NCBI GenBank assembly: GCA_003565555.1
Contig: PXBH01000028.1
Location: 1 to 60,865, forward strand
Length of the DNA stretch: 60,865 nt
Direction of reading: 5' to 3'
Source: Cryomorphaceae bacterium
Lineage (GTDB): Bacteria > Bacteroidota > Bacteroidia > Flavobacteriales_D > Cryomorphaceae
This document shows, in pieces, positions 1-60,865 of the stretch. Position 1 is the stretch's first letter, and each line of letters starts with the position of its first letter. The position numbers and the translations under genes were made by a program. The notes under the pieces were generated by a model, which saw nothing but the letters and a program-made list of their open reading frames with translations, was not told where the DNA came from and searched no databases.

Positions 1-73
1 AATCGTCAATCCCAAATCGTCAATCCCCAATCGCAAATCCAAAATCAAGAAATCCCCAATCGAAAATCCCAAC
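1..73. repeat. Degenerate short-unit A/C/T-rich repeat tract
   Basis: The tract downstream of the cysteine desulfurase stop is built from near-repeats of 'AATCGTCAATCCC', 'AATCGCAAATCC' and 'AATCGAAAATCCC', strongly biased to A, C and T on this strand. It is cut by the window start, so its true length is unknown. The units vary in length and sequence, with no fixed spacer, so it is not a CRISPR array. It looks like an intergenic simple-repeat array. No function can be assigned. Confidence 0.6.
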
Positions 74-74
74 C

Positions 75-1226
75 TTACTTAACCACTTCCTTCCCCACCA
101 GATGCTTCACCACCTTCTCCACCGCATAGTCCACCTCTTCCGGCGTATTGTACCGGCTGAATGAAAAGCGGATGCTCGGCCCGGCAGATGCAGCCTCATC
201 AGCGGCAATGGCCCGCAGTACGTGGCTGCCCTGATTGCTGCCCGATGAGCAGGCGCTCCCGCTCGATACGGCGATGCCGTCGATGTCCATCAGGAAAAGG
301 AGGATGTCAGCTTGTGCGGTTTCCGGAAGGGTCACATTGAGCACCGTGTACAGGCTGCGCTCTTCGCATCCGTTTACCGATAGTTCGGGCAGGGCTTCTT
401 TGAGTTTGGTCTTCATGCGCTGCTTCAGCGACGCGATGCGGGCGCGGTGGCCTTCCATGTTTTCGTAAGCCAGTTCGAGGGCCTTGGCCATGCCCACGAT
501 GCCGTAGAGGTTTTCGGTGCCGGCGCGCATTTTGCGCTCCTGCGAGCCGCCGTGAATCAAGGGTTCCAAGTGCACTTCGCGGTTGATGTAGAGGAACCCG
601 ACGCCTTTGGGCCCGTGAAATTTGTGGGCGGCACCCACCATAAAGTGAACCTTCGTTTTTGCCAGGTCGAATGGGAAATGCCCCATGGTTTGCACCGTAT
701 CAGAGTGAAAAAGAGCGCCGTGTGCTTCGCAGATTTCGGAAATCTCGTCGAGGTCGATCATGGTGCCGATCTCATTGTTGGCGTGCATCAGGGTCACCAG
801 TGTTTTTTCTTCGGCGGCAGTGAGGAGTTCGCGCAGGTGGTCGGTGTCTACACGGCCTTTTGCATCGAGGCGCACCATGCTGAGGCGCACATCGCCGCTC
901 TCGGCGCAGGCTTGGGCCGTGTGGAGCACGGCGTGGTGCTCGGTGGGGGCGGTGATGATGTGCTTTACGCCGAGTTGGGTAATGGCACCGCGAATGGCCG
1001 TATTGTCGGCTTCGGTGCCGCCTGAGGTAAAGCAGATCTCCGGCGGCGAGCAGTTCAGCAACTTCGCAATACTCTTGCGCGCGGTCTCAATGGCCGATTT
1101 CGTTTTGCGGCCGAATTGATGGGTACTGGAGGGGTTTCCGTGGTGTTCGCGCAGGTAAGGCATCATGGCCTCCAGCACCTCAGGTGCCATCGGCGTGGTT
1201 GCCGCATTGTCGAAGTATACTTTCAT
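75..1226 (-). CDS. Cysteine desulfurase (NifS/IscS-like)
   Basis: A PLP enzyme of 383 residues that takes sulfur from L-cysteine, giving alanine and an enzyme persulfide for Fe-S cluster or thio-tRNA synthesis; cytoplasmic. Visible motifs are the N-terminal YFDNAATTP, the HHAVLHT region around residue 98, the PLP lysine in AAHKFHGPKG (K202) and the sulfur-accepting cysteine in SSGSACSSGS (C326). Length is normal for class I NifS/IscS. The ATG start gives the canonical N-terminus. It follows glmM on the same strand with only 27 nt between them, and a TAAATTTG box overlaps the end of glmM. No iscU or isc operon genes lie beside it, so iscS versus nifS cannot be settled and the partner is unknown. 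Function is confident at family level. Confidence 0.93.
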   Translation of the reverse strand: MKVYFDNAATTPMAPEVLEAMMPYLREHHGNPSSTHQFGRKTKSAIETARKSIAKLLNCSPPEICFTSGGTEADNTAIRGAITQLGVKHIITAPTEHHAVLHTAQACAESGDVRLSMVRLDAKGRVDTDHLRELLTAAEEKTLVTLMHANNEIGTMIDLDEISEICEAHGALFHSDTVQTMGHFPFDLAKTKVHFMVGAAHKFHGPKGVGFLYINREVHLEPLIHGGSQERKMRAGTENLYGIVGMAKALELAYENMEGHRARIASLKQRMKTKLKEALPELSVNGCEERSLYTVLNVTLPETAQADILLFLMDIDGIAVSSGSACSSGSNQGSHVLRAIAADEAASAGPSIRFSFSRYNTPEEVDYAVEKVVKHLVGKEVVK

Positions 1227-1248
1227 TTCAGATGTGGATTGAGCCTTG

Positions 1249-1256
1249 CAAATTTA
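1249..1256 (-). promoter_or_regulatory. -7 box TAAATTTG upstream of the cysteine desulfurase
   Basis: On the minus strand TAAATTTG matches the Bacteroidota -7 element TAnnTTTG, and it lies 22 nt before the ATG at 1226. It overlaps the last codon of glmM (stop at 1254). No clear TTG is seen 19-21 nt upstream, so only half of the promoter is supported. Confidence 0.4.
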
Positions 1257-2642
1257 CGAAATTGCGGCTTGCACTCCATCCATCACGCCCTGAGCGAGTT
1301 CATTCGCTTCGGCTTCGGTGCCGGCTTCGGCATATACGCGGATGATGGGCTCGGTATTGCTCTTGCGCAGGTGCACCCAACCTTCGGCAAAATCGATTTT
1401 CACCCCGTCGGTCAGGTTCACCCGCTCATTGTGGTAGCGCTCTGCAGCATCGGCCAGTACGGCATCGGTGTCAATGCCGGGCGTGAGCTGAATCTTATTT
1501 TTCGACATGGCGTACTGCGGGTAGCCCGCCTTCAGCTCGGTCATGGTTTTACCGGTCTTCGCCAAATGGGAGAGAAACAGCGCCGTGCCGATGAGGGCAT
1601 CACGGCCGTAGTGCAGGTCGGGTACGATGATGCCCCCGTTGCCCTCGCCGCCGATCACTGCATTCACTTCCTTCATTTTGGCCACCACATTCACTTCGCC
1701 CACGGCGCTCGCGTGGTAAGTGCCGCCGCGGCGCACGGTTACGTCCGCGAGGGCGCGGGTGGAGGAGAGGTTACTCACGGTATTCCCCGGTTTTTGCGAA
1801 AGCACATAGTCCGCCACGGCCACCAAGGTATACTCTTCGCCAAACATGGTTCCGTCTTCATTGACAAAGGCCAGGCGGTCCACATCCGGATCGGTCGTGA
1901 TGCCGAGGTGGCAGCCTTTTTCCTTCACCGTATCAGAGAGTTCGGTCAGGTGGGCGGGCAGGGGCTCGGGGTTGTGGGGGAAAATCCCGTTCGGGGTGCA
2001 GTAGAGTTTTTCGATGCGCTTCACGCCGAGGGCTTCCAGAAGGGCGGGAAGGAAAATGCCCCCCGTGGAGTTCACCGCATCCACCGCCACATGAAAGTTT
2101 GCCGCGGCTATCGCCTCCCGATCGGTCAGCGGATGTGCGAGCACGGCTTCGATGTGCTTGTCGCGCCAGGAGTCGTTGGGGGTCACCGTGCCGAGTTGTT
2201 CTACTTCCGCAAATTCGAAATTGCCGGCATCTGCTGCGGTGATCACGGCGCGTCCCTGCGCATCGGAGATGAATTCTCCGCGGGCGTTCAGCAGCTTCAG
2301 TGCATTCCATTGAGCGGGGTTGTGGCTTGCGGTGATGATGATACCCCCCGCTGCCTCCTCACCCGTCACGGCCATCTCTACGGTAGGCGTGGTGCTCAGT
2401 CCGAGATCGATCACGTCGATACCGAGCCCGGTAAGGGCAGCACCCACCAGGCTGCTCACCATGGGGCCGCTGGGCCTTGCATCGCGCCCGATGACTACTT
2501 TGATACGCCCGCCCCCGGCTTCGGAGCGCAGCATTTGTCCGTAAGCTGATGCGAATTTTACAATGTCAGGGGGAGTGAGGTTCTCGCCGGGTTGCCCGCC
2601 GATGGTGCCGCGGATACCCGATATGGATTTAATCAGTGTCAA
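1254..2642 (-). CDS. glmM: Phosphoglucosamine mutase-type phosphohexomutase
   Basis: Alpha-D-phosphohexomutase of 462 residues. In Bacteroidota this form is normally called GlmM, converting glucosamine-6-phosphate to glucosamine-1-phosphate for peptidoglycan and LPS precursors; cytoplasmic. Seen: N-terminal SISGIRGTIGG, the phosphoserine loop TASHNP (S106), the metal loop DPDVDR, the sugar loop GGEGNGG and the C-terminal phosphate loop RKSNTEPIIR, so all four active-site segments are intact. Translation most likely starts at TTG (2642-2640), since no in-frame ATG precedes the conserved N-terminus. A TACCTTTG box sits 16 nt upstream. Phosphoglucomutase or phosphomannomutase activity cannot be excluded by eye, and the alpha-glucan genes in this window would also need a phosphoglucomutase. 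Confidence 0.88.
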   Translation of the reverse strand: MTLIKSISGIRGTIGGQPGENLTPPDIVKFASAYGQMLRSEAGGGRIKVVIGRDARPSGPMVSSLVGAALTGLGIDVIDLGLSTTPTVEMAVTGEEAAGGIIITASHNPAQWNALKLLNARGEFISDAQGRAVITAADAGNFEFAEVEQLGTVTPNDSWRDKHIEAVLAHPLTDREAIAAANFHVAVDAVNSTGGIFLPALLEALGVKRIEKLYCTPNGIFPHNPEPLPAHLTELSDTVKEKGCHLGITTDPDVDRLAFVNEDGTMFGEEYTLVAVADYVLSQKPGNTVSNLSSTRALADVTVRRGGTYHASAVGEVNVVAKMKEVNAVIGGEGNGGIIVPDLHYGRDALIGTALFLSHLAKTGKTMTELKAGYPQYAMSKNKIQLTPGIDTDAVLADAAERYHNERVNLTDGVKIDFAEGWVHLRKSNTEPIIRVYAEAGTEAEANELAQGVMDGVQAAIS

Positions 2643-2658
2643 TGTTCTGCTTTTTTCG

Positions 2659-2666
2659 CAAAGGTA
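2659..2666 (-). promoter_or_regulatory. -7 box TACCTTTG upstream of glmM
   Basis: Minus-strand TACCTTTGC fits the TAnnTTTG consensus and is 16 nt from the TTG start of glmM, which would give a short leader. No good -33 TTG is visible at the right distance. A plus-strand copy of the same box at 2746 faces the other way. Confidence 0.42.
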
Positions 2667-2745
2667 AGCAACGCGACCGTTGCCCTGTGTTCCCGCGGTG
2701 TGTCAGAATTACACTCAGGCGATGTGCGGACTTGCGATTATTGCC

Positions 2746-2864
2746 TACCTTTGCCCGTCTTTTGCGGGAAAGAGGCGCTGCGGTGAGGGCTTCGGATTGT
2801 TTAAAGCATTGTTAAAAACAATTGCGCGAAAGAATGACATTCGGTGCGGGTTTTCCTAAATTTG
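2746..2864 (+). promoter_or_regulatory. Two -7-like boxes before the TPR gene
   Basis: TACCTTTG at 2746-2753 and TAAATTTG at 2857-2864 both match TAnnTTTG. The second is 25 nt before the ATG at 2890 and would give a leader of about 20 nt. Neither has a convincing TTG at -33. The rest of the 2643-2889 spacer, between the divergent glmM and TPR genes, shows no ORF or RNA gene I can support. Confidence 0.33.
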
Positions 2865-2889
2865 AACCTATCACCACCTGAACAGCGGT

Positions 2890-4311
2890 ATGACTGAGTA
2901 CACAAGCGACTATTTTTCAGATGCGGACGAAAACACCGTGAAACGGTTTGAGGAAATGCTCCGGTCCGGCGCCTCCTATTTTTTCGATGTAGAGGACATT
3001 GAAATCCTTTGTGATCATTACTCCCAAAAGGGAAACAATACCAAAGCCCGCAAAGCAGTGGAGCACGGACTTGACCTGCATCCCGGGTCGGGCGCACTGC
3101 TCCTCAAGCAGGCCCACATCTTGCTGATGAACAAGCAGCCCAAAAAAGCCCTGAAAATTTTGGACTTCCTCGAGGCGAGTGAACCCTCCAATACGGAAAT
3201 GCTCCTCTTCAAGGCTGTCGTGCACCGCAATCTCAGCGACTTCGAAGGTACCAAGGCCTGTCTGCTCAAGGCGCTCGAAACCACCACGGAAAACAAAGAG
3301 GAAATCTTTCTCGACCTCGCTTTTGAGCAAGAGATGGTAGAGGATTACGACGGCGCCATTCGCAGCCTCAAGCAATCCCTCAAGATCAACCCCGAACACG
3401 AGGCCTGCCTGTTTGAGCTCGGGTACTGCTTCGAAATGGCCGAGCAAGTAGAGGAAGGAGCGGATTATTTCAAGAATTTCCTTGACCGCTTTCCCTACAG
3501 CTACACGGCTTGGTACAATCTGGGCCTATGCTACGAAAAGCTGGGCATGTTCGAACTCGCCATCGATGCAGTCGACTTCTGCCTTGCGGTCAAAGATGAT
3601 TTTGTGAACGGCCATATCATGCGCGGCAATCTGCTTACCCATTGCGACCGTGATGCGGAGGCGGTGGAATCCTACACCGAATCGCTTCGCTATGACGAGC
3701 AAAACCCGATGGTGTACGCCGCCATCGGTGAATGCTATGAGCGCCTCGCACTTCCCCTGCAGGCAGAGGCCAATTACGTGCACGCACTTGCCATCGATAA
3801 TGACCACGTGGAGGCCCTCATGGGCATGGGCTCCCTGCGCGAGGATGACAACCGCCTTACAGAGGCACTCGGCTTTTACCGCAAAGCCGTGGGTATCGAT
3901 GAGTTTAATTTGGATAACCGACACATTCATGCCGAAACCCTGCTGAAGCTCCACAGAACGGAAGAGGCAAAACAGGCCTATACAGAGATGGCCGAGCATT
4001 TCGCGGACGACGAAGAATGCCGCATCGCACTGGCAGACCTGATCTTCGCAGAACACGGGGCGTACGCCGCAGTGGAAGCCCTTCGGGCCTACATGGAGCA
4101 ATTACCTCAATCAACCGACTTGATATGGCACTTGATAAAATACCTCATTCTGGCAGGAAAACCCCTGCAGGCCGAAGAGATTCTCTGCAGAGCAACGGCC
4201 GTGCACACGGAGGGACTGAATTACTTGACAGGCATATTCCCGGAAGTGAACATGTACCCGAACATAACGGGCCACTTCAAAACGGGGGAAACGGGCAAGG
4301 CGCAACCATGA
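2890..4311 (+). CDS. Tetratricopeptide repeat protein
   Basis: A cytoplasmic-looking protein of 473 residues with no signal peptide or membrane segment, made almost wholly of TPR helices. Repeats of about 34 residues run from about residue 40 to 440, for example the stretches around AWYNLGLCYEKLG, AAIGECYERLA and ALGFYRKAVGID. Such solenoids are protein-protein scaffolds, and no catalytic domain is seen. Its TGA overlaps the ATG of the ComA-like gene by four bases (ATGA at 4308-4311), so the two are probably translationally coupled. Similar large TPR proteins are widespread in Bacteroidota, but the partner is unknown and I assign no specific role. Confidence 0.88.
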   Translation: MTEYTSDYFSDADENTVKRFEEMLRSGASYFFDVEDIEILCDHYSQKGNNTKARKAVEHGLDLHPGSGALLLKQAHILLMNKQPKKALKILDFLEASEPSNTEMLLFKAVVHRNLSDFEGTKACLLKALETTTENKEEIFLDLAFEQEMVEDYDGAIRSLKQSLKINPEHEACLFELGYCFEMAEQVEEGADYFKNFLDRFPYSYTAWYNLGLCYEKLGMFELAIDAVDFCLAVKDDFVNGHIMRGNLLTHCDRDAEAVESYTESLRYDEQNPMVYAAIGECYERLALPLQAEANYVHALAIDNDHVEALMGMGSLREDDNRLTEALGFYRKAVGIDEFNLDNRHIHAETLLKLHRTEEAKQAYTEMAEHFADDEECRIALADLIFAEHGAYAAVEALRAYMEQLPQSTDLIWHLIKYLILAGKPLQAEEILCRATAVHTEGLNYLTGIFPEVNMYPNITGHFKTGETGKAQP

Positions 4312-5093
4312 ACTACCACCTTCCGTTTCTGCCCGAGCGCACGGCTCGCCCGCGCAACAACGGCTTGACCATGATGATGGACAAGGGACTCAGCCTGAGA
4401 GAAACGGAAAATTTTCTCGATGCCAATACCGACCTTACCGACATTGTAAAACTCGGATTCGGGACCTCCTATCTCACCAAAGACCTTAAGGCCAAAATCA
4501 AGCTCTACCACAGCTGCGGAATGAAAGTCTACCTCGGAGGTACCCTCTTCGAAGCTTTCGTAGCGCGAAATATGTTTGACGACTACCGGAAGCTCATCTC
4601 CGATTTGGGACTCGAATGTTGTGAGGTATCAGACGGAAGTATTCACCTCGAGCACGATAAAAAACTCGAATACATCTCAACACTGGCCAAAGACTTTACC
4701 GTGCTTTCTGAAGTGGGCTCCAAAGAGGAAGGCATCCTGATCGCTCCCGGCAAATGGGTGAAAATGATGGATACCGAGCTGCGTGCGGGCTCTTGGAAAG
4801 TGATCGCCGAAGCCCGTGAAAGCGGAAATGTGGGCATCTACCGCCCGAACGGAACCGCCCACGTCGTTCTGGTCAATAAAATTCTTGCCAAGGTCAAATC
4901 TGAGGATATCCTCTGGGAAGCACCCCAAAAGACCCAGCAGGTCTGGTTTATCAAGCTTATAGGTGCCAATGTGAACCTCGGCAATATCGCTCCCTTTGAT
5001 GTGATTCCGCTCGAAACCCTCCGCATCGGATTGCGGGGGGACACTTTTTTTGAATTTTTACCCGAGGAACTTGCAGCGGCAGTGCGTCCCTGA
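4308..5093 (+). CDS. Phosphosulfolactate synthase (ComA-like)
   Basis: Similar to ComA, a TIM-barrel enzyme that adds sulfite to phosphoenolpyruvate to give phosphosulfolactate, first known from coenzyme M synthesis; about 261 residues, cytoplasmic. Seen: the early RPRNNGLTMMMDKGLS segment, the ADP-like DIVKLGFGTSYL, GMKVYLGGTLFEAF, the CCEVSDGSIHLEH strand and a C-terminal TLRIGLRGDTFFEF. The start is taken as the ATG at 4308, overlapping the TPR stop as ATGA; an open frame extends further upstream but runs through the TPR gene. Bacteria lack coenzyme M as a rule; in Bacteroidota a sulfolactate/sulfopyruvate route could feed cysteate for sulfonolipids, but that is inference. A rhodanese gene follows after 16 nt. 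Confidence 0.8.
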   Translation: MNYHLPFLPERTARPRNNGLTMMMDKGLSLRETENFLDANTDLTDIVKLGFGTSYLTKDLKAKIKLYHSCGMKVYLGGTLFEAFVARNMFDDYRKLISDLGLECCEVSDGSIHLEHDKKLEYISTLAKDFTVLSEVGSKEEGILIAPGKWVKMMDTELRAGSWKVIAEARESGNVGIYRPNGTAHVVLVNKILAKVKSEDILWEAPQKTQQVWFIKLIGANVNLGNIAPFDVIPLETLRIGLRGDTFFEFLPEELAAAVRP

Positions 5094-5109
5094 AACCGAA
5101 CCATCCGCC

Positions 5110-5430
5110 ATGAAAAAAATCACTCCCGAGAGGCTGTCCCGCGCTTTTGATGCCGGTACAGATTTTCAAATCATCGACGTCCGCGAAACCTACGAAACTG
5201 AATCAGGCAATCTCGGAGGGCACCACATTCCGCTCGCCGAAGTGGCGCAGCGCCGGGAAGAGGTGAGGCAAGATGTGCCCGCAGTCTTTTACTGCCGTTC
5301 GGGAAAGCGCGCCGCGGCTGCCGTTTGCTTCTTGGAAACAGAGTACGGCCGGGACAACCTCTACTGCCTGGAGGGCGGCATCGAAGCCTACGCCCGCGAG
5401 GTGGATTCCGAGATTACCGTATACGGATGA
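5110..5430 (+). CDS. Single-domain rhodanese-like protein
   Basis: One rhodanese fold of 106 residues. It starts MKKITPERLS, continues with FQIIDVRETYE (the usual DVRE opening), and has the active-site loop YCRSGKRA with the catalytic cysteine at C62, so sulfurtransferase activity (persulfide carrying) is plausible. No signal peptide, so cytoplasmic. The start is the ATG at 5110, giving the normal N-terminus; an upstream in-frame extension overlaps the ComA gene and is not needed. It overlaps the popT start by four bases (ATGA). Sulfur chemistry is shared with the upstream ComA homologue, though similar stand-alone rhodaneses occur in many contexts. Confidence 0.87.
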   Translation: MKKITPERLSRAFDAGTDFQIIDVRETYETESGNLGGHHIPLAEVAQRREEVRQDVPAVFYCRSGKRAAAAVCFLETEYGRDNLYCLEGGIEAYAREVDSEITVYG

Positions 5431-6368
5431 AAAATCTCAAGCAAAGGCTCCTCCTCGTCCTGAAAGGAGCGGCCATGGGCGCCGCAGATGTGGTGCCCGG
5501 TGTATCGGGGGGAACTGTGGCTTTCATCACCGGAATCTATCGCGAACTTATAGAAACGATCAGCGGAATAAATATCGCAGCCTTCCGAACCCTGCTTAAA
5601 GAGGGTGTCCCCGCTTTTTGGAAGGCAATCAACGGAAACTTTATCCTCGCCCTCGGGGTGGGTATGTTCTTGAGCATCATTACCCTCGCTCGCATCATCT
5701 CAGATCTTTTACAGAGCAATCCCGTGGCGGTTTGGGCCTTTTTCTTCGGCCTGGTGGCAGCGAGTATTCCGCTCGTGGCACGCCGTGCGGAGGTGTGGAA
5801 TGCCAAAGCTTGGTTTACTTTCGGCTTAGGGGCCGTGGCCGCTTTTCTGGTTACTGAGCTGCCCGTAGTGGAAGACCCCGGCGCCGATTGGTACCTTTTT
5901 ATCTCCGGTTCCGTAGCCATCTGCGCCATGATTCTTCCCGGAGTCTCGGGAAGCTTCATTCTCCTGCTGATGGGGTCTTATCTCACGGTACTCGACGCTG
6001 TAAACGACCGCGACTTCCTGAAGATTGCCGTGTTTGCCGCGGGAGCGGTATTCGGCCTGCTGAGCTTCAGCCGCGTGCTGAAATGGATGTTCAACCGATA
6101 CCACGACCTCACCATCGCTGTGCTGAGCGGCTTTTTATTGGGTTCTCTCAATAAAATTTGGCCGTGGAAAAATCCCTTGCAATCCGTGGTTAAGCACCCG
6201 GGAACCGACCGTGAAAAGGTGGTGATACTCGAAGAAGAAAAGGTGTGGCCGTGGAATTATTTCGAACTCACCGGAGGCGATGCCATCCTCTTCGAGGCGG
6301 TCTTGCTCTGCTTGGCGGGAATCGCCGTTATTTTTGCGGTAGACCGCCTGGCCGCCGTCAAGCGCTGA
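5427..6368 (+). CDS. popT: DUF368 polyprenyl-phosphate translocase (PopT family)
   Basis: Polytopic inner-membrane protein of 313 residues. DUF368 proteins have been identified as undecaprenyl-phosphate translocases (PopT), which return the C55-P lipid carrier to the cytoplasmic face for reuse in peptidoglycan and O-antigen synthesis. The family's paired re-entrant motifs are present: AADVVPGVSGGT near residue 20 and MILPGVSGSF near residue 170. About eight hydrophobic segments can be counted. The start is the ATG at 5427, overlapping the rhodanese stop; longer frames upstream belong to the rhodanese region. A hydrophilic insert with EEEK precedes the last helices. aroE follows after 4 nt. 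Confidence 0.88.
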   Translation: MKNLKQRLLLVLKGAAMGAADVVPGVSGGTVAFITGIYRELIETISGINIAAFRTLLKEGVPAFWKAINGNFILALGVGMFLSIITLARIISDLLQSNPVAVWAFFFGLVAASIPLVARRAEVWNAKAWFTFGLGAVAAFLVTELPVVEDPGADWYLFISGSVAICAMILPGVSGSFILLLMGSYLTVLDAVNDRDFLKIAVFAAGAVFGLLSFSRVLKWMFNRYHDLTIAVLSGFLLGSLNKIWPWKNPLQSVVKHPGTDREKVVILEEEKVWPWNYFELTGGDAILFEAVLLCLAGIAVIFAVDRLAAVKR

Positions 6369-6372
6369 ATCG

Positions 6373-7113
6373 ATGACGGAACGCTACGGACTCATAGGGC
6401 GCTCGCTTTCGCATTCGTTTTCTCAGGATTACTTTCGGAAAAAATTTGCTGCGGAAAAGAGCGATGCGGTCTACGAAAATTTTGAACTGGAGCGCGCAGA
6501 CGAGTTGCCCGCGCTGTGCGCAGCGCATCCCGACCTCAACGGCCTCAATGTGACTGTGCCTTACAAGGAGGCAGTGATGTCTTTCATCGACGAAACGGAT
6601 CCCGTGGCAGCCGCTGTCGGCGCCGTGAATACCATCGCCTTTCGAGGGGGGCGCAAGGTGGGTTTCAATACCGATGTGATCGGCTTTCGCGAAAGCATAA
6701 AGCCCTTTCTGACCCACGGCACCGAGCGCGCCCTCATCTTGGGAACGGGTGGCGCTTCCAAGGCGGTGGCTTATGTGCTTCGCCGGCTCGGTATCGTCGC
6801 CTTCTTTGTGTCGCGCAATCCCCGAGGATCCGATACGATCGGGTACGGTACCCTCACACCCGAAGCGGTGCGTTCTTGCCTGCTGATCGTGAACACAACA
6901 CCGCTGGGTACGGCGCCGCGAACGGAGGAGATGCCTGAATTGCCCTATGATGCACTGACGCCGAACCACCTCCTTTATGACTTGGTGTACAATCCTGCGG
7001 AAACTGCATTTATGCGCGAAGGAAAACTGCGCGGAGCGACCGTGGTGAACGGGCTTTCCATGCTGAAAATTCAGGCTGAAGCCTCGCTTCGAATATGGAG
7101 GGAAGGGCGCTGA
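6373..7113 (+). CDS. aroE: Shikimate dehydrogenase
   Basis: NADPH-dependent reduction of 3-dehydroshikimate to shikimate in aromatic amino acid synthesis; 246 residues, cytoplasmic, slightly shorter than E. coli AroE. Seen: N-terminal YGLIGRSLSHSFSQ (substrate serines), GLNVTVPYKEAV with the catalytic lysine, AVGAVNTI, FNTDVIGF with the substrate aspartate, the nucleotide loop LILGTGGASKAV, VNTTPLG, and the C-terminal NGLSMLKIQAE. All key residues are intact. It is the last gene of the run TPR-ComA-rhodanese-popT-aroE and is separated from the next, opposite-strand gene by only 33 nt. Confidence 0.95.
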   Translation: MTERYGLIGRSLSHSFSQDYFRKKFAAEKSDAVYENFELERADELPALCAAHPDLNGLNVTVPYKEAVMSFIDETDPVAAAVGAVNTIAFRGGRKVGFNTDVIGFRESIKPFLTHGTERALILGTGGASKAVAYVLRRLGIVAFFVSRNPRGSDTIGYGTLTPEAVRSCLLIVNTTPLGTAPRTEEMPELPYDALTPNHLLYDLVYNPAETAFMREGKLRGATVVNGLSMLKIQAEASLRIWREGR

Positions 7114-7146
7114 TTCATGCGCCGAGAATTGCACCCAATCTCCTTA

Positions 7147-7410
7147 TCACATCCCGAGCGCACCCTTTACATCCACATTTCCGAGGTAGTTGTCGGCCAC
7201 TGTTTTTTCATCTGCGATCTCGATCCAACAAAGACATCCGCTGATGCTGCGGGTCCAAACCTCTGCATAGAAGCCATGGCACCCGTAGAGATGCACATCA
7301 AAGGTGCTGAATCTGCGGCGGCCCAAATAGGTGCCGTTTTGTTTGAGAAAAACGGTCTTACCGTTCAGCCCCAGCTGTCGAAATCTTTTTACGGTAGCAG
7401 TCACGGCCAT
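7147..7410 (-). CDS. Small conserved-looking hypothetical protein
   Basis: An 87-residue frame between aroE and the SAM hydrolase. I do not recognise the family with certainty. It reads like a real small soluble protein: alternating hydrophobic strands (KTVFLKQNGTYLGRRRFSTF, then YAEVWTRSISG and WIEIADEKTV), a basic N-terminus and no signal peptide. The 343-nt gap between its neighbours would otherwise be empty. It is on the same strand as the SAM hydrolase and could be read with it (46 nt apart). A competing opposite-strand frame (7117-7548) runs into the SAM hydrolase and has poorer composition. Existence is probable rather than certain, and no function is proposed. Confidence 0.55.
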   Translation of the reverse strand: MAVTATVKRFRQLGLNGKTVFLKQNGTYLGRRRFSTFDVHLYGCHGFYAEVWTRSISGCLCWIEIADEKTVADNYLGNVDVKGALGM

Positions 7411-7456
7411 AATATCAAATATAAACCGAAATGGTTAAAAATCGGCGCCGCCCGAG

Positions 7457-8257
7457 TCAGTCCTCGAACTCGATGCGCACCACGTCATTTTTGCGCAGGC
7501 CGAGCAGGCTCGACGCGCCGCCGCCCGAATCTTGGGTGCCGCGATTGATGGCAATTTCCAGATAGCCTCCCGAAGTGAACAGGGCCACTTTTTCCCCTTC
7601 CTGCACTTCATCGTAGGTGCGTGATATTCGCTTCAGGTCCCGGTCGCCGCGGCGAAGTACGATGCTGAAGGAACGGTGCCCGATGCGCTCATCAAAAAGG
7701 GCCCGGGTAATGTTGGTGATCACATTGCCGTACCGGTCCACGTAGATCACCGTGCCGCGGATATTGTCGTATTCCGCAACGGGATGCACGGAAGGGCGCA
7801 CTTTATAGCCGCTTGCTGCAACACCGATATCTTCGAGTGCCCTGCCCGCCGCAATGGCAGCCGCAGCGGGAATAAACACCGATTTTGTGGGAAACCCCGG
7901 GTCCTCTGCCCCCGTGGTGCGGAGGTGATATACCTCAGAATCTTCGGGACTGTCGAAGAGGAGGGAGAACACACCGTTGTCTGCCGCGATAAAGTAATGT
8001 CCATCCTTTTGCACTACGGCGTAAGGGGTGGCCTCGGACCACCGCGTGTCTGTGCCGATGATGTGAATGGTGCCTTCCGGAAAATCGCGCCAGACATTCC
8101 GCAGCAGAAAGGCCGCCTCGGAAATGTTGAAAGCAGGTACCTCGTGGCTCACGTCCGCGATGCGCACATCCGGAATTTGCCGAAAGGCCGCCGCCTTCAA
8201 CGCTGCGGCGTAATGGTCTTTGGTGCCCAGATCGGTGGTGAGGGTGAGGATGGCCAT
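7457..8257 (-). CDS. SAM hydroxide adenosyltransferase (DUF62 family)
   Basis: Family of enzymes that split S-adenosylmethionine with water or hydroxide into adenosine and methionine; 266 residues, soluble trimer-type fold with N- and C-terminal domains. Seen: ILTLTTDLGTKDHYAA at the N-terminus (the D of TTDLG is a substrate-binding residue), VDPGVGT-like region altered to IGTDTRW, AADNGVFS, and YVDRYGNVITNI at the domain boundary. I start it at the ATG at 8257 because the family begins just before ILTLTTDLG; an upstream ATG adds 22 basic residues. Fluorinase/chlorinase relatives share the fold, but nothing suggests halogenation here. It is divergent from phoH. Confidence 0.87.
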   Translation of the reverse strand: MAILTLTTDLGTKDHYAAALKAAAFRQIPDVRIADVSHEVPAFNISEAAFLLRNVWRDFPEGTIHIIGTDTRWSEATPYAVVQKDGHYFIAADNGVFSLLFDSPEDSEVYHLRTTGAEDPGFPTKSVFIPAAAAIAAGRALEDIGVAASGYKVRPSVHPVAEYDNIRGTVIYVDRYGNVITNITRALFDERIGHRSFSIVLRRGDRDLKRISRTYDEVQEGEKVALFTSGGYLEIAINRGTQDSGGGASSLLGLRKNDVVRIEFED

Positions 8258-8378
8258 GGTGAATAATAAAGCAGTCCGAAAAGGCTGCCGTTTGTCGGAT
8301 TTTCCTTTATTTTGAGTTGTCAAAATTAGCGATTTTAATTCCGGTTCACCTATTCCTCACAGATCAAGAAAAACCCTA

Positions 8379-9329
8379 TTGAGCGAACGTATTATACCCA
8401 TTGAAGAGATCGATCCCCGAGAACTGTTCGGGGTGAACAACAAGAAATTTCAATTTCTCGTTAGGCATTTTCCGAAGCTCAAGATTATCGCGCGCGGAGA
8501 CATGCTCAAAGCCATCGGAGATGAGGAGGAACTCGACGTATTTGAGCAAAAAATTCAACTCATCACTGCCCACCTCAGAAAGTATAACCGACTCACCGAG
8601 AGCAATATTGAGCGACTGCTCGGTGAGAACGGCGCCGAAGTGATGAAAGACGGCAGCGGAGATGCCGTACTCGTTTACGGCAACAGCGGTCTGCAGGTGA
8701 AAGCCCGCACCGCTAATCAGCGCCGCATGGTGGAAGCATGCGAAAAGAACGATATGGTCTTTGCCATAGGGCCCGCCGGTACCGGAAAGACCTATACAGC
8801 CGTGGCTCTCGCCGTGAGATCCCTTAAAAACAAAGAGGTACGCAGGATCATTCTCACGCGCCCGGCGGTGGAGGCCGGTGAGAACCTCGGCTTTCTGCCG
8901 GGTGATCTCAAAGATAAACTCGACCCTTACCTCCAGCCGCTCTATGACGCCCTCCGCGATATGATCCCTCCGGAGCGTCTGCGCGACTTTTTGGAAGCCG
9001 GTGTAATTCAGATTGCTCCGCTTGCCTATATGCGCGGCCGAACCCTGGATAAGGCTTTTGTGATTTTGGATGAAGCGCAGAATGCCACCACCGCTCAACT
9101 CAAAATGTTTCTCACACGGATGGGCCAAACCGCGAAGTTTGTAATCACCGGCGACCTCACGCAAATCGATTTGCCGAAAAGGCAACACAGCGGTCTGGAA
9201 CGCTCAGCCGATTATCTCAAGGACGTAAAAGGCATCGGGTTTGTGCACCTGAATGAAAAAGACGTGATCCGTCACCCGCTGGTAAAGAGCATCATCCGCG
9301 CCTTTGAAAAAGAAAACGACAACCATTGA
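8379..9329 (+). CDS. phoH: PhoH family ATPase
   Basis: PhoH/YbeZ-type P-loop ATPase, linked in other bacteria to RNA and ribosome metabolism and phosphate stress; 316 residues, cytoplasmic. An N-terminal KH-like region (residues about 10-70) is followed by Walker A GPAGTGKT (131-138), the RPAVEAGENLGFLPGD segment, PLAYMRGRTL, Walker B FVILDEAQN (about 227-235), and GDLTQIDLP. The start is TTG at 8379: the conserved N-terminus (IIPIEEIDPRELFGVNN) begins directly after it and no ATG is available. The stop overlaps the region of the purC start (see next entry), so the pair is likely co-transcribed. Confidence 0.92.
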   Translation: MSERIIPIEEIDPRELFGVNNKKFQFLVRHFPKLKIIARGDMLKAIGDEEELDVFEQKIQLITAHLRKYNRLTESNIERLLGENGAEVMKDGSGDAVLVYGNSGLQVKARTANQRRMVEACEKNDMVFAIGPAGTGKTYTAVALAVRSLKNKEVRRIILTRPAVEAGENLGFLPGDLKDKLDPYLQPLYDALRDMIPPERLRDFLEAGVIQIAPLAYMRGRTLDKAFVILDEAQNATTAQLKMFLTRMGQTAKFVITGDLTQIDLPKRQHSGLERSADYLKDVKGIGFVHLNEKDVIRHPLVKSIIRAFEKENDNH

Positions 9330-9331
9330 AA

Positions 9332-10288
9332 ATGACCGCAGAGACCCGGGAAAAAATGAACCTTCAGGGAGTGACGGATGTGTACTACGGCAAAGTACGC
9401 GATGTGTATTACTTCGAAGATGACCTTGTGGTCATGGCGGCGAGCAACCGCATCTCCGCCTTTGATGTGATCCTTCCCCGACCGATTCCGTTCAAAGGCG
9501 CCGTGCTCAATAAGGTGGCTGCCAAATTTTTGAAAGCTACCGAAGACATTTGCCCAAATTGGCTCCTCGGCACCCCGGCGCCCCATGTGGCGGTGGGCAG
9601 ACGATGCAATCCTTTCCGCGTCGAAATGGTGATACGCGGTTACCTCACCGGGCACGCATGGCGAACCTATAATTCCGGTGAGCGCATGCTCTGCGGCGTC
9701 CGAATGCCCGACGGGCTCAAAGAGCACGACCGATTTCCCGAACCCATCATTACCCCTGCCGTCAAGGCGGAAGAGGGCCACGATGAAGACATCTCACGCG
9801 AAGACCTCTTGGCCCGCGGCATTGTGCCGGAAGCGGCCTATCGGCAAATGGAGGCCTATACCCGCGCACTCTTCGCACGCGGTACGGAGATGGCTGCGGA
9901 AAAAGGGCTCATCCTGGTCGATACCAAATACGAGTTCGGCAGCTACCGGGGAGAGGTGATGCTGATGGATGAGGTGCATACGCCGGACTCTTCCCGGTAT
10001 TTTTACGCGGAAGGCTATGCCGAAAGGCAAAAGCGGGGGGAGGCCCAAAAGCAGCTTTCCAAGGAGTTCGTTCGCGAATGGCTCCTCGATAACGGGTTTA
10101 GCGGAAAAGCAGGTCAGACCGTCCCGGAAATGACCCCGGAGAAGGTGAAGGAAATCAGCACGCGCTACATCGAACTTTACGAGCGCATCACGGGCGAGAC
10201 ATTCGACGCTGCTTCCATGCACACCGATGCACCGGAAACCCTTCGCCGCACGGAGGATTTTCTGAAAGGTTTGCGACGGAGGGCCTGA
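9332..10288 (+). CDS. purC: SAICAR synthetase
   Basis: Phosphoribosylaminoimidazole-succinocarboxamide synthase of de novo purine synthesis (CAIR + aspartate + ATP to SAICAR); about 318 residues, the longer form of the family. Seen: GKVRDVYYFEDD (nucleotide loop), ASNRISAFDVILPRPIP, VIRGYLTGHAW, LVDTKYEFG, DEVHTPDSSRY and KQLSKEFVREWL, all typical. I use the ATG at 9332; a TTG at 9326 that overlaps the phoH stop as TTGA is an alternative and would add two residues. It is convergent with the PagL-like gene, with a 75-nt gap holding a small GC-rich hairpin but no T-run. Confidence 0.95.
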   Translation: MTAETREKMNLQGVTDVYYGKVRDVYYFEDDLVVMAASNRISAFDVILPRPIPFKGAVLNKVAAKFLKATEDICPNWLLGTPAPHVAVGRRCNPFRVEMVIRGYLTGHAWRTYNSGERMLCGVRMPDGLKEHDRFPEPIITPAVKAEEGHDEDISREDLLARGIVPEAAYRQMEAYTRALFARGTEMAAEKGLILVDTKYEFGSYRGEVMLMDEVHTPDSSRYFYAEGYAERQKRGEAQKQLSKEFVREWLLDNGFSGKAGQTVPEMTPEKVKEISTRYIELYERITGETFDAASMHTDAPETLRRTEDFLKGLRRRA

Positions 10289-10363
10289 ATCTTTGTGCAG
10301 CCCCGCAGCCGCATCGGCGCGGCTGTATTCGTCATCGAATCCGCTGAACCCTCCGGCCTTGTG

Positions 10364-11485
10364 CTACAGGAACCGCGTAATCCGCAGATCGATAAAATCC
10401 GCTACATGCCCGTGGGCCTTGAAACCGATGCCCGTGCCCCAGTGCTCCGTTGCGCGGTACACCAAGCCGTAGCGCTGGTACACATCCCGCGGCTCATTCG
10501 GCGGTTTGTGCAGGTAAACCCCGAGTTGCTGACTGAAAATAAATTTTCCCAAAAGGAACTCATGCCCCGCGGCAATACCCCCGAGAAGCTGCCCTGAGAA
10601 ACTGCGCTCCCCACCTTCGCGCAGGGGGTAGCTCCCGTGCACCCCCCATTCGGTAGCGATAGTGAGGGCGCTGAGCCGCGCCACCTGCGCGCTGTACTTG
10701 ACTTCAGCACCGCCGATGCCCGTCAAGACCCTGTTGCGTGTCTTGTCAAAACTTCCGAACGCGGTGATGTCTGTTCTGCGTTGCGGCGGTCCGAGGGAGC
10801 GCCACGGTTTTTTTTCACGCGGTGTATCGGCTATGGGATGGGGGCTGTAGCTCAGCCCGGCGGCGAGCGTGGGCCAGTTGATTCCCTTGTTGGGCTGCCT
10901 GATGCTCCCGTTCGAAATGTGGTTGTAACGCCCCGAAAGGTGGACCTGCCAGTGGGGGTTCAGTTTTTTCCTCGCGGTAATACCCACTGTGAGCGGAAAG
11001 GCAATGCGCGTGCTGTAGCTCAGGTTTTCGGGGTTGGTGACAGGGTCGTGCGGGCGATTCTGGTAGGACAGCCCCATGGCTCCGCGCACGCTGAACCGAA
11101 GCTTTTTGCTCACCCTGAATTCCGGCTCGATGAAGTACTGTCCCGTCACCCCCGCACCCAGCACCTGCCGGTTGTCAAAATCCCAAAACCCGAGTGACCA
11201 GCCGCGGCGCAGATTACAGTTGCATCGGTCCCATACGGCTTGGGAGGCCGCGTACTTTCCGAAATCTACTTCGAACCCCCACGGGTAAGAATCTTCGATG
11301 GCCCGGATGTCGCGGCTGTGTATGATGATAAATCCGTAGTGGAGCCGCCCTTCGAAGTAGACGGCCGCGCCGAGGGTGTCGGGTGCAGGTGATTCCCCTT
11401 CCTCCGGGGAGAAAGGCTGCGCGCCGACTGCCGGTATGAGCAGGGGGCAGCACATCAACAGCCATATGAAGGGGCACCGAATCAC
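10364..11485 (-). CDS. PagL-like lipid A 3-O-deacylase / outer-membrane acyloxyacyl hydrolase
   Basis: A predicted outer-membrane protein of 373 residues. The signal peptide is about residues 1-22 (ending VGAQ), followed by amphipathic strands. The segment RYNHISNGSIRQPNKGINW contains the PagL catalytic pair: H179 and S181 in H-x-S-N-G. PagL removes the 3-O acyl chain of lipid A and so remodels the outer leaflet. PagL proper is near 170 residues; here the N-terminal half fits the barrel family and the C-terminal 150 residues form a second strand-rich region, as in larger Bacteroidota members. The start is GTG (11485); an ATG ten codons later would shorten the signal peptide. It ends RITRFL, an aromatic-rich barrel terminus. 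Confidence 0.75.
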   Translation of the reverse strand: MIRCPFIWLLMCCPLLIPAVGAQPFSPEEGESPAPDTLGAAVYFEGRLHYGFIIIHSRDIRAIEDSYPWGFEVDFGKYAASQAVWDRCNCNLRRGWSLGFWDFDNRQVLGAGVTGQYFIEPEFRVSKKLRFSVRGAMGLSYQNRPHDPVTNPENLSYSTRIAFPLTVGITARKKLNPHWQVHLSGRYNHISNGSIRQPNKGINWPTLAAGLSYSPHPIADTPREKKPWRSLGPPQRRTDITAFGSFDKTRNRVLTGIGGAEVKYSAQVARLSALTIATEWGVHGSYPLREGGERSFSGQLLGGIAAGHEFLLGKFIFSQQLGVYLHKPPNEPRDVYQRYGLVYRATEHWGTGIGFKAHGHVADFIDLRITRFL

Positions 11486-11514
11486 GCTGAGCGAAAGTGC
11501 AAAATATCACCCGA

Positions 11515-11544
11515 TTTGCACCGCTTAGCACCGTTTTTTCTTTG
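11515..11544 (+). promoter_or_regulatory. Candidate promoter for the GH31 gene
   Basis: TTTG at 11515-11518, an 18-nt spacer, then TTTCTTTG at 11537-11544, one mismatch from TAnnTTTG. The spacer is at the short end of the usual range. The ATG at 11576 lies 31 nt further on. Confidence 0.33.
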
Positions 11545-11575
11545 CCGTAGCGGCTTACCGGTGTAAATTGCGGTC

Positions 11576-13951
11576 ATGATCAGTATAGGAGACGCAGACC
11601 GAATTGAACAAGAGGGCCCTTACCTTCAAATGACCACCGCCGCCGCCGATGTAAGGCTCGCGATGTACAATGATACGACCTTCCGGGTGCAGATTTGCCG
11701 AAAGGGAGCGCCCTTCCGGGAAACTTCATACGCCTGTCCGCAACTGCCCGAACCCCGCCGTTTTGATTTTTCCCGAAAGGGGGATACCCTCACCGCCGAA
11801 ACGCCCGCCATGCGGTTGGTGATCGGGACCCGGCCCTTCAGGGTGCGGCTTGAAGCTCCCGACGGTACCGTGCTGTCTGAGGACGATCCCGGTCTGGGTA
11901 CGGTATGGGACGGCACGGAGGTGACCGCTTATAAGACCCTGCAGCCGGGGGAGCGATTCTTCGGGCTGGGGGAGAAGACCGGCGGCCTCGATAAGGCGGG
12001 AAAGCAATACCGAAATTGGAATACCGATGCCTTCGGGTACGGGCAGAGTACCGATCCGCTTTACGTGTCCTGCCCCTTCTACATGGGCCTGAGCCACGAA
12101 CGGCCCTACGGTATATTTCTGAACAATGCTGCCGAAACGGTCTTCAATTTCGGCGCGGCCAATGACCGCTTCAGTTTCTTCAGCGCCCGCCGCGGAGAGA
12201 TGGATTACTTCCTCTTTGCCGGGCCCGAACCCGAAGACATCCTGCGCGACTACACCGCCCTGACCGGCCGATCGCCGCTCCCTCCGCTTTGGAGCCTCGG
12301 ATTTCAGCAATGCCGCTACAGCTACTACCCTGCTTCGGAAATCCTTCGCGTGGCCAAGACCTTCCGGGAGCGCGAAATTCCGGCCGATGTGCTCTACTTC
12401 GATATCCACTACATGCAAGATTACAAGGTCTTTACCTGGCATAAGGACCGGTTTCCCGACCCGAAAGGACTGATTTCCGAACTGAAGGAGCTGGGATTCA
12501 AGACAGTGGTGATTCTCGATCCGGGAGTGAAAGATGAGCAAGGTTATGAAGCCTTTGATGAAGGCAGTGCCCGCGACGTATTTGTAAAATATCCGGACGG
12601 CAAGCCCTACCGCGGCGCGGCTTGGCCGGGATGGTGCCGTTTTCCCGATTTTACCGATCCCGAGGTGCGTGCGTGGTGGGCCGATTCAGTAGCGGAGATG
12701 GGCGAAAGCGGGATAGACGGATTTTGGAACGATATGAATGAACCGGCCGTGTGGGGGCATTTTACGCCTGACATCCTTAAATTTTCCCTCGACGGCGCCG
12801 GCGGCAACCACAAAGATGCCCACAATGTATACGGCATGCAGATGGCCCGCGCCACCCGCGAAGGGGCCGAGAAGGCCCTCGGCGGCAAGCGCCCCTTCAT
12901 CCTCACGCGGGCTACTTTTTCCGGCGGGCAGCGCGACAGCGCCGTGTGGACCGGCGACAATTACTCTGACGATACCCACATGCTTCTCGGGGCCCGGATG
13001 GTGAGCGGAATGGGAATCTCCGGCTTTCCCTTTGCGGGAAATGATGTGGGAGGTTTCACCGGTGATGCCGGATCGGCGCTCTACAAGCGTTGGATCGCCT
13101 ACGCGGCGTTTCACCCCATGATGCGCGCCCACAGCATGATCAATTCCAAGGCGGCGGAGCCCTGGTCATTCGGTGAGGAGTGCACCGAAGTGGCCCGAAA
13201 TTACATCCGCCTGCGTTACCGTCTGCTTCCCCACCTTTACTCCCTGTTTTATGAAGCTTCGCAAAACGGAATGCCCCCCGTGCGCTCCCTGCTCTTCCGC
13301 TACTACAGCGAATGGAAGGTATTCAGTCCCGATTTTGAAAACCAATTTCTTCTCGGAGACCACCTGCTGATTTGTCCCGTCCGCTCAGATGCGGAGCTGG
13401 CTAAAGTGTACCTGCCCGAGGGGCGTTGGTACAACTTTTTTAATGATACGGTCTTTGAAGGGGGACAAGAGCATTTGGTGGAACTGCAACGCGATACCAT
13501 CCCTGTTTTCGCCAAAGCGGGGGGCATCATTCCCGAACAAAATGCAGTTCAGCACACCGATGCACCTTCCGACGGCCTGCTGCGCATTCACCTCTACGCC
13601 GGAGGATCGGGGAGGTATACGCTATACGAAGACGACGGAATTACCGCAGGCGGGTCCTCCGTGCGGCGCACCCTCTCCTTTGACGGAAGGGAGCTGACCA
13701 TCGGGCGCGCCGAGGGCGAATTCACCTCCGTGCGGCAAAGGGTGCGGATATACCTGCACGGAGCAAGACCGGAAAAAGCCGCCGTGAACGATGTCGCCGA
13801 AAAAATAATCGCGGAGGACTTCCGATTTCTCGATGCAATATCTAATTTTGACCCCTACGAAAACTACCCGGAGGCTGCAAAGGTTATTGAAAACCTGTCT
13901 TATGCGGAAGCCGGTTACGGACCCGAAGAAATCCGTATCTCCTTCGATTGA
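11576..13951 (+). CDS. GH31 alpha-glucosidase
   Basis: Glycoside hydrolase family 31 enzyme of 791 residues; it releases glucose or related sugars from the non-reducing ends of alpha-glucans. Seen: the N-terminal beta-sandwich (GERFFGLGEKTGGLDKAGKQ, about residues 120-145), the catalytic barrel opening PPLWSLGFQQCRYSYYP, the nucleophile motif GFWNDMNEP (D386), the acid/base region VWTGDN, and FPFAGNDVGGF. C-terminal DUF5110-like beta domains follow. No signal peptide is evident, so probably cytoplasmic. It sits upstream of a CBM48 protein and within 7 kb of a GlgE/GlgB operon, which fits glycogen or maltodextrin metabolism. Exact linkage preference cannot be read from sequence alone. Confidence 0.93.
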   Translation: MISIGDADRIEQEGPYLQMTTAAADVRLAMYNDTTFRVQICRKGAPFRETSYACPQLPEPRRFDFSRKGDTLTAETPAMRLVIGTRPFRVRLEAPDGTVLSEDDPGLGTVWDGTEVTAYKTLQPGERFFGLGEKTGGLDKAGKQYRNWNTDAFGYGQSTDPLYVSCPFYMGLSHERPYGIFLNNAAETVFNFGAANDRFSFFSARRGEMDYFLFAGPEPEDILRDYTALTGRSPLPPLWSLGFQQCRYSYYPASEILRVAKTFREREIPADVLYFDIHYMQDYKVFTWHKDRFPDPKGLISELKELGFKTVVILDPGVKDEQGYEAFDEGSARDVFVKYPDGKPYRGAAWPGWCRFPDFTDPEVRAWWADSVAEMGESGIDGFWNDMNEPAVWGHFTPDILKFSLDGAGGNHKDAHNVYGMQMARATREGAEKALGGKRPFILTRATFSGGQRDSAVWTGDNYSDDTHMLLGARMVSGMGISGFPFAGNDVGGFTGDAGSALYKRWIAYAAFHPMMRAHSMINSKAAEPWSFGEECTEVARNYIRLRYRLLPHLYSLFYEASQNGMPPVRSLLFRYYSEWKVFSPDFENQFLLGDHLLICPVRSDAELAKVYLPEGRWYNFFNDTVFEGGQEHLVELQRDTIPVFAKAGGIIPEQNAVQHTDAPSDGLLRIHLYAGGSGRYTLYEDDGITAGGSSVRRTLSFDGRELTIGRAEGEFTSVRQRVRIYLHGARPEKAAVNDVAEKIIAEDFRFLDAISNFDPYENYPEAAKVIENLSYAEAGYGPEEIRISFD

Positions 13952-13967
13952 TTTAACGATAATTTAA

Positions 13968-14000
13968 CAAAGTGTTATGACGACACTTTGAAATTTTTTT
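13968..14000 (+). terminator. Candidate terminator or operator after GH31
   Basis: Perfect 8-bp inverted repeat CAAAGTGT/ACACTTTG with a 7-nt loop, followed three bases later by a run of seven T. It lies 17 nt after the GH31 stop and 38 nt before the CBM48 start. The stem is AT-rich and weak, so it could instead be a protein-binding palindrome. Confidence 0.42.
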
Positions 14001-14037
14001 GTTTCCTTTGCGGCGAATTTGAATTCAACCTAAAGTT

Positions 14038-14343
14038 ATGATTAAAAAGCAGTTTCTAAAAACGAAACCGGTTTGCAAGGTTACCTTCACCGTTCCCACA
14101 GACGCGGTTGGTGAAGTGGAAAAAGTACAGTTGGTAGGTGATTTCAGCCAATGGCTCGAGGCACCCATCGACATGAAAAAGAACAAAGACGGCAGCTTCA
14201 AAACTACCGTGAATCTTGAAACAGGCAAAGAGTACCAGTTCCGTTACTTCATTGACGGTCAGCGCTGGGAAAATGACGGTGAGGCCGATGCCTACCGTCC
14301 TGCAGGCGTATCTTACGATGACAATTCCGTAGTTACCGTCTGA
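14038..14343 (+). CDS. Stand-alone CBM48 / isoamylase early-set domain protein
   Basis: A 101-residue protein that is nearly nothing but one early-set (CBM48/AMPK-beta-like glycogen-binding) domain. The fold signature is KVQLVGDFSQWLEAPIDM followed by the strands FKTTVNLETGKEYQFRYFIDG. The W in FSQW and the FRYFIDG strand are the usual carbohydrate-facing positions. There is no enzyme domain, signal peptide or membrane segment, so it probably binds alpha-glucan or regulates or targets a glucan enzyme. It lies just after the GH31 gene and is closed by a strong terminator. A similar domain forms the N-terminus of GlgB encoded 7 kb away. Confidence 0.88.
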   Translation: MIKKQFLKTKPVCKVTFTVPTDAVGEVEKVQLVGDFSQWLEAPIDMKKNKDGSFKTTVNLETGKEYQFRYFIDGQRWENDGEADAYRPAGVSYDDNSVVTV

Positions 14344-14366
14344 GCTGAAAAGCATTGAACCCAAAG

Positions 14367-14393
14367 GCCGGCACAGCGTTGCCGGCTTTTTTT
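14367..14393 (+). terminator. Intrinsic terminator after the CBM48 gene
   Basis: Perfect stem GCCGGC (14367-14372) / GCCGGC (14381-14386) with an 8-nt loop, followed by seven T. It lies 24 nt after the CBM48 stop. Confidence 0.8.
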
Positions 14394-14644
14394 GTGCCCG
14401 ATTTTGCGGATCTTCCGCGTTCCGTCCGCAACCGCTAATCCATATACCGACTTCCCGCCGCCGCCTGCACTTTCGGATACCGCACAAAATGCCTTAAGGC
14501 ACGACCTGACCGTAAGCCGTCAGGCCAAGTCCTGTCGCCCTGTTTGATACCCTCCGGTTTTACCCCGCCAACCGTTGAAAAAAGTTAAAAGAAGCAAAGA
14601 CCCGCGGACCTGACTTTTCTATCTTTCCGGGAAATATCCCAAAG
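14394..14644. other. Intergenic region before the T9SS metalloprotease
   Basis: No ORF with coding character. Near its end, TATCTTTC at 14620-14627 resembles the -7 box and is 17 nt before the ATG at 14645, but there is no TTG at -33. Otherwise I see nothing I can support. Confidence 0.4.
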
Positions 14645-17600
14645 ATGAAAACACTTTTCCGCTCAGCTCTCTTTGCCACCGTCTTCGCCCTGTGGCAAGG
14701 CGCAAGCGCTCAGGCACCCCAATCCGTGCCGGGCCCTGTCATCTCTTGCCCGCCGGGCCACCACACCGGGCACCACCACGTGCCCCTGCCGCCTTACATT
14801 GCCGAGAAACTGCAAGCCGCTGAGACGGGCCTTCGCGACGGGGATCCCTGTTCGGAGATTATTGTGAACTACAACGGCTTCAGTCCCGAAGCTGAGGCGG
14901 CCTTCGAGCACGCCAAGGGGATTTGGGAGCATGCCATCGTGAGCACGGTACCCATCATCATCGATGCGCAGTGGACAGACTTAGGTGACAATGTACTCGG
15001 TTCGGCGGGTCCGTCTTCATTATTTTGGGATTTTTCCGGGGCCCCGGACAACCGGATGTATCCTACCCCGCTTGCCAATGCCATCGCAGGGCAGGATATC
15101 ACCGGCGGCGGCCCGCATATTTTGGCCAATTTTAATTCGGAGTTTACCTGGTACTTCGGGACGGACGGCAACCCGCCCGGGGATCTTTTCGACTTTGTGA
15201 GTGTTGTGCTTCACGAGATCGGGCACGGCCTCGGCTTCACCACTTTTCGCGACTACGATGCGGATACGGGCGAAGGGACCATCGGCTTCGGAAACCCCGT
15301 GCGGTACTCGCGCTACAGCGAGAACCTACTTCTGGGCGAGGGCGGTACACCGCTGATCAATATCGGTGACGGAGTGCCTCTCGGTAATGCATTTACGAGC
15401 AACAACGTCTATTCCGCCTCGGCTTCCGCCATTGAAGCCAACGGTAACAGCGCTCCGCGCTACTACGCTCCGGAGGACTACTCGAGCTCGTCTATAGCGC
15501 ATTGGGATGAAGCCGATTTTCCTCCCGGAAATATCCACAGCCTCATGACCCCGCAAATCGGCCCCGGAGAGGCCATCCACAATCCCGGTCCGATCACCCT
15601 CGGCCTCTTTCAAGACATGGGTTGGGAACTCTGCCAAGACCTCGAAGACCAGCCCTGCACCGACTGGCAGGAGCCGGCTCCCGGACAGGGATGGCCGAAT
15701 TTTAATACGGTATTCGGCGGGGCACCTTGCGACGACGGCTCAGGATGTCCTTTCTATGAAATTCAAGGATTTGAAGTGTGGGGCGGAGAAGCGTATGCCA
15801 TCAACAACTTTGCAGAGGGAGGTACCTATACCTTCAGCATTTGCAACGGCCCCAATGCCGGCTCTTGGCCCGCAGAGTTTACCGTGATTGCCCCGAGCGG
15901 ACAGGTAGACGCATTCGGAAATACTACGGACTGCTCCCTGACCTGGACTGCATCCGAGTCGGGAACCTACTTGATCGTGATCACTGAAGTGGGTAATTGC
16001 GGGGAGGAGCTACTCGTTGACAACGGATGGCCCGCCATCACATGTGAGAGCGGTACAGAATGCATTGATACGGGCTGCTCCCTGCCCGATCTGGTGCTCG
16101 ACGGACCGTCCGTGATTTGTCAGAACCAGACCACCTCGGTGGCATTTGCAGATGATCCCGACGTGCCCGAAGGCGGCGGAGTAAGACTGCTCTTCGTCAA
16201 TACCCAATCGGGGACGGGAATCAATCTGAACGCTGTCGACATGCCTTACACATTCGACTATGACCTAAACGGACTGCTTTCCGCCAATGCCTTTGACTCT
16301 TTCGAAGGGGAATACACCATACAGGCCTTTCTGTATTCCGATCCGGCCAACATTGCCGGGTCGATTTGCGCCGTAGGTGAAAACCAAGTCACCGTAACCT
16401 TTCTCGGTGCGGATGACCCCGCCTGTGACGGATCACCCATCGGTGAATGTGCGGCAGCACCCCTCGTGGTGCAGGGAGGTACGGAAATTTGCCACGGTGA
16501 GACGACCACCCTTACGGGCGCTTTTCCGCCCGCAGTGCCTGACGGCGGCGGATTCCTCATTAATTTTTTCAATGTCGATACCGAGCAGGGAATCAGCTGG
16601 ACCAATCCGCCTTTCCCCGCCACCTTCGACAACGACCTGAACGGCCTTCTGTCCGCAAACGATTTCGACCCTTTTGAGGGCACTTATGAGGTGGAGATTT
16701 TCGTCTTTACCAATCCCGCTGACGTGGCAAACTCGCTCTGCGCATTCGGCGGGGCTTCCGTAACCCTCACTTTCATCGACCCTTCAGATCCCTTCTGCAG
16801 CGAAGATCCCGATCTCTGCGAAGTTGGGCCGCTCGCAGCGCAAGGCAGCGCATCCGCCTGCCCGGGCGAAACGATTACCCTGAATACCGTAGCGGTTCCT
16901 CAAGTGCCTGAGGGCGGCGGCCTCGGTATCCAGTTCTTCAATGTAGCTACCGAGGAAGCCGTAAACTGGACGGGCATCACATTGCCCGCCACCATCGACA
17001 ATGACCTGAACGGCCTCCTTTCGGCAAATGACATCGACCCTTTTGAAGGGGAGTACACGGCCTTGGTCTTTGCCTATACGAATCCTGCCGACATAAACGG
17101 AAGCATTTGCAGCGTGGGATTCCCGGCCCTGGCCTTGTTTTTCCTGACGGAAAACGATCCCGGTTGCGGCGAGGTTTCGGATCCCTGCTCGGCATCTCCC
17201 CTTACCGTGGTGGGCAGCGATGTGGCCTGCCCCGGGGAGACGATATCCCTCGCCACCCTGACACCTCCCGAGGTGCCAGCCGGCGGCGGCACGGCGCTGC
17301 TACTGGTCAATACGGATACGGAAGAACCCTATCTCTGGACGGATGTGGATATGCCCGTCACCTTCGATTCCGGCCTGAACGGCGTCCTGGCTGCCGACGG
17401 ATTGCCCCCTTTGACCGGACCTTACGGTGCGGATATCGTTGTGTATGCCGACGCGGCTGACATTGCGGGTTCCGTCTGTGCACAAGGACAGGTTCCCGTC
17501 TTCTTCACCTTTGCCGATACAGACCATCCGGACTGCAGCGGTGCCGAAGAACCGTGCACGGATTGGACGGACCCTTCGCCTACTTCGGGTTATACCTCGT

Positions 17601-18595
17601 TCAACGCTGAGTTCGGCGGGGCTCCGTGCAACGACGGTTCGGGTTGTGCTTTCAATGAAATCACAGGATTTCAAGCATGGGGCGGCGAGGCTTACAGCGT
17701 GAACAACTTCGTGGCAGGGGGGACCTACACCTTCAGTATTTGCAACGGTCCGGACGCATTCAGTTGGGCACCCGAGTTCACCATTATCGCGCCGAGCGGA
17801 GCCGTGGATGCTTTCGGATCCGATACAGATTGCTCGATTACCTGGACGGCCTCGGAGTCGGGTACCTATCTCATTGTGATCAACGAATTCGAAAATTGCG
17901 GAAACCTCGTCACACAGAACAACGGCTTCCCGGCCTTGACCTGTGAGGACAGCCCCGAAACCGCTTGTCCGGAGGCCTGTGCCGCGGGAACCCTCATCGC
18001 AGAGGGCGGCACGGAAATCTGCCCGGGGTCGAGCGTCACCCTTTTCAATCCCGCGCAGGTGTTTGTCCCTGCTGACGGCGATTACCGTATTCGTATAGAC
18101 CTCGGAGCGGAGTCCTATAATTTCGAAGTAGTAGACCCCGCAGATCTGCTGTCATTTGACAATACCCTCAACGGCCTGCTCGCCGAGCCTTACGTAGGTG
18201 GGGCGACTGCGGTCGGGTTTGTTTTTGAAAGCTTTTCCGATCCGGAAGGCACGGTATGCGATGAAACGGGGCCGGTGGCAATCAACTTCCTCGCCGAAGA
18301 TGATGAAGATTGTCTCGTCAGCACTGCTGACCGAGGTGACATTCCCGATTGGTCGCTCTTCCCGAATCCCGCGAAGGAGCAATTTACCCTCGGGATTACC
18401 TCGGTGCGCCCCGAGGTGCTGACCGTTCGCGTGACGGACATCAGCGGCCGCACCCTGCACGCCGAGATTATTCCCGCTGCGGCGGGTACCCGAGAGGTCA
18501 CAATTGCTTCCGCAAAGTTTGCCGCGGGGGTATATATCGTTACACTGGAAGGGGCGCAATTTCGCGATGCGAAGCGCTTGGTGATTACGCGTTGA
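14645..18595 (+). CDS. Modular T9SS-secreted zinc metalloprotease
   Basis: A secreted protein of 1316 residues. Signal peptide about 1-23 (ends GASA). The peptidase region has the zinc motif VLHEIGHGLGF (H190, E191, H194); residue 200, where a metzincin third histidine would be, is threonine. A module of about 130 residues occurs twice (about 337-470 and 968-1100; both contain GGTYTFSICNGP and TWTASESGTYLIV). Five related modules of about 120 residues, each with an LNGLLSAN-like core, lie at about 478-600, 601-723, 724-846, 847-968 and 1109-1230. The end (FPNPAKEQF to KRLVITR) is a type A T9SS sorting domain. It is likely exported to the surface and released. The extracellular substrate is unknown; the repeats suggest binding or spacing roles. 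Confidence 0.88.
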   Translation: MKTLFRSALFATVFALWQGASAQAPQSVPGPVISCPPGHHTGHHHVPLPPYIAEKLQAAETGLRDGDPCSEIIVNYNGFSPEAEAAFEHAKGIWEHAIVSTVPIIIDAQWTDLGDNVLGSAGPSSLFWDFSGAPDNRMYPTPLANAIAGQDITGGGPHILANFNSEFTWYFGTDGNPPGDLFDFVSVVLHEIGHGLGFTTFRDYDADTGEGTIGFGNPVRYSRYSENLLLGEGGTPLINIGDGVPLGNAFTSNNVYSASASAIEANGNSAPRYYAPEDYSSSSIAHWDEADFPPGNIHSLMTPQIGPGEAIHNPGPITLGLFQDMGWELCQDLEDQPCTDWQEPAPGQGWPNFNTVFGGAPCDDGSGCPFYEIQGFEVWGGEAYAINNFAEGGTYTFSICNGPNAGSWPAEFTVIAPSGQVDAFGNTTDCSLTWTASESGTYLIVITEVGNCGEELLVDNGWPAITCESGTECIDTGCSLPDLVLDGPSVICQNQTTSVAFADDPDVPEGGGVRLLFVNTQSGTGINLNAVDMPYTFDYDLNGLLSANAFDSFEGEYTIQAFLYSDPANIAGSICAVGENQVTVTFLGADDPACDGSPIGECAAAPLVVQGGTEICHGETTTLTGAFPPAVPDGGGFLINFFNVDTEQGISWTNPPFPATFDNDLNGLLSANDFDPFEGTYEVEIFVFTNPADVANSLCAFGGASVTLTFIDPSDPFCSEDPDLCEVGPLAAQGSASACPGETITLNTVAVPQVPEGGGLGIQFFNVATEEAVNWTGITLPATIDNDLNGLLSANDIDPFEGEYTALVFAYTNPADINGSICSVGFPALALFFLTENDPGCGEVSDPCSASPLTVVGSDVACPGETISLATLTPPEVPAGGGTALLLVNTDTEEPYLWTDVDMPVTFDSGLNGVLAADGLPPLTGPYGADIVVYADAADIAGSVCAQGQVPVFFTFADTDHPDCSGAEEPCTDWTDPSPTSGYTSFNAEFGGAPCNDGSGCAFNEITGFQAWGGEAYSVNNFVAGGTYTFSICNGPDAFSWAPEFTIIAPSGAVDAFGSDTDCSITWTASESGTYLIVINEFENCGNLVTQNNGFPALTCEDSPETACPEACAAGTLIAEGGTEICPGSSVTLFNPAQVFVPADGDYRIRIDLGAESYNFEVVDPADLLSFDNTLNGLLAEPYVGGATAVGFVFESFSDPEGTVCDETGPVAINFLAEDDEDCLVSTADRGDIPDWSLFPNPAKEQFTLGITSVRPEVLTVRVTDISGRTLHAEIIPAAAGTREVTIASAKFAAGVYIVTLEGAQFRDAKRLVITR

Positions 18596-18614
18596 TCATC
18601 CTCCTGATCCGTGA

Positions 18615-18656
18615 CAAAATAAAGCCCCGAACATTTCCGTTCGGGGCTTTATTTTG
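18615..18656. terminator. Bidirectional intrinsic terminator
   Basis: Perfect 18-bp stem, CAAAATAAAGCCCCGAAC paired with its complement, around a 6-nt loop (ATTTCC). A and T tracts flank the GC core on both sides, so it can serve both the plus-strand protease gene and the minus-strand GH57 operon that converge here. Confidence 0.9.
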
Positions 18657-18712
18657 TTTACCGTGTTTGCCAATGTCCGAAAAAACAGGTGCAAAAAGCA
18701 GCGGGTGTGGGC

Positions 18713-21139
18713 TCAGACCTGTGCCGCCGTCTCCTGAAATCGGCTCAGATCGAGATTGACGTACTCCGCAAAAGAGCTCAGTCTGTTTCTCAATTCCGCC
18801 GGTATGTTGGCGTGTGCCGAGCGTAAAATATTGAAAACGGCATCCTGCACTTCGTTGAGCTCCGGATGTACACCGATGCGACCGAGCAATTCAAGAGCGC
18901 TTCGCATGTTTTCAAAACGGTCTGCCAGTACCTCTGCATTTCCGCTGTGGATGGTCTCCACGCTGTCGATCATCGTGTTCAGCTTATTGGTGCAGATGAA
19001 ATTCAGGTCATTGTGGTCCATGGTGAACTCCCACTTCTTGATTTCACGAATCACCCGGCGCAGGTCCTGAATTTTGATCTTTTCGGGCCCGATGCCGAAG
19101 AGTTCGCGCAATTCATGGTTCAGCACGAGCTCCAGATTTTTCACCAAAAGGGAGGGAGGTTGCAGGCCGGTATTGTGCATTACGTTGATCACGCTGTAGT
19201 TGCGATCATTTATCTTCTTGTAAGAGGAGGAGGCCAATTCCAGGCTGTAATCCAAAATTCCGTTGAGCATGGTCAGCTGCTCATCTTTGAACATGTCAAA
19301 GAAGGAGAAGCTGCGCTGCTCGGGATACCTTTTGAACAATTCGATAACCTCGGAAATATTCGAGTTTGAAAAAGCTTCGATCACTTCTTCGATAAAGTTG
19401 TGGTACTCTTCCCGCGGTATGGATTCAAAGGCCTTGCCGATCACGTGGTGCTGCCCCATATAGAGTACCACATAGCTGAAGTGCTTTTCGCTGTAGGTCA
19501 CTTTGGATTTCACGTGGGTACGGCCCACTGCGAGCCGTTGCGAACCTTGAATGATTCTTCTGAAATCAGAGCTCCGGCAGGCATAATTGAACACGCTGAT
19601 TTCTTGCGGATCTTCGGCAAAAAGTGACGAAACGGCGTAGTGCATCCCGATATGGGTCAGGGTAACCTCCGAGGGCTTGACGAACTTTTCGTATACTTTT
19701 GCCCCGTCGTTATAAGCGGCAATATTGCCGGGGGCTTCCGCAAGCTTTTGCCTGAACTTTTCCTTCAGAGATATATCCGATACGCTTTCGGCAATTTGCA
19801 CGGCCCGCCGCGCGTACTGCAGTATTTGCACGGTCTCTATCCCCGATATTTCGTCGAAAAACCACCCGCAGCTGGTGTACATCAGCAGGGCATTTCGTTG
19901 CATTTCCAAAAGGCGCAGTGTTTTGGTGCGCTCCTTTGCATCGAGTTTGCCGAAATGGCGTTCCAAGAAGTTTTCTGCATTTTCCGGCGTGCGGTTCATG
20001 ACTACCGCGATGTATTCATTGCGGATTTGCCACGGCGACTGCTCAGCGGGGGGAAGCTCCTTTTCATAAAGCTCGGAGACCTTGTCGCGGAGCCAATCCA
20101 AAGCCCCGCGCAGGGGAGCCCGCCACGCTTGGGTCCAGTCGGGACGCCCGCCGGAGTTGCACCCGCAATTGCTTCGCCAGCGCTCCACGCCGTGCACACA
20201 ACTCCACGAGGAGTTTTCGTGGATTTCGGCTTCGTGACGCGGCGGATTCAGGGCGAGGTATTGGCTGTAGTTGGTCACTTTCGCCAGCTGATTGTTCTCA
20301 ATGTAGCGCATGCAGTATGCCAGCGCCATATCGCCGTAACGGTGGTGATGGCCGTAGCTCTCCCCGTCGGTAGCGATGTGGAGGAGCTGGTTTTCACTGC
20401 GGTCGTCCAATCCTCCGAGGAGGTAATCCGCAAATTCCTTCCCGTCTTTGAGCAGCCCTTTGAAGGCCACAGCTTCTGAGCGCTTTCCGTCGTAGAAGAA
20501 AAGGTTGATCGTTTTGCCGGAAGGTAGCTTACAGAGGTAGGGCATGCGCGGGTCGATACCGTTGTGCCATTCGCTTCCCCCTGTGGCGCGGTAGCGTTTG
20601 GCTTGCCGCGGTGCCAGCACCGTAAATTTTACTCCGTGCTCGGCCAGCACTTCAAGGGTCTCGGTATCTACGGCTGTTTCTGCGAGCCACATGCCCTCTG
20701 CCTGCCGCTTGAACCGCCGCTCAAAATCTTTCAGGCCCCAGATCACCTGCGTCTCTTTGTCGCGGCGTGAGGCAAGGGGCATGATGATGTGGTTGTACAC
20801 CTGCGCCATCGCCGAGCCGTGCCCGTCGAAGTACTGCATGCTTTTCAGGTCGGCATCGATGATGCTTTGGTAGGTCTTCGGTCGGTTGATTTCCAGCCAG
20901 CCCAGAAGGGTGGGACCGAAGTTGAAGCTCATCTTCGCGTAGTTGTTGACAATATCGATGATCTTGTGGTCTTCGTTGAGAATCCGCGATACCCCGTTCG
21001 GGGTGTAGCATTCCCGGGTAATGCGCTCATTCCAGTCGTGGTAGGGCGCAGCGGATTCTTGGTATTCGATTTTTTCAAGCCAGGCATTTTCGCGCGGAGG
21101 CTGATAAAAGTGTCCGTGTACGCAAATGTATTTGTTCAT
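18713..21139 (-). CDS. GH57-family glycoside hydrolase (DUF3536)
   Basis: A GH57-type (alpha-amylase/glucanotransferase family) protein of 808 residues. N-terminal YICVHGHFYQPPRENAWL is the family's first conserved region; GMWLAETAVD carries the presumed nucleophile E154; HIATDGESYGHHH carries the presumed acid/base D258. The C-terminal half matches DUF3536 proteins and is largely helical. No signal peptide, so cytoplasmic. It is the fourth gene of glgE-mak-glgB-GH57, 35 nt after glgB, so it very likely acts on the same glucan. GH57 enzymes include amylases, 4-alpha-glucanotransferases and branching enzymes; activity cannot be fixed from sequence alone. Confidence 0.85.
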   Translation of the reverse strand: MNKYICVHGHFYQPPRENAWLEKIEYQESAAPYHDWNERITRECYTPNGVSRILNEDHKIIDIVNNYAKMSFNFGPTLLGWLEINRPKTYQSIIDADLKSMQYFDGHGSAMAQVYNHIIMPLASRRDKETQVIWGLKDFERRFKRQAEGMWLAETAVDTETLEVLAEHGVKFTVLAPRQAKRYRATGGSEWHNGIDPRMPYLCKLPSGKTINLFFYDGKRSEAVAFKGLLKDGKEFADYLLGGLDDRSENQLLHIATDGESYGHHHRYGDMALAYCMRYIENNQLAKVTNYSQYLALNPPRHEAEIHENSSWSCVHGVERWRSNCGCNSGGRPDWTQAWRAPLRGALDWLRDKVSELYEKELPPAEQSPWQIRNEYIAVVMNRTPENAENFLERHFGKLDAKERTKTLRLLEMQRNALLMYTSCGWFFDEISGIETVQILQYARRAVQIAESVSDISLKEKFRQKLAEAPGNIAAYNDGAKVYEKFVKPSEVTLTHIGMHYAVSSLFAEDPQEISVFNYACRSSDFRRIIQGSQRLAVGRTHVKSKVTYSEKHFSYVVLYMGQHHVIGKAFESIPREEYHNFIEEVIEAFSNSNISEVIELFKRYPEQRSFSFFDMFKDEQLTMLNGILDYSLELASSSYKKINDRNYSVINVMHNTGLQPPSLLVKNLELVLNHELRELFGIGPEKIKIQDLRRVIREIKKWEFTMDHNDLNFICTNKLNTMIDSVETIHSGNAEVLADRFENMRSALELLGRIGVHPELNEVQDAVFNILRSAHANIPAELRNRLSSFAEYVNLDLSRFQETAAQV

Positions 21140-21174
21140 CGTCTTCTGCTTTGTAATTGGCGCTCACGCCGTCT

Positions 21175-23106
21175 TTACTTCACGTGTTTGAGTACCGTGA
21201 AGCCCAGTGGGGGGAGTTTGATTTCCAAGGAGTACTCCCGGCCGTGTGAGGGCTGCTTTTGCGCCTTGATCTTTCCGTCGTTGGTCACACCGCTGCCGCC
21301 GAAGCGGAGGGCATCTGAGTTGAAAATTTCTTCGAATGTTCCGCTTTCATCCGCACCGATGCGGTACTTGTCGTGGGTCATCGGGGTAAAATTCCCTACA
21401 ACCAGCAGCCTCGGCGCTTTCTTCTTGCCCGCGGCTTTTCCCTTTCTGTAAAAGCAAATCACCGAGTTTTTCTCATCCCCGTAGTCGATCCACTCAAAGC
21501 CTTCCGGACTGAAGCTGTTTTCGTACAGGGCTTTCTCGGATTTGTAGAGGGCATTGAGTTCTGTCACCAGGTCTGAAATTCCGCTGTGCAACTCGAAGTT
21601 GAGCAAGTTCCAGAGCAGGCTTTCATCGTGTTTCCACTCGCTGAATTGGGCAAACTCATTGCCCATGAAGAGCATCTTTCCGCCGGGGTGCATGTACATC
21701 CAGCTGTACAGGGCGCGGAGATTGGCAAAGCGCTGCCATTCGTCGCCCGGCATTCGCCCGAGGAGTGAGCCCTTCCCGTGCACCACTTCATCGTGTGAGA
21801 GCGGGAGTACGAAGTTTTCATTGAAGGCATACACGAGGCTGAAGGTGAGTTTGTTTTGATGAAATTTCCGGTAAACGGGATCCTCCTTCATATACTCGAG
21901 AATGTCGTTCATCCAGCCCATCATCCACTTCATCCCGAACCCGAGGCCGCCGCTGCTTACCGGCCGCGATACCATGGGCCAAGAGGTGCTTTCTTCCGCA
22001 ATGGTCTGCACATCGGGGAAGGTGGTGTACACGGCTTCATTCATTTCCCGCAGAAGGCTCACCGCCTCCAGATTTTCCCGGCCCCCGAATCGGTTCGGAA
22101 TCCACTCGCCTTCGTTTCTGCTGTAGTCGAGGTAGAGCATCGAGGCCACGGCATCGGTGCGGAGTCCGTCGATGTGAAATTTGTCGAGCCAGTACAGGGC
22201 GTTGCTGATCAAGAATGCCCGCACTTCATTTCGGCCATAGTTGAATATGAAGCTCTTCCAATCGGGGTGGTAGCCGAGGCGGTAGTCTTCATGCTCGTAA
22301 AGGGCTGTGCCGTCGAACCGGAACAGGCCGTGAATATCGCCCGGAAAGTGGCTCGGCACCCAATCGAGGATTACGCCGATTCCGGCTTTGTGAAAGGCGT
22401 TGACGAGGTAGGCAAAATCTTCGGGAGTACCGTATCTGGAAGAAGGAGCAAAGTAACCGGTGATCTGATAACCCCACGATCCGAAAAACGGGTGTTCCAT
22501 CACGGGCATCAGCTCCACATGGGTGAAGCCTTTTTCCTTGACGTAGGGCACCAATTCCTCCGCCATTTCTCGGTAGGTGAGGGAGCGGTTGCCCTCATCT
22601 GCACGGCGCTTCCACGACCCGATGTGCACTTCGTACACGGCCAGCGGCGCGTCGAGGGCGTTTTTCTTCTTCCTGTTTTTCATCCAGGTGCCGTCGCTCC
22701 ACTTGAGGTCGAGCTTGCGAACTACCGAGGCCGTTTTCGGCGGGGTTTCCCATTGCTCGGCGTAGGGGTCGCCCTTTTCGAGAAATCCGTTTCCGCCTCG
22801 GACCTTCACGGCGTATTTGTATACCTCGCCGTCGCCCACACCCGGGATAAATCCCTCCCAGATTCCGCTGCTGTCCCAGCGGGCGTTGAGCACATGTCCG
22901 GATTTGTTCCAGTTATTGAAGTTGCCGATCACCGAAACGCTTTCGGCATTGGGCGCCCATACGGCAAAGTAGGTGCCTTCCACGCCTTCGTGCACAGTTG
23001 GGGTATTGCCCATTTTTTCGTAGAGCTTGTAGTGCTTTCCCGAGGCGAGCAGGGAAATGTCGAAATCCGTGAATAGGCTGAAAGGGAGAACGTTTTTTTC
23101 GGTCAT
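21175..23106 (-). CDS. glgB: 1,4-alpha-glucan branching enzyme
   Basis: GH13 branching enzyme of 643 residues that makes alpha-1,6 branches in glycogen. It has an N-terminal CBM48 domain (GTYFAVWAPNAESVSVIGNF, residues about 43-62) and the barrel with YEVHIGSW and GYFAPSSRYG. The catalytic nucleophile D318 is in GLRTDAVASM, the acid/base glutamate in IAEES (about 371), and the third acid D439 in LSHDEVVHGK. The start is the ATG at 23106, two bases after the mak stop; an in-frame extension upstream lies inside mak and is rejected. In the GlgE pathway, GlgB branches the linear maltosyl chains that GlgE builds, which fits the tight gene order. Confidence 0.94.
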   Translation of the reverse strand: MTEKNVLPFSLFTDFDISLLASGKHYKLYEKMGNTPTVHEGVEGTYFAVWAPNAESVSVIGNFNNWNKSGHVLNARWDSSGIWEGFIPGVGDGEVYKYAVKVRGGNGFLEKGDPYAEQWETPPKTASVVRKLDLKWSDGTWMKNRKKKNALDAPLAVYEVHIGSWKRRADEGNRSLTYREMAEELVPYVKEKGFTHVELMPVMEHPFFGSWGYQITGYFAPSSRYGTPEDFAYLVNAFHKAGIGVILDWVPSHFPGDIHGLFRFDGTALYEHEDYRLGYHPDWKSFIFNYGRNEVRAFLISNALYWLDKFHIDGLRTDAVASMLYLDYSRNEGEWIPNRFGGRENLEAVSLLREMNEAVYTTFPDVQTIAEESTSWPMVSRPVSSGGLGFGMKWMMGWMNDILEYMKEDPVYRKFHQNKLTFSLVYAFNENFVLPLSHDEVVHGKGSLLGRMPGDEWQRFANLRALYSWMYMHPGGKMLFMGNEFAQFSEWKHDESLLWNLLNFELHSGISDLVTELNALYKSEKALYENSFSPEGFEWIDYGDEKNSVICFYRKGKAAGKKKAPRLLVVGNFTPMTHDKYRIGADESGTFEEIFNSDALRFGGSGVTNDGKIKAQKQPSHGREYSLEIKLPPLGFTVLKHVK

Positions 23107-23108
23107 GG

Positions 23109-24737
23109 TCAGTCGTTGTTTAGGATTTGCATGATTCCCTTGAGGGGAATGATCACCCAATCGGGGCGTGCGTGGAGTTCGTACCCCAGTTCATAAATGG
23201 CTTTTTCAAAAATATGGTAGCGGAGCAGAAAATCAATCTCCCGTGCATAGCCGATGTCGAGGCCGCCTTCCGTGGCGGTCTTCACGTATTCTTCCAGACT
23301 CACGGCCACGATGAGGCGGTAGAGGCGCCCGCCGATTTCGGTGAGCCGTTCGATGTCGGCTTCGGTCTCGGCCAGCCGAAATACGGTGGCAAATACGGCG
23401 TAGTGGTAGGACCGAAACAAGCCGGCGAGGTCTTTCACGGGGGGTTGCTTCACCTTCCGGTCGCGGATGGTACTTTCCGGCTCTCCTTCGAAGTCGAGGA
23501 TACAGAAGTCACCGTCCGTGATCAGCACCTGCCCCAGGTGGTAGTCGCCGTGGATGCGGATTCGGCAGGAATTCAGGTTTTGCTCGTCGAAGTTGAGCAG
23601 CATGTCTTTGATCCGGTCCTTGTGCAAGATGAGGTATTCGGCGTACTCACGGGCCTTGCCTTTGAGTTGACCGAGCTGCTGCTCCAGAAGGTGAAACCGG
23701 CGGTCGTACATGTACATCACGCGGTTGAGCAGCCACACCGTATAGTCGCCGGTGAAGGCGTCGGGATTGAAGTGGCGGTCGGTCTTGTCGGAGGCCAGTG
23801 CGAGGTGAAGCTCTGCGGTGCGCACGGCGAGTTTTTTCACCTGATTGAGAAAATCCTCCCCCGTGAGCTCGCGCCATATCTCGGGAATCTCTGCATCGGG
23901 GAGGGGCTTGTAAAGGCCGGGTTTGGGCAGTGCTTCGGGACTGAGGCCCTTTTCGGCAATCCGCCCGAAAATCTCCCGGATGTCGGTCAGGGCAGCCGTC
24001 CAGGCTTCTCCTCGGTTTTCCACCTTCTCCTGCATCAGGCCTATGGACACCACGTAGTAATCACTTCGCACCCACTCGATGCTCCCGGCAAAATTCGGGG
24101 AGTGCGGGAAATTCGTTTTTTCAGAAAGGAAGCGGGTGAGCTCCAGGTCGGGATTGTTATTGCGGAAGAGCTTTCGGTAAATTTTCAGAAAGTACCGCTC
24201 GTCAAAGACTACGGTGGTATTGCTCTGCTCCGCCGAGAGGACGTAGGAGGTCATGTCCGCGCTGTAATCCGAGGCGCGGAGCCGCTTCCCTTTGCTGAAA
24301 CGCAGCTGTCCGGGCGAGAGCGATACCGTCTCGCGCGCAGTGATGTTTCTGAAAAGGCTCTGCCTGAATTTTTCCGAAAAAATCGCATCTGTAAGAAAAC
24401 CGACATCTTTTCCCGCACTGTCTTTCAGCCGGCAGATCACACCGCGCTCCTCCTCGGGATTTTCGTCCCGGCACACGGGGAGGAAGTACACCTCCGAGTT
24501 CGATGTTTCGAAAATGACTTCCACAAACAGGAGGTAGGCCCGCTCCCCGGAGTCGATGGCATAGGGTGCAAAGCGCTCAATACCGAATTTTCTGATTTTC
24601 GATGATTTGGCTCCGAACCAACGGGTGGTCCGCATATAGGCGGGCAGGATGTCGCTGAGAAAAGTTTCGGAAACTCCGCCCGCGCCCTCGAAAAGTTCTT
24701 GCCAGGATTTGTCGATATGTGCAGTGCGTTCGCTCAT
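23109..24737 (-). CDS. Stand-alone maltokinase (Mak/Pep2-like)
   Basis: Maltokinase phosphorylates maltose with ATP to maltose-1-phosphate, the GlgE substrate. 542 residues, longer than actinobacterial Mak and without any TreS (trehalose synthase) domain, to which Mak is often fused. Seen: N-terminal cap with LPAYMRTTRWFGAKS, the kinase catalytic loop RIHGDYHLGQVL (H396-D398) and the metal motif ILDFEGEP (D415), and KDLAGLFRSYHYA. The gene begins 3 nt after the glgE stop and ends 2 nt before glgB, so the three are surely one operon. With no trehalose synthase gene in the window, where its maltose comes from is open (see findings). Confidence 0.88.
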   Translation of the reverse strand: MSERTAHIDKSWQELFEGAGGVSETFLSDILPAYMRTTRWFGAKSSKIRKFGIERFAPYAIDSGERAYLLFVEVIFETSNSEVYFLPVCRDENPEEERGVICRLKDSAGKDVGFLTDAIFSEKFRQSLFRNITARETVSLSPGQLRFSKGKRLRASDYSADMTSYVLSAEQSNTTVVFDERYFLKIYRKLFRNNNPDLELTRFLSEKTNFPHSPNFAGSIEWVRSDYYVVSIGLMQEKVENRGEAWTAALTDIREIFGRIAEKGLSPEALPKPGLYKPLPDAEIPEIWRELTGEDFLNQVKKLAVRTAELHLALASDKTDRHFNPDAFTGDYTVWLLNRVMYMYDRRFHLLEQQLGQLKGKAREYAEYLILHKDRIKDMLLNFDEQNLNSCRIRIHGDYHLGQVLITDGDFCILDFEGEPESTIRDRKVKQPPVKDLAGLFRSYHYAVFATVFRLAETEADIERLTEIGGRLYRLIVAVSLEEYVKTATEGGLDIGYAREIDFLLRYHIFEKAIYELGYELHARPDWVIIPLKGIMQILNND

Positions 24738-24740
24738 GGC

Positions 24741-26678
24741 TTATTTTCTGATCAGGAAGCAGTGAAAAGGGAGGCCTCGGGGATCGAGCTCCACATAGTT
24801 GTGCGCCCCTTGCCATCCGTAGGTGGTTTGCGTAATGAGGTCGGTCACGGCGTAGCTTTCACCCTCTCTGAGCCCCACTTTCTCAAGCGGTACGCGCAGG
24901 GTGGCTGCTTGGGTGTGGTAGGGGTCAAAATTGGCGGCGCAGAGGATGTGGTTGTCCTTCCCGTCCGTTTTCAGCCAAGCCATGATTTGGGGATTGTCGG
25001 CCGGGCAGGCGGTATAATTAAAGGTGTCTTGAAGGGCGGGGTGGTGCTTTCTGATTTGGTTCATCGTTTTGATGAGGGTCTTGAGCTTTCCTCGGCTGTC
25101 CCAGACGTGGCGTACCACTTCGTACTTTTCGCTGTCGGTGTACTCTTCTTTGCCGGGCACGGCCTGAAAGAGCATATTTTCATACACCGGTCCGTACATC
25201 CCGTAGTTGCCGCTCAGGGTTGCTGCGAGGAAGAAGCGCAAGGCAAAGGTGGCTTCGTTGGGCTGCTGCAATTCGTAGGGCAGGATGTCGGGGGTATTCG
25301 GCCAGAAGTTCGGTCGAAAGTATTGTCGCGACGGATCGGAGGTGAGTTCCTCCATGTAAGCGGATAGTTCTTCTTTGCTGTTTCGCCAGGTGAAGTAGGT
25401 GTAGCTTTGGGTGAAACCTACCTTAGCAAGGCGGTGCATGATCTTGGGCCGCGTAAATGCCTCGGAGAGAAAGATGACCTCCGGATGCTTCTTGCGCACC
25501 TCGGCAATGGCCCATTTCCAGAAGGCGAAGGGCTTGGTATGCGGATTGTCCACCCGAAAGATGGTCACTCCGCAGTCGATCCAATACATGAGGATGCTCA
25601 GGAGTTCTTTCCACAAGTTTTGCCAATCCTCACATTCAAAATGTATGGGCAGGATATCTTGGTATTTTTTGGGTGGGTTTTCGGCGTACTGCACGGTGCC
25701 GTCGGGCCGCCACTTGAACCATCCGGGATGCGCCTTCACGTACGGGTGGTCGGGCGCGCACTGGAGGGCGTAATCCATGGCCGTTTCTATTCCGAGTTTT
25801 TTGGCTTCCGCGATGAAGGCTTTGAAATCTTTCAGGGTGCCGAGGGCGGGATTGATCGCCTTGTGCCCGCCTAGTGCGGAGCCGATGGCCCAAGGCGAGC
25901 CCACATCGCCGTCTGCAGCAGCGGTGGCATTATTTTTCCCCTTTCTGTTCACCTCACCGATGGGGTGAACGGGCGGGAAATACACGGTGTCGAAACCCAT
26001 CTCGGCCACGTAGGGCAGGCGCTTTGCAGCGTCTTTGAAGGTGCCGTGCACGGAGGGATCGTGGCCGCTGCTCCGCGGAAAAAATTCGTACCACGTGCTG
26101 AAGCCCGCTTTGGCCCGGTCGGCCCACACAGGGTATTTCGGCGACCTGACGGGAAAAGTCTGAAAGGGGTGGTCATTGAAAATCTGTTTCAACCGTTCCG
26201 AACTTCCCTTCTCCACAGCTTCCGCATAGCGGGCCGGATCCCGAAAGGCGGCCATGCAGTCGCGGATGAAGGCTTTGGTTTCGGCGTCTTTGCTCTTTAC
26301 ATTGTCCAGGTATTGGATCCCGTCGAGGAGCTCCACGGCCACATGCTGACCGTCCTCGACTTTGCGGATCAATTCGTGCCGCCAGTTGAGTCCGTAATCG
26401 GTCCAGGCTTCGATGTAAAAGGTGTAGCCGCCCGTTTTTTCGGCAATAAAACTGCCTTCCCAAGCGTCGTTTACCAAGGCTTTCATGGGGATGTGGCGGT
26501 ACCGGCGCTCCTTGTCGTGTTTGTAGAAAAGGCGGGCGTTCACGATGTCGTGCCCGTCGGCAAAAATGTCCGCCTTTACTTCAACCGTATCGCCCGCGAT
26601 GCGTTTTACGGCAAACTCACCTCCGTTGACAACGGGTTTAACGTTTTCTATTACAGCGCGGTGTCGTGATTCCTCCAT
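24741..26678 (-). CDS. glgE: Alpha-1,4-glucan:maltose-1-phosphate maltosyltransferase
   Basis: GH13_3 enzyme of 645 residues that transfers maltosyl units from maltose-1-phosphate to the non-reducing end of alpha-1,4-glucans. Seen: an N-terminal beta domain (about 1-100), a helical insertion, the barrel with TWYEFFPRS, GFDTVYFPPVHPIGEVNRKGKNN and AMDYALQCAPDHPY, nucleophile D377 in FRVDNPHTKP, acid/base E406 in FLSEAFTRP, and FTQSYTYFTWR. These are canonical for GlgE and separate it from ordinary amylases. First gene of the minus-strand operon glgE-mak-glgB-GH57. The 267-nt spacer to the divergent epimerase should hold its promoter, but I could not find a convincing -33/-7 pair. Confidence 0.95.
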   Translation of the reverse strand: MEESRHRAVIENVKPVVNGGEFAVKRIAGDTVEVKADIFADGHDIVNARLFYKHDKERRYRHIPMKALVNDAWEGSFIAEKTGGYTFYIEAWTDYGLNWRHELIRKVEDGQHVAVELLDGIQYLDNVKSKDAETKAFIRDCMAAFRDPARYAEAVEKGSSERLKQIFNDHPFQTFPVRSPKYPVWADRAKAGFSTWYEFFPRSSGHDPSVHGTFKDAAKRLPYVAEMGFDTVYFPPVHPIGEVNRKGKNNATAAADGDVGSPWAIGSALGGHKAINPALGTLKDFKAFIAEAKKLGIETAMDYALQCAPDHPYVKAHPGWFKWRPDGTVQYAENPPKKYQDILPIHFECEDWQNLWKELLSILMYWIDCGVTIFRVDNPHTKPFAFWKWAIAEVRKKHPEVIFLSEAFTRPKIMHRLAKVGFTQSYTYFTWRNSKEELSAYMEELTSDPSRQYFRPNFWPNTPDILPYELQQPNEATFALRFFLAATLSGNYGMYGPVYENMLFQAVPGKEEYTDSEKYEVVRHVWDSRGKLKTLIKTMNQIRKHHPALQDTFNYTACPADNPQIMAWLKTDGKDNHILCAANFDPYHTQAATLRVPLEKVGLREGESYAVTDLITQTTYGWQGAHNYVELDPRGLPFHCFLIRK

Positions 26679-26908
26679 GGTTATTGTTGATCTTACACTT
26701 TCAGGCGGCTAAAATACTAAAAAGGCTCAGCCCGCTGCAGTTTGTCGCTTGGTTTGGTGTACAGTATTTAAAATCCTGCGCCGGCCCGCCGCCGGGCCTT
26801 GATGAGAGGAACTGCGCTGCGGCCCCTTTCCGCCTCGCGCGTAGTAAGCGGGCAAAACCTGTCAATCGCGGATATCTACTTCCGAAAGCGCAGCCAAAAC
26901 GCCGACCT

Positions 26909-26941
26909 TTTCGGCAATAGCGAAATTAACCCCTATTTTCG
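26909..26941 (+). promoter_or_regulatory. Candidate promoter giving a leaderless epimerase mRNA
   Basis: TTTC (26909-26912), 21-nt spacer, then TATTTTCG (26934-26941), imperfect against TAnnTTTG. Only four bases separate the box from the GTG start at 26946, so a transcript would begin at or very near the start codon. Weak alone; it resembles the arrangement at 35369 and 41998. Confidence 0.3.
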
Positions 26942-26945
26942 CGGC

Positions 26946-27965
26946 GTGGTAACCGTCACGGGAAGTACAGGTATCGTAGGCACGCGCCTCGTTTTTGACC
27001 TTTTGAAAGGGGGGCATTCCGTGCGTGCCGTAAAGCGTCGGGGCAGTGATACGGAATTTATGCGGCGCGTATTTCGCTTTTACGATCCGGAGCGCGGGGA
27101 GGCCCTTTTCGGGAAAATTGAGTGGGCCGAGGCGGATCTTTTGGATATTGCCGCACTCGAGGCTGCCTTCAGCGGTGCAGATACGGTGTACCATGCGGCG
27201 GCCATGGTGTCCTACCGCGCCGCCGATGCCCGGCGCATGATGGCGGTCAATGCAGAAGGCACTGCCAATGCCGTAAACATAGCTGCGGATGCAGGCGTGC
27301 GGAAGTTCTGCCACATCAGTTCGGTAGCCGCCGTAGGCAAGCCTGCCAAGGGTCCCGCCACGGAGGAGACGCCTTGGAAAGGCCGCGACAGCCGCTCCGT
27401 ATACGGCCTCACCAAGCGGATTGCCGAACGGGAAGTGTGGCGTATATCGGCGGAGGGGATGCCCTGCGTCATCGTGAATCCTTCGATCGTATTGGGACCC
27501 GCCAAAGCAGACCAAAGCAGCGGCATGCTTCTGGACCTTCTCCGCCGCGGTTCCGTCTTTTCTCCCACCGGCACGGCCGGCTTCACGGATGTGCGCGATG
27601 TGAGCGCAGCGGCAGTGGCCCTCACGGAAAGCGATATTGCCGATGAGCGCTTCATCATCAATGCCGAGAATGTGGCCTACCGCGATCTTTTGAATTGGGC
27701 TGCAGAGGCCTTCGGCAATCCTCCTCCGCGTTTCACTGCGGGGCCTCTGCTTTTGGAAGCGGCATGGCCGGCAGCGGCGGTGATGCGTTTCCTTTTCGGA
27801 AAAGGACCGCAGATGACCAAAGAAACGGCCCGAAACGCGTCTGCCAAAATCGCATATGACAACACCAAAGTGCGCGCGACAACGGGGATCGATTTTATTC
27901 CCGTTCGCGAATCACTCCATTATTTACGGGGGTTTTTCGCTGAGCGTGCGGGGGAATCGTCTTAG
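26946..27965 (+). CDS. NAD-dependent epimerase/dehydratase (extended SDR)
   Basis: Extended short-chain dehydrogenase/reductase of about 339 residues. The N-terminal VTVTGSTGIVGTRLV holds the Rossmann glycine motif; HISSVAAVG gives the catalytic serine region; SVYGLTKRIAE gives the Tyr-x-x-x-Lys pair. Substrate is unknown; relatives act on nucleotide sugars, hydroxysteroids or flavonoid-like compounds. I choose the GTG at 26946 because the family begins directly with the VTVTGSTG strand; an ATG at 26799 would add 49 poorly conserved-looking residues. It is divergent from glgE. It ends 60 nt before the convergent DUF4296 gene. Confidence 0.82.
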   Translation: MVTVTGSTGIVGTRLVFDLLKGGHSVRAVKRRGSDTEFMRRVFRFYDPERGEALFGKIEWAEADLLDIAALEAAFSGADTVYHAAAMVSYRAADARRMMAVNAEGTANAVNIAADAGVRKFCHISSVAAVGKPAKGPATEETPWKGRDSRSVYGLTKRIAEREVWRISAEGMPCVIVNPSIVLGPAKADQSSGMLLDLLRRGSVFSPTGTAGFTDVRDVSAAAVALTESDIADERFIINAENVAYRDLLNWAAEAFGNPPPRFTAGPLLLEAAWPAAAVMRFLFGKGPQMTKETARNASAKIAYDNTKVRATTGIDFIPVRESLHYLRGFFAERAGESS

Positions 27966-28025
27966 CTGATACGGGCTGCGGCAACCTTTCGCCCTCCGCC
28001 TTGAACCGTGTCATGTCCGGCCCGC

Positions 28026-28559
28026 TTACTTTTGCGTCTTCCGGCCTGCACTGTCCGCCTTCAGACTGTCCGCAAGCGCGGAATCCCTGTATGCGCTCAA
28101 GTCCGGCATGTAGCTCTGCCCGCTTTCCCTCAGCGCCTTCACGCGCTCTGACCTCGACGTTCGGTCGGTACTGTCGCGCACAGACTTCCCTCGGTTCGCG
28201 AACTCCTTCTTGATTTCGGCCTCGAGCTTGCTGAGGCTGTCGAGCACCTGCTCGTAGACTCCCTCCATCAGGTCCGGACGGCCCTGATACCATCTGTAGG
28301 TTTCCTGAAATTCTTCTTCGGATATTCCGTGACGCTCAAAAATGTCGTCGTACACATCGCGGCTCCAATTTTTTCCGAATGCTTTGGTCCGTGAGTACTG
28401 CGATTTCATCCCCTCGGCGACCTGCACGTCCAGCATGATGGCTGTGAAGACATCCCGATCAATGAGGTCATCGGGTACAGGCGCTTCCTGAGGCCCGCAG
28501 GATGCGGCAGTCACGGCAAGGCAGCATGCAATGAGAATTTTTTTGAAAGCGGTTTTCAT
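28026..28559 (-). CDS. DUF4296 lipoprotein
   Basis: A predicted lipoprotein of 177 residues with signal peptide and lipobox ending AASCG (Cys about residue 21). The region DDLIDRDVFTAIMLDVQVAEG followed by the YDDIFERHGISEEEFQETYRWY block is the DUF4296 pattern of Bacteroidota. Role unknown. The C-terminal 60 residues are charged and low in complexity (SVRDSTDRTSRSERVK and following). It overlaps pyrC by four bases and is third in the operon GT2-pyrC-DUF4296, a linkage I recall as common in Bacteroidota. Confidence 0.83.
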   Translation of the reverse strand: MKTAFKKILIACCLAVTAASCGPQEAPVPDDLIDRDVFTAIMLDVQVAEGMKSQYSRTKAFGKNWSRDVYDDIFERHGISEEEFQETYRWYQGRPDLMEGVYEQVLDSLSKLEAEIKKEFANRGKSVRDSTDRTSRSERVKALRESGQSYMPDLSAYRDSALADSLKADSAGRKTQK

Positions 28560-29893
28560 CGGTCGAATACAAGGCGTTCACCGCGTACATCATCAAAAAC
28601 CTTACCGTCCCTGTAAGCGATGTTGCCGTTCACAAATACCGTGTGCGGAGCGGCGCGAAAGGTCGTGCCCTCAAAGGGGCTCCAACCGCATTTGTAGAGG
28701 ATGTTTTCCTTTCGCACCTCTGTGGGGCAGTCCAAATCGACGAGTACGAGGTCGGCCGCATAACCTTGTCGAATATAGCCCCGCCGGTGGATTTGAAAGA
28801 GGTCGGCCACGCGGTGGGATGTTTTCTCCACGATGGTTTCCAAGGTGAATACTCCCTCATACATGAGCTCGAGGAGGGCGGGCAGGGCGTGCTGTACCAG
28901 GGGACCTCCCGAGGGGGCTTTGAAGTAGGAATTTTCTTTTTCCGGAAGGGTATGCGGAGCGTGGTCGGTGGCGATCACATCAATGCGGTGATCATTGACG
29001 GCCGCCCGGATGGCTGCGCGGTCATCGGCTGTTTTTACCGCGGGATTCCACTTGATGAAGGTGCCCTTGTCCGCGTAATCGGCATCGGTAAACCAGAGGT
29101 GGTGGATGCAGGCCTCTGCGGTTACCTTCTTTTCCGAAAGGGGAATGTCATTTCTGAAAATTTCGACTTCTCGCGCTGTGGAAATGTGCAGGATATGGAG
29201 ACGCGCACCGAATTTTTCCGCCTGTTCCGCGGCCATGGAGGAGCTTCGGTAGCAGGCTTCGACTGATCGAATCAGGGGGTGGGCCGTGATGGGTACATCG
29301 GCTCCGTATTTGGCCCGGAAGATTTCCGTATTGGCGCGGATGGTCTCCTCGTCCTCGCAGTGGCTCGCGATGAGTACCGGACTTTCTTTGAAGATGCCTT
29401 CGAGGGTTTTCTTGTTGTCTACAAGCATATTTCCCGTAGAGGAGCCCATGAATACTTTCACCCCGCACACGGTCTTGGGGTCGGTTTTCACCACTTCATC
29501 GAGGTTGTCATTGGAGGCGCCCATGAAGAAGGAATAATTGGCCGCAGACACCTCTGCCGCTCGGGCATATTTCTCTTCCAGAAGTTCTTGGGTGAGGGTG
29601 TTGGGTACGGTATTCGGCATTTCCATAAAGGAGGTAATCCCCCCGGCCACTGCCGCGCGGCTCTCTGTGGCTATTTCCGCCTTATGTGTGAGCCCGGGCT
29701 CGCGAAAGTGGACTTGATCATCGATCAGGCCCGGGATGAGGTGAAGGCCTTCGGCGCGAACCGTCTCTTCTCCCGGGGCGGGCGTGAGGTCCTTGCCGAT
29801 CTCCGCGATGATTCCGCCCGTAATGCGGAGGTCTTCCTTTCTGCGGGTGCCCTCATTGACAATCACCGCTCCTTTGATCAAATAGTTGCTCAT
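28556..29893 (-). CDS. pyrC: Dihydroorotase
   Basis: Amidohydrolase of 445 residues that interconverts carbamoyl-aspartate and dihydroorotate in pyrimidine synthesis; cytoplasmic. Seen: GLIDDQVHFREPGLTHK near residue 54, the presumed carboxylated lysine in CGVKVFMGSSTGNM, the ligand histidines in ASHCEDEE and LHILHIST, and VIATDHAPH with the catalytic aspartate. The first histidine of the family HxH motif is a glutamine here (Q60, H62). I recall this as usual in Bacteroidota dihydroorotases rather than a defect. It overlaps GT2 upstream and the DUF4296 gene downstream by four bases each. Confidence 0.9.
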   Translation of the reverse strand: MSNYLIKGAVIVNEGTRRKEDLRITGGIIAEIGKDLTPAPGEETVRAEGLHLIPGLIDDQVHFREPGLTHKAEIATESRAAVAGGITSFMEMPNTVPNTLTQELLEEKYARAAEVSAANYSFFMGASNDNLDEVVKTDPKTVCGVKVFMGSSTGNMLVDNKKTLEGIFKESPVLIASHCEDEETIRANTEIFRAKYGADVPITAHPLIRSVEACYRSSSMAAEQAEKFGARLHILHISTAREVEIFRNDIPLSEKKVTAEACIHHLWFTDADYADKGTFIKWNPAVKTADDRAAIRAAVNDHRIDVIATDHAPHTLPEKENSYFKAPSGGPLVQHALPALLELMYEGVFTLETIVEKTSHRVADLFQIHRRGYIRQGYAADLVLVDLDCPTEVRKENILYKCGWSPFEGTTFRAAPHTVFVNGNIAYRDGKVFDDVRGERLVFDR

Positions 29894-30609
29894 GGCTGTA
29901 TTCTTCTGAACCGCATTCTTAATACCCCGAAAAAGGCCTCTTTAAAGATGCCCATATTCATTTTGCTCTGTCCCACTTGTCGGTCTATAAAGGTGATGGG
30001 GACCTCCTTTATCCTGAATCCTTTACGCAGGGCGGCATATTTCATCTCGATCTGAAAGGCGTAGCCTACAAACTCGATTCTCTCTAAGTTGATGGCCTCG
30101 AGCACTTCGCGGCGGTAGCACACGAATCCCGCCGTGGTGTCGGCCACGGAAATCCACAGCACTGCGCGCACGTAAAGCGAAGCGCAGTATGACATGAGTA
30201 CACGCAGCACGGGCCAGTTGCGCACGTTCCCGCCCTTCACATAGCGCGAACCGATGCTCATATCGGCTCCCTCTTCCGTACAGGCGCGGTAGAGGCGCGG
30301 CAAATCGTCGGGGTTGTGCGACAGGTCGGCATCCATTTCAAAAATGTGGGAGTAACCCATGGCGAGGCACTTTTTAAATCCTGCGATATAGGCTGTGCCG
30401 AGCCCGTCCTTTGTGGTGCGCACCATCAGATGCAGCCTTTCGGGAAATTTCTTTTGCAGCCCGCGCACCAGATCGGCCGTGCCGTCGGGCGAACTGTCGT
30501 CCACCACCAAAATGTCGAATTCCGCATCTGAAGCGAAAACACGCGCTACGACTTCTTCGATGTTACCCCGCTCATTGTAAGTGGGAATGATGACAACGCC
30601 CTTGTTCAA
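29890..30609 (-). CDS. Polyprenol-phosphate mannosyltransferase-like GT2
   Basis: Glycosyltransferase family 2 catalytic domain of 239 residues without C-terminal membrane helices, resembling DPM1/Ppm1: it would move mannose (or another sugar) from a nucleotide donor to polyprenyl phosphate. Seen: VVIIPTYNERGNIEEV, ILVVDDSSPDGTADLV, the metal motif MDADLSHNP, IGSRYVKGG and VPITFIDRQVGQSKM. Start TTG at 30609, directly before the conserved strand; no ATG is available. First gene of GT2-pyrC-DUF4296 with a plausible promoter at 30625-30656. Donor and acceptor are inferred from family only. Confidence 0.88.
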   Translation of the reverse strand: MNKGVVIIPTYNERGNIEEVVARVFASDAEFDILVVDDSSPDGTADLVRGLQKKFPERLHLMVRTTKDGLGTAYIAGFKKCLAMGYSHIFEMDADLSHNPDDLPRLYRACTEEGADMSIGSRYVKGGNVRNWPVLRVLMSYCASLYVRAVLWISVADTTAGFVCYRREVLEAINLERIEFVGYAFQIEMKYAALRKGFRIKEVPITFIDRQVGQSKMNMGIFKEAFFGVLRMRFRRIQP

Positions 30610-30624
30610 CCGAGAAAATTTTCG

Positions 30625-30656
30625 CTAAGATAAGGGAATACCCGGCTTTCGCTCAA
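30625..30656 (-). promoter_or_regulatory. Promoter of the GT2-pyrC-DUF4296 operon
   Basis: On the minus strand: TTG (30656-30654), a 21-nt spacer, then TATCTTAG (30632-30625), one mismatch from TAnnTTTG. The TTG start codon of the GT2 gene follows 15 nt later. Confidence 0.48.
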
Positions 30657-30679
30657 CAGGACGCGGTTCGTATTTGCCT

Positions 30680-33600
30680 TCACCGGAGCAGGGTCACCGT
30701 TCCGCGATAGGTTTGCACCTCGAGGTCGAAATCGGGCCGCACCTCAATTTGCCACACATATACACCCGTTCCTTCATAGTGGCTGCCCGATGCGCCGCCG
30801 CCGTTCCACTTCCGGCGCGGGTCGGTGGTGCGGAATACGATATTTCCCCGACGGTCGGCCACCCAAAATTCGTATTCCGCCGGGTTGTAGTGGGAGAGCA
30901 CCGGCCCGAAAAGGTCGTTCAGCCCGTCGCCGTCAGGCGTGAAGGCGTTGGGCATAAAGAGGAAAAAACTGTCCTCCACGGTCACCCTTCGGCATATTCG
31001 GTCGAGGCAGCCCTCCGCACTTCGCGTTTCCAGGCACACGGAATACACCGCCCCCTCCTCCGGAAAGGTGTACACAAAATGTCTGCTTCGCCCTTCGATC
31101 AGGCTGTCCACGATCCAGGTGCTTTCCGTGTCTTGCGGAGAGAGGTTGGTGAACTCGGTGCGGGGCTGTGCCGAGTTCGGCGTTTGGGGAGAAAAGCGGA
31201 AGTCGGCAAAGGTGGTGTACACGCGCACCGTGTCAGGGAAGTCAAAAACCCGTGTACAGCCCGCCGACGAAACCGCTTCCAAGGACACGGGGTACGTGCC
31301 GGCAGAGGTGTAGGTGTAGGTGAAGTCCGGCGCCGTGCGCATGAAGCTTCGGCCGTCGGTATGCCATGTGTAGCTCACATCTTCGGCATGTGCCGCCTGC
31401 TCAAATCGGGTTTCCAGCGGGGCACAGCCTTCCGCATTCTTTGCGGTAAATGCGGCGTCGGGCAGAGGGAGCACCTCTCCTAAAACTATTGCGGTATCCC
31501 GACAGCCGCCCGCATTCGTCACCACCAGGGCAAGGGGGCCGGTCACCTCTGCAGTGTAGCGCGTCACGGCCTCCGTCGGAGAGGTAAATGCCTCCTCCGG
31601 GAGCCAGCTCAGGCTGTCGGCACCCGCTCCGAACAGCGCAACGGTATCGCCGGCACAGAAAGGGGCATACCCGAAAATTTCCGCTTCCGGGATTTCGTAC
31701 ACGGTCACGCGGGCCGAATCCCTCTGCGTGCAGCCGTTGAGCACTGCGGTGAGGCCGAGTGTGACGGTCACGGGTTCGGGCGCATCATGGCTCGGTGTGA
31801 AATTTACCGGAGAACCGGAGAAAGCACCGAGTCCGGGCACGGAATCCCAAGTATAGAAGGCCCCCGGCTCGGGCGGATTTCCGAAAGGGGTTACCGCTCC
31901 GTGACAGAGCACGGGGTCGGGACCGAGGGCTGCCTCGGGAAGCGGACGCACGTCGAGGAATACTTCGGGACCGCCTTCGGCAGCGCATTGGGCATCGCTG
32001 AGGTTCGCAATGCTGTACGTGCCCCCGATTTCAACGGGCAGGGTCGCGGTATCCTGATTTGCAGTGAATGCACCGACCGATACGCTGTCGAGCAGAACCT
32101 CATAGCTGAACGGGGCCGCTCCCTCGAAGGCGATGTTCAGGGTGCCCGTATCCCCTTCGCAAATGAATGTGTCGGTGCTCATTTGCGCCGCGGGAAGATC
32201 GTAATGCGTGAGTACGGCAGATCCGCTCACCGATCCGGTGCACCAATCGGATGCCGCAGATGTGAGGGTGTAGGTGCCTTCCTCAGCGGTTTGTATCTCG
32301 TATTCGGGTCCCTCGGCAGTTACGGCCGCAGAAACCCCGTTTATCGAATAGGTCAGGGTGACGGGGAGCGCACCCGAAATCTCGACGGTGAAGGCGACCG
32401 TGTCATACGGACAGGCGATAAGTTCGCCGGAAAGCACGGCTTCGGGACTTTGGTAGAAAACAACCGGTGTACCTTCCGCCACGGACAGGAAGGGATCTGA
32501 GAGGTTCACCCCGTCGGGTGTGGCATTTCCCGCCACGGAAGAGATGTAGTACACCGTCTCGTACACCATGTCCGGGCCGAATGAGAATTCCGGGAATTCC
32601 GACCATGCCTTCACTTCGCCGAGGGCCGGCCCCGGGAGGGTATGGAGGGCATAGAGCAGGGTGTCGTTGCCGTCGAGGGCCACCCCCGAGGCGGGTGCTG
32701 CAGATACGCCGTCATCGCAGGGCCGCAGGGTATCGGGCGACATGCTGCCCGCATCGGTGATGATCGGGCAAAAGAGGGTGCCGGAGAGGGTGTCGGCCCC
32801 GCAATCGGCCGCATCGGTGAGGATGGCTTCCACAGGGGTTTCCGAGGGCAGGGCAACCGAGGTGAATGTCGCGCCCTCAAATGTGCCGTCGAGGCCCTGA
32901 ACCCCATAGGTGCCGGGCAGCCCCTGCGTCACCGTGAATGTCAGGGTGAAAAGCGCATCGAAACCGGTGCAGGCGAATACGGGATCGGAAATCAGGGGGG
33001 TGCCGGGAAAGGTGACGAGGGTTGTATCGCTCACTGTGCAGGGGCCGTTTTCCGAAACGGCGATAAAAGCATAGGTTCCCGGACTTTCCGGGACAAATTC
33101 GATCAGATTGCCCGGCCCTTCAGTGACCGCCGTCACCCCGGACGGGAGGTTCCAGGTGAAGCTGCCTGAAGTAGCTTCGCCGTCTACGGAGGCGAGCGTA
33201 TCGCACACCGCTTGGGGCGCGGAGAGGGTAAGTTCCGGAATGTCAAAGAAGACCAATTCCGTCTCCGCCGTTGCCGTGCAGATGTCTTCGGTCACCGCGG
33301 TGAGAACCGCAATGTAGGCGCCTTCGGCAGCAGCGGTAAATTCCGCAGAATCGGTACCTTGGATCACCTCCAGTCCGGCCGTCACGGACCAGAATATTTC
33401 GTCACCCTGCGCCGTGAAGGGGAGGGTAAGTGCGGAGCCGCAGGCTGTATCTGTCAGGGCCGCGGAGACTGTGGGCGGTTCAATGAAGGTGATTTCCGCG
33501 GTATCAAAGTCGGTGCATCCCGCGCCCGCATCTTCGGTCCAGGTGAGGGTATAGGTGCCGTATGCTGCGGCGGTGATTGCGGTTTGCGGATCGTTCGGGT

Positions 33601-35362
33601 TTGCCGCGGTGAGGCCGTCCGGCAGGGTCCAGGTACCGGCGCCGAAGCTCGGCACGGCTTCCGCCGCGAAGGTCAGTCCGCAGGTGCTTGCATCCGGTCC
33701 GGCATCGGCCGTCGGAAATTGTGCTTGCGGTACTTCGATTGCAAAGAGTCCCGTACAGCCGAGCTCAAGGTCGTTGAGCACCACCTCGTAAGTCCCGGAG
33801 GCGAGCCCGGTTCTGCTGAAGGGGCCCGGCCCGATGTCTGCCCATACGGCGGTGTAATCTCCCGAGCCGTAGATCACCTGAATATCGATTCCGCCGTCGT
33901 TTCCGTCGCAGGATTCGGGGGTGATCTCTACGCTGCTCGTCAGGGAGATGAATACGGTGACTTCGTCAAAATTTTGGCACGTGCTCTCCGGGTAGGCGCC
34001 CGTTGCGGTGAATACTACCGTAGAGTCTGTGGCCGCCGTCGGATTGTCACAGGGATTGCAGGAGAAGTCGGGGCCGGGCATGACTTCTTCTCCTTCGAGG
34101 GTCCAGGTGTGGGTGTCGCCGTTTTCGGCAAAAAGATTGACCGGTTCGCCCGCGCAAACGAGGGTATCCGCCTCGGCGACCACAGGTTTGCGCAAGACCA
34201 AATCAACGGCGTAAAAGGATTGACCGATCACGGGGCAGGCGTCATCCGATGCGGTGATCAAAAAAGAGCCGCCCGAAAAGTCTGCGGGCACAGTACCGCA
34301 GAAGGTCGCCGTAGCCGGATTGGTGCCGGCCACGGTCATTTCCGCATCGGGGATGAGGGCTTCAACCGTAGAGATGAGATCTACGGAATAGCTCGGCTCG
34401 GCCGAAGCGAAAGCTATTTCAAAACAGAAGTCATCCCCTTCGCAAACGCCTACTTCCGCGGGTCCCGTGGGGTAGCCCCCGCCGCTCACCCGGCTCAGGC
34501 TGCCCGCCACGGGGGCGGGTACGGGCGCGGGGCATGGATTGACGATAAAGGTAAAGTCGTGCGTGACCCGGCCTACCAGCACACCGTCTCTGTATTCGCA
34601 TACGGATACGGCTGTGTTGAACATGCCGGGGTTTGCCGGAGTTGCAGTGATTTGCCCGTTACCGGGGTTCAGCGTCATTCCCGGAAGGGGTTCCTCACCC
34701 GAATATGGCGGGGGATATTCCATCTCCTCGGGCGCCGTAGCCACGAGTGAGGTCAGGGCGGGTGTGAGGGCATATACCAGGCTGTCGCCGTCGGGCTCGC
34801 TGAAGCCGAGGTTGTAGAATATAGGTGATGCCACGCAGACGTAGGGGAGGTTGAGCACACCCATCGAAGGGGATGTATTGCAGGTGCCGTCTTCATTGTT
34901 CAAAAAGGCCTCGACATGGATGCGGCTCGTCTCGGGTGAGATGAGGTTGAGTACGTTGGTGCGGTTTTGTTCGGCTACCACGATGCGCCAGTCTGCACAG
35001 GGGTTCAGGGTCACTTCCGCTCGGTACACATTGAGTTCTGTGCCCGGTTCAAAGCCTCCCGCACACGTGCTTTGCGGCAGCGCAGAGGGGCAGAGTTGCG
35101 AGACTTCGGAGACCTCCGTCAGTGGAAAAGACACAAAGCCGGGGGTTTCACAGGAGGAATAGATGTACACGTTGAGGTCGGCAGCGGCAGGCTCCGGGTC
35201 GGCACAATTTCTGAAACGGTTTACGGTGATTTCGTACGTGCTGCCGTCGAGGCAGGTATAGCTGATGTTGATGCCGGAATTGTGGTCTGCGCGAAGGATT
35301 CCGCAGCAAAAAAACATTGCTGCGCAAAAGAGAAAATAAGCCGGTAACCTCGAGTCCGCCAT
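30680..35362 (-). CDS. Giant T9SS type B surface protein (gliding motility-associated C-terminus)
   Basis: Secreted protein of about 1560 residues. The signal peptide (MADSRLPAYFLFCAAMFFCC..) is followed by a domain opening INISYTCLDGSTYEITV, common at the N-terminus of such Bacteroidota proteins. Many Ig-like/PKD-type beta domains follow, acid-, alanine- and proline-rich with paired cysteines; two clear PKD-like copies are near the end (around TYTYTSAGTYPVSLEA and HFVYTFPEEGAVYSV). The last 90 residues, from LFMPNAFTPDGDGLNDLF to YRGTVTLLR, are the type B T9SS sorting domain. Probably anchored on the surface as an adhesin or matrix protein. I start it at the ATG at 35362, not the TTG three codons upstream. 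Confidence 0.9.
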   Translation of the reverse strand: MADSRLPAYFLFCAAMFFCCGILRADHNSGINISYTCLDGSTYEITVNRFRNCADPEPAAADLNVYIYSSCETPGFVSFPLTEVSEVSQLCPSALPQSTCAGGFEPGTELNVYRAEVTLNPCADWRIVVAEQNRTNVLNLISPETSRIHVEAFLNNEDGTCNTSPSMGVLNLPYVCVASPIFYNLGFSEPDGDSLVYALTPALTSLVATAPEEMEYPPPYSGEEPLPGMTLNPGNGQITATPANPGMFNTAVSVCEYRDGVLVGRVTHDFTFIVNPCPAPVPAPVAGSLSRVSGGGYPTGPAEVGVCEGDDFCFEIAFASAEPSYSVDLISTVEALIPDAEMTVAGTNPATATFCGTVPADFSGGSFLITASDDACPVIGQSFYAVDLVLRKPVVAEADTLVCAGEPVNLFAENGDTHTWTLEGEEVMPGPDFSCNPCDNPTAATDSTVVFTATGAYPESTCQNFDEVTVFISLTSSVEITPESCDGNDGGIDIQVIYGSGDYTAVWADIGPGPFSRTGLASGTYEVVLNDLELGCTGLFAIEVPQAQFPTADAGPDASTCGLTFAAEAVPSFGAGTWTLPDGLTAANPNDPQTAITAAAYGTYTLTWTEDAGAGCTDFDTAEITFIEPPTVSAALTDTACGSALTLPFTAQGDEIFWSVTAGLEVIQGTDSAEFTAAAEGAYIAVLTAVTEDICTATAETELVFFDIPELTLSAPQAVCDTLASVDGEATSGSFTWNLPSGVTAVTEGPGNLIEFVPESPGTYAFIAVSENGPCTVSDTTLVTFPGTPLISDPVFACTGFDALFTLTFTVTQGLPGTYGVQGLDGTFEGATFTSVALPSETPVEAILTDAADCGADTLSGTLFCPIITDAGSMSPDTLRPCDDGVSAAPASGVALDGNDTLLYALHTLPGPALGEVKAWSEFPEFSFGPDMVYETVYYISSVAGNATPDGVNLSDPFLSVAEGTPVVFYQSPEAVLSGELIACPYDTVAFTVEISGALPVTLTYSINGVSAAVTAEGPEYEIQTAEEGTYTLTSAASDWCTGSVSGSAVLTHYDLPAAQMSTDTFICEGDTGTLNIAFEGAAPFSYEVLLDSVSVGAFTANQDTATLPVEIGGTYSIANLSDAQCAAEGGPEVFLDVRPLPEAALGPDPVLCHGAVTPFGNPPEPGAFYTWDSVPGLGAFSGSPVNFTPSHDAPEPVTVTLGLTAVLNGCTQRDSARVTVYEIPEAEIFGYAPFCAGDTVALFGAGADSLSWLPEEAFTSPTEAVTRYTAEVTGPLALVVTNAGGCRDTAIVLGEVLPLPDAAFTAKNAEGCAPLETRFEQAAHAEDVSYTWHTDGRSFMRTAPDFTYTYTSAGTYPVSLEAVSSAGCTRVFDFPDTVRVYTTFADFRFSPQTPNSAQPRTEFTNLSPQDTESTWIVDSLIEGRSRHFVYTFPEEGAVYSVCLETRSAEGCLDRICRRVTVEDSFFLFMPNAFTPDGDGLNDLFGPVLSHYNPAEYEFWVADRRGNIVFRTTDPRRKWNGGGASGSHYEGTGVYVWQIEVRPDFDLEVQTYRGTVTLLR

Positions 35363-35368
35363 GCCGCA

Positions 35369-35400
35369 CAAAGATAAGGGACCCGCGGAAGCCGCTGAAA
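35369..35400 (-). promoter_or_regulatory. Promoter abutting the T9SS type B gene
   Basis: Minus strand: TTTC (35400-35397), exactly 20 nt, then TATCTTTG (35376-35369), a full match to TAnnTTTG. Six bases separate the box from the ATG at 35362, so the mRNA leader would be about zero to three bases. Confidence 0.5.
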
Positions 35401-35437
35401 TAAAAAACTTTGCTTTATCGGAATCCTTTGCGGAAAA

Positions 35438-36514
35438 TCAGGGATTGCTTTCCGCTTCGCGAACGAAGATGAGGTATACGGGGAAGTGGTCGCTGTAGCC
35501 GCCTTGATAATTCGGCCCCACGTAGGTGCGGAAGGGATAGCCCGCAAAGTTACCTTCGGCTTGGCGCAGGTAGGGCTTGTTGAATACCCGCGCGCCGTAG
35601 TATCTGTAGCGTCCGCCTTCCCCTGTGACCAGGGCTTCGGAAATGAGCATCTGGTCAAAGAGGTTCCACGTATCGCGCCACGCAAGGGTGCCGATGCCTT
35701 TGTTGAAAAGCTCCTCCATGGGGTTGAAGAGCTTTCCTTTGCGTGCATGTTCTTTTCTTCCCACCCCCCGCAGACCGCGGCGCACACTCGGGCTTACCGG
35801 GTCGTCGTTGAGGTCGCCCGTGTAGATGATTCGCGCCATGGGGTTAAGGTTGAGCAGAGAGTCTACGATACTCCGGCCCAGCTCGGCCGCTGCCATGCGG
35901 AGTGGCAGGCTGCGTTTCTCTCCGCCCCTTCTCGACGGCCAGTGCGCCACGAGCACATGAACGGTGTCGCCGTCGAGTACGCCGCTCACCACCAGTTGAT
36001 CCCGCGTGTAGAAGTTTGGCTTGTCTTCCACTTCGAGGGTGTAACTCTTGTGGTGGTACACTTGGTAGTGTTTGGGTTGGTAAATGAGGCCCACGTCTAC
36101 GCCGCGCCGGTCGGGAGAATCGTAGTGCACGATGTCATACCCCCGCTCTTTGAGGGGCGGTGTATTGATCAGGTCTTCGACCACTTCGCGGTTTTCAATT
36201 TCGGCAAGACCCAAAACAGCTACCCCGTCGGGGTGCACCTCCGTGCCCATTTCTCCGATGACTTTGGCGAGGTCGTCGAGTTTCTTCATGTATCGCTCGC
36301 TTGTCCATTTATACGTTCCTTCGGGAGTGAAGTCGCTGTCGCGAATGCCCGGGGTGTCGAGGGTGTCAAAGAGGTTTTCCACATTGTAAAACCCCACGCA
36401 GGCGGGCACGAAAGTTTGAGCTTTCAGCGGAAGCTCACTTGTGATCATCAGGACGCAAAGCAGCAGAATGCTCTTCGATATGCGGTCGAAATAAGGAAAT
36501 GAAACGGTCATCAT
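35438..36514 (-). CDS. Secreted endonuclease/exonuclease/phosphatase-family enzyme
   Basis: DNase I-like (EEP) fold of 358 residues with a signal peptide (ending LPLKAQ, near residue 35). The family cleaves phosphodiester or phosphate bonds in nucleic acids, lipids or inositol phosphates with a divalent metal. Seen: VGFYNVENLFDT, the metal glutamate in GLAEIENREV, the RRGVDVGLIY strand, AHWPSRRGGEKRS with the catalytic histidine, TGDLNDDPVSP and the terminal SDHFPVYL. All key positions are kept. Export and the absence of a lipobox suggest a periplasmic or secreted enzyme. Start taken at the first of two ATGs (36514 or 36511). It is divergent from the TonB receptor, with 172 nt between them. 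Confidence 0.88.
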   Translation of the reverse strand: MMTVSFPYFDRISKSILLLCVLMITSELPLKAQTFVPACVGFYNVENLFDTLDTPGIRDSDFTPEGTYKWTSERYMKKLDDLAKVIGEMGTEVHPDGVAVLGLAEIENREVVEDLINTPPLKERGYDIVHYDSPDRRGVDVGLIYQPKHYQVYHHKSYTLEVEDKPNFYTRDQLVVSGVLDGDTVHVLVAHWPSRRGGEKRSLPLRMAAAELGRSIVDSLLNLNPMARIIYTGDLNDDPVSPSVRRGLRGVGRKEHARKGKLFNPMEELFNKGIGTLAWRDTWNLFDQMLISEALVTGEGGRYRYYGARVFNKPYLRQAEGNFAGYPFRTYVGPNYQGGYSDHFPVYLIFVREAESNP

Positions 36515-36531
36515 TAATCTTTTGCGGATGT

Positions 36532-36586
36532 CAAATGTAAATAAAGGAACGGAGTTCGAAGAGAAGCAAATTCGGTTCCAAACCGA
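36532..36586. promoter_or_regulatory. Divergent control region: EEP -7 box and palindrome
   Basis: Minus-strand TACATTTG (36539-36532), a full TAnnTTTG match, 17 nt before the EEP start. At 36572-36586 there is a perfect palindrome TCGGTT-CCA-AACCGA, placed between the divergent EEP and TonB receptor genes, a fitting position for an operator acting on both. No clear promoter pair is visible for the receptor; TAATATTG at 36661-36668 is the best -7-like box. Confidence 0.38.
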
Positions 36587-36686
36587 TGAAGGCATTGTCA
36601 CGGTTTGTTTAATCTTCCGTTAAATTTCGGCGACCTGTCCGAATTTCCGCGGGGTGTGCTTAATATTGCACATCAATTAACCAATT

Positions 36687-39233
36687 TTGTACAAGTTTCA
36701 ACTATTCAGAGCGGCCCTCCTTTCGGGATTTGTGTTTTGGGCCCTCTCAGTATCCGCACAGCAGGATACTTCACAGGTGAGCCTCGCTGCAGATACGCTG
36801 GATTTTTACGACAATCCGCAGATGCCCGATTTCACCATCAGCGCGGAAGACTTGGATGCCGAGTTGGAGTCACAGGATATTTCGGGCATATTGCAATCAT
36901 CGCGGGATGTATTTACCTCCACGGCGGGATTCAACTTCGGGGCGGCACGGTTTCGCATCCGCGGCTACAACTCTGACCACACCCTGATTTCGATCAACGG
37001 TGTTCAGGTGAACGATCTCGAGACGGGCCGCACCACTTGGTGGCGCTGGGGCGGGCTGAATGATGTGACGCGCTTTATGACCATCCGCACGGGGCTGCAT
37101 CCGAGCCGCTATAATTTCGGCGGCATCGGCGGTCATGCCGAAATCGATGCGCGCGCTTCTAATTTCCGGAAGGGAACAAGGGCCTCTTTTGCCGCCGCAA
37201 ACCGCACATACCGACAGCGCATCATGGCGACCCATGCCACCGGCATGATGGACAACGGTTGGGCATTTGCGGTCTCGATATCGCGAAGATGGGCCCAAGA
37301 AGGCTTTGTGGAGGGAACTCCGAACGATGCCTACGCCTATTTTTTTTCAGCCGAAAAAAAGTTGAACGAGCGCCACAGCATCGGCCTCGTGACCTACGGA
37401 GCCCCGAGCATATCGGCCGCTGCGGGTCTGTCGGTGCAGGAGGCTTACGACCTTGCCGGAACGAACTACTACAACCCGAATTGGGGATTTCAAAACGGCG
37501 AAAAGCGCAATGCCCGCATCCGCAACAATTTTCAGCCGATGACCATGGCGACCCACTACTACACGCCGAATCGGAATACGAAGCTGCAAACTTCTGTTTT
37601 CTACTCCTTCGGGCGCAGCGGGTTCAGCGGCCTGAACTGGTGGGATGCGCGCGACCCGCGCCCGGACTTCTACCGGTATTTGCCCAGCTTTTACCAAGAA
37701 GGGACTACGGAATTCAACGCAGCTACGGAAGCCTGGCAAAACGATGTAAACCGGCGTCAGATTAACTGGAACCGCTTGTACGATGCCAACCGCAACAACC
37801 TTTTTACCGTGGAGAATGCAAACGGCATAGAAGGCAATACGGTGACCGGAATGCGCAGCAAGTATATTCAGGACGAAATGCGCGACGACCTGACTTGGTA
37901 CGGATTTAACTCGGTATATACCAGGCGTCTCAACGACCGATCGCGCATCACGATAGGGGGGAGCGGCCACATTCATACCACAGACAATTACCGCATGGTG
38001 AAAGACCTTTTGGGCGGTGATTTTTGGATGGACATCGACCAGTTTGCCCTGCGGGACTTCAACAACCCTGACGTGGCCCAAAATGACCTCGATACCCCCA
38101 ACCGCCTCGTCGGCGTGGGCGACCGCTTCGGATTTGATTTTTCGTTGCATACGCGGCGTTTCAACGCTTTTTCGCAATACGAAATCAATTTCAAGAAACT
38201 CGACCTCTATTTCGGAGCCGACGTGTCGAACACCTCCTTTTGGCGGGACAGCCGCCTGCGAAACGGACGCTTTCCCGATGATTCGTTCGGAGAATCGGAC
38301 GTGCAAAACTTTACTCACTACGGGCTGAAGGCGGGCGCTGAATATAAAATCACCGGCCGCCACTACCTCACGGGTAATGTGATGCATCAGACCCGTCCGC
38401 CCTCACCGCGGTTTTCTTACCTCTCGCCGAGGATGCGGCATGAGGTCATCCCCGGGCTTACCACGGAAAACATATTCGGCGGTGACTTCAGCTACCACAT
38501 TCGCTATCCGAGGTTCAAGATGCGGGCCACCCTCTTCTACACCGAGATCAACGATCAGGTATGGGCGCGGAGCTTTTGGCACGATGAGTTGCGCACATTG
38601 GTCAACTACAGCATGACCGGTGTAGACCACCTTCACATGGGTACCGAAATAGGCATTCGGGCCAACGTGAGTCCCACCGTGGAGCTCAACGCCGTTTACG
38701 CCGGCGGACAATACCTCTGGAACAGCCGTCCCACAGCCACCATCACCAGAGACAATGCCCCGGAAATTCTGGCTACGGACCGCACGGTTTATATCCGAAA
38801 TTTTCGGGTGGGCGGTATGCCGCAAACGGCTGCCTCGGCAGGTCTGCGCTACAATTCACCGAAATATTGGTTTGCCGGGTTTAATGCCAACTTTTTTGGC
38901 CATATTTACCTTGATCCGAATCCCGACAGAAGAACCTCTGAGGCATTGGGCAATTTTGTAACCGACGATCCGCAGTGGTCAGCACTGCTGAATCAAACCC
39001 GGCTCGACAACCATTTCACAGCCGATATCTTCTTTGGAAAATCTTGGCGGGTGAAAAGAAAGTACTTTATCAACGTGAATGTCAATATCACAAATATTCT
39101 CGACAACCGAGAATTTGCCGTGGGCGGATTCGAGCAGCTTCGCTATGACCGCACCGACATTGATCGTTTTCCGCCGCGCCTGAGCTATTTGTTCGGACGC
39201 ACCTTTTTTGCCATGGTATCCTTTAGATTTTAG
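36687..39233 (+). CDS. TonB-dependent outer-membrane receptor
   Basis: A 848-residue receptor. Signal peptide 1-25 (ends SVSAQ). The plug domain (about 45-160) includes FRIRGYNSDHTLISINGVQVND and GGIGGHAEID; the rest is a 22-strand-type barrel rich in aromatic and Asn residues, ending FFAMVSFRF with the terminal Phe of outer-membrane barrels. It lacks the carboxypeptidase-regulatory N-terminal domain of SusC proteins. It would bring a ligand across the outer membrane with TonB energy. Only a TTG start (36687) fits the signal peptide. Downstream are a DUF5689 lipoprotein and two T9SS proteins; a secreted EEP enzyme is divergent. The ligand is inferred to be a nucleic acid breakdown product or other phosphodiester. 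Confidence 0.92.
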   Translation: MYKFQLFRAALLSGFVFWALSVSAQQDTSQVSLAADTLDFYDNPQMPDFTISAEDLDAELESQDISGILQSSRDVFTSTAGFNFGAARFRIRGYNSDHTLISINGVQVNDLETGRTTWWRWGGLNDVTRFMTIRTGLHPSRYNFGGIGGHAEIDARASNFRKGTRASFAAANRTYRQRIMATHATGMMDNGWAFAVSISRRWAQEGFVEGTPNDAYAYFFSAEKKLNERHSIGLVTYGAPSISAAAGLSVQEAYDLAGTNYYNPNWGFQNGEKRNARIRNNFQPMTMATHYYTPNRNTKLQTSVFYSFGRSGFSGLNWWDARDPRPDFYRYLPSFYQEGTTEFNAATEAWQNDVNRRQINWNRLYDANRNNLFTVENANGIEGNTVTGMRSKYIQDEMRDDLTWYGFNSVYTRRLNDRSRITIGGSGHIHTTDNYRMVKDLLGGDFWMDIDQFALRDFNNPDVAQNDLDTPNRLVGVGDRFGFDFSLHTRRFNAFSQYEINFKKLDLYFGADVSNTSFWRDSRLRNGRFPDDSFGESDVQNFTHYGLKAGAEYKITGRHYLTGNVMHQTRPPSPRFSYLSPRMRHEVIPGLTTENIFGGDFSYHIRYPRFKMRATLFYTEINDQVWARSFWHDELRTLVNYSMTGVDHLHMGTEIGIRANVSPTVELNAVYAGGQYLWNSRPTATITRDNAPEILATDRTVYIRNFRVGGMPQTAASAGLRYNSPKYWFAGFNANFFGHIYLDPNPDRRTSEALGNFVTDDPQWSALLNQTRLDNHFTADIFFGKSWRVKRKYFINVNVNITNILDNREFAVGGFEQLRYDRTDIDRFPPRLSYLFGRTFFAMVSFRF

Positions 39234-39238
39234 TGACG

Positions 39239-40558
39239 ATGAAAACGAATTTAATTTTCACTCCCCTTGCTTGGATCGTTTTGGTCATCGCTGCGCTTGT
39301 TGCGGGCGGATGCGAACGAGAGTATGACGAGCCGCCGCCCAGGGTGGTGCCGGTGGGCAATGTGCTCAATATTGAGGAGCTGAAATCCCTCTATCAGGGC
39401 CAGCGGGTGCGCTTCGACACGGCTTACTCAGTGTATGCCGTAGTGGTAGCCGATGAGCAAAGCGGCAACTTGTTTCGCAACATTCACGTGCAGGATAATA
39501 CCGGTGCAATCGTGCTCAGGATCAATACGCCGGGTGGACTTTACGAGGGGGATTCGGTGCGCATCTTCCTTCCCGGTACCGTGCTCAACAGCTTTCAGAA
39601 CATGATGCAATTGGACTCCGTGGATGTAGATATCAATATTGTAAAGCAGGCCACGCAGGTACATGTGGAGCCCAAATCGGTAACCCTCGCCGAGGTGACC
39701 TCAGAACTGCAGGGACAGCTGCTCCGTGTGGAAGGGGTGGAATTTACGGAAAGTGACTTGGGAAGAACTTTTGCCAATGCCGAAACCCAGCAGACGGAAA
39801 ACCGAACCATCACCGACTGCGACGGCAATACTCTGTTGGTACGCACCAGCGGTTTTGCAAATTTTGCCGGAGCAACCGTTCCGGAAGGAAACGGATCGAT
39901 TGTGGCGGTGCTGGGCCAATTCAACAATGACCTCCAGCTCTTCATCCGCAGACTGCCGGAAGTGGTGATGGAGGATCCGCGTTGCACCGGCGGAGGCAGC
40001 GGAGGCGGGGAATGCGAGTATGATGTAAACCCTGTTGCACAAGTGGCGCAGAACTTCGATGACGTTGCCAATGACAATACAGACTATGCCAATCCCAATT
40101 GGCAAAACATCAACGTACAGGGCTCCCGAAGGTGGCGGGGTCGAATATTTCAAAACGACAAGTACCTCCGCGCCACAGGTTTTATCGGGCAGGGTGCCGA
40201 AGTGCCTCCAACCGAAATGTGGTTGATCACGCCGCCTGTGATTGCTTCTCAGGCGCCCACACTCACCTTCAGGTCGGCGCAAGCCTTCTGGAGCCACGAT
40301 GAAGATGTACCTTTTCAGGTGCTGATCTCTCACGATTACGACGGCTGTGATACGGAAGAGGCCACTTGGACGGAAATCACCAACCTGAACAGACCCACCC
40401 AAAGCAACAGCAACTACCAATGGGTGCCCAGCGGAAACGTACCGCTGACCCAATATTTGCCGCAAGGCTACCAGGGAACCTACCACATCGCCTTCAAATA
40501 CTACTCAGTGGGAACCCAAACCACGACCATTGACATCGACGACATTAACATCCAATAA
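39239..40558 (+). CDS. DUF5689 surface lipoprotein
   Basis: Predicted lipoprotein of 439 residues. Signal peptide with lipobox LVAGGC (C25); the following residues EREYDEPP are acidic, as in Bacteroidota surface-export signals. Residues about 40-240 match the DUF5689 pattern, two beta-barrel halves that look OB-like (VYAVVVADEQSGNLFRNIHV.. and LLRVEGVEF..). A Gly/Ser linker (GGGSGGG) leads to a C-terminal region (about 258-439) that resembles the choice-of-anchor J jelly roll (NFDDVANDNTDYANPNW). The gene starts 5 nt after the receptor stop, taking the ATG at 39239, so the two are coupled much like susC/susD; it may be the substrate-capturing lid. No enzyme motif is seen. Confidence 0.82.
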   Translation: MKTNLIFTPLAWIVLVIAALVAGGCEREYDEPPPRVVPVGNVLNIEELKSLYQGQRVRFDTAYSVYAVVVADEQSGNLFRNIHVQDNTGAIVLRINTPGGLYEGDSVRIFLPGTVLNSFQNMMQLDSVDVDINIVKQATQVHVEPKSVTLAEVTSELQGQLLRVEGVEFTESDLGRTFANAETQQTENRTITDCDGNTLLVRTSGFANFAGATVPEGNGSIVAVLGQFNNDLQLFIRRLPEVVMEDPRCTGGGSGGGECEYDVNPVAQVAQNFDDVANDNTDYANPNWQNINVQGSRRWRGRIFQNDKYLRATGFIGQGAEVPPTEMWLITPPVIASQAPTLTFRSAQAFWSHDEDVPFQVLISHDYDGCDTEEATWTEITNLNRPTQSNSNYQWVPSGNVPLTQYLPQGYQGTYHIAFKYYSVGTQTTTIDIDDINIQ

Positions 40559-40581
40559 CCACACTTTTAAACCCTGACATC

Positions 40582-41916
40582 ATGAAACAATTTGCTTTTC
40601 TTTTTTCTGCCTGCTTATTTGCAGTGCAGGTGTCCGCTCAGCTTGTCGACAGCGACTTCGGCACATGGAGCGGCGGTCTGCCCGAAGGATGGGCCGGCTC
40701 AAAGACCAATCTGGCCGCAGCCTCGATCAATGAAATAGACAATGACGGAGGTTTCGGCGATGCCGCAGTACAACTGGTGCGCACCGAAAGCGGCCACCAG
40801 CGATTCACCACGCAGCCCCACGACGTTGAGGCAGGTGTGAGCTACGAAATCACCTTCTGGGCCCGCGGAAACGGTGATGTGCGCACCGGACTTTTTGACG
40901 ACCGCAGCGAGGGATTCGGTTACGTATACAACAGCTACGTGAGCCTCAGCTCCGGGGAATGGAATGCCTTCACCCAAACCATCACGGCAGAGGAGACCGT
41001 CAGCAATGCCGAGTTTATCTTTTCGGTGAGAAACACTTCGGGCATGCACGTTCAGATCGACCGCGCCGTAATCGCCGAAGCGGGTGCCCCGGAAGCAGTT
41101 TCGATTTATGACATACAGTTTACCACCGATCCCTCGGGCGACTCTCCCCTGGCAGGAAGCACGGTGCTCACCGGCGGTATTGTGACCGCATTTTGGGAAG
41201 ATAACGGGTTCTGGATTCAAAACAATTCAGGCCCCTGGCAGGGCGTGTTTGTATTCGCTCCGAACCAGACTGTGGTCGAAGGTGACAGCGTGGTGCTTAC
41301 CGCACAGGTGGTCGAGCACTTCGGCATGACTCAACTGACCAACCCTACCGGCTTCAATGTGGAAAGCACCGGCAATGCAGTGCCCGCTCCTGCCGCGATC
41401 ACCACGGCCGATGCCAATACAGAACCCTTTGAGGGCGTTTTGGTGCAAGTGTCCGGCGCAGAGGTGGTGAATCCCAACTCCGGCTTCGGGCAATTCATTG
41501 TCAACGACGGATCCGGTGAGGCTTTGATCAACCGAAATATCTACGACTTTTTCGTGACACAGGGCGAGGTGCTCGATATTACGGGCCCTACCTATTACTC
41601 TTTTCAAGAATTTAAGATCAAACCGCGTTCGGCAGCCGATATACAGCCCTCACTCAGCACCTCGTCTCGGTCGGCATCTGATCTCAATGTATTTCCCGTG
41701 CCGGCCTCTGATGTGTTGAATGTGGACTGGACGGCCCTCGATACCGAGCGTGTGGACTACACTCTCTTTGACCTTTCCGGAAAAGTGGTGCGGCAGGGTA
41801 CTTGGACCGATCGTAGGTCAGAAATCTCCGTAAGCGCGCTCCCCGCGGGAATGTACCAACTTCAGCTCCGCAACGGAAGCGAGGTAGTACACCGACCGGT
41901 AGTAGTAACGCGTTGA
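40582..41916 (+). CDS. T9SS-secreted protein with jelly-roll and OB-like domains
   Basis: Secreted protein of 444 residues. Signal peptide about 1-19 (VQVSAQ). Residues about 20-170 form a carbohydrate-binding-like jelly roll (FTTQPHDVEAGVSYEITFWA). Residues about 175-358 (VSIYDIQFTTDPSGDSPLAG.., GIVTAFWEDNGFWIQN, QTVVEGDSVVLTAQVVEHFG) resemble the OB-fold region found beside extracellular nucleases such as YhcR, but with no nuclease domain attached. The end (FPVPASDVLNVDW to RPVVVTR) is a type A T9SS sorting domain. It is 23 nt after the DUF5689 gene and closes the receptor operon at a strong terminator. Role inferred: an extracellular binding protein. Confidence 0.8.
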   Translation: MKQFAFLFSACLFAVQVSAQLVDSDFGTWSGGLPEGWAGSKTNLAAASINEIDNDGGFGDAAVQLVRTESGHQRFTTQPHDVEAGVSYEITFWARGNGDVRTGLFDDRSEGFGYVYNSYVSLSSGEWNAFTQTITAEETVSNAEFIFSVRNTSGMHVQIDRAVIAEAGAPEAVSIYDIQFTTDPSGDSPLAGSTVLTGGIVTAFWEDNGFWIQNNSGPWQGVFVFAPNQTVVEGDSVVLTAQVVEHFGMTQLTNPTGFNVESTGNAVPAPAAITTADANTEPFEGVLVQVSGAEVVNPNSGFGQFIVNDGSGEALINRNIYDFFVTQGEVLDITGPTYYSFQEFKIKPRSAADIQPSLSTSSRSASDLNVFPVPASDVLNVDWTALDTERVDYTLFDLSGKVVRQGTWTDRRSEISVSALPAGMYQLQLRNGSEVVHRPVVVTR

Positions 41917-41940
41917 TTTCAAAATACCGGTGAAAATAAC

Positions 41941-41977
41941 CGAAAGGAGGACTGCGACAGTTCTCCTTTCGCTTTTT
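41941..41977 (+). terminator. Intrinsic terminator of the receptor operon
   Basis: Stem CGAAAGGAG (41941-41949) with CTCCTTTCG (41963-41971), extended inside by ACTG/CAGT around a three-base loop, then C and five T. It separates the three-gene receptor operon from the PLD gene. Confidence 0.85.
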
Positions 41978-42005
41978 CGAATCTATTCGGTTCACCATAT
42001 CTTTA
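41975..42005 (+). promoter_or_regulatory. Candidate promoter of the PLD gene
   Basis: TTTC (41975-41978), a 19-nt spacer, then TATCTTTA (41998-42005), one mismatch from TAnnTTTG. The ATG is four bases further, which would make the mRNA leaderless. The -33 part lies in the T-run of the preceding terminator. Confidence 0.42.
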
Positions 42006-42009
42006 CAGG

Positions 42010-44217
42010 ATGAAATTTTTGCGAGGAGTGATGTGGGGATGGCTGTTTGCCGCGGTCTCGGCGGCAGGAGTGCAGGCCCAGGAGGTGATGGATATTGCTG
42101 ATGCGCGCACCATGGAGTTGGGTACGGTAGTCACGGTGACGGGTACGTCTACCTGCGGTCAGGAATTCGGAAATATCCGCTACTTCCAAGACGGAACCGG
42201 AGGCTTGGCCGCCATACAGCAGGGGCTGACCTCGGGCATATCCCGCCACGATTCGATTACCATCACAGGAACGCTGAGTTCTTTCAACGGACTCCTGCAG
42301 CTTTCACCGGTATCGAACCTCGTGATCCACGGGCAGGCATCTGTTCAGATCGCGCCCGTTACCTTAAGTCCCGGCGATATCAGTGAGGAAACGGAAGCCC
42401 TTCTGGTGCACATACCGCAGAGCAGTTTTTCGGAGGGGGGGCAGACCTTTTCGGGAAATACATCCTATTCCGTCACCTCGGGGGGCGAAAGTGTCAATGC
42501 ATATATCCGAAACGGGCATCCGCTGATCGGGTCTGTCATTCCCGCATTTCCCGTGTCGTTGACCGCCATTTCCTCGCAGTTCAGTTTTTCGGGAAGCGGA
42601 GGCTACCAAATCCTGCCCCGAGATGAGGGAGACTTTCTCACCCCGAATTCTATCAACATTATTTCGGCGGTGACTGCAGCCCCGCCCCAGCCGGGAAGTT
42701 TCAGCTTGTCGTGGACCACGGATGTAGCGGGTACTTCCGAATGTTTTTACACAAGCCATATCGACGGGGAGGGGCTTACGCAAAACGTGTTTACGTCGAC
42801 TTCCGCTTCGGTCCAGCACAGCATTACGGTGGAAGGGGCAGATCCGGGCGAGGTGTATTTCGTGCAGCCCTTTTCTGCGGCCGACGGAGATACGGCTTTC
42901 GGAGCGGTTCGCGCTTTGGCCACCGTTTCGAACAGTTCGGGAGAGATCGGTGTGTTTTTTAACGGAAGTGTAGACCACTCCCATGCATACCCCGATGATA
43001 ACCTCGCTATAGTCACCGATCTCCGGCAAAAAGCAATTGAGGTGATCAACAATGCTGAGCAGACCATATCGATGGCTGCTTACAACATCAATGATGTGCA
43101 GATTGTGGCGGCGCTCAACTCTGCCCATCTGGCCGGTGTGGAGGTGCGCTACATCGCTGAAGGGCAAACTGCCAATACCGCACTGGCCAACCTGCATCCC
43201 GGAATTCCGATTCTGATTCGCGAGGACGGACTCGGCTCGGGAATGCACAATAAATTTATTGTGACAGATTATGCGTCGGTTGACAACAGCTATGTGCTCA
43301 CGGGAAGTACCAACTTCACGCAGAACCAACTGAACAGCGATTACAACCACATGATTGTCATTCAGGACCGTGCGCTGGCTAAGGCTTTTACCATCGAGTT
43401 CAACGAAATGTTCGGCAGCAGCGGAGCCACTCCCGATCAGGAAAAGTCTCGTTTCGGCCCCGATAAGACGGACAATACCCCGCGCGATTTTATCATCGGC
43501 GGAAGGCCTACGGAGCTGTACTTCTCTCCCTCCGACGGGACGAATAACGGAATCGTCAATGCGATCGAAAATGCGGAGGGAAGGCTTCATTTTTCCCTCC
43601 TCGTTTTCACCATGAGCTCCCTTGCCCAAGCTGTAATCAACCTTCACAACGCATCCGGAACAGATGTGCGGGGAATGATCGATCAGATCAACTCACCCGG
43701 ATCGGAGTTTGCAAACTTACAGGACAACGGAGTGGATGTGCTCCACCACAACGTATCAGGTGCGCAGCTCCACCACAAATATGCCATTGTGGACTACGGC
43801 CTTCAGGGAGCTGCCGTGATCACCGGTTCGCACAATTGGTCGGCATCTGCCAACAATGTGAACGACGAAAACCTTCTGATCATTCGGGATACCGAACTGG
43901 CCAATATCTTTTTCCAAGAGTGGAGTGCAAGGAGAAATGAGCTTCCGCTGAGTACCGACGATCGACCCGTGGCCCTGTACCGTTTGTATCCCAACCCCAC
44001 TTCGGGCAAGGTGTATATTACTGCCCTGAAGCGCATGCGCAGCAGGGATACCGTGCATATCTTTGACCTTTCGGGAAGGCAGGTTGCCGCCTATCCGGCA
44101 GAACCCATGCAGCCCGGCGAGATGACGGAAATCGACCTGTCCGGCTTGCCGAACGGTTCGTATGTTTTGAAATTTGCGGGAAGCGGGGTATCGGAAAAGG
44201 TGATGCTCTTGCGTTGA
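42010..44217 (+). CDS. T9SS-secreted phospholipase D/nuclease-family protein with OB domain
   Basis: A 735-residue secreted protein. Signal peptide about 1-25 (ending GVQAQ). An OB-like domain (about 35-105, GTVVTVTGTSTCGQEFGNIRYFQ) and a linking beta region (about 105-310) precede two PLD-superfamily halves. HKD motif 1 is in MHNKFIVTDYASVDNSYVLT (H413, K415, D420, then GSTNFT); motif 2 is LHHKYAIVD (H588, K590, D595, then GSHNWS). With both HKD motifs intact it is catalytic, cutting phosphodiester bonds in nucleic acid or phospholipid; the OB domain favours nucleic acid. The C-terminus (YPNPTSGKVYI to KVMLLR) is a type A T9SS sorting domain. It has its own promoter and terminator, directly after the receptor operon. 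Confidence 0.88.
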   Translation: MKFLRGVMWGWLFAAVSAAGVQAQEVMDIADARTMELGTVVTVTGTSTCGQEFGNIRYFQDGTGGLAAIQQGLTSGISRHDSITITGTLSSFNGLLQLSPVSNLVIHGQASVQIAPVTLSPGDISEETEALLVHIPQSSFSEGGQTFSGNTSYSVTSGGESVNAYIRNGHPLIGSVIPAFPVSLTAISSQFSFSGSGGYQILPRDEGDFLTPNSINIISAVTAAPPQPGSFSLSWTTDVAGTSECFYTSHIDGEGLTQNVFTSTSASVQHSITVEGADPGEVYFVQPFSAADGDTAFGAVRALATVSNSSGEIGVFFNGSVDHSHAYPDDNLAIVTDLRQKAIEVINNAEQTISMAAYNINDVQIVAALNSAHLAGVEVRYIAEGQTANTALANLHPGIPILIREDGLGSGMHNKFIVTDYASVDNSYVLTGSTNFTQNQLNSDYNHMIVIQDRALAKAFTIEFNEMFGSSGATPDQEKSRFGPDKTDNTPRDFIIGGRPTELYFSPSDGTNNGIVNAIENAEGRLHFSLLVFTMSSLAQAVINLHNASGTDVRGMIDQINSPGSEFANLQDNGVDVLHHNVSGAQLHHKYAIVDYGLQGAAVITGSHNWSASANNVNDENLLIIRDTELANIFFQEWSARRNELPLSTDDRPVALYRLYPNPTSGKVYITALKRMRSRDTVHIFDLSGRQVAAYPAEPMQPGEMTEIDLSGLPNGSYVLKFAGSGVSEKVMLLR

Positions 44218-44246
44218 CCCGAAGGGTGCAAGCCGGCCCCAATGAA

Positions 44247-44274
44247 AAAGGACCGGCACATTTGCCGGTCCTTT
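44247..44274. terminator. Bidirectional terminator between PLD and hydrolase genes
   Basis: Perfect 12-bp stem AAAGGACCGGCA / TGCCGGTCCTTT around CATT, between convergent genes. The A-rich 5' flank and pyrimidine-rich 3' flank suit both directions, though the T-run is interrupted. Confidence 0.75.
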
Positions 44275-44332
44275 CCCTAATCACCAATTAAACCTTATTA
44301 ATGAAATCCGAGTGCTTCTACGCACGGTGTTT

Positions 44333-45091
44333 TCATTCGGTTACGAATTTTCTCAAAACTTCTTCCAACCCGTCGGGGTCTTCTGCGTGAACCCAGTGAC
44401 CGGCAGGAAGTTCGGTGAATTTTGCCCGAGGAAAAATTTTTCTGATCTCCGCATGGTCTTCCGGGTTGATATAGTCTGATTTGGTCCCCGCCACGAAGAG
44501 CGCAGGAATGTCCACAGGTTCCTCGGGCAGGGCTTCCAAGATTTGCGGCATGGCCGCCTCGAGCACCGGAATGTTAATGCGCCATGCGAAGGTGTCGCGG
44601 TCTTTTCGGTAGAGGCTTTTCAGCAAAAATTGCCGCACCCCGAAGTCGGGCATGTGCGGCTTCATCTGTTCCTCAGCATCTTTTCGAGAAGTGAGGGATT
44701 CAGGTTTTACCGCCTTCAGCGCTTCGAGCACCGGCCCGTGGTGAGGTTCGTAGGTTTTCACGCCCATGTCGATCACGGCTATTTTATCCGCCTTTCCGGG
44801 AAAAAGCTGTGCGAACCGCATGGCTGTTTTTCCCCCCATGGAGTGGCCGATGATGACCGGTGATTTTAGCTCCTCCCGCTCGATGAAGCGGTTGAGGTCT
44901 CCGGCCATGAGGTCGTAATTCATCTCGTCGCTGTGGGGAGAACGGCCGTGGTTGCGCTGGTCGACCAGGTAAACGGCGTTGTCATCTGCCAGTTTTTTTC
45001 CGAGGGTGAGCCAGTTGTCAGATCCGCCGAAAAGGCCGTGGAGAATCACCAGAGGTTTTCCTTCCCCGTATTTTTGAAAAAAGAGCTTCAT
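44333..45091 (-). CDS. Alpha/beta-hydrolase (YbfF-like esterase)
   Basis: Alpha/beta hydrolase of 252 residues, cytoplasmic. Seen: the oxyanion segment [23 protein letters not shown], the nucleophile elbow [13 protein letters not shown], an acid in the [13 protein letters not shown] region and the late histidine in [12 protein letters not shown]. This spacing matches YbfF-type esterases; the natural substrate is unknown. I start it at the ATG at 45091, which overlaps the pdxJ stop as ATGA; the longer frame would run through pdxJ. It is thus the second gene of a pdxJ operon. Confidence 0.87.
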
Positions 45092-45801
45092 CGCAGTGCT
45101 TTCAGATAGAGTTTTACAGTGTTTTCGAGGCCGAGGTAGAGGGCGTCGCAGATCAGGGCGTGGCCTATGGAGACTTCTGCCAAATCGGAAACAGATTCGT
45201 GAAAGAAGCGCAGGTTCTCCAGATCGAGGTCGTGGCCGGCATTTACGCCCAACCCGCATTTCACCGCATGTTCGGCAGCCGAGACGTAGGGGGCGACGGA
45301 ATCCGCTTTATTTTTTCGAAAGGCCGTCGCGTAGGCTTCGGTGTAGAGTTCGATCCGGTCGGCGCCGGTTTCCGCAGCACCCTCAACGGTTTCCTTAAGG
45401 GGGTCGACAAAAAGACTCACGCGGCAGCCCATATCCTTGAGCCGCGATACGGTCTCCGAAAGAAACTTTCGGTGCTTCACGGTATCCCAGCCTGCATCGG
45501 AGGTGAGCACGTCCGGCCCGTCAGGTACAAGGGTGGCTTGTTCGGGGCGCACATCCTTGCAGAGATTGAAAAACCGCTCGTCCGGATATCCTTCAATATT
45601 GTATTCGGTAGTGATAAGCGGCTTGAGATTGTATACATCCCGTGTGGTGATGTGTCGCTCATCCGGACGCGGGTGTATGGTGATGCCTTGTGCACCGAAC
45701 TGCTGGCAGTCGATGACTACCTGTTCGAGGTTTGGGTTGTTGCCCCCGCGGGCATTGCGCAAGGTGGCTATCTTGTTGACATTTACACTTAGCTTTGTCA
45801 T
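45088..45801 (-). CDS. pdxJ: Pyridoxine 5'-phosphate synthase
   Basis: Condenses 1-deoxyxylulose-5-phosphate with 3-amino-2-oxopropyl phosphate in vitamin B6 synthesis; 237 residues, TIM barrel, cytoplasmic. Seen: the N-terminal [71 protein letters not shown], and [13 protein letters not shown]. The start is the ATG at 45801; a much longer frame upstream crosses into the divergent CBS gene. PLP made through this pathway serves enzymes such as the cysteine desulfurase at the window start. A -7 box lies at 45834-45841. Confidence 0.95.
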
Positions 45802-45833
45802 CGATTTCTGAGTATATTGCGCCTTCGGCGCCA

Positions 45834-45841
45834 CAAATGTA
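45834..45841 (-). promoter_or_regulatory. -7 box TACATTTG upstream of pdxJ
   Basis: Minus-strand TACATTTG is a full match to TAnnTTTG and lies 32 nt before the pdxJ ATG. No clear -33 TTG is seen at 19-21 nt. It sits in the 79-nt divergent gap between pdxJ and the CBS gene. Confidence 0.42.
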
Positions 45842-45880
45842 AAGTTTAAGGGACGCTTTTTGTTTTTAACGATTGAACTT

Positions 45881-46543
45881 ATGCGAGCAGGAGACCTAAT
45901 CAGTGACGAGATACCTACCTTAGAGGGCAGCGACAGCGGTTTGTTTGCCATGCAGTTGCTCGACGAGTATAAGATGACCCATCTGCCCGTGGTAGAGAAG
46001 AACCGGCTGCTCGGCCTGATATCAGACACGGCGGTGTACGAGATCGACGATCATGAAAAGCCACTCAGCGAGATGCGCGAGCACCTGCAGCAAATTTTTG
46101 TGGTGCAGGACCGTCACGTATATGATTTGGTCAAGACCGCGGCAGATTTTCATCTCAGCGCCGTTCCGATTGTGGATATGAACGGCAGTTATGTCGGCGT
46201 GGTCAGCATCTACTGCCTCGTGCGCGAGCTTTCTAAAATTTCGGCCGTCAACGACCCCGGAGCCATTGTTGTCCTGGAGGTGCCCGAAAAGGACTACAGC
46301 CTTTCCGAAATTGCCCAAATCGTGGAATCTGACGATGCCCGAATCATCAGCGCCAATGTGACCTCCACACCCGATTCTACCAAAATGGATGTCACTCTGA
46401 AGATTAACCGCGACAATGTGGACGGCATCCTGCGAAGCTTCCAAAGGTACGACTACGTTGTCAGTGCATCCTACCGGCGGGAAGGATACGGCAGTGACCT
46501 CCGTGACCGCTACGACGAATTGATGCGCTACCTCAATACCTGA
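45881..46543 (+). CDS. CBS-pair protein with ACT-like C-terminus
   Basis: A 220-residue cytoplasmic protein. Residues about 1-125 form two CBS motifs (first around MKTHLPVV-type [18 protein letters not shown], second around [18 protein letters not shown]), which usually bind adenine nucleotides. The C-terminal half (about 130-205, [20 protein letters not shown] and following) looks ACT-like. No enzyme domain, so a sensor or regulatory subunit. The start is the ATG at 45881, before the RAGDLIS CBS opening; an upstream TTG frame is not needed. First gene of the long envelope run; the Omp85-like gene follows after 9 nt. The partner is unknown. Confidence 0.86.
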
Positions 46544-46552
46544 ACACGCTGT

Positions 46553-47962
46553 ATGCTGCGTTTATTCTGCGCGCTCCTGTTCCTTTGCACTTGTTCTTTC
46601 GGCGCCGTTGCCCAAGAGGGCAGCTCCTTGGTCTTAGATACCACCCGCGCGGTCATCGTTACCGAGATACTTTTTGATGGAAATAAGCTCACAAAGGAAC
46701 GCATTCTACTGCGTGAGATGAGCTTTAAGGCGGGAGATAAGCTGTATTGGAGTAATTTGCGCGCGGCGCTCGAGCAGTCTTCCAACAACCTCATGAACCT
46801 CGAGCTCTTTAATTTTGTGGAAGCCGAGCCGATACCCGTGGGGGAAGGGGAGGTGCTTGTGCTCTTCACCCTTCAGGAGCGATGGTACATCTATCCGGTT
46901 CCCATCTTTGAAATTGCCGAAACGAATTTTAATACTTGGTGGGAAAACCGTGAACTGCGCTGGCTGAATTACGGGATATCCGTAAAGCACAAAAATTTCA
47001 GAGGCCTCAATCAAAATCTGGCTTTTATGGCCCGATTCGGCTATACCAGAAGGTTCAGCGCATCATACTCCATACCCAACCTCAACAAGAAGCAGACCCT
47101 CGGTCTCGAGCTCGCTGCGGGGTATTTTGAAAACAATGAGCTGGTATGGAATACCTTCGGGAATGAACGGCTTTTTTACAACAATCCCGAGGACAAAGCC
47201 CGCCGCTGGTTCGAATACCGCGCAGGACTTACCTACCGGGAAAATATTTTTACCCGGCATACCCTGAACCTGTCTTTCCACGATGTGACGGTGAACGATA
47301 CCGTGCCCGTGCTCAATCCCGAATACCTCCCCTCCCCGGGATCGCGTGCTCAATTTCTGCGTGTGAGCTATAACCTGAGTTTCGACAACCGCGACTACCG
47401 CAGATACCCCCTGCGCGGAATCCTGCTTTACGCGCATTTTCAGCAAGACGGACTGGGGCTGATCAATCGAGACGGCTTTAATCTTTTTACCACCCAGGCA
47501 AGCTACCGCCACCACCACAAGTTGAGCGACCGCTGGTATGTGGCACACGCCCTTACGGGAAAAGTCAACTGGTCTCGGCCGCCTTATTACCTCGTCAATG
47601 CCCTCGGATACGGACACTTCGTCAGGGGGTACGAAATGTTTGTGATCGACGGGACGCGCTTCGGGCTGCTTCAGAGCAACCTGAAATACGAAGTGCTCAA
47701 ACCCAAGACCATCAGCCTGCCCATGATGCCCTCGCAATTCAGCGAGACCTTCATCGCCGTATATGCCAACCTCTTCTTTGATGCGGGTTATGTGCACGGA
47801 CCTTTGTTTGCGGACGTCAATTCGCTGGTGAATGAATACCTTTACAGTATGGGGCTCGGACTTGATGTAGTGTCATACTATGACAAAGTGATGCGCGTGG
47901 AGGGATCGATCAACGGTCTGGGCAGGGCAGCTGTTTTTGTACATTTTACCCAATCGTTTTGA
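46553..47962 (+). CDS. Omp85-superfamily protein (single POTRA, BamA/TamA-like)
   Basis: Outer-membrane protein of 469 residues. Signal peptide about 1-20 (ending GAVAQ). One POTRA domain (about 33-105, VTEILFDGNKLTKERILLRE) and then a 16-strand-type barrel, with the Omp85 late motif region YPLRGILLYAHFQQDG and GHFVRGYEMFVIDG (the VRGY loop). It ends VHFTQSF with terminal Phe. Shorter than BamA, which is encoded 4 kb further on with several POTRA repeats, so it is not a duplicate. Cargo unknown. It overlaps nadK by four bases (TTGA). Confidence 0.85.
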   Translation: MLRLFCALLFLCTCSFGAVAQEGSSLVLDTTRAVIVTEILFDGNKLTKERILLREMSFKAGDKLYWSNLRAALEQSSNNLMNLELFNFVEAEPIPVGEGEVLVLFTLQERWYIYPVPIFEIAETNFNTWWENRELRWLNYGISVKHKNFRGLNQNLAFMARFGYTRRFSASYSIPNLNKKQTLGLELAAGYFENNELVWNTFGNERLFYNNPEDKARRWFEYRAGLTYRENIFTRHTLNLSFHDVTVNDTVPVLNPEYLPSPGSRAQFLRVSYNLSFDNRDYRRYPLRGILLYAHFQQDGLGLINRDGFNLFTTQASYRHHHKLSDRWYVAHALTGKVNWSRPPYYLVNALGYGHFVRGYEMFVIDGTRFGLLQSNLKYEVLKPKTISLPMMPSQFSETFIAVYANLFFDAGYVHGPLFADVNSLVNEYLYSMGLGLDVVSYYDKVMRVEGSINGLGRAAVFVHFTQSF

Positions 47963-48840
47963 AAAAAATCGCCATTTACGGAAAGCCCGTTGAAAATCCG
48001 CTCAACGCATCGGTGCGCAAGATGACCGCTTCGATGGAGCGCAAAGGTTTTGAAGTGATTTACTACGAGCGCTTTGCTAAATTTTTGACGGCGCGAGGAT
48101 TTCTTCCGGAGGGAATCCCCGTTTTTAACCGCGAGAACGTGAACCTCGACGGTATCGCCTTTCTGGTCAGCATGGGCGGAGACGGTACCTTTCTCGATAC
48201 CGCTACCCTGATCGGAAATTCGGGGGTCCCTGTGGTCGGAATCAATGCAGGCAGGCTGGGATTTATCTCGGGCACCGGTGTGGCCGAAACCGAGGCCGTT
48301 TGCGACGCATGGCTCGAAGGTACGGTGAGGTTCGAAAACCGAAGTTTGCTGCAATTGCATTCCGAGCGCAACCACTTTGCTCCGCAGAATTTTGCACTGA
48401 ATGAACTCACGGTACTGAAGAAAGATTCGGCAGCCATGGTGCGTATAGACGTGGACATCAACGGGGAGGCCTTGAACAGCTATTGGGCAGACGGCCTCAT
48501 CGTATGCACCCCAACGGGCAGCACCGCCTATTCTCTGAGCTGTGGGGGGCCTATCGTGATGCCCGGCTCCGAAAACTTTGTAATCACTCCCATTGCTCCC
48601 CACAACCTCAACGTGCGGCCCGTCGTGGTGAGCAATTCCGCCGAAATTACCATCCGCGTCTCCGGCAGGAGCGATCACTTCCTGCTGGCCCTCGACAACC
48701 GCCCGGACGATTTCGGTCCGGATGAGGTACTTACCGTAAAACGTGCCCCTTTCGATCTCAGGATTATTCAGCCCGAAGGGCACAGCTTCCTGAATACCCT
48801 TCGCAATAAGTTGGCTTGGGGCTATGACAAGCGGAATTGA
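47959..48840 (+). CDS. nadK: NAD kinase
   Basis: ATP-dependent phosphorylation of NAD to NADP; 293 residues, cytoplasmic. Seen: KIAIYGKPVE, the GGDG motif (MGGDGTFLD, G73-G76, including the conserved aspartate), GINAGRLGFI, NELTVLKKDSAAMVRID, GLIVCTPTGSTAYSLSCGGPI and APHNLNVRPVVV. The start is TTG at 47959, overlapping the preceding stop as TTGA; the family N-terminus starts just there, and no ATG is available. NADPH from this step serves AroE among others; the placement in an envelope gene run is typical for Bacteroidota. Confidence 0.94.
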   Translation: MKKIAIYGKPVENPLNASVRKMTASMERKGFEVIYYERFAKFLTARGFLPEGIPVFNRENVNLDGIAFLVSMGGDGTFLDTATLIGNSGVPVVGINAGRLGFISGTGVAETEAVCDAWLEGTVRFENRSLLQLHSERNHFAPQNFALNELTVLKKDSAAMVRIDVDINGEALNSYWADGLIVCTPTGSTAYSLSCGGPIVMPGSENFVITPIAPHNLNVRPVVVSNSAEITIRVSGRSDHFLLALDNRPDDFGPDEVLTVKRAPFDLRIIQPEGHSFLNTLRNKLAWGYDKRN

Positions 48841-48846
48841 ACTAAC

Positions 48847-48878
48847 TTTGCGGCCTTCCGTGAAGTGCAATAAATTTG
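48847..48878 (+). promoter_or_regulatory. Consensus Bacteroidota promoter for DUF6089-uppS-bamA
   Basis: TTTG (48847-48850), exactly 20 nt, then TAAATTTG (48871-48878): a full match to both elements. The TTTG is itself the end of an upstream TAACTTTG (48843-48850), a second -7-like box. Predicted start about 48882, leader about 13 nt to the ATG at 48895. Confidence 0.66.
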
Positions 48879-48894
48879 CGGCAGAAACGCTATA

Positions 48895-49728
48895 ATGAAG
48901 GTGAATCGAGTACTGTTTACGCTGTTTGTGCTGTTTTTTGCGGTGCGTGCCTCTGCGCAATACCACGAGGTAGGCCTTATGGCGGCACAAGCGCACTACA
49001 TCGGTGAGCTCAACCCCTACCGCCACATACCCGAGCGTTTTGACCTCGGAGGGGGACTCATTTACCGCTACAATTGGAGCGACCGCTGGGCCTTCAAGTC
49101 TAGTGTGCTCTACGGCACCTTTTATGCAAATGATGCCGATTCCGACAGCGAGTGGCAGCGCAACCGAAACCTCTCCGTACGCACAAGCATACTCGAGGTA
49201 AGCGGACAAATCGAGCTCAACTTCCTGACTTATGAGATAGGTGACCCGAGACGTCCGAGCACCCCTTACCTCTTTCTGGGATTTTCCGTGTTTCGCTTCA
49301 ATCCGCAGGCGGAGTTCAACGGAAGGTGGATAGACTTGCAGCCCCTGGGTACGGAGGGTCAGGGCATCCCGGGTTTTGAAGACCGTTATCCGCTTACGCA
49401 GGTGAGCTTACCTTTCGGGATAGGGTTTAAGTTCAACATCTGGAAGAACCTCGGAGGTGCCGTAGAGTGGGGCATGCGCCGCACTTGGACCGACTACCTC
49501 GACGATGTTGGAGGCGTATATGCCGACCCTGTTCTCCTTGAAGATCAAAACGGCCCCCTGGCAGCCCTCCTCGCCGATCGGAGCCTGCAGCCGTTGGGAC
49601 CGGACGGTACAAATGCCGAAATGCAACGCGGTGAAACCAACCGCACCGACTACTATATTTTTGCCGGTTTTATGCTCACTTACAAAATCGGAAAACCACA
49701 GATAAAATGCCCCACAGCCCTGAATTAA
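48895..49728 (+). CDS. DUF6089 outer-membrane beta-barrel protein
   Basis: A 277-residue outer-membrane protein: signal peptide about 1-22 (RASAQ), then amphipathic strands consistent with an eight- to twelve-stranded barrel, including LGGGLIYRYNWSDRWAFKSSV and IGFKFNIWKNLGGAVEWGMR. The YHEVGLMAAQAHYIGELNP opening is the DUF6089 pattern of Bacteroidota, usually found just before uppS and bamA. Function unknown; the position suggests a role in outer-membrane assembly. A loop with EDQNGPLAALLADRSLQPLG lies between strands near the end. Confidence 0.85.
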   Translation: MKVNRVLFTLFVLFFAVRASAQYHEVGLMAAQAHYIGELNPYRHIPERFDLGGGLIYRYNWSDRWAFKSSVLYGTFYANDADSDSEWQRNRNLSVRTSILEVSGQIELNFLTYEIGDPRRPSTPYLFLGFSVFRFNPQAEFNGRWIDLQPLGTEGQGIPGFEDRYPLTQVSLPFGIGFKFNIWKNLGGAVEWGMRRTWTDYLDDVGGVYADPVLLEDQNGPLAALLADRSLQPLGPDGTNAEMQRGETNRTDYYIFAGFMLTYKIGKPQIKCPTALN

Positions 49729-49732
49729 AGGT

Positions 49733-49762
49733 TTTGGATATAACCAAAATTTAAGACCTTTG
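49733..49762 (+). promoter_or_regulatory. Palindrome and weak promoter before uppS
   Basis: TTTG (49733-49736), 18 nt, GACCTTTG (49755-49762), one mismatch. Over it lies a palindrome TTTTGG (49732-49737) / CCAAAA (49744-49749), with outer AAAGGT / ACCTTT parts. It might be an operator, or a weak terminator after DUF6089. Confidence 0.3.
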
Positions 49763-49774
49763 CGCACGCTTGCA

Positions 49775-50518
49775 ATGAGCCTCAAAGACAAGATAGCAAA
49801 AGACCGGGTGCCCGGGCATGTCGCGGTCATTATGGACGGCAACGGACGGTGGGCAAAAAACCACGGCCAAGAACGTGTCTACGGACATATGAACGGCGTG
49901 AACGGTGTGCGCGAAGCCTTGACGGGCGCAGCGGAGATCGGTGTGGAGTATTTGACCCTCTACGCCTTCAGTACCGAAAATTGGGACCGTCCGATGGAAG
50001 AGGTCAGCGCGCTGATGGATCTCCTGGTGCAAACCATCGTTCGTGAAATCGATGCCCTTGCGGAAAAAGAAGTGCGGCTCAAAGCCATCGGCGATTTGGA
50101 CCTTCTTCCTCAGCAGTGCCGAAAAGCCCTCGAGGCCGCGATCAAGCGCACTGAAAACAACGATCGCATTACCCTGGTGCTGGCCCTCAGCTACAGTTCC
50201 CGCCGGGAAATTGCCAAAGCTGTCAAGGCCATTGCTCGGCAGGCGAAAGCCGGAAAAATTGACCCTGAAACCATCGACCAAAATACCATCCGAGATTTCC
50301 TCGAAACGCGGAATATACCTGACCCTGAATTGGTGATACGCACCAGCGGAGAAAAGCGCATCAGCAATTTCCTGCTCTGGCAAATCGCCTACAGCGAGCT
50401 TTATTTTACGCAGACTTTATGGCCCGATTTCAAAAAAGAGCCCTTTTTTGAAGCCGTCATTGCCTACCAAAACCGCGAAAGAAGATTTGGAAAAATCAGT
50501 GAGCAGATTACCGCGTAA
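49775..50518 (+). CDS. uppS: Undecaprenyl (di-trans,poly-cis) diphosphate synthase
   Basis: Cis-prenyltransferase of 247 residues that extends farnesyl diphosphate to C55-PP, the lipid carrier for peptidoglycan and LPS. Seen: HVAVIMDGNGRWAK with the catalytic aspartate D21, the YLTLYAFSTENWDRP segment, and the C-terminal PELVIRTSGEKRISNFLLWQIAYSELYF. I start at the ATG at 49775; a TTG at 49760 would add five residues. It overlaps bamA by about 20 nt. PopT, encoded 44 kb away in this window, would recycle its product after dephosphorylation. Confidence 0.95.
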   Translation: MSLKDKIAKDRVPGHVAVIMDGNGRWAKNHGQERVYGHMNGVNGVREALTGAAEIGVEYLTLYAFSTENWDRPMEEVSALMDLLVQTIVREIDALAEKEVRLKAIGDLDLLPQQCRKALEAAIKRTENNDRITLVLALSYSSRREIAKAVKAIARQAKAGKIDPETIDQNTIRDFLETRNIPDPELVIRTSGEKRISNFLLWQIAYSELYFTQTLWPDFKKEPFFEAVIAYQNRERRFGKISEQITA

Positions 50519-53027
50519 GTGCTTAGGCTTTTTGCTCGCGGCCGCCTTCTGTATTTGGGGCGGAGGCCTCGTTGCGCAAACCGGTATAGGCGATTTTGAA
50601 GTGGATTACCGCAATCCGCGCGAATTTGTGATCGGAGGAATCTCCGTAGAGGGTGCCCGCAATTTCGATGCCCAAGCCATTACCCTCTTCTCGGGACTTT
50701 CCGTGGGGCAGGAAATCACCATTCCGGGTGACAAAATTTCAGAGGCCATCAAAAATCTCTGGAAGCAAAAGCTTTTCGACAACATTCAAATCAAAATATC
50801 GGAAATTCGCGGAAGCGAAGTCTTCCTTACGGTGGAATTGCGCGAGCGGGCCCGCCTGTCGCGGTTTCGATTTGAGGGTGTATCCAAGGGTGAAGCGGAA
50901 ACCCTCCGTGAGAAAATCAACCTTGTAAGGGGTACCATCGTCAATGAAAACCTTGTGACGAATACCTCCAATATTATTCGAAAGCACTTCACCGAAAAGG
51001 GATTTCTCGACACGCGGGTCGAAGTCGGGCAGTTTCCCGATACGCTGGTGGCAAATAGCGAATTTCTCGTGATTACCGTCGAGAAAAACGACAAAATTAA
51101 GATCGGAAATATTAATTTCTACGGCGCCGAGCAGGTGTCCGAAAAGAAACTGCGAAAGTCGATGAAAAAGACCAAAGAGAAGTCGATTCTGCGCCTTTTC
51201 AGCCGGTCAAAGTTCATCGAAGAGCTCTACAGGAAGGACAAGAAAGCCATCTTGGAAGAGTATAACAGCCAAGGTTTTCGAAATGCCAAAATCCTCCGGG
51301 ATTCCGTGTACAGAAACCCCGACGGAACCGTGGGTATTGATATTGAACTCAAAGAGGGCTTCAGGTTCTACTTCCGAAGCATTGAGTGGGTGGGCAACAC
51401 CAAATACACATCGGCCCGATTGAGTGACATCTTGGGGATCGAGCCCGGTGAGATTTACGACAAGAAAAAGTTCGAAGAGCGCCTCTTCATGAATCCCAAC
51501 GGCGGCGATGTAAGCTCCCTGTACCTCGATGACGGTTACCTCTCCTTCCAGGCCATTCCCGTGGAGAAGCGCGTGGAAAAAGACAGCATCGATATGCAGG
51601 TGCGCATCTATGAAGGGCGACAGTACAGGGTAAACAGCGTGATTATTAAAGGCAATACCAAAACCAATGACCGCGTCATTTTGCGGGAAATACGCACCAA
51701 GCCGGGCGATCTTTTCAGCCGGTCTGACATCATCCGTACGCAGCGCGAACTCGCACAGCTTGGGTACTTCGATCCTGAAGCCTTCGACATCACCCCCGTA
51801 CAAAATGATCAAGACGGAACGGTAGACATCGTGTACACCGTTGCGGAGCGGCCCTCAGACCAGATTGAGCTCTCCGGAGGTTGGGGCGCGGGCCGTATTG
51901 TCGGTACGGTGGGGGTGTCATTTACCAACTTTGCGGTCAGAAATTTCTTCAAAAAAGGGGCTTGGAATCCGCTGCCCTCCGGTGACGGTCAGCGCTTCTC
52001 CATCCGGGCGCAGTCCAACGGCGCTTGGTTCCAGTCTTACAATATGTCCTTTACCGAACCCTGGCTGGGAGGCAAAAAGCCCAATGCACTCACCATAGGT
52101 GTACAGCGCTCCGTGCAAACCAACGGAATCACCCGACGCATGGCCGAGCAGGGCTTGGAACGGCAGGCTTTGTATATCACAGGGGGTAACATATCACTCG
52201 GGAAGCGGCTCAATTGGCCCGATGACTACTTCACCTTCATGGCAGGGATCAGCTACCTCTATTACGACATTCAGAACTTCACCCAAGGTCAGGGTGTCGG
52301 GCTTTTCGCACTTACAGACGGTACGTCAAACAATTTTGCCTTCATGTTCAATTTCGGACGAAATTCTGTTTTCGATCCGATCTACCCGCGGTACGGAAGC
52401 AACATACGCCTCAACACCAAGTTTACCCTGCCTTACTCTTCATTCGACGGATTGGACTATGCCGGCGGCGTGACCGAGCAGGAGCGCAACAGATGGGCGG
52501 AATACTACAAGTGGAAGTTTGTGGCAGAGTGGTACACTGAACTCGCACCCAAGCTCGTCCTCATGGCGCGGTCGGGCTTCGGATTCCTCGGGTTTTACAA
52601 CCGCGACAAGGGCGTTTCACCCTTCGAACGGTTCTACCTCGGTGGGGTTCCCATCGCGGGATTTGCCCTCGACGGTCGGGAGCTCATCGCCCTGCGGGGA
52701 TACGACGACCTCAGTCTCTCGCCCCTGGTGGGCTCTAATATTGTGGCCAAGCATACCCTCGAGCTCCGGTATCCGATTTCTCTCAACCCCCAGGCTACAA
52801 TATTTGCTTTGGGCTTCCTCGAAGCGGGAAACACTTATGACGGTATAGAAAACTTTGACCCCTTCCGTATGTACCGCGGTACGGGAATGGGTTTGCGTAT
52901 ATTTCTGCCCATGTTCGGCCTGATGGGGCTCGATTACGGGTGGAGATTCGATGATGTGGTCGGCGCTCCGAATATGGCACGATCACAGTTTCACTTTACC
53001 ATTGGCATGAATCTTGGAGAACTTTGA
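50499..53027 (+). CDS. bamA: Outer-membrane protein assembly factor BamA
   Basis: Core subunit of the BAM complex, which inserts beta-barrel proteins into the outer membrane. About 842 residues: signal peptide (RKCLGFLLAAAFCIWGGG.. to VAQ), five POTRA domains (about 35-430, for example VIGGISVEGARNFDA and YRVNSVIIKGNTKTNDRVILREI) and a 16-strand barrel with the late signature FYLGGVPIAGFALDGREL and ALRGYDD. The start is unclear: no ATG; GTG at 50499 is used, TTG at 50487 or further upstream are alternatives, all inside the end of uppS, so the genes are coupled. Two OmpH chaperones follow. Confidence 0.93.
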   Translation: MSRLPRKCLGFLLAAAFCIWGGGLVAQTGIGDFEVDYRNPREFVIGGISVEGARNFDAQAITLFSGLSVGQEITIPGDKISEAIKNLWKQKLFDNIQIKISEIRGSEVFLTVELRERARLSRFRFEGVSKGEAETLREKINLVRGTIVNENLVTNTSNIIRKHFTEKGFLDTRVEVGQFPDTLVANSEFLVITVEKNDKIKIGNINFYGAEQVSEKKLRKSMKKTKEKSILRLFSRSKFIEELYRKDKKAILEEYNSQGFRNAKILRDSVYRNPDGTVGIDIELKEGFRFYFRSIEWVGNTKYTSARLSDILGIEPGEIYDKKKFEERLFMNPNGGDVSSLYLDDGYLSFQAIPVEKRVEKDSIDMQVRIYEGRQYRVNSVIIKGNTKTNDRVILREIRTKPGDLFSRSDIIRTQRELAQLGYFDPEAFDITPVQNDQDGTVDIVYTVAERPSDQIELSGGWGAGRIVGTVGVSFTNFAVRNFFKKGAWNPLPSGDGQRFSIRAQSNGAWFQSYNMSFTEPWLGGKKPNALTIGVQRSVQTNGITRRMAEQGLERQALYITGGNISLGKRLNWPDDYFTFMAGISYLYYDIQNFTQGQGVGLFALTDGTSNNFAFMFNFGRNSVFDPIYPRYGSNIRLNTKFTLPYSSFDGLDYAGGVTEQERNRWAEYYKWKFVAEWYTELAPKLVLMARSGFGFLGFYNRDKGVSPFERFYLGGVPIAGFALDGRELIALRGYDDLSLSPLVGSNIVAKHTLELRYPISLNPQATIFALGFLEAGNTYDGIENFDPFRMYRGTGMGLRIFLPMFGLMGLDYGWRFDDVVGAPNMARSQFHFTIGMNLGEL

Positions 53028-53075
53028 AAACTTTGTAATTTCGTCCGTCATTTTGAAAATTCGTCAGTACCAAAA

Positions 53076-53693
53076 ATGAGAGCCCCGGTCTTCATAGCCG
53101 TTTTACTGCTCACTTGCGCATCTGCATTCGCGCAGCGGTATGCTTATGTGGATACAGAGTATATTCTCAGCAACCTCAAAGCATACTCTGACGCCCAGAA
53201 AGAGTTGGATCGGGTCTCTAACCAATGGCAGAAAGAAATTGAAGACCGCTACACGGGAATCGATCGCCTGCGCAAAGCTTATCAGGCCGAAAAGGTCCTG
53301 CTTACCGCAGAAATGCGCAAAGAGCGCGAAGAGGAGATCGTGCGGAAGGAAGAAGAAGCACGTGAGCTGAAGCGACAACGCTTCGGTGTAGACGGTGACC
53401 TCTTCCAAAAACGTATAGAGCTCATTCAACCCATCCAAGACGATGTGTACAACGCCATCAAAGAGGTGGCTCAGGGTGGGGGATTTGCAGTTATTTTCGA
53501 CAAAGGGAACCAGAGCAATATCCTCTATTCAGATCCGCGCTACGACAAAAGCGACCGTGTACTCAGCAGGCTAGGCGTGAGCCGAAGAGACCGCGAGGGC
53601 GGCGATGACGCAGGCGGCGGAGCAGCAGAAGAGCGACGCGATGACGGCGGCGGTGCCGGAAGCCGCGGCGGCGGCGAAATGCAAAGGCGTTGA
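53076..53693 (+). CDS. OmpH/Skp-family periplasmic chaperone (first copy)
   Basis: Periplasmic chaperone that carries unfolded outer-membrane proteins to BAM. 205 residues: signal peptide about 1-20 (CASAFAQ), a strand YAYVDTEYILSN, long coiled-coil helices (about 35-120, rich in Glu, Lys and Arg), and VIFDKGNQSNILYSDPRYD. The last 40 residues are a Gly/Asp/Arg tract (GGGAAEERRDDGGG and similar), absent from the second copy and unusual for the family. It is 48 nt after bamA; this pairing is standard in Bacteroidota. Confidence 0.9.
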   Translation: MRAPVFIAVLLLTCASAFAQRYAYVDTEYILSNLKAYSDAQKELDRVSNQWQKEIEDRYTGIDRLRKAYQAEKVLLTAEMRKEREEEIVRKEEEARELKRQRFGVDGDLFQKRIELIQPIQDDVYNAIKEVAQGGGFAVIFDKGNQSNILYSDPRYDKSDRVLSRLGVSRRDREGGDDAGGGAAEERRDDGGGAGSRGGGEMQRR

Positions 53694-53739
53694 TTACCGG
53701 AAAAACAGACAATAAAAACCAAATCAGAAACAATTAAGC

Positions 53740-54234
53740 ATGAAAAAGCTAATCATCATCTTGGCGGTATTTTTGGGAGCCTTGACCCAAGCGGAAGCCC
53801 AAAAATTGGGGCATGCCAATTTTGAGGAAATCGTGACAATGCTTCCCGAGCGTGCCGAAGCGGAAAAGAAAGTCCAAGACCTTCAAAAGAAGCTTGAAAC
53901 TCGGTTGAGTAAAATGATCGAAACCTATCAGGCGAAAGTCTCCGAATTCGAAAATGATCAGGACATGAGCGAAGCGATGAAAACCAGCGCCGCAGGAGAA
54001 ATACAAGATCTCCAGCGCCGCATTCAGGAATTTCAGCAAACTGCTTACACTGAAATTGAAACCAAGCAGAACGAGCTGATGGCCGGAATGTTTACCAAGG
54101 TGCGCGAAGCCGCGGAAAAGGTAGGGAAAGAACAGAGCTACACCTATATTTTCGATTCGAGCAGCCAAGGCGGATTGCTTTACTCGGGAGGAGAGGACAT
54201 TACCTCAAAAATTAAGACCGAACTCGGCATCTGA
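53740..54234 (+). CDS. OmpH/Skp-family periplasmic chaperone (second copy)
   Basis: 164 residues with signal peptide about 1-20 (ALTQAEAQ), then KLGHANFEEIVTMLPE, long helices (about 40-125) and YIFDSSSQGGLLYSGGEDIT. Classic Skp layout of strand, coiled-coil arms and a closing strand segment. A tandem with the first copy, 46 nt downstream, and without the Gly/Arg tail. It is followed by an intrinsic terminator, which ends the transcription unit that begins near the CBS gene or the DUF6089 promoter. Confidence 0.91.
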   Translation: MKKLIIILAVFLGALTQAEAQKLGHANFEEIVTMLPERAEAEKKVQDLQKKLETRLSKMIETYQAKVSEFENDQDMSEAMKTSAAGEIQDLQRRIQEFQQTAYTEIETKQNELMAGMFTKVREAAEKVGKEQSYTYIFDSSSQGGLLYSGGEDITSKIKTELGI

Positions 54235-54263
54235 TGCTCCTTCCTTCGAATCACGGTATTGAG

Positions 54264-54292
54264 AAAACATCCCCGCGCCGGGATGTTTTTTT
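54264..54292 (+). terminator. Intrinsic terminator after the ompH pair
   Basis: Stem AAAACATCCC pairing with GGGATGTTTT around CGCGCC, running into seven T. It lies 30 nt after the stop of the second ompH and directly before murI. Confidence 0.85.
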
Positions 54293-54295
54293 GTT

Positions 54296-55138
54296 TTGGA
54301 CTCCCTCAACTTTTCACCGGTGAATGCGCAAAGCCCCATCGGTATTTTTGATTCGGGTATCGGCGGGCTCACCGTAGCGGCCGCAGTAGCTCGGAAGCTG
54401 CCGGCTGAGCGTATTTTGTATTACGGCGATACGGCCCACCTGCCTTACGGCGAAAAATCGCCGACAGCGCTCCGATCTTACGCCGAAGGCATTACCGATT
54501 TCCTGGTTTCGGAGGGCTGTAAGGCTGTAGTCATTGCCTGCAATTCCGCCTCCGCCGTGGCCACGGCTTCGGTGAAAAAGCGGGTGGGAAAATCCGTGCC
54601 GGTGATCGATGTGATCAGCCCCACGGCGCATTATGCAGGATTAAAATACGGCAGAGGAAAGATCGGTGTCATCGCCACAAAAGCCACCGTAAATTCGAGA
54701 ATCTATGCGCGCCGCATCGGGAAGTACGCCCCCGATGCGAAGGTCACGATGCTGGCCACTCCGCTTCTGGTCGCCATGATCGAAGAGGGTTTTTTCAACA
54801 ACAATATTTCTAAAGCTGTGATTGCCTCCTACCTCGACAGGGCCAATCTCCGCGATATTGACGCCCTGATTTTGGGGTGTACGCATTTTCCTCTTATCAA
54901 ATCGGAGATCCGAATGCACTGCGCACAACGCACGGAAGTGATAGACTCCGCTGAAATGATCGCAGACCGCACAGCGGAAGCCCTCGGAAAACGCGGATTA
55001 CTGCGCGGGAATGCGGCAGGAAAGGCGAAGCCCGAGCACCGCTTTTACGTTTCCGATCTCACGCCTTCTTTCAGCGAGAGTACAAAGATTTTTTTCGGGA
55101 AGAAACTCAAGCTTCAACAAAGGAATCTTTGGGCCTGA
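54296..55138 (+). CDS. murI: Glutamate racemase
   Basis: Makes D-glutamate for peptidoglycan; 280 residues, cytoplasmic. Seen: IGIFDSGIGGLTVAAA, YYGDTAHLPYGEKS, the two catalytic cysteines in VIACNSAS (C82) and LGCTHFPL (C195), and the ATPLLVAMIEEG segment. The start is not certain: TTG at 54296 is used, GTG at 54320 is possible; both follow right after the terminator stem, so the gene may be reached by read-through or use an unseen promoter. It is convergent with the next gene, with a 42-nt gap. Confidence 0.94.
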   Translation: MDSLNFSPVNAQSPIGIFDSGIGGLTVAAAVARKLPAERILYYGDTAHLPYGEKSPTALRSYAEGITDFLVSEGCKAVVIACNSASAVATASVKKRVGKSVPVIDVISPTAHYAGLKYGRGKIGVIATKATVNSRIYARRIGKYAPDAKVTMLATPLLVAMIEEGFFNNNISKAVIASYLDRANLRDIDALILGCTHFPLIKSEIRMHCAQRTEVIDSAEMIADRTAEALGKRGLLRGNAAGKAKPEHRFYVSDLTPSFSESTKIFFGKKLKLQQRNLWA

Positions 55139-55180
55139 ACGGGCTGTAATGCCGTGATTCACCTTCCGGAGATCGACAGA

Positions 55181-56710
55181 TTACCTGTCCTCCTCGGACA
55201 CCTTTTCATCCTTCTTCTGCTCCTTATCCTTATTTTCCTTGTCCTCCTCAGTAGGCTTGTAGCCGAATAGCTTGTTCTTTTTGATCATGACATCCACATA
55301 GTTGGGCACCATGGTTTCCCAGCCGCTCTCGCCTTCGCGTATTTTCCGCAGGGTCTCTCGGCTGTGAATCTGGAGTACTTCCGGGTCGAAATCCTCCAGG
55401 TCAACGATGCGGCCGTTATCAATGAGATAGTCGTAAAGCGGCCGCAGGCGGGGGTGTACGGGCATGTTTTTGCTCGTAATAATCTCTGCTTCCGTATCGG
55501 GATGCGAGGGATAGAGGTATACCTTCAGATCGCGCGTGAAAAGAATACCGAAAGCTTCCAAAATGCCGCCGTTCAGGTCACGGTAGTATTTTTCGTTGAA
55601 AAGTTCGATCATATTGTTGATGCCCATAATCAGGCCCATGCGCATCTTGGTAAAATTCGAGAAGTACTGAATGAGCTTGTAGTACTCCTGGTAATTGGAT
55701 ATCAATACGGTCTGACCCAAAGAGCAGAGGATGTCAGCGCGATCGATGAAATCTTGCTCGTCGATGTCTCCGTCTGCACTAAGGTTGTTGAGGGTGATTT
55801 CAAAAAGTACCTGAAGCTTTTCAGAGTCCACACGATTTTCGGTCACAAATTTATTGTACCCGTTGATAATCATGTCTATATTCACCTTGGTCACGGGACG
55901 AAAACTTCCGCGGATGGCGAGGATATTCTTCTTGTACAAGAGGTCTGCCGGCTGAAGATTTTTTCCGTCGGGACTGAAGATAACGGCATCGGTCATTCCG
56001 TTTTTCACCAGCTGCAAGCTGAGCAGGCGGTTGTCTACTTTTTCAAAATCAGGACCGGTCATGGAGACCATGTCCATCTCGATCTGATCGCGTGTGAGGT
56101 TGTCGTAGAGAGACTGCAGGTATTCACGGGCATTTTGGTAGTAGAAAAAAGCACCGTAAATCATATTGACGCCGAGCACGCCGATGGTTTCCTGCTGTGT
56201 GGCCGCATCATTCTCATTGAGCTGCACGTGAAGGATGATTTCGTTCGGCTCTTTCTCCGGGCTCGTTTGAAATTTCAAGCCCATCCAGCCGTGGCCTCGG
56301 TACCTTTTATGAAAATCGATGGTAGCCACGGTATTCGCGTAGGCAAAAAATTTCTTTGAAGGATGCTTGCTCCTGTTAAGCCGCTTTTCAATCAGGCTGT
56401 ACTCATGGTCAGTCATTTTCCGCAGCCGAGGCTCGCACACATAGCGGTTGTTCTCCTCCGGGCCGTAGATGGCATCACTGAAGTCTTTGTCATAAGCGGA
56501 CATCGCTTTAGCGATGGTTCCGGATGCCCCTCCCGACCGAAAAAAGTGCCTGACCACTTCCTGGCCCGCTCCGATCTCGGCGAAGGTGCCGTAAATCTCC
56601 GGCTCCAAATTAACTCTCAGTGCCTTCTGTTTCGACGAAAGTATGACCCTTTCCAATGTTCTCAAGTCTTTGGTACTTGGCGAAGTTAACGCCTTTGGAA
56701 GAAAGGGCAT
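55181..56710 (-). CDS. Conserved protein of uncertain function (often mislabelled NMN adenylyltransferase/TonB receptor)
   Basis: A soluble protein of up to 509 residues, without signal peptide. I recognise the family (GTFAEIGAGQEVVRHFF, SAYDKDFSDAIYG, LSLQLVKNGMTDAVIF, LCSLGQTVLISNYQEYY) as conserved across Bacteroidota and some other phyla; databases name it nicotinate-nucleotide adenylyltransferase or even TonB-dependent receptor, but there is no HxGH nucleotidyltransferase motif and no barrel or export signal. The start is unsure: homologues begin near SSKQKAL (about residue 26), and a promoter-like TTG-N19-TACTTTCG (56665-56636) overlaps that point. The C-terminal 25 residues are a Lys/Glu/Asp tail. 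Function unknown. Confidence 0.8.
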   Translation of the reverse strand: MPFLPKALTSPSTKDLRTLERVILSSKQKALRVNLEPEIYGTFAEIGAGQEVVRHFFRSGGASGTIAKAMSAYDKDFSDAIYGPEENNRYVCEPRLRKMTDHEYSLIEKRLNRSKHPSKKFFAYANTVATIDFHKRYRGHGWMGLKFQTSPEKEPNEIILHVQLNENDAATQQETIGVLGVNMIYGAFFYYQNAREYLQSLYDNLTRDQIEMDMVSMTGPDFEKVDNRLLSLQLVKNGMTDAVIFSPDGKNLQPADLLYKKNILAIRGSFRPVTKVNIDMIINGYNKFVTENRVDSEKLQVLFEITLNNLSADGDIDEQDFIDRADILCSLGQTVLISNYQEYYKLIQYFSNFTKMRMGLIMGINNMIELFNEKYYRDLNGGILEAFGILFTRDLKVYLYPSHPDTEAEIITSKNMPVHPRLRPLYDYLIDNGRIVDLEDFDPEVLQIHSRETLRKIREGESGWETMVPNYVDVMIKKNKLFGYKPTEEDKENKDKEQKKDEKVSEEDR

Positions 56711-56771
56711 AGGCTTTTCGGCCTTTTTAACAGGTCTGTATTGATGCCATAATCCCTAACTTCGCAGGGTG

Positions 56772-57536
56772 ATGAAATTGACATTTTTGGGGACGGGAAC
56801 CTCGCAGGGTATTCCCGTCATCGGGTGCGGTTGTGAGGTGTGTTCTTCTGATGATCCGCGCGATAAAAGGCTGCGCACATCGGCCATGCTTTCTGTCCGA
56901 GACAAAAATTTCGTTTTCGATACGGGCCCCGATTTCAGGCAGCAGATGCTCAGAGAGCGCGTGGACAATGTGCACGCCGTGCTCTACACCCATGAGCACA
57001 AGGACCACATCGCCGGAATGGATGACATTCGTCCTTTCAATTTCAAGTACAGAAAGCCGCTTGAGATTTATGCCTCTGAGGCCGTACAGGTCGCCCTGAA
57101 GCGCGAATACCACTACGTCTTCAGCGATGACAAATATCCGGGTGTTCCCGAGGTGAATATCCACGACATTTTTCATACCGAATCCTTTGATGTGCAAGGG
57201 GTAACCTTCACCCCGATTCGGGTGCTTCACTACAAAATGCCCGTTTTGGGATTTCGTACGGGCAACCTTGCTTACGTCACTGATGCCAAGACCATCGCTC
57301 CGGAAGAGAAGGACAAGCTGTGCGGACTCGATGTGCTCGTGCTCAATGCACTGCGCATTAAACCGCACATTTCTCATTTCAATCTGGAAGAGGCCCTGGC
57401 GCTCGTAGATGAATTGCGTCCCCGACGGGCTTACTTCACGCACATTTCGCACCTTTTAGGCCGGCACGAGGAGGTGAGTAAGTTGCTTCCGGAGGGGGTT
57501 GAGCTGGCCTTTGACGGCTTGCAGGTGACCTGTTGA
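56772..57536 (+). CDS. PhnP-like metallo-beta-lactamase-fold hydrolase
   Basis: A cytoplasmic metallo-hydrolase of 254 residues. Seen: FLGTGTSQGIPVIGCGCEVCSS (the cysteine pair recalls the structural zinc site of PhnP), DTGPDFRQQ, the metal motif THEHKDHIAGMDD, and late ligands in VTDAK and FTHISH. Relatives are phosphodiesterases such as PhnP (cyclic ribose phosphates) or tRNase Z-like enzymes; Bacteroidota members of this type are conserved but their substrate is unknown. I use ATG at 56772 rather than the GTG one codon earlier. It ends one base before the convergent amidohydrolase gene. Confidence 0.88.
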   Translation: MKLTFLGTGTSQGIPVIGCGCEVCSSDDPRDKRLRTSAMLSVRDKNFVFDTGPDFRQQMLRERVDNVHAVLYTHEHKDHIAGMDDIRPFNFKYRKPLEIYASEAVQVALKREYHYVFSDDKYPGVPEVNIHDIFHTESFDVQGVTFTPIRVLHYKMPVLGFRTGNLAYVTDAKTIAPEEKDKLCGLDVLVLNALRIKPHISHFNLEEALALVDELRPRRAYFTHISHLLGRHEEVSKLLPEGVELAFDGLQVTC

Positions 57537-57537
57537 T

Positions 57538-58827
57538 TCAGGGGTTTAGCGAAATTTTGCCCCTGTTGAGCACCCCGATCACCCGCCCGCGGAGTACCTT
57601 TCCGCGCTCTGCGATATTGTACGCCTTGCTGTGGAAAGGGCTTCCCGCCGGGGTTCCTTCCTTTTCGGTAAAATCCGTTTCACCCGAAGTGCAGAACAGC
57701 GTGAGCTCCGCTTTTTCGCCCTCGGCAATCTCGGGTAAGGGAATTCCCGCCGCTTCTCTGGGCGCCGTGGTGAATGCGGCTGTGAGCCGGTCTGCGGGAA
57801 CCTTGTCCCCAAGGGCTTCCCAAAGCAGGGGGAAGAAGGTCTCGATCCCCGCAGTTCCGAAGGCTGCAAAATCGAACTCACATTTTTTTCGCTCTTCATC
57901 TTCCGGGGTATGGTCGGAGGAGATGATTTGAATATCGCCCGCGGCCAAGGCCTTGATAAGCTGCTTGCGGTTGGCTTCTTCGCGCAAGGGCGGCATGAGC
58001 TTGTGCGCGCTGTTGAATCCGCTCAGGGCCGAGTCGCTGTAAGCCAGGTGGGCGGCAGTGGTCTCGCAAGTTACGTCCAGACCCTTTTTCCGGGCTGCTT
58101 TCACTGCCTGCACCGATGCCGCTGTGCTCAGCGGTCCGAGGTGGAGTTTTCCGCCCGTGTATTCCAGCAGGGCCAAATCGCGCATGACCGCAGATTCTTC
58201 TGCCATGGCCGGTATTCCTTTCAGCCCCAGAAGTGTGCTTTGCAGCCCTTCATTCATCTGCCCGTTGGGCACCAAGGAGGTATCACAGGGGAAATGCGCA
58301 ATCCTCCCGCCGAAGTTTTTTGCGTAAAGCAAGGCCCGCTGCAGGAGGCCCGACTCGCGGATACTGCGCTTGTCATCGCCGAAGAGGGCCGCTCCGGCCG
58401 AATGCATGTCGAAAAGTTCGGCAAGACTCTCGCCCTTCAATCCTTTGGACAGGCTGCCCACGGGAACCAGTGATGTAATGCTGTTCCTGCTCCTGTTGAG
58501 GAGGTATTCCACCGCACCCTTATTATCGACGGGGGGAGTGGTGTGGGGTGATACGGCCACTGCCGTAAATCCGCCGGCAGCCGCAGCCCGAAGTCCGCTT
58601 TCCAGGTTTTCCTTGTGCTCGGCACCGGGATCCCTGAAGTCGGCTCGGAAATCCATCCATCCCACCGATACACGAAGCCCCGGGGCCTCAACGGTTTTAT
58701 CGGCCGCATCGCCTATGCGCGCGGCAATCTTTACAATCTTCCCTCCCTCGATGAGAAGGTCCCGCTTTTTCCCGTTGTCAGGGTGTCGCAGGTCGGTGAT
58801 TACGGCTTGGGAGATCAGGATTTTCAT
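57538..58827 (-). CDS. Dihydroorotase-like amidohydrolase lacking the HxH site
   Basis: An amidohydrolase-fold protein of 429 residues, closest in layout to dihydroorotase, second such gene in the window. The usual HxH after the first strand is replaced: GWMDFRADFRDPG has R61 and D63 at the two histidine positions. Other landmarks stay: a histidine in RIAHFPCD, TAAHLAYSD and SSDHTPED. It probably does not bind the normal binuclear metal site and may be non-catalytic or use one metal; inactive dihydroorotase homologues are known to support aspartate carbamoyltransferase in some bacteria. I start at the ATG at 58827, which overlaps the BatA-like stop by four bases. Confidence 0.85.
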   Translation of the reverse strand: MKILISQAVITDLRHPDNGKKRDLLIEGGKIVKIAARIGDAADKTVEAPGLRVSVGWMDFRADFRDPGAEHKENLESGLRAAAAGGFTAVAVSPHTTPPVDNKGAVEYLLNRSRNSITSLVPVGSLSKGLKGESLAELFDMHSAGAALFGDDKRSIRESGLLQRALLYAKNFGGRIAHFPCDTSLVPNGQMNEGLQSTLLGLKGIPAMAEESAVMRDLALLEYTGGKLHLGPLSTAASVQAVKAARKKGLDVTCETTAAHLAYSDSALSGFNSAHKLMPPLREEANRKQLIKALAAGDIQIISSDHTPEDEERKKCEFDFAAFGTAGIETFFPLLWEALGDKVPADRLTAAFTTAPREAAGIPLPEIAEGEKAELTLFCTSGETDFTEKEGTPAGSPFHSKAYNIAERGKVLRGRVIGVLNRGKISLNP

Positions 58828-60865
58828 GCGGCAACAGGCGATTTTCGAATTCGGAGCAAGAGTGTTTCGGCAAGGAGAAAAAGCAGCACCAAAATCAGGC
58901 AGAGTTTCCACAGGGGTGTTCCGCGGTTTACCTGTTCGATCTGCGCGGTTAAGTTATCAGAGGTGCCGTCGAATATTTTAAACACTTCCGTGGTTTCGGC
59001 GATGGCTGCCAATTCTTCCCGCGTGAATGAGCTAAGGTCACTTTCTTCGCGCAGGTAATTGATTCCCACTGCAGAGATCTGCTCATCGTTGTATATCAGG
59101 CTGTAATTTCCTGCTGAGCTGATTTCCGGTCCCGGACTGATGAAGAAACGGCCCTCGCTGCGGCGGTAAAGCGGAATCACATCTGCGCCTGCTTCCTCGT
59201 TGACCAGCCGTATGCTTTGACCCCCCGTTTGCCTGAATGCAGGTACCGTAAAGTAAGCATCGTCTTCGGCCCAAATGCTGCGAATGCCCGACGAACCGCT
59301 CAGCTCGCCGATGCGCAGCGCGGTGGCCACAAATAGCGCGTGACGCGAAAAATTGTTGTCGGAACGGCTCAAGCCGCTGTGTTGTATGTAGAGGTTGCCG
59401 CGTCCGGAAGCGTATGCCGTCAAGAAGGGGTCTCCACCGGCGAGGCGCATCACAGGATCGCCTCCGGAGGTTCGTACGGCAGGATAGAAACGTTTTACCT
59501 CCGGCAGGTCCATATTTTTCGTAATACGCTCAAAAACGCCCCGATAGAGGGGGTGTTCGGTATTCAGGCTTAATACCTTGCGTTCGGCCTCGATGAGCGG
59601 TGAGAACGGTCGCGCTCCCGTTTCGGCAAAAAATGCATTATACGACGGCAAATCTATCTCGGCAGAAGGGATGATCCAGGCGGTGCCGCCGTTTTCGATA
59701 AAACTGCGCAGCTCGCCGGCCAGTCCGCCGGGAATTTCATTGAGCCGGTCGAGAATGATCAGGCTGTAGGTGCCCATATTCGAGTAATCTACACCGCGCG
59801 GATTTACGGTGTGATAGGTGTACACCGAATCTCCCGAAAACACTCCTCGCAGCGGATCCGGTGCATCGGAGTTTTCCCGAATGGCCAGTATCGGAATCTC
59901 TTCGAAAACGTCGTATGAAAAGTAGTAGGTGTCATCGTAGGTCACCGGATTGTCCGTGATTTCGACCGCTGCTTTTCTCACCCCGGGCTTTTCATGCACA
60001 AATTCAAGCGCCGCACTTACCTTCTCCCCCGGATCCGCATCCACGCTTGCTACGGCACGCTTGATGCCGTTCACGTCCAAGCGCAGCGGAATGTTCTCCT
60101 CGCGGGCCTCCCCCGCATTGACTACGCGCACGCGGACCACATCAGCCTCACCCAGCTTGCGCACCGGGGTGTCGAACCATACGGAGTCGATGTACAGGTT
60201 TGAAAGATCATTGCGCTCGAGATGTACAAGGGAGCGCTCGTAGAGGGTGTCGGGCGGCACCTCTGCGAAGTCAAATCGGCTTTTTTGGAAATCGGAAATG
60301 ATGTAGGCTTTCGGTTTTCCTTCACCGGCGGCATTGCTGAGCAAATCTCGAAGACGGGAGTTGATTTCAGCGTAGCTTCTCGATTTCGGGCTGAGGTCTG
60401 TTTCCTGCACCAGGTCGGTGAACACCTGCCTGCTTACCGGACGGCTGTGGCGCCCGTCAAAATCGTGGGTGAGAAGAAGAAAGCGGTCTGTGGGCTCGTG
60501 GGCCGCAGCGATGTCGAGGGCCCTGTTTTTGGCCACGTCGATCAGCGGGCCGGCTTCGCTTTCACCTTCCATGCTGAAGCTGTTGTCCAGAAATACGGCC
60601 ACCGTGCGGCGGTCGGTCACCCGTTCTGCTTCGTCGGCCGGTATGAAGGGCTGTGCGAAGGCCAGCACCAGAAAAGCGAGGGCCGCCATGCGCGCCAGGA
60701 GGGTCAGGAGGTGGCGCAGCTTGTTTTGAGAACGGGTTTTCTGCTTGATGTCGCGCAAAAAGCGCACATTGGTGAAGGGAATTTTTTTAAACCGCCTGAA
60801 ATTGAACAGGTGAATGATGATCGGCACCGCGAGCGCGGCGAGGGCATAGAGAAAGCCGGGGTACA
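58824..60865 (-). CDS. BatA-type membrane protein with VWA-like domain (partial)
   Basis: The first bases of the gene are outside the window: the reading frame continues to 60865 (YPGFLYALAALAVPIIIHL), where a BatA N-terminal domain would begin. Seen: an N-terminal helix, the FNFRRFKKIPFTNVRFL segment, a second membrane helix ending FAQPFIP, then a VWA-like region with the MIDAS-type VAVFLDNSFSM, a large periplasmic part, and a last helix (LCLILVLLFLLAETLLLRI). Related genes are common in Bacteroidota. Role unknown; the fold suggests an envelope stress or protein interaction role. It is translationally coupled to the amidohydrolase gene. Confidence 0.83.
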   Translation of the reverse strand, partial: YPGFLYALAALAVPIIIHLFNFRRFKKIPFTNVRFLRDIKQKTRSQNKLRHLLTLLARMAALAFLVLAFAQPFIPADEAERVTDRRTVAVFLDNSFSMEGESEAGPLIDVAKNRALDIAAAHEPTDRFLLLTHDFDGRHSRPVSRQVFTDLVQETDLSPKSRSYAEINSRLRDLLSNAAGEGKPKAYIISDFQKSRFDFAEVPPDTLYERSLVHLERNDLSNLYIDSVWFDTPVRKLGEADVVRVRVVNAGEAREENIPLRLDVNGIKRAVASVDADPGEKVSAALEFVHEKPGVRKAAVEITDNPVTYDDTYYFSYDVFEEIPILAIRENSDAPDPLRGVFSGDSVYTYHTVNPRGVDYSNMGTYSLIILDRLNEIPGGLAGELRSFIENGGTAWIIPSAEIDLPSYNAFFAETGARPFSPLIEAERKVLSLNTEHPLYRGVFERITKNMDLPEVKRFYPAVRTSGGDPVMRLAGGDPFLTAYASGRGNLYIQHSGLSRSDNNFSRHALFVATALRIGELSGSSGIRSIWAEDDAYFTVPAFRQTGGQSIRLVNEEAGADVIPLYRRSEGRFFISPGPEISSAGNYSLIYNDEQISAVGINYLREESDLSSFTREELAAIAETTEVFKIFDGTSDNLTAQIEQVNRGTPLWKLCLILVLLFLLAETLLLRIRKSPVAA

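Follow-up and report, generated by a model that had tools for sequence, protein, structure and literature searches.

In Riemerella anatipestifer, natural transformation can no longer be detected once either gene of the operon RA0C_RS04915/RS04920 has been deleted (PMC8459023 Table 2). Deletions within a nine-gene SusC/RagA operon, by contrast, leave transformation unchanged or at most about 16-fold lower (PMC8459023). Mutants of tonBA and tonBB also transform less (PMC8383284), and the effect of one of the two may be exerted via iron. The need for the pair in natural transformation has been shown only in R. anatipestifer, homologues of its receptor are said to occur only in Flavobacteriaceae, and the published model left the nuclease unidentified (PMC8459023). 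Flavobacterium has homologues of the pair (PMC8459023 Table 4), and F. johnsoniae was non-transformable under the conditions tried (PMC7965970). In a literature search that covered mainly open-access journal papers, nothing beyond PMC8459023 named RS04915 or linked natural competence in Bacteroidota with DNA uptake and TonB.

In the genomes examined in this study, ComEC and DprA occur without a secretin, which raises the question of how DNA passes the outer membrane of Bacteroidota. Natural transformation is also one of the ways in which genes spread, so that identifying the gate would help to predict which species are capable of it. Here we compare a locus of Cryomorphaceae bacterium with the described systems. 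The comparison shows that the Riemerella pair is not confined to Flavobacteriaceae but occurs in further orders of the class. It also puts forward RS04910 with its orthologues as a conserved candidate for the missing nuclease, and it gives indications of a second module, interchangeable with the first.

Gene layout

The window, a stretch of 60,865 nucleotides, carries five open reading frames between 35438 and 44217, and all of them were confirmed at the coordinates given in a preliminary description of this DNA (Table 1). The gaps of 5 nt and 23 nt that it reported inside the receptor operon were also correct. The lipoprotein gene lies directly downstream of the receptor gene on the same strand; its open reading frame opens at a GTG at 39233, and the ATG at 39239 lies 5 nt past the receptor stop. 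For the EEP gene, the longest open reading frame reaches 36601, with the likely start at 36514. The five genes had been taken as a single block; however, a terminator-like hairpin followed by a T run lies between the receptor operon and the PLD gene, and the block therefore does not form a single operon. The arrangement recurs in dozens of genomes and, given this recurrence, is far beyond chance. No Rfam family was found in window positions 30000-50000, and a promoter scan gave a signal no better than chance.

Table 1 Features of the locus and its flanks in the Cryomorphaceae bacterium window
Feature	Position	Strand	Remarks
Giant CHU_C/PKD-domain protein	30680..35371	-	Flanks both REC1 and REC2 versions of the locus
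EEP-fold phosphodiesterase	35438..36514	-	PF19580, 416 bits; predicted periplasmic; divergent from receptor; orthologue of RA0C_RS04910
TonB-dependent outer-membrane receptor, REC1 clade	36687..39233	+	Plug domain; orthologue of RA0C_RS04915
DUF5689 + choice-of-anchor J surface lipoprotein	39239..40558	+	Lipobox AGGC; DUF5689, 165.8 bits; orthologue of RA0C_RS04920
T9SS type A protein, CBM_4_9-like and OB-like (ExeM N-terminal type) regions	40582..41916	+	No enzyme domain
Intrinsic-terminator-like hairpin	41941..41971	+	14 pairs, 7 of them G-C, then T run; closes receptor operon before PLD gene
T9SS type A protein, OB-like domain at the N-terminus, two PLD (HKD) domains	42010..44217	+	PLDc_2, 121.7 bits
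Alpha/beta hydrolase + PdxJ	44333..46029	-	Other flank; adjoins the putative uptake module in several families

Relationship to the Riemerella transformation pair

RS04915 is the reciprocal best match of the window receptor in R. anatipestifer, with 404 bits against 110 bits for the next protein, and the two fall into one clade of the tree with a support of 100, against the REC2 receptors. A single copy of the REC1-type receptor is present in the window genome, and it is the orthologue of RA0C_RS04915. The window lipoprotein aligns with RS04920 at 28% identity over 409 residues (E 5e-32) and is its orthologue. On the M949_1556 lipoprotein model NF052645 (curated cut-off 475), RS04920 scores 599 and the window lipoprotein 162.6 bits, short of the cut-off; the latter is a relative outside the narrow M949_1556 subfamily.

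Both loci have a receptor gene followed by a gene for a DUF5689 and choice-of-anchor J lipoprotein, with a divergent EEP gene (RS04910 in Riemerella). ComEC, DprA, HhH and DUF1343 proteins are encoded in both genomes, all four being so widespread that they form a weak criterion alone for membership of the Riemerella type, and both genomes lack a secretin. The secretin family PF00263 was found in none of eight genomes, which included the window genome (assembly 96.7% complete) and Riemerella, compared with 6 of 14 control genomes. In Riemerella, the gene order runs recA ... comEC ... EEP, receptor, DUF5689 and matches the order of the locus tags, whereas comEC lies elsewhere in the window genome, whose species belongs to another order. 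Unlike its Riemerella counterpart, the window receptor has no N-terminal CarboxypepD_reg domain, and the window operon has an additional T9SS OB-like gene, with the PLD gene next to it. The proteins are only 28-38% identical between the two genomes. The preliminary description knew of no described system with this exact gene set, but the core matches the described Riemerella pair (PMC8459023), and the receptor and lipoprotein that it had proposed as an import pair find their orthologues there.

The predicted structure of the receptor is a classical TonB-receptor barrel (pLDDT 84), and its nearest folds in a structure search were BtuB, FhuA and FecA; the model resembles ordinary small-ligand TonB receptors and would make double-stranded DNA a tight fit. 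The lipoprotein model is beta-rich and confident (pLDDT 90). Sequence searches found no solved-structure relative of either the receptor or the EEP protein. No SusC stood in the top rows of the receptor fold search, which alone excludes nothing.

The conserved EEP gene

A divergent EEP gene together with the receptor and DUF5689 genes was present in 57 of the 64 named loci. Among the 64 receptor-bearing genomes of a class-wide sample, the EEP gene was divergent and within 1.5 kb of the receptor in at least 40, and otherwise within 6 kb in 10. The EEP gene is a conserved third member beside the receptor and lipoprotein pair. Conservation of the gene set is thus supported, with the PLD gene absent from most orthologous blocks. 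In the window EEP protein, the motifs NVE, EIEN, GDLND and SDH are intact and the catalytic residues are invariant. Because a signal peptide is present while a T9SS tail and a lipobox are both missing, the protein is predicted to be periplasmic, not a surface nuclease as had been proposed. RS04910 and its orthologues could be the strand-processing nuclease missing from the published transformation model.

The OB-like domain and the alternative module

One homologous OB-like domain is common to the first half of DUF5689, the T9SS protein and the PLD protein, with hhalign giving 99.4% for the first DUF5689 half against the PLD N-terminus and 99.7% for the PLD N-terminus against the T9SS protein. 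The two halves of DUF5689 did not match each other (2%), so the "OB-like halves" described earlier are unsupported at the sequence level; the idea of two homologous OB halves was rejected on this result, although the halves may still share a fold. A Pfam OB match was obtained in one relative, weakly (E 0.004), and the fold searches covered the C-terminal half only. As the matches of the lipoprotein fold search were taken up by the C-terminal jelly-roll domain, we make no claim on the fold of the N-terminal DUF5689 region. Sequence searches of solved structures with OB-like domain profiles returned nothing useful.

Within the receptor operon, the T9SS OB-like protein ranks as an accessory; most order-level relatives have a T9SS protein at the same place in the block, whereas in Riemerella no homologue of it follows DUF5689. 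The PLD protein, with one HKD motif at residue 413 and the other at residue 588, is 54-57% identical to same-genus copies placed after REC2, and its gene is most probably a leftover of an alternative LTD-REC2-PLD module of the window's own family, Cryomorphaceae. That alternative module, of the form LTD-receptor-OB/nuclease, occupies the same chromosomal spot in this family. As a core member, the PLD gene was rejected on its position behind the terminator, its absence from most orthologous blocks and its apparent REC2-module origin. In the sister module of one relative, Endonuclease I takes the place of PLD, a swap that favours nucleic acid as the substrate, and relatives also carry a second, T9SS-tailed EEP enzyme. 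The earlier proposal of nucleic acid as the likely substrate is supported, and so is that of phosphodiesterases alongside the pair.

Comparison with other described systems

A SusC/SusD polysaccharide utilisation locus likewise combines a TonB receptor, a surface lipoprotein and secreted hydrolases, and the block had been described as built like one. However, the receptor has no SusC/RagA match and the lipoprotein no SusD match in NCBIfam or Pfam, the block has no glycan-active enzyme domains, and the receptor model is nearest to BtuB, FhuA and FecA; SusC/SusD membership was rejected on the family models.

The LTD, OB-like and EEP pieces of the ExeM/NucH DNases (NF033681, NF033680) occur as separate genes in the window and the sister module; ExeM is a single polypeptide, whereas in the present loci a TonB receptor stands among the separated pieces. 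The OB-like region of the window T9SS protein matched ExeM/NucH with 43.6 bits (E 1.8e-11) and the window EEP protein weakly (16.1 bits), all such matches lying far below the family cut-offs (300 bits), and LTD was matched in the LTD protein of the sister module (E 1.6e-13).

The BtuB-BtuG vitamin B12 pairs of Bacteroides also join a classical barrel to a partner surface lipoprotein, and their structures 8blw and 8bmx are structural neighbours of the receptor model, but with 12-13% identity over the aligned part, an unrelated lipoprotein and another expected ligand. With type IV pilus/secretin (PilQ-type) competence the locus shares the inner-membrane half, namely ComEC, DprA and the HhH protein, whereas the window genome and Riemerella lack the secretin.

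Proposed mechanism and alternative explanations

We consider it likely that the locus imports DNA through the outer membrane, with neither pilus nor secretin involved, and that this DNA serves transformation and perhaps also nutrition. The core would be formed by the EEP enzyme, the receptor and the DUF5689 lipoprotein. The surface lipoprotein, with DUF5689 and an adhesin-like domain, would bind extracellular DNA with the help of the T9SS-secreted OB-like protein, and the TonB-energised receptor would take this DNA and pull it into the periplasm, where the EEP enzyme is predicted to cut or trim it and the HhH protein would hold it. ComEC would then hand the DNA in single-stranded form to DprA and RecA. 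The PLD protein would be a secreted nuclease left over from the alternative module, and DNA fragments may also serve phosphate or nucleotide needs. Against this reading speak the failure of F. johnsoniae to transform, the low identity to the Riemerella proteins, the likeness of the receptor model to small-ligand receptors and the wide occurrence of ComEC and DprA. For Cryomorphaceae bacterium we infer this function, the DNA binding and the EEP step included, from the comparisons above, which suggest that many bacteria of the group may import DNA through a nutrient-type receptor and not through a pilus.

Surface nucleases could instead cut DNA or RNA for nutrition, with the pair importing oligonucleotides, the periplasmic EEP enzyme finishing them and transformation arising as a by-product where ComEC and DprA are kept. 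The secreted PLD protein, along with the Endonuclease I and the T9SS-tailed second EEP enzyme of relatives, would suit such scavenging, as would the failure of F. johnsoniae to transform despite the Flavobacterium homologues and the tight pore of the receptor model, which would fit short fragments. However, loss of either Riemerella gene wholly abolishes transformation, indicating that intact-enough DNA enters by this path, and many blocks, that of Riemerella among them, retain EEP, receptor and DUF5689 without secreted nucleases. We therefore regard scavenging, the function first proposed, as unlikely to explain the locus; the Riemerella pair points to transformation, with nutrition a possible addition.

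It is improbable that the pair serves to import some other ligand, for instance a phosphorylated nutrient or a cofactor, or to shape the cell surface, with the Riemerella transformation defects being indirect. The EEP and PLD folds also cleave phospholipids and inositol phosphates, and the receptor fold comes closest to TonB receptors for small ligands, among them BtuB, whose surface lipoprotein is BtuG. In passages of PMC4976936 and PMC12566107 that cite the work, M949_1556, after which the lipoprotein family of RS04920 is named, is tied to the LPS and the antigenicity of R. anatipestifer. Yet transformation is abolished by deletions of the pair and not by those in the nine-gene SusC/RagA operon, and the exchange of PLD for Endonuclease I, with the OB scaffold retained, argues for nucleic acid.

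DNA uptake without a pilus may reach well beyond the window. Tentatively, and with somewhat less than even confidence, we propose that much of Bacteroidia may possess a pilus-free, TonB-powered receptor-lipoprotein DNA gate served by a periplasmic EEP nuclease of its own, and that two or more versions of it, EEP beside REC1-DUF5689-OB versus LTD-REC2-OB/nuclease, would swap at one chromosomal spot. The CHU_C/PKD protein on one flank and the alpha/beta hydrolase with PdxJ on the other mark this swap site and lie outside the machine itself.

A locus core assigned by orthology to the Riemerella-type transformation pair

On orthology and layout, the core of the locus is a member of the receptor-lipoprotein pair required for natural transformation in Riemerella anatipestifer, and it extends that pair with a conserved EEP gene and an accessory OB-like protein. 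In R. anatipestifer, natural transformation has been studied with a transposon screen (PMC8459023). There the receptor-like RS04915 and RS04920, the latter carrying DUF5689 and DUF5017, form a predicted operon, and markerless deletion of either gene brought transformation below the detection limit (PMC8459023 Table 2). Mutants in tonBA and tonBB also showed lowered transformation, that of tonBB being confounded by iron effects (PMC8383284). Against the Riemerella genome G395, which is strain ATCC 11845 by locus-tag arithmetic, the window receptor matched RS04915 best (404 bits; runner-up 110), and it is the only receptor of this kind in its genome. A named R. anatipestifer record (L123) carries a receptor 93% identical to that of G395.

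The G395 locus reads recA, a dinB-like gene, three sdh genes, comEC, two genes, EEP, receptor and DUF5689, with the comEC position confirmed by a separate search and the other names read off the sequence. This order agrees with locus tags RS04870 (recA), RS04895 (comEC), RS04910, RS04915 and RS04920, indicating, given the locus-tag strain assignment, that RS04910 is the EEP gene; the available text of PMC8459023 names RS04910 only as an upstream gene with unaltered transcription.

In a 60-row tree, a branch with support 100 separated the 39 receptors of this clade (REC1), those of Riemerella and the window among them, from the receptors of an alternative module (REC2). A divergent EEP followed by receptor and DUF5689 occurred in 57 of 64 named loci, gathered by Riemerella query and mostly Weeksellaceae. 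When the class was sampled evenly, the receptor was present in 64 of 295 genomes; the EEP was divergent and within 1.5 kb in 40 of these, lay within 6 kb but in a different arrangement in 10, and two further cases (fetched loci L098 and L099) had a divergent EEP. Whereas RS04915 homologues had been reported in Flavobacteriaceae only (PMC8459023), we found them across many families of other orders.

RS04920 also scores above the threshold set for the M949_1556 lipoprotein family. The namesake protein M949_1556 is reported to influence LPS and antigenicity in R. anatipestifer (as cited in PMC4976936 and PMC12566107). This gives the family a second phenotype, one which the available text of PMC8459023 does not connect with it.

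Gene content and flanks

All five open reading frames of the preliminary description were found in the window as stated. Family searches assigned the EEP protein to PF19580 (416 bits), the receptor to the Plug domain as its only match, the lipoprotein to DUF5689 and DUF5017/choice-of-anchor J, the T9SS protein to a CBM_4_9-like region, an ExeM/NucH-type region and a type A tail, and the PLD protein to two PLDc_2 stretches and a type A tail. The EEP motifs NVE, EIEN, GDLND and SDH are intact, as are the HxKxxxxD motifs of the PLD protein (residues 413 and 588). By a simple pattern, 34 of 36 EEP orthologues lacked a lipobox, and none of the 36 had a long tail after SDH, suggesting a periplasmic enzyme. 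The reading of the five genes as a single block was not borne out, as the receptor operon ends at a terminator-like hairpin that splits off the PLD gene.

Several families of the order have the string of genes from beyond the PLD gene next to their uptake module, which makes the chromosomal position of the module look ancient. Relatives of the giant CHU_C/PKD-domain protein stand beside both REC1 and REC2 versions of the locus, and beside another family's block (L028).

Features of the window and related loci
Feature	Coordinates	Strand	Remark
Giant CHU_C/PKD-domain protein	30680-35371	-	Adjoins block
Terminator-like hairpin, strong	41941-41971		Between receptor operon and PLD gene
Hydrolase - pdxJ - CBS - Omp85/POTRA - NAD kinase	44333-48840
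LTD (T9SS tail) - REC2 - OB/Endonuclease I (T9SS tail), then two EEP genes	L060:6716-15385		Sister module in a relative
RS04920	L119:15831-17234		M949_1556 family
Second half of DUF5689 domain	G000:C227:40838-41149		Elsewhere in window's genome

Exchange with an LTD-REC2 module

None of seven other genomes searched in the window's family gave a close receptor match. In each of the five of these that were fetched, an LTD protein together with a REC2 receptor adjoined the giant CHU_C/PKD-type protein; in three (G002, G003 and G005) the hydrolase-pdxJ flank lay on the opposite side, so the chromosomal spot is that of the window. An OB-PLD protein lay downstream of REC2 in G001, G002, G003 and G006. 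The window PLD gene is 54-57% identical to same-genus copies; nothing in the same-genus LTD-REC2 loci corresponds to the window EEP, receptor, lipoprotein and T9SS protein, which instead show 73, 74, 61 and 53% identity to the proteins of another family, with which the receptor groups in the tree, adjoining genomes of another order. We infer that the REC1 block took the place of the LTD-REC2 part in situ, leaving the PLD gene over, probably after horizontal transfer.

Another family, f3, shows an exchange of this kind: a REC1 block in G042 corresponds to LTD-REC2-OB-Endonuclease I in G020, the flanks match, and both genomes have the same two EEP genes. No fetched order-level genome carried both modules (none of 10 LTD-REC2 genomes among 20 REC1 genomes; Fisher p 0.011, ignoring kinship and with part of the REC2 loci inspected). 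LTD-bearing REC2 receptors form one supported clade.

Our best evidence for a nucleic-acid substrate is that PLD is exchanged for Endonuclease I, which is a family of nucleases, while the scaffold stays the same. The nucleic-acid idea of the preliminary description was a good one; its polysaccharide-locus analogy did not hold. The L060 module, in which the second EEP gene bears a T9SS tail, is a candidate second DNA-uptake module, apparently undescribed.

Proposed mechanism

ComEC, DprA and a DUF1343 (NamZ) protein are each encoded once in the window genome, which also has an HhH protein; genome searches found no secretin there or in the Riemerella genome, leaving inner-membrane machinery without the usual outer-membrane pore. 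ComEC and DprA, being widespread, say little on their own. Gene order, orthology, motifs and conservation were observed here, and the need for receptor and lipoprotein was established by others in Riemerella (PMC8459023); we infer DNA uptake in the window's organism. The lipoprotein would bind DNA, which would pass through the receptor, and the EEP would act as a periplasmic nuclease. The receptor model resembles ordinary TonB receptors, which makes passage of double-stranded DNA a real difficulty; passage would require a single strand or plug displacement. The mechanism proposed for this extended pair is directly testable.

OB-like domains and lipoprotein fold

In profile comparisons, the first half of DUF5689 was homologous to the PLD N-terminus (99.4%), and the latter to the middle of the T9SS protein (99.7%); the two DUF5689 halves gave no mutual match. 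One relative's version of the OB-like domain weakly matched a Pfam OB nucleic-acid-binding family (E 0.004), and the fold is putative. In its C-terminal half the lipoprotein has a jelly-roll similar to the cleaved-adhesin domains of gingipains (Z 15.0, rmsd 2.9 over 151 residues). At another place in the window's genome, an open frame of 2255 aa contains the second half of a DUF5689 domain (37.5 bits), and some relatives (L035, L042, L107 and L108) carry two tandem DUF5689 lipoprotein genes downstream of the receptor.
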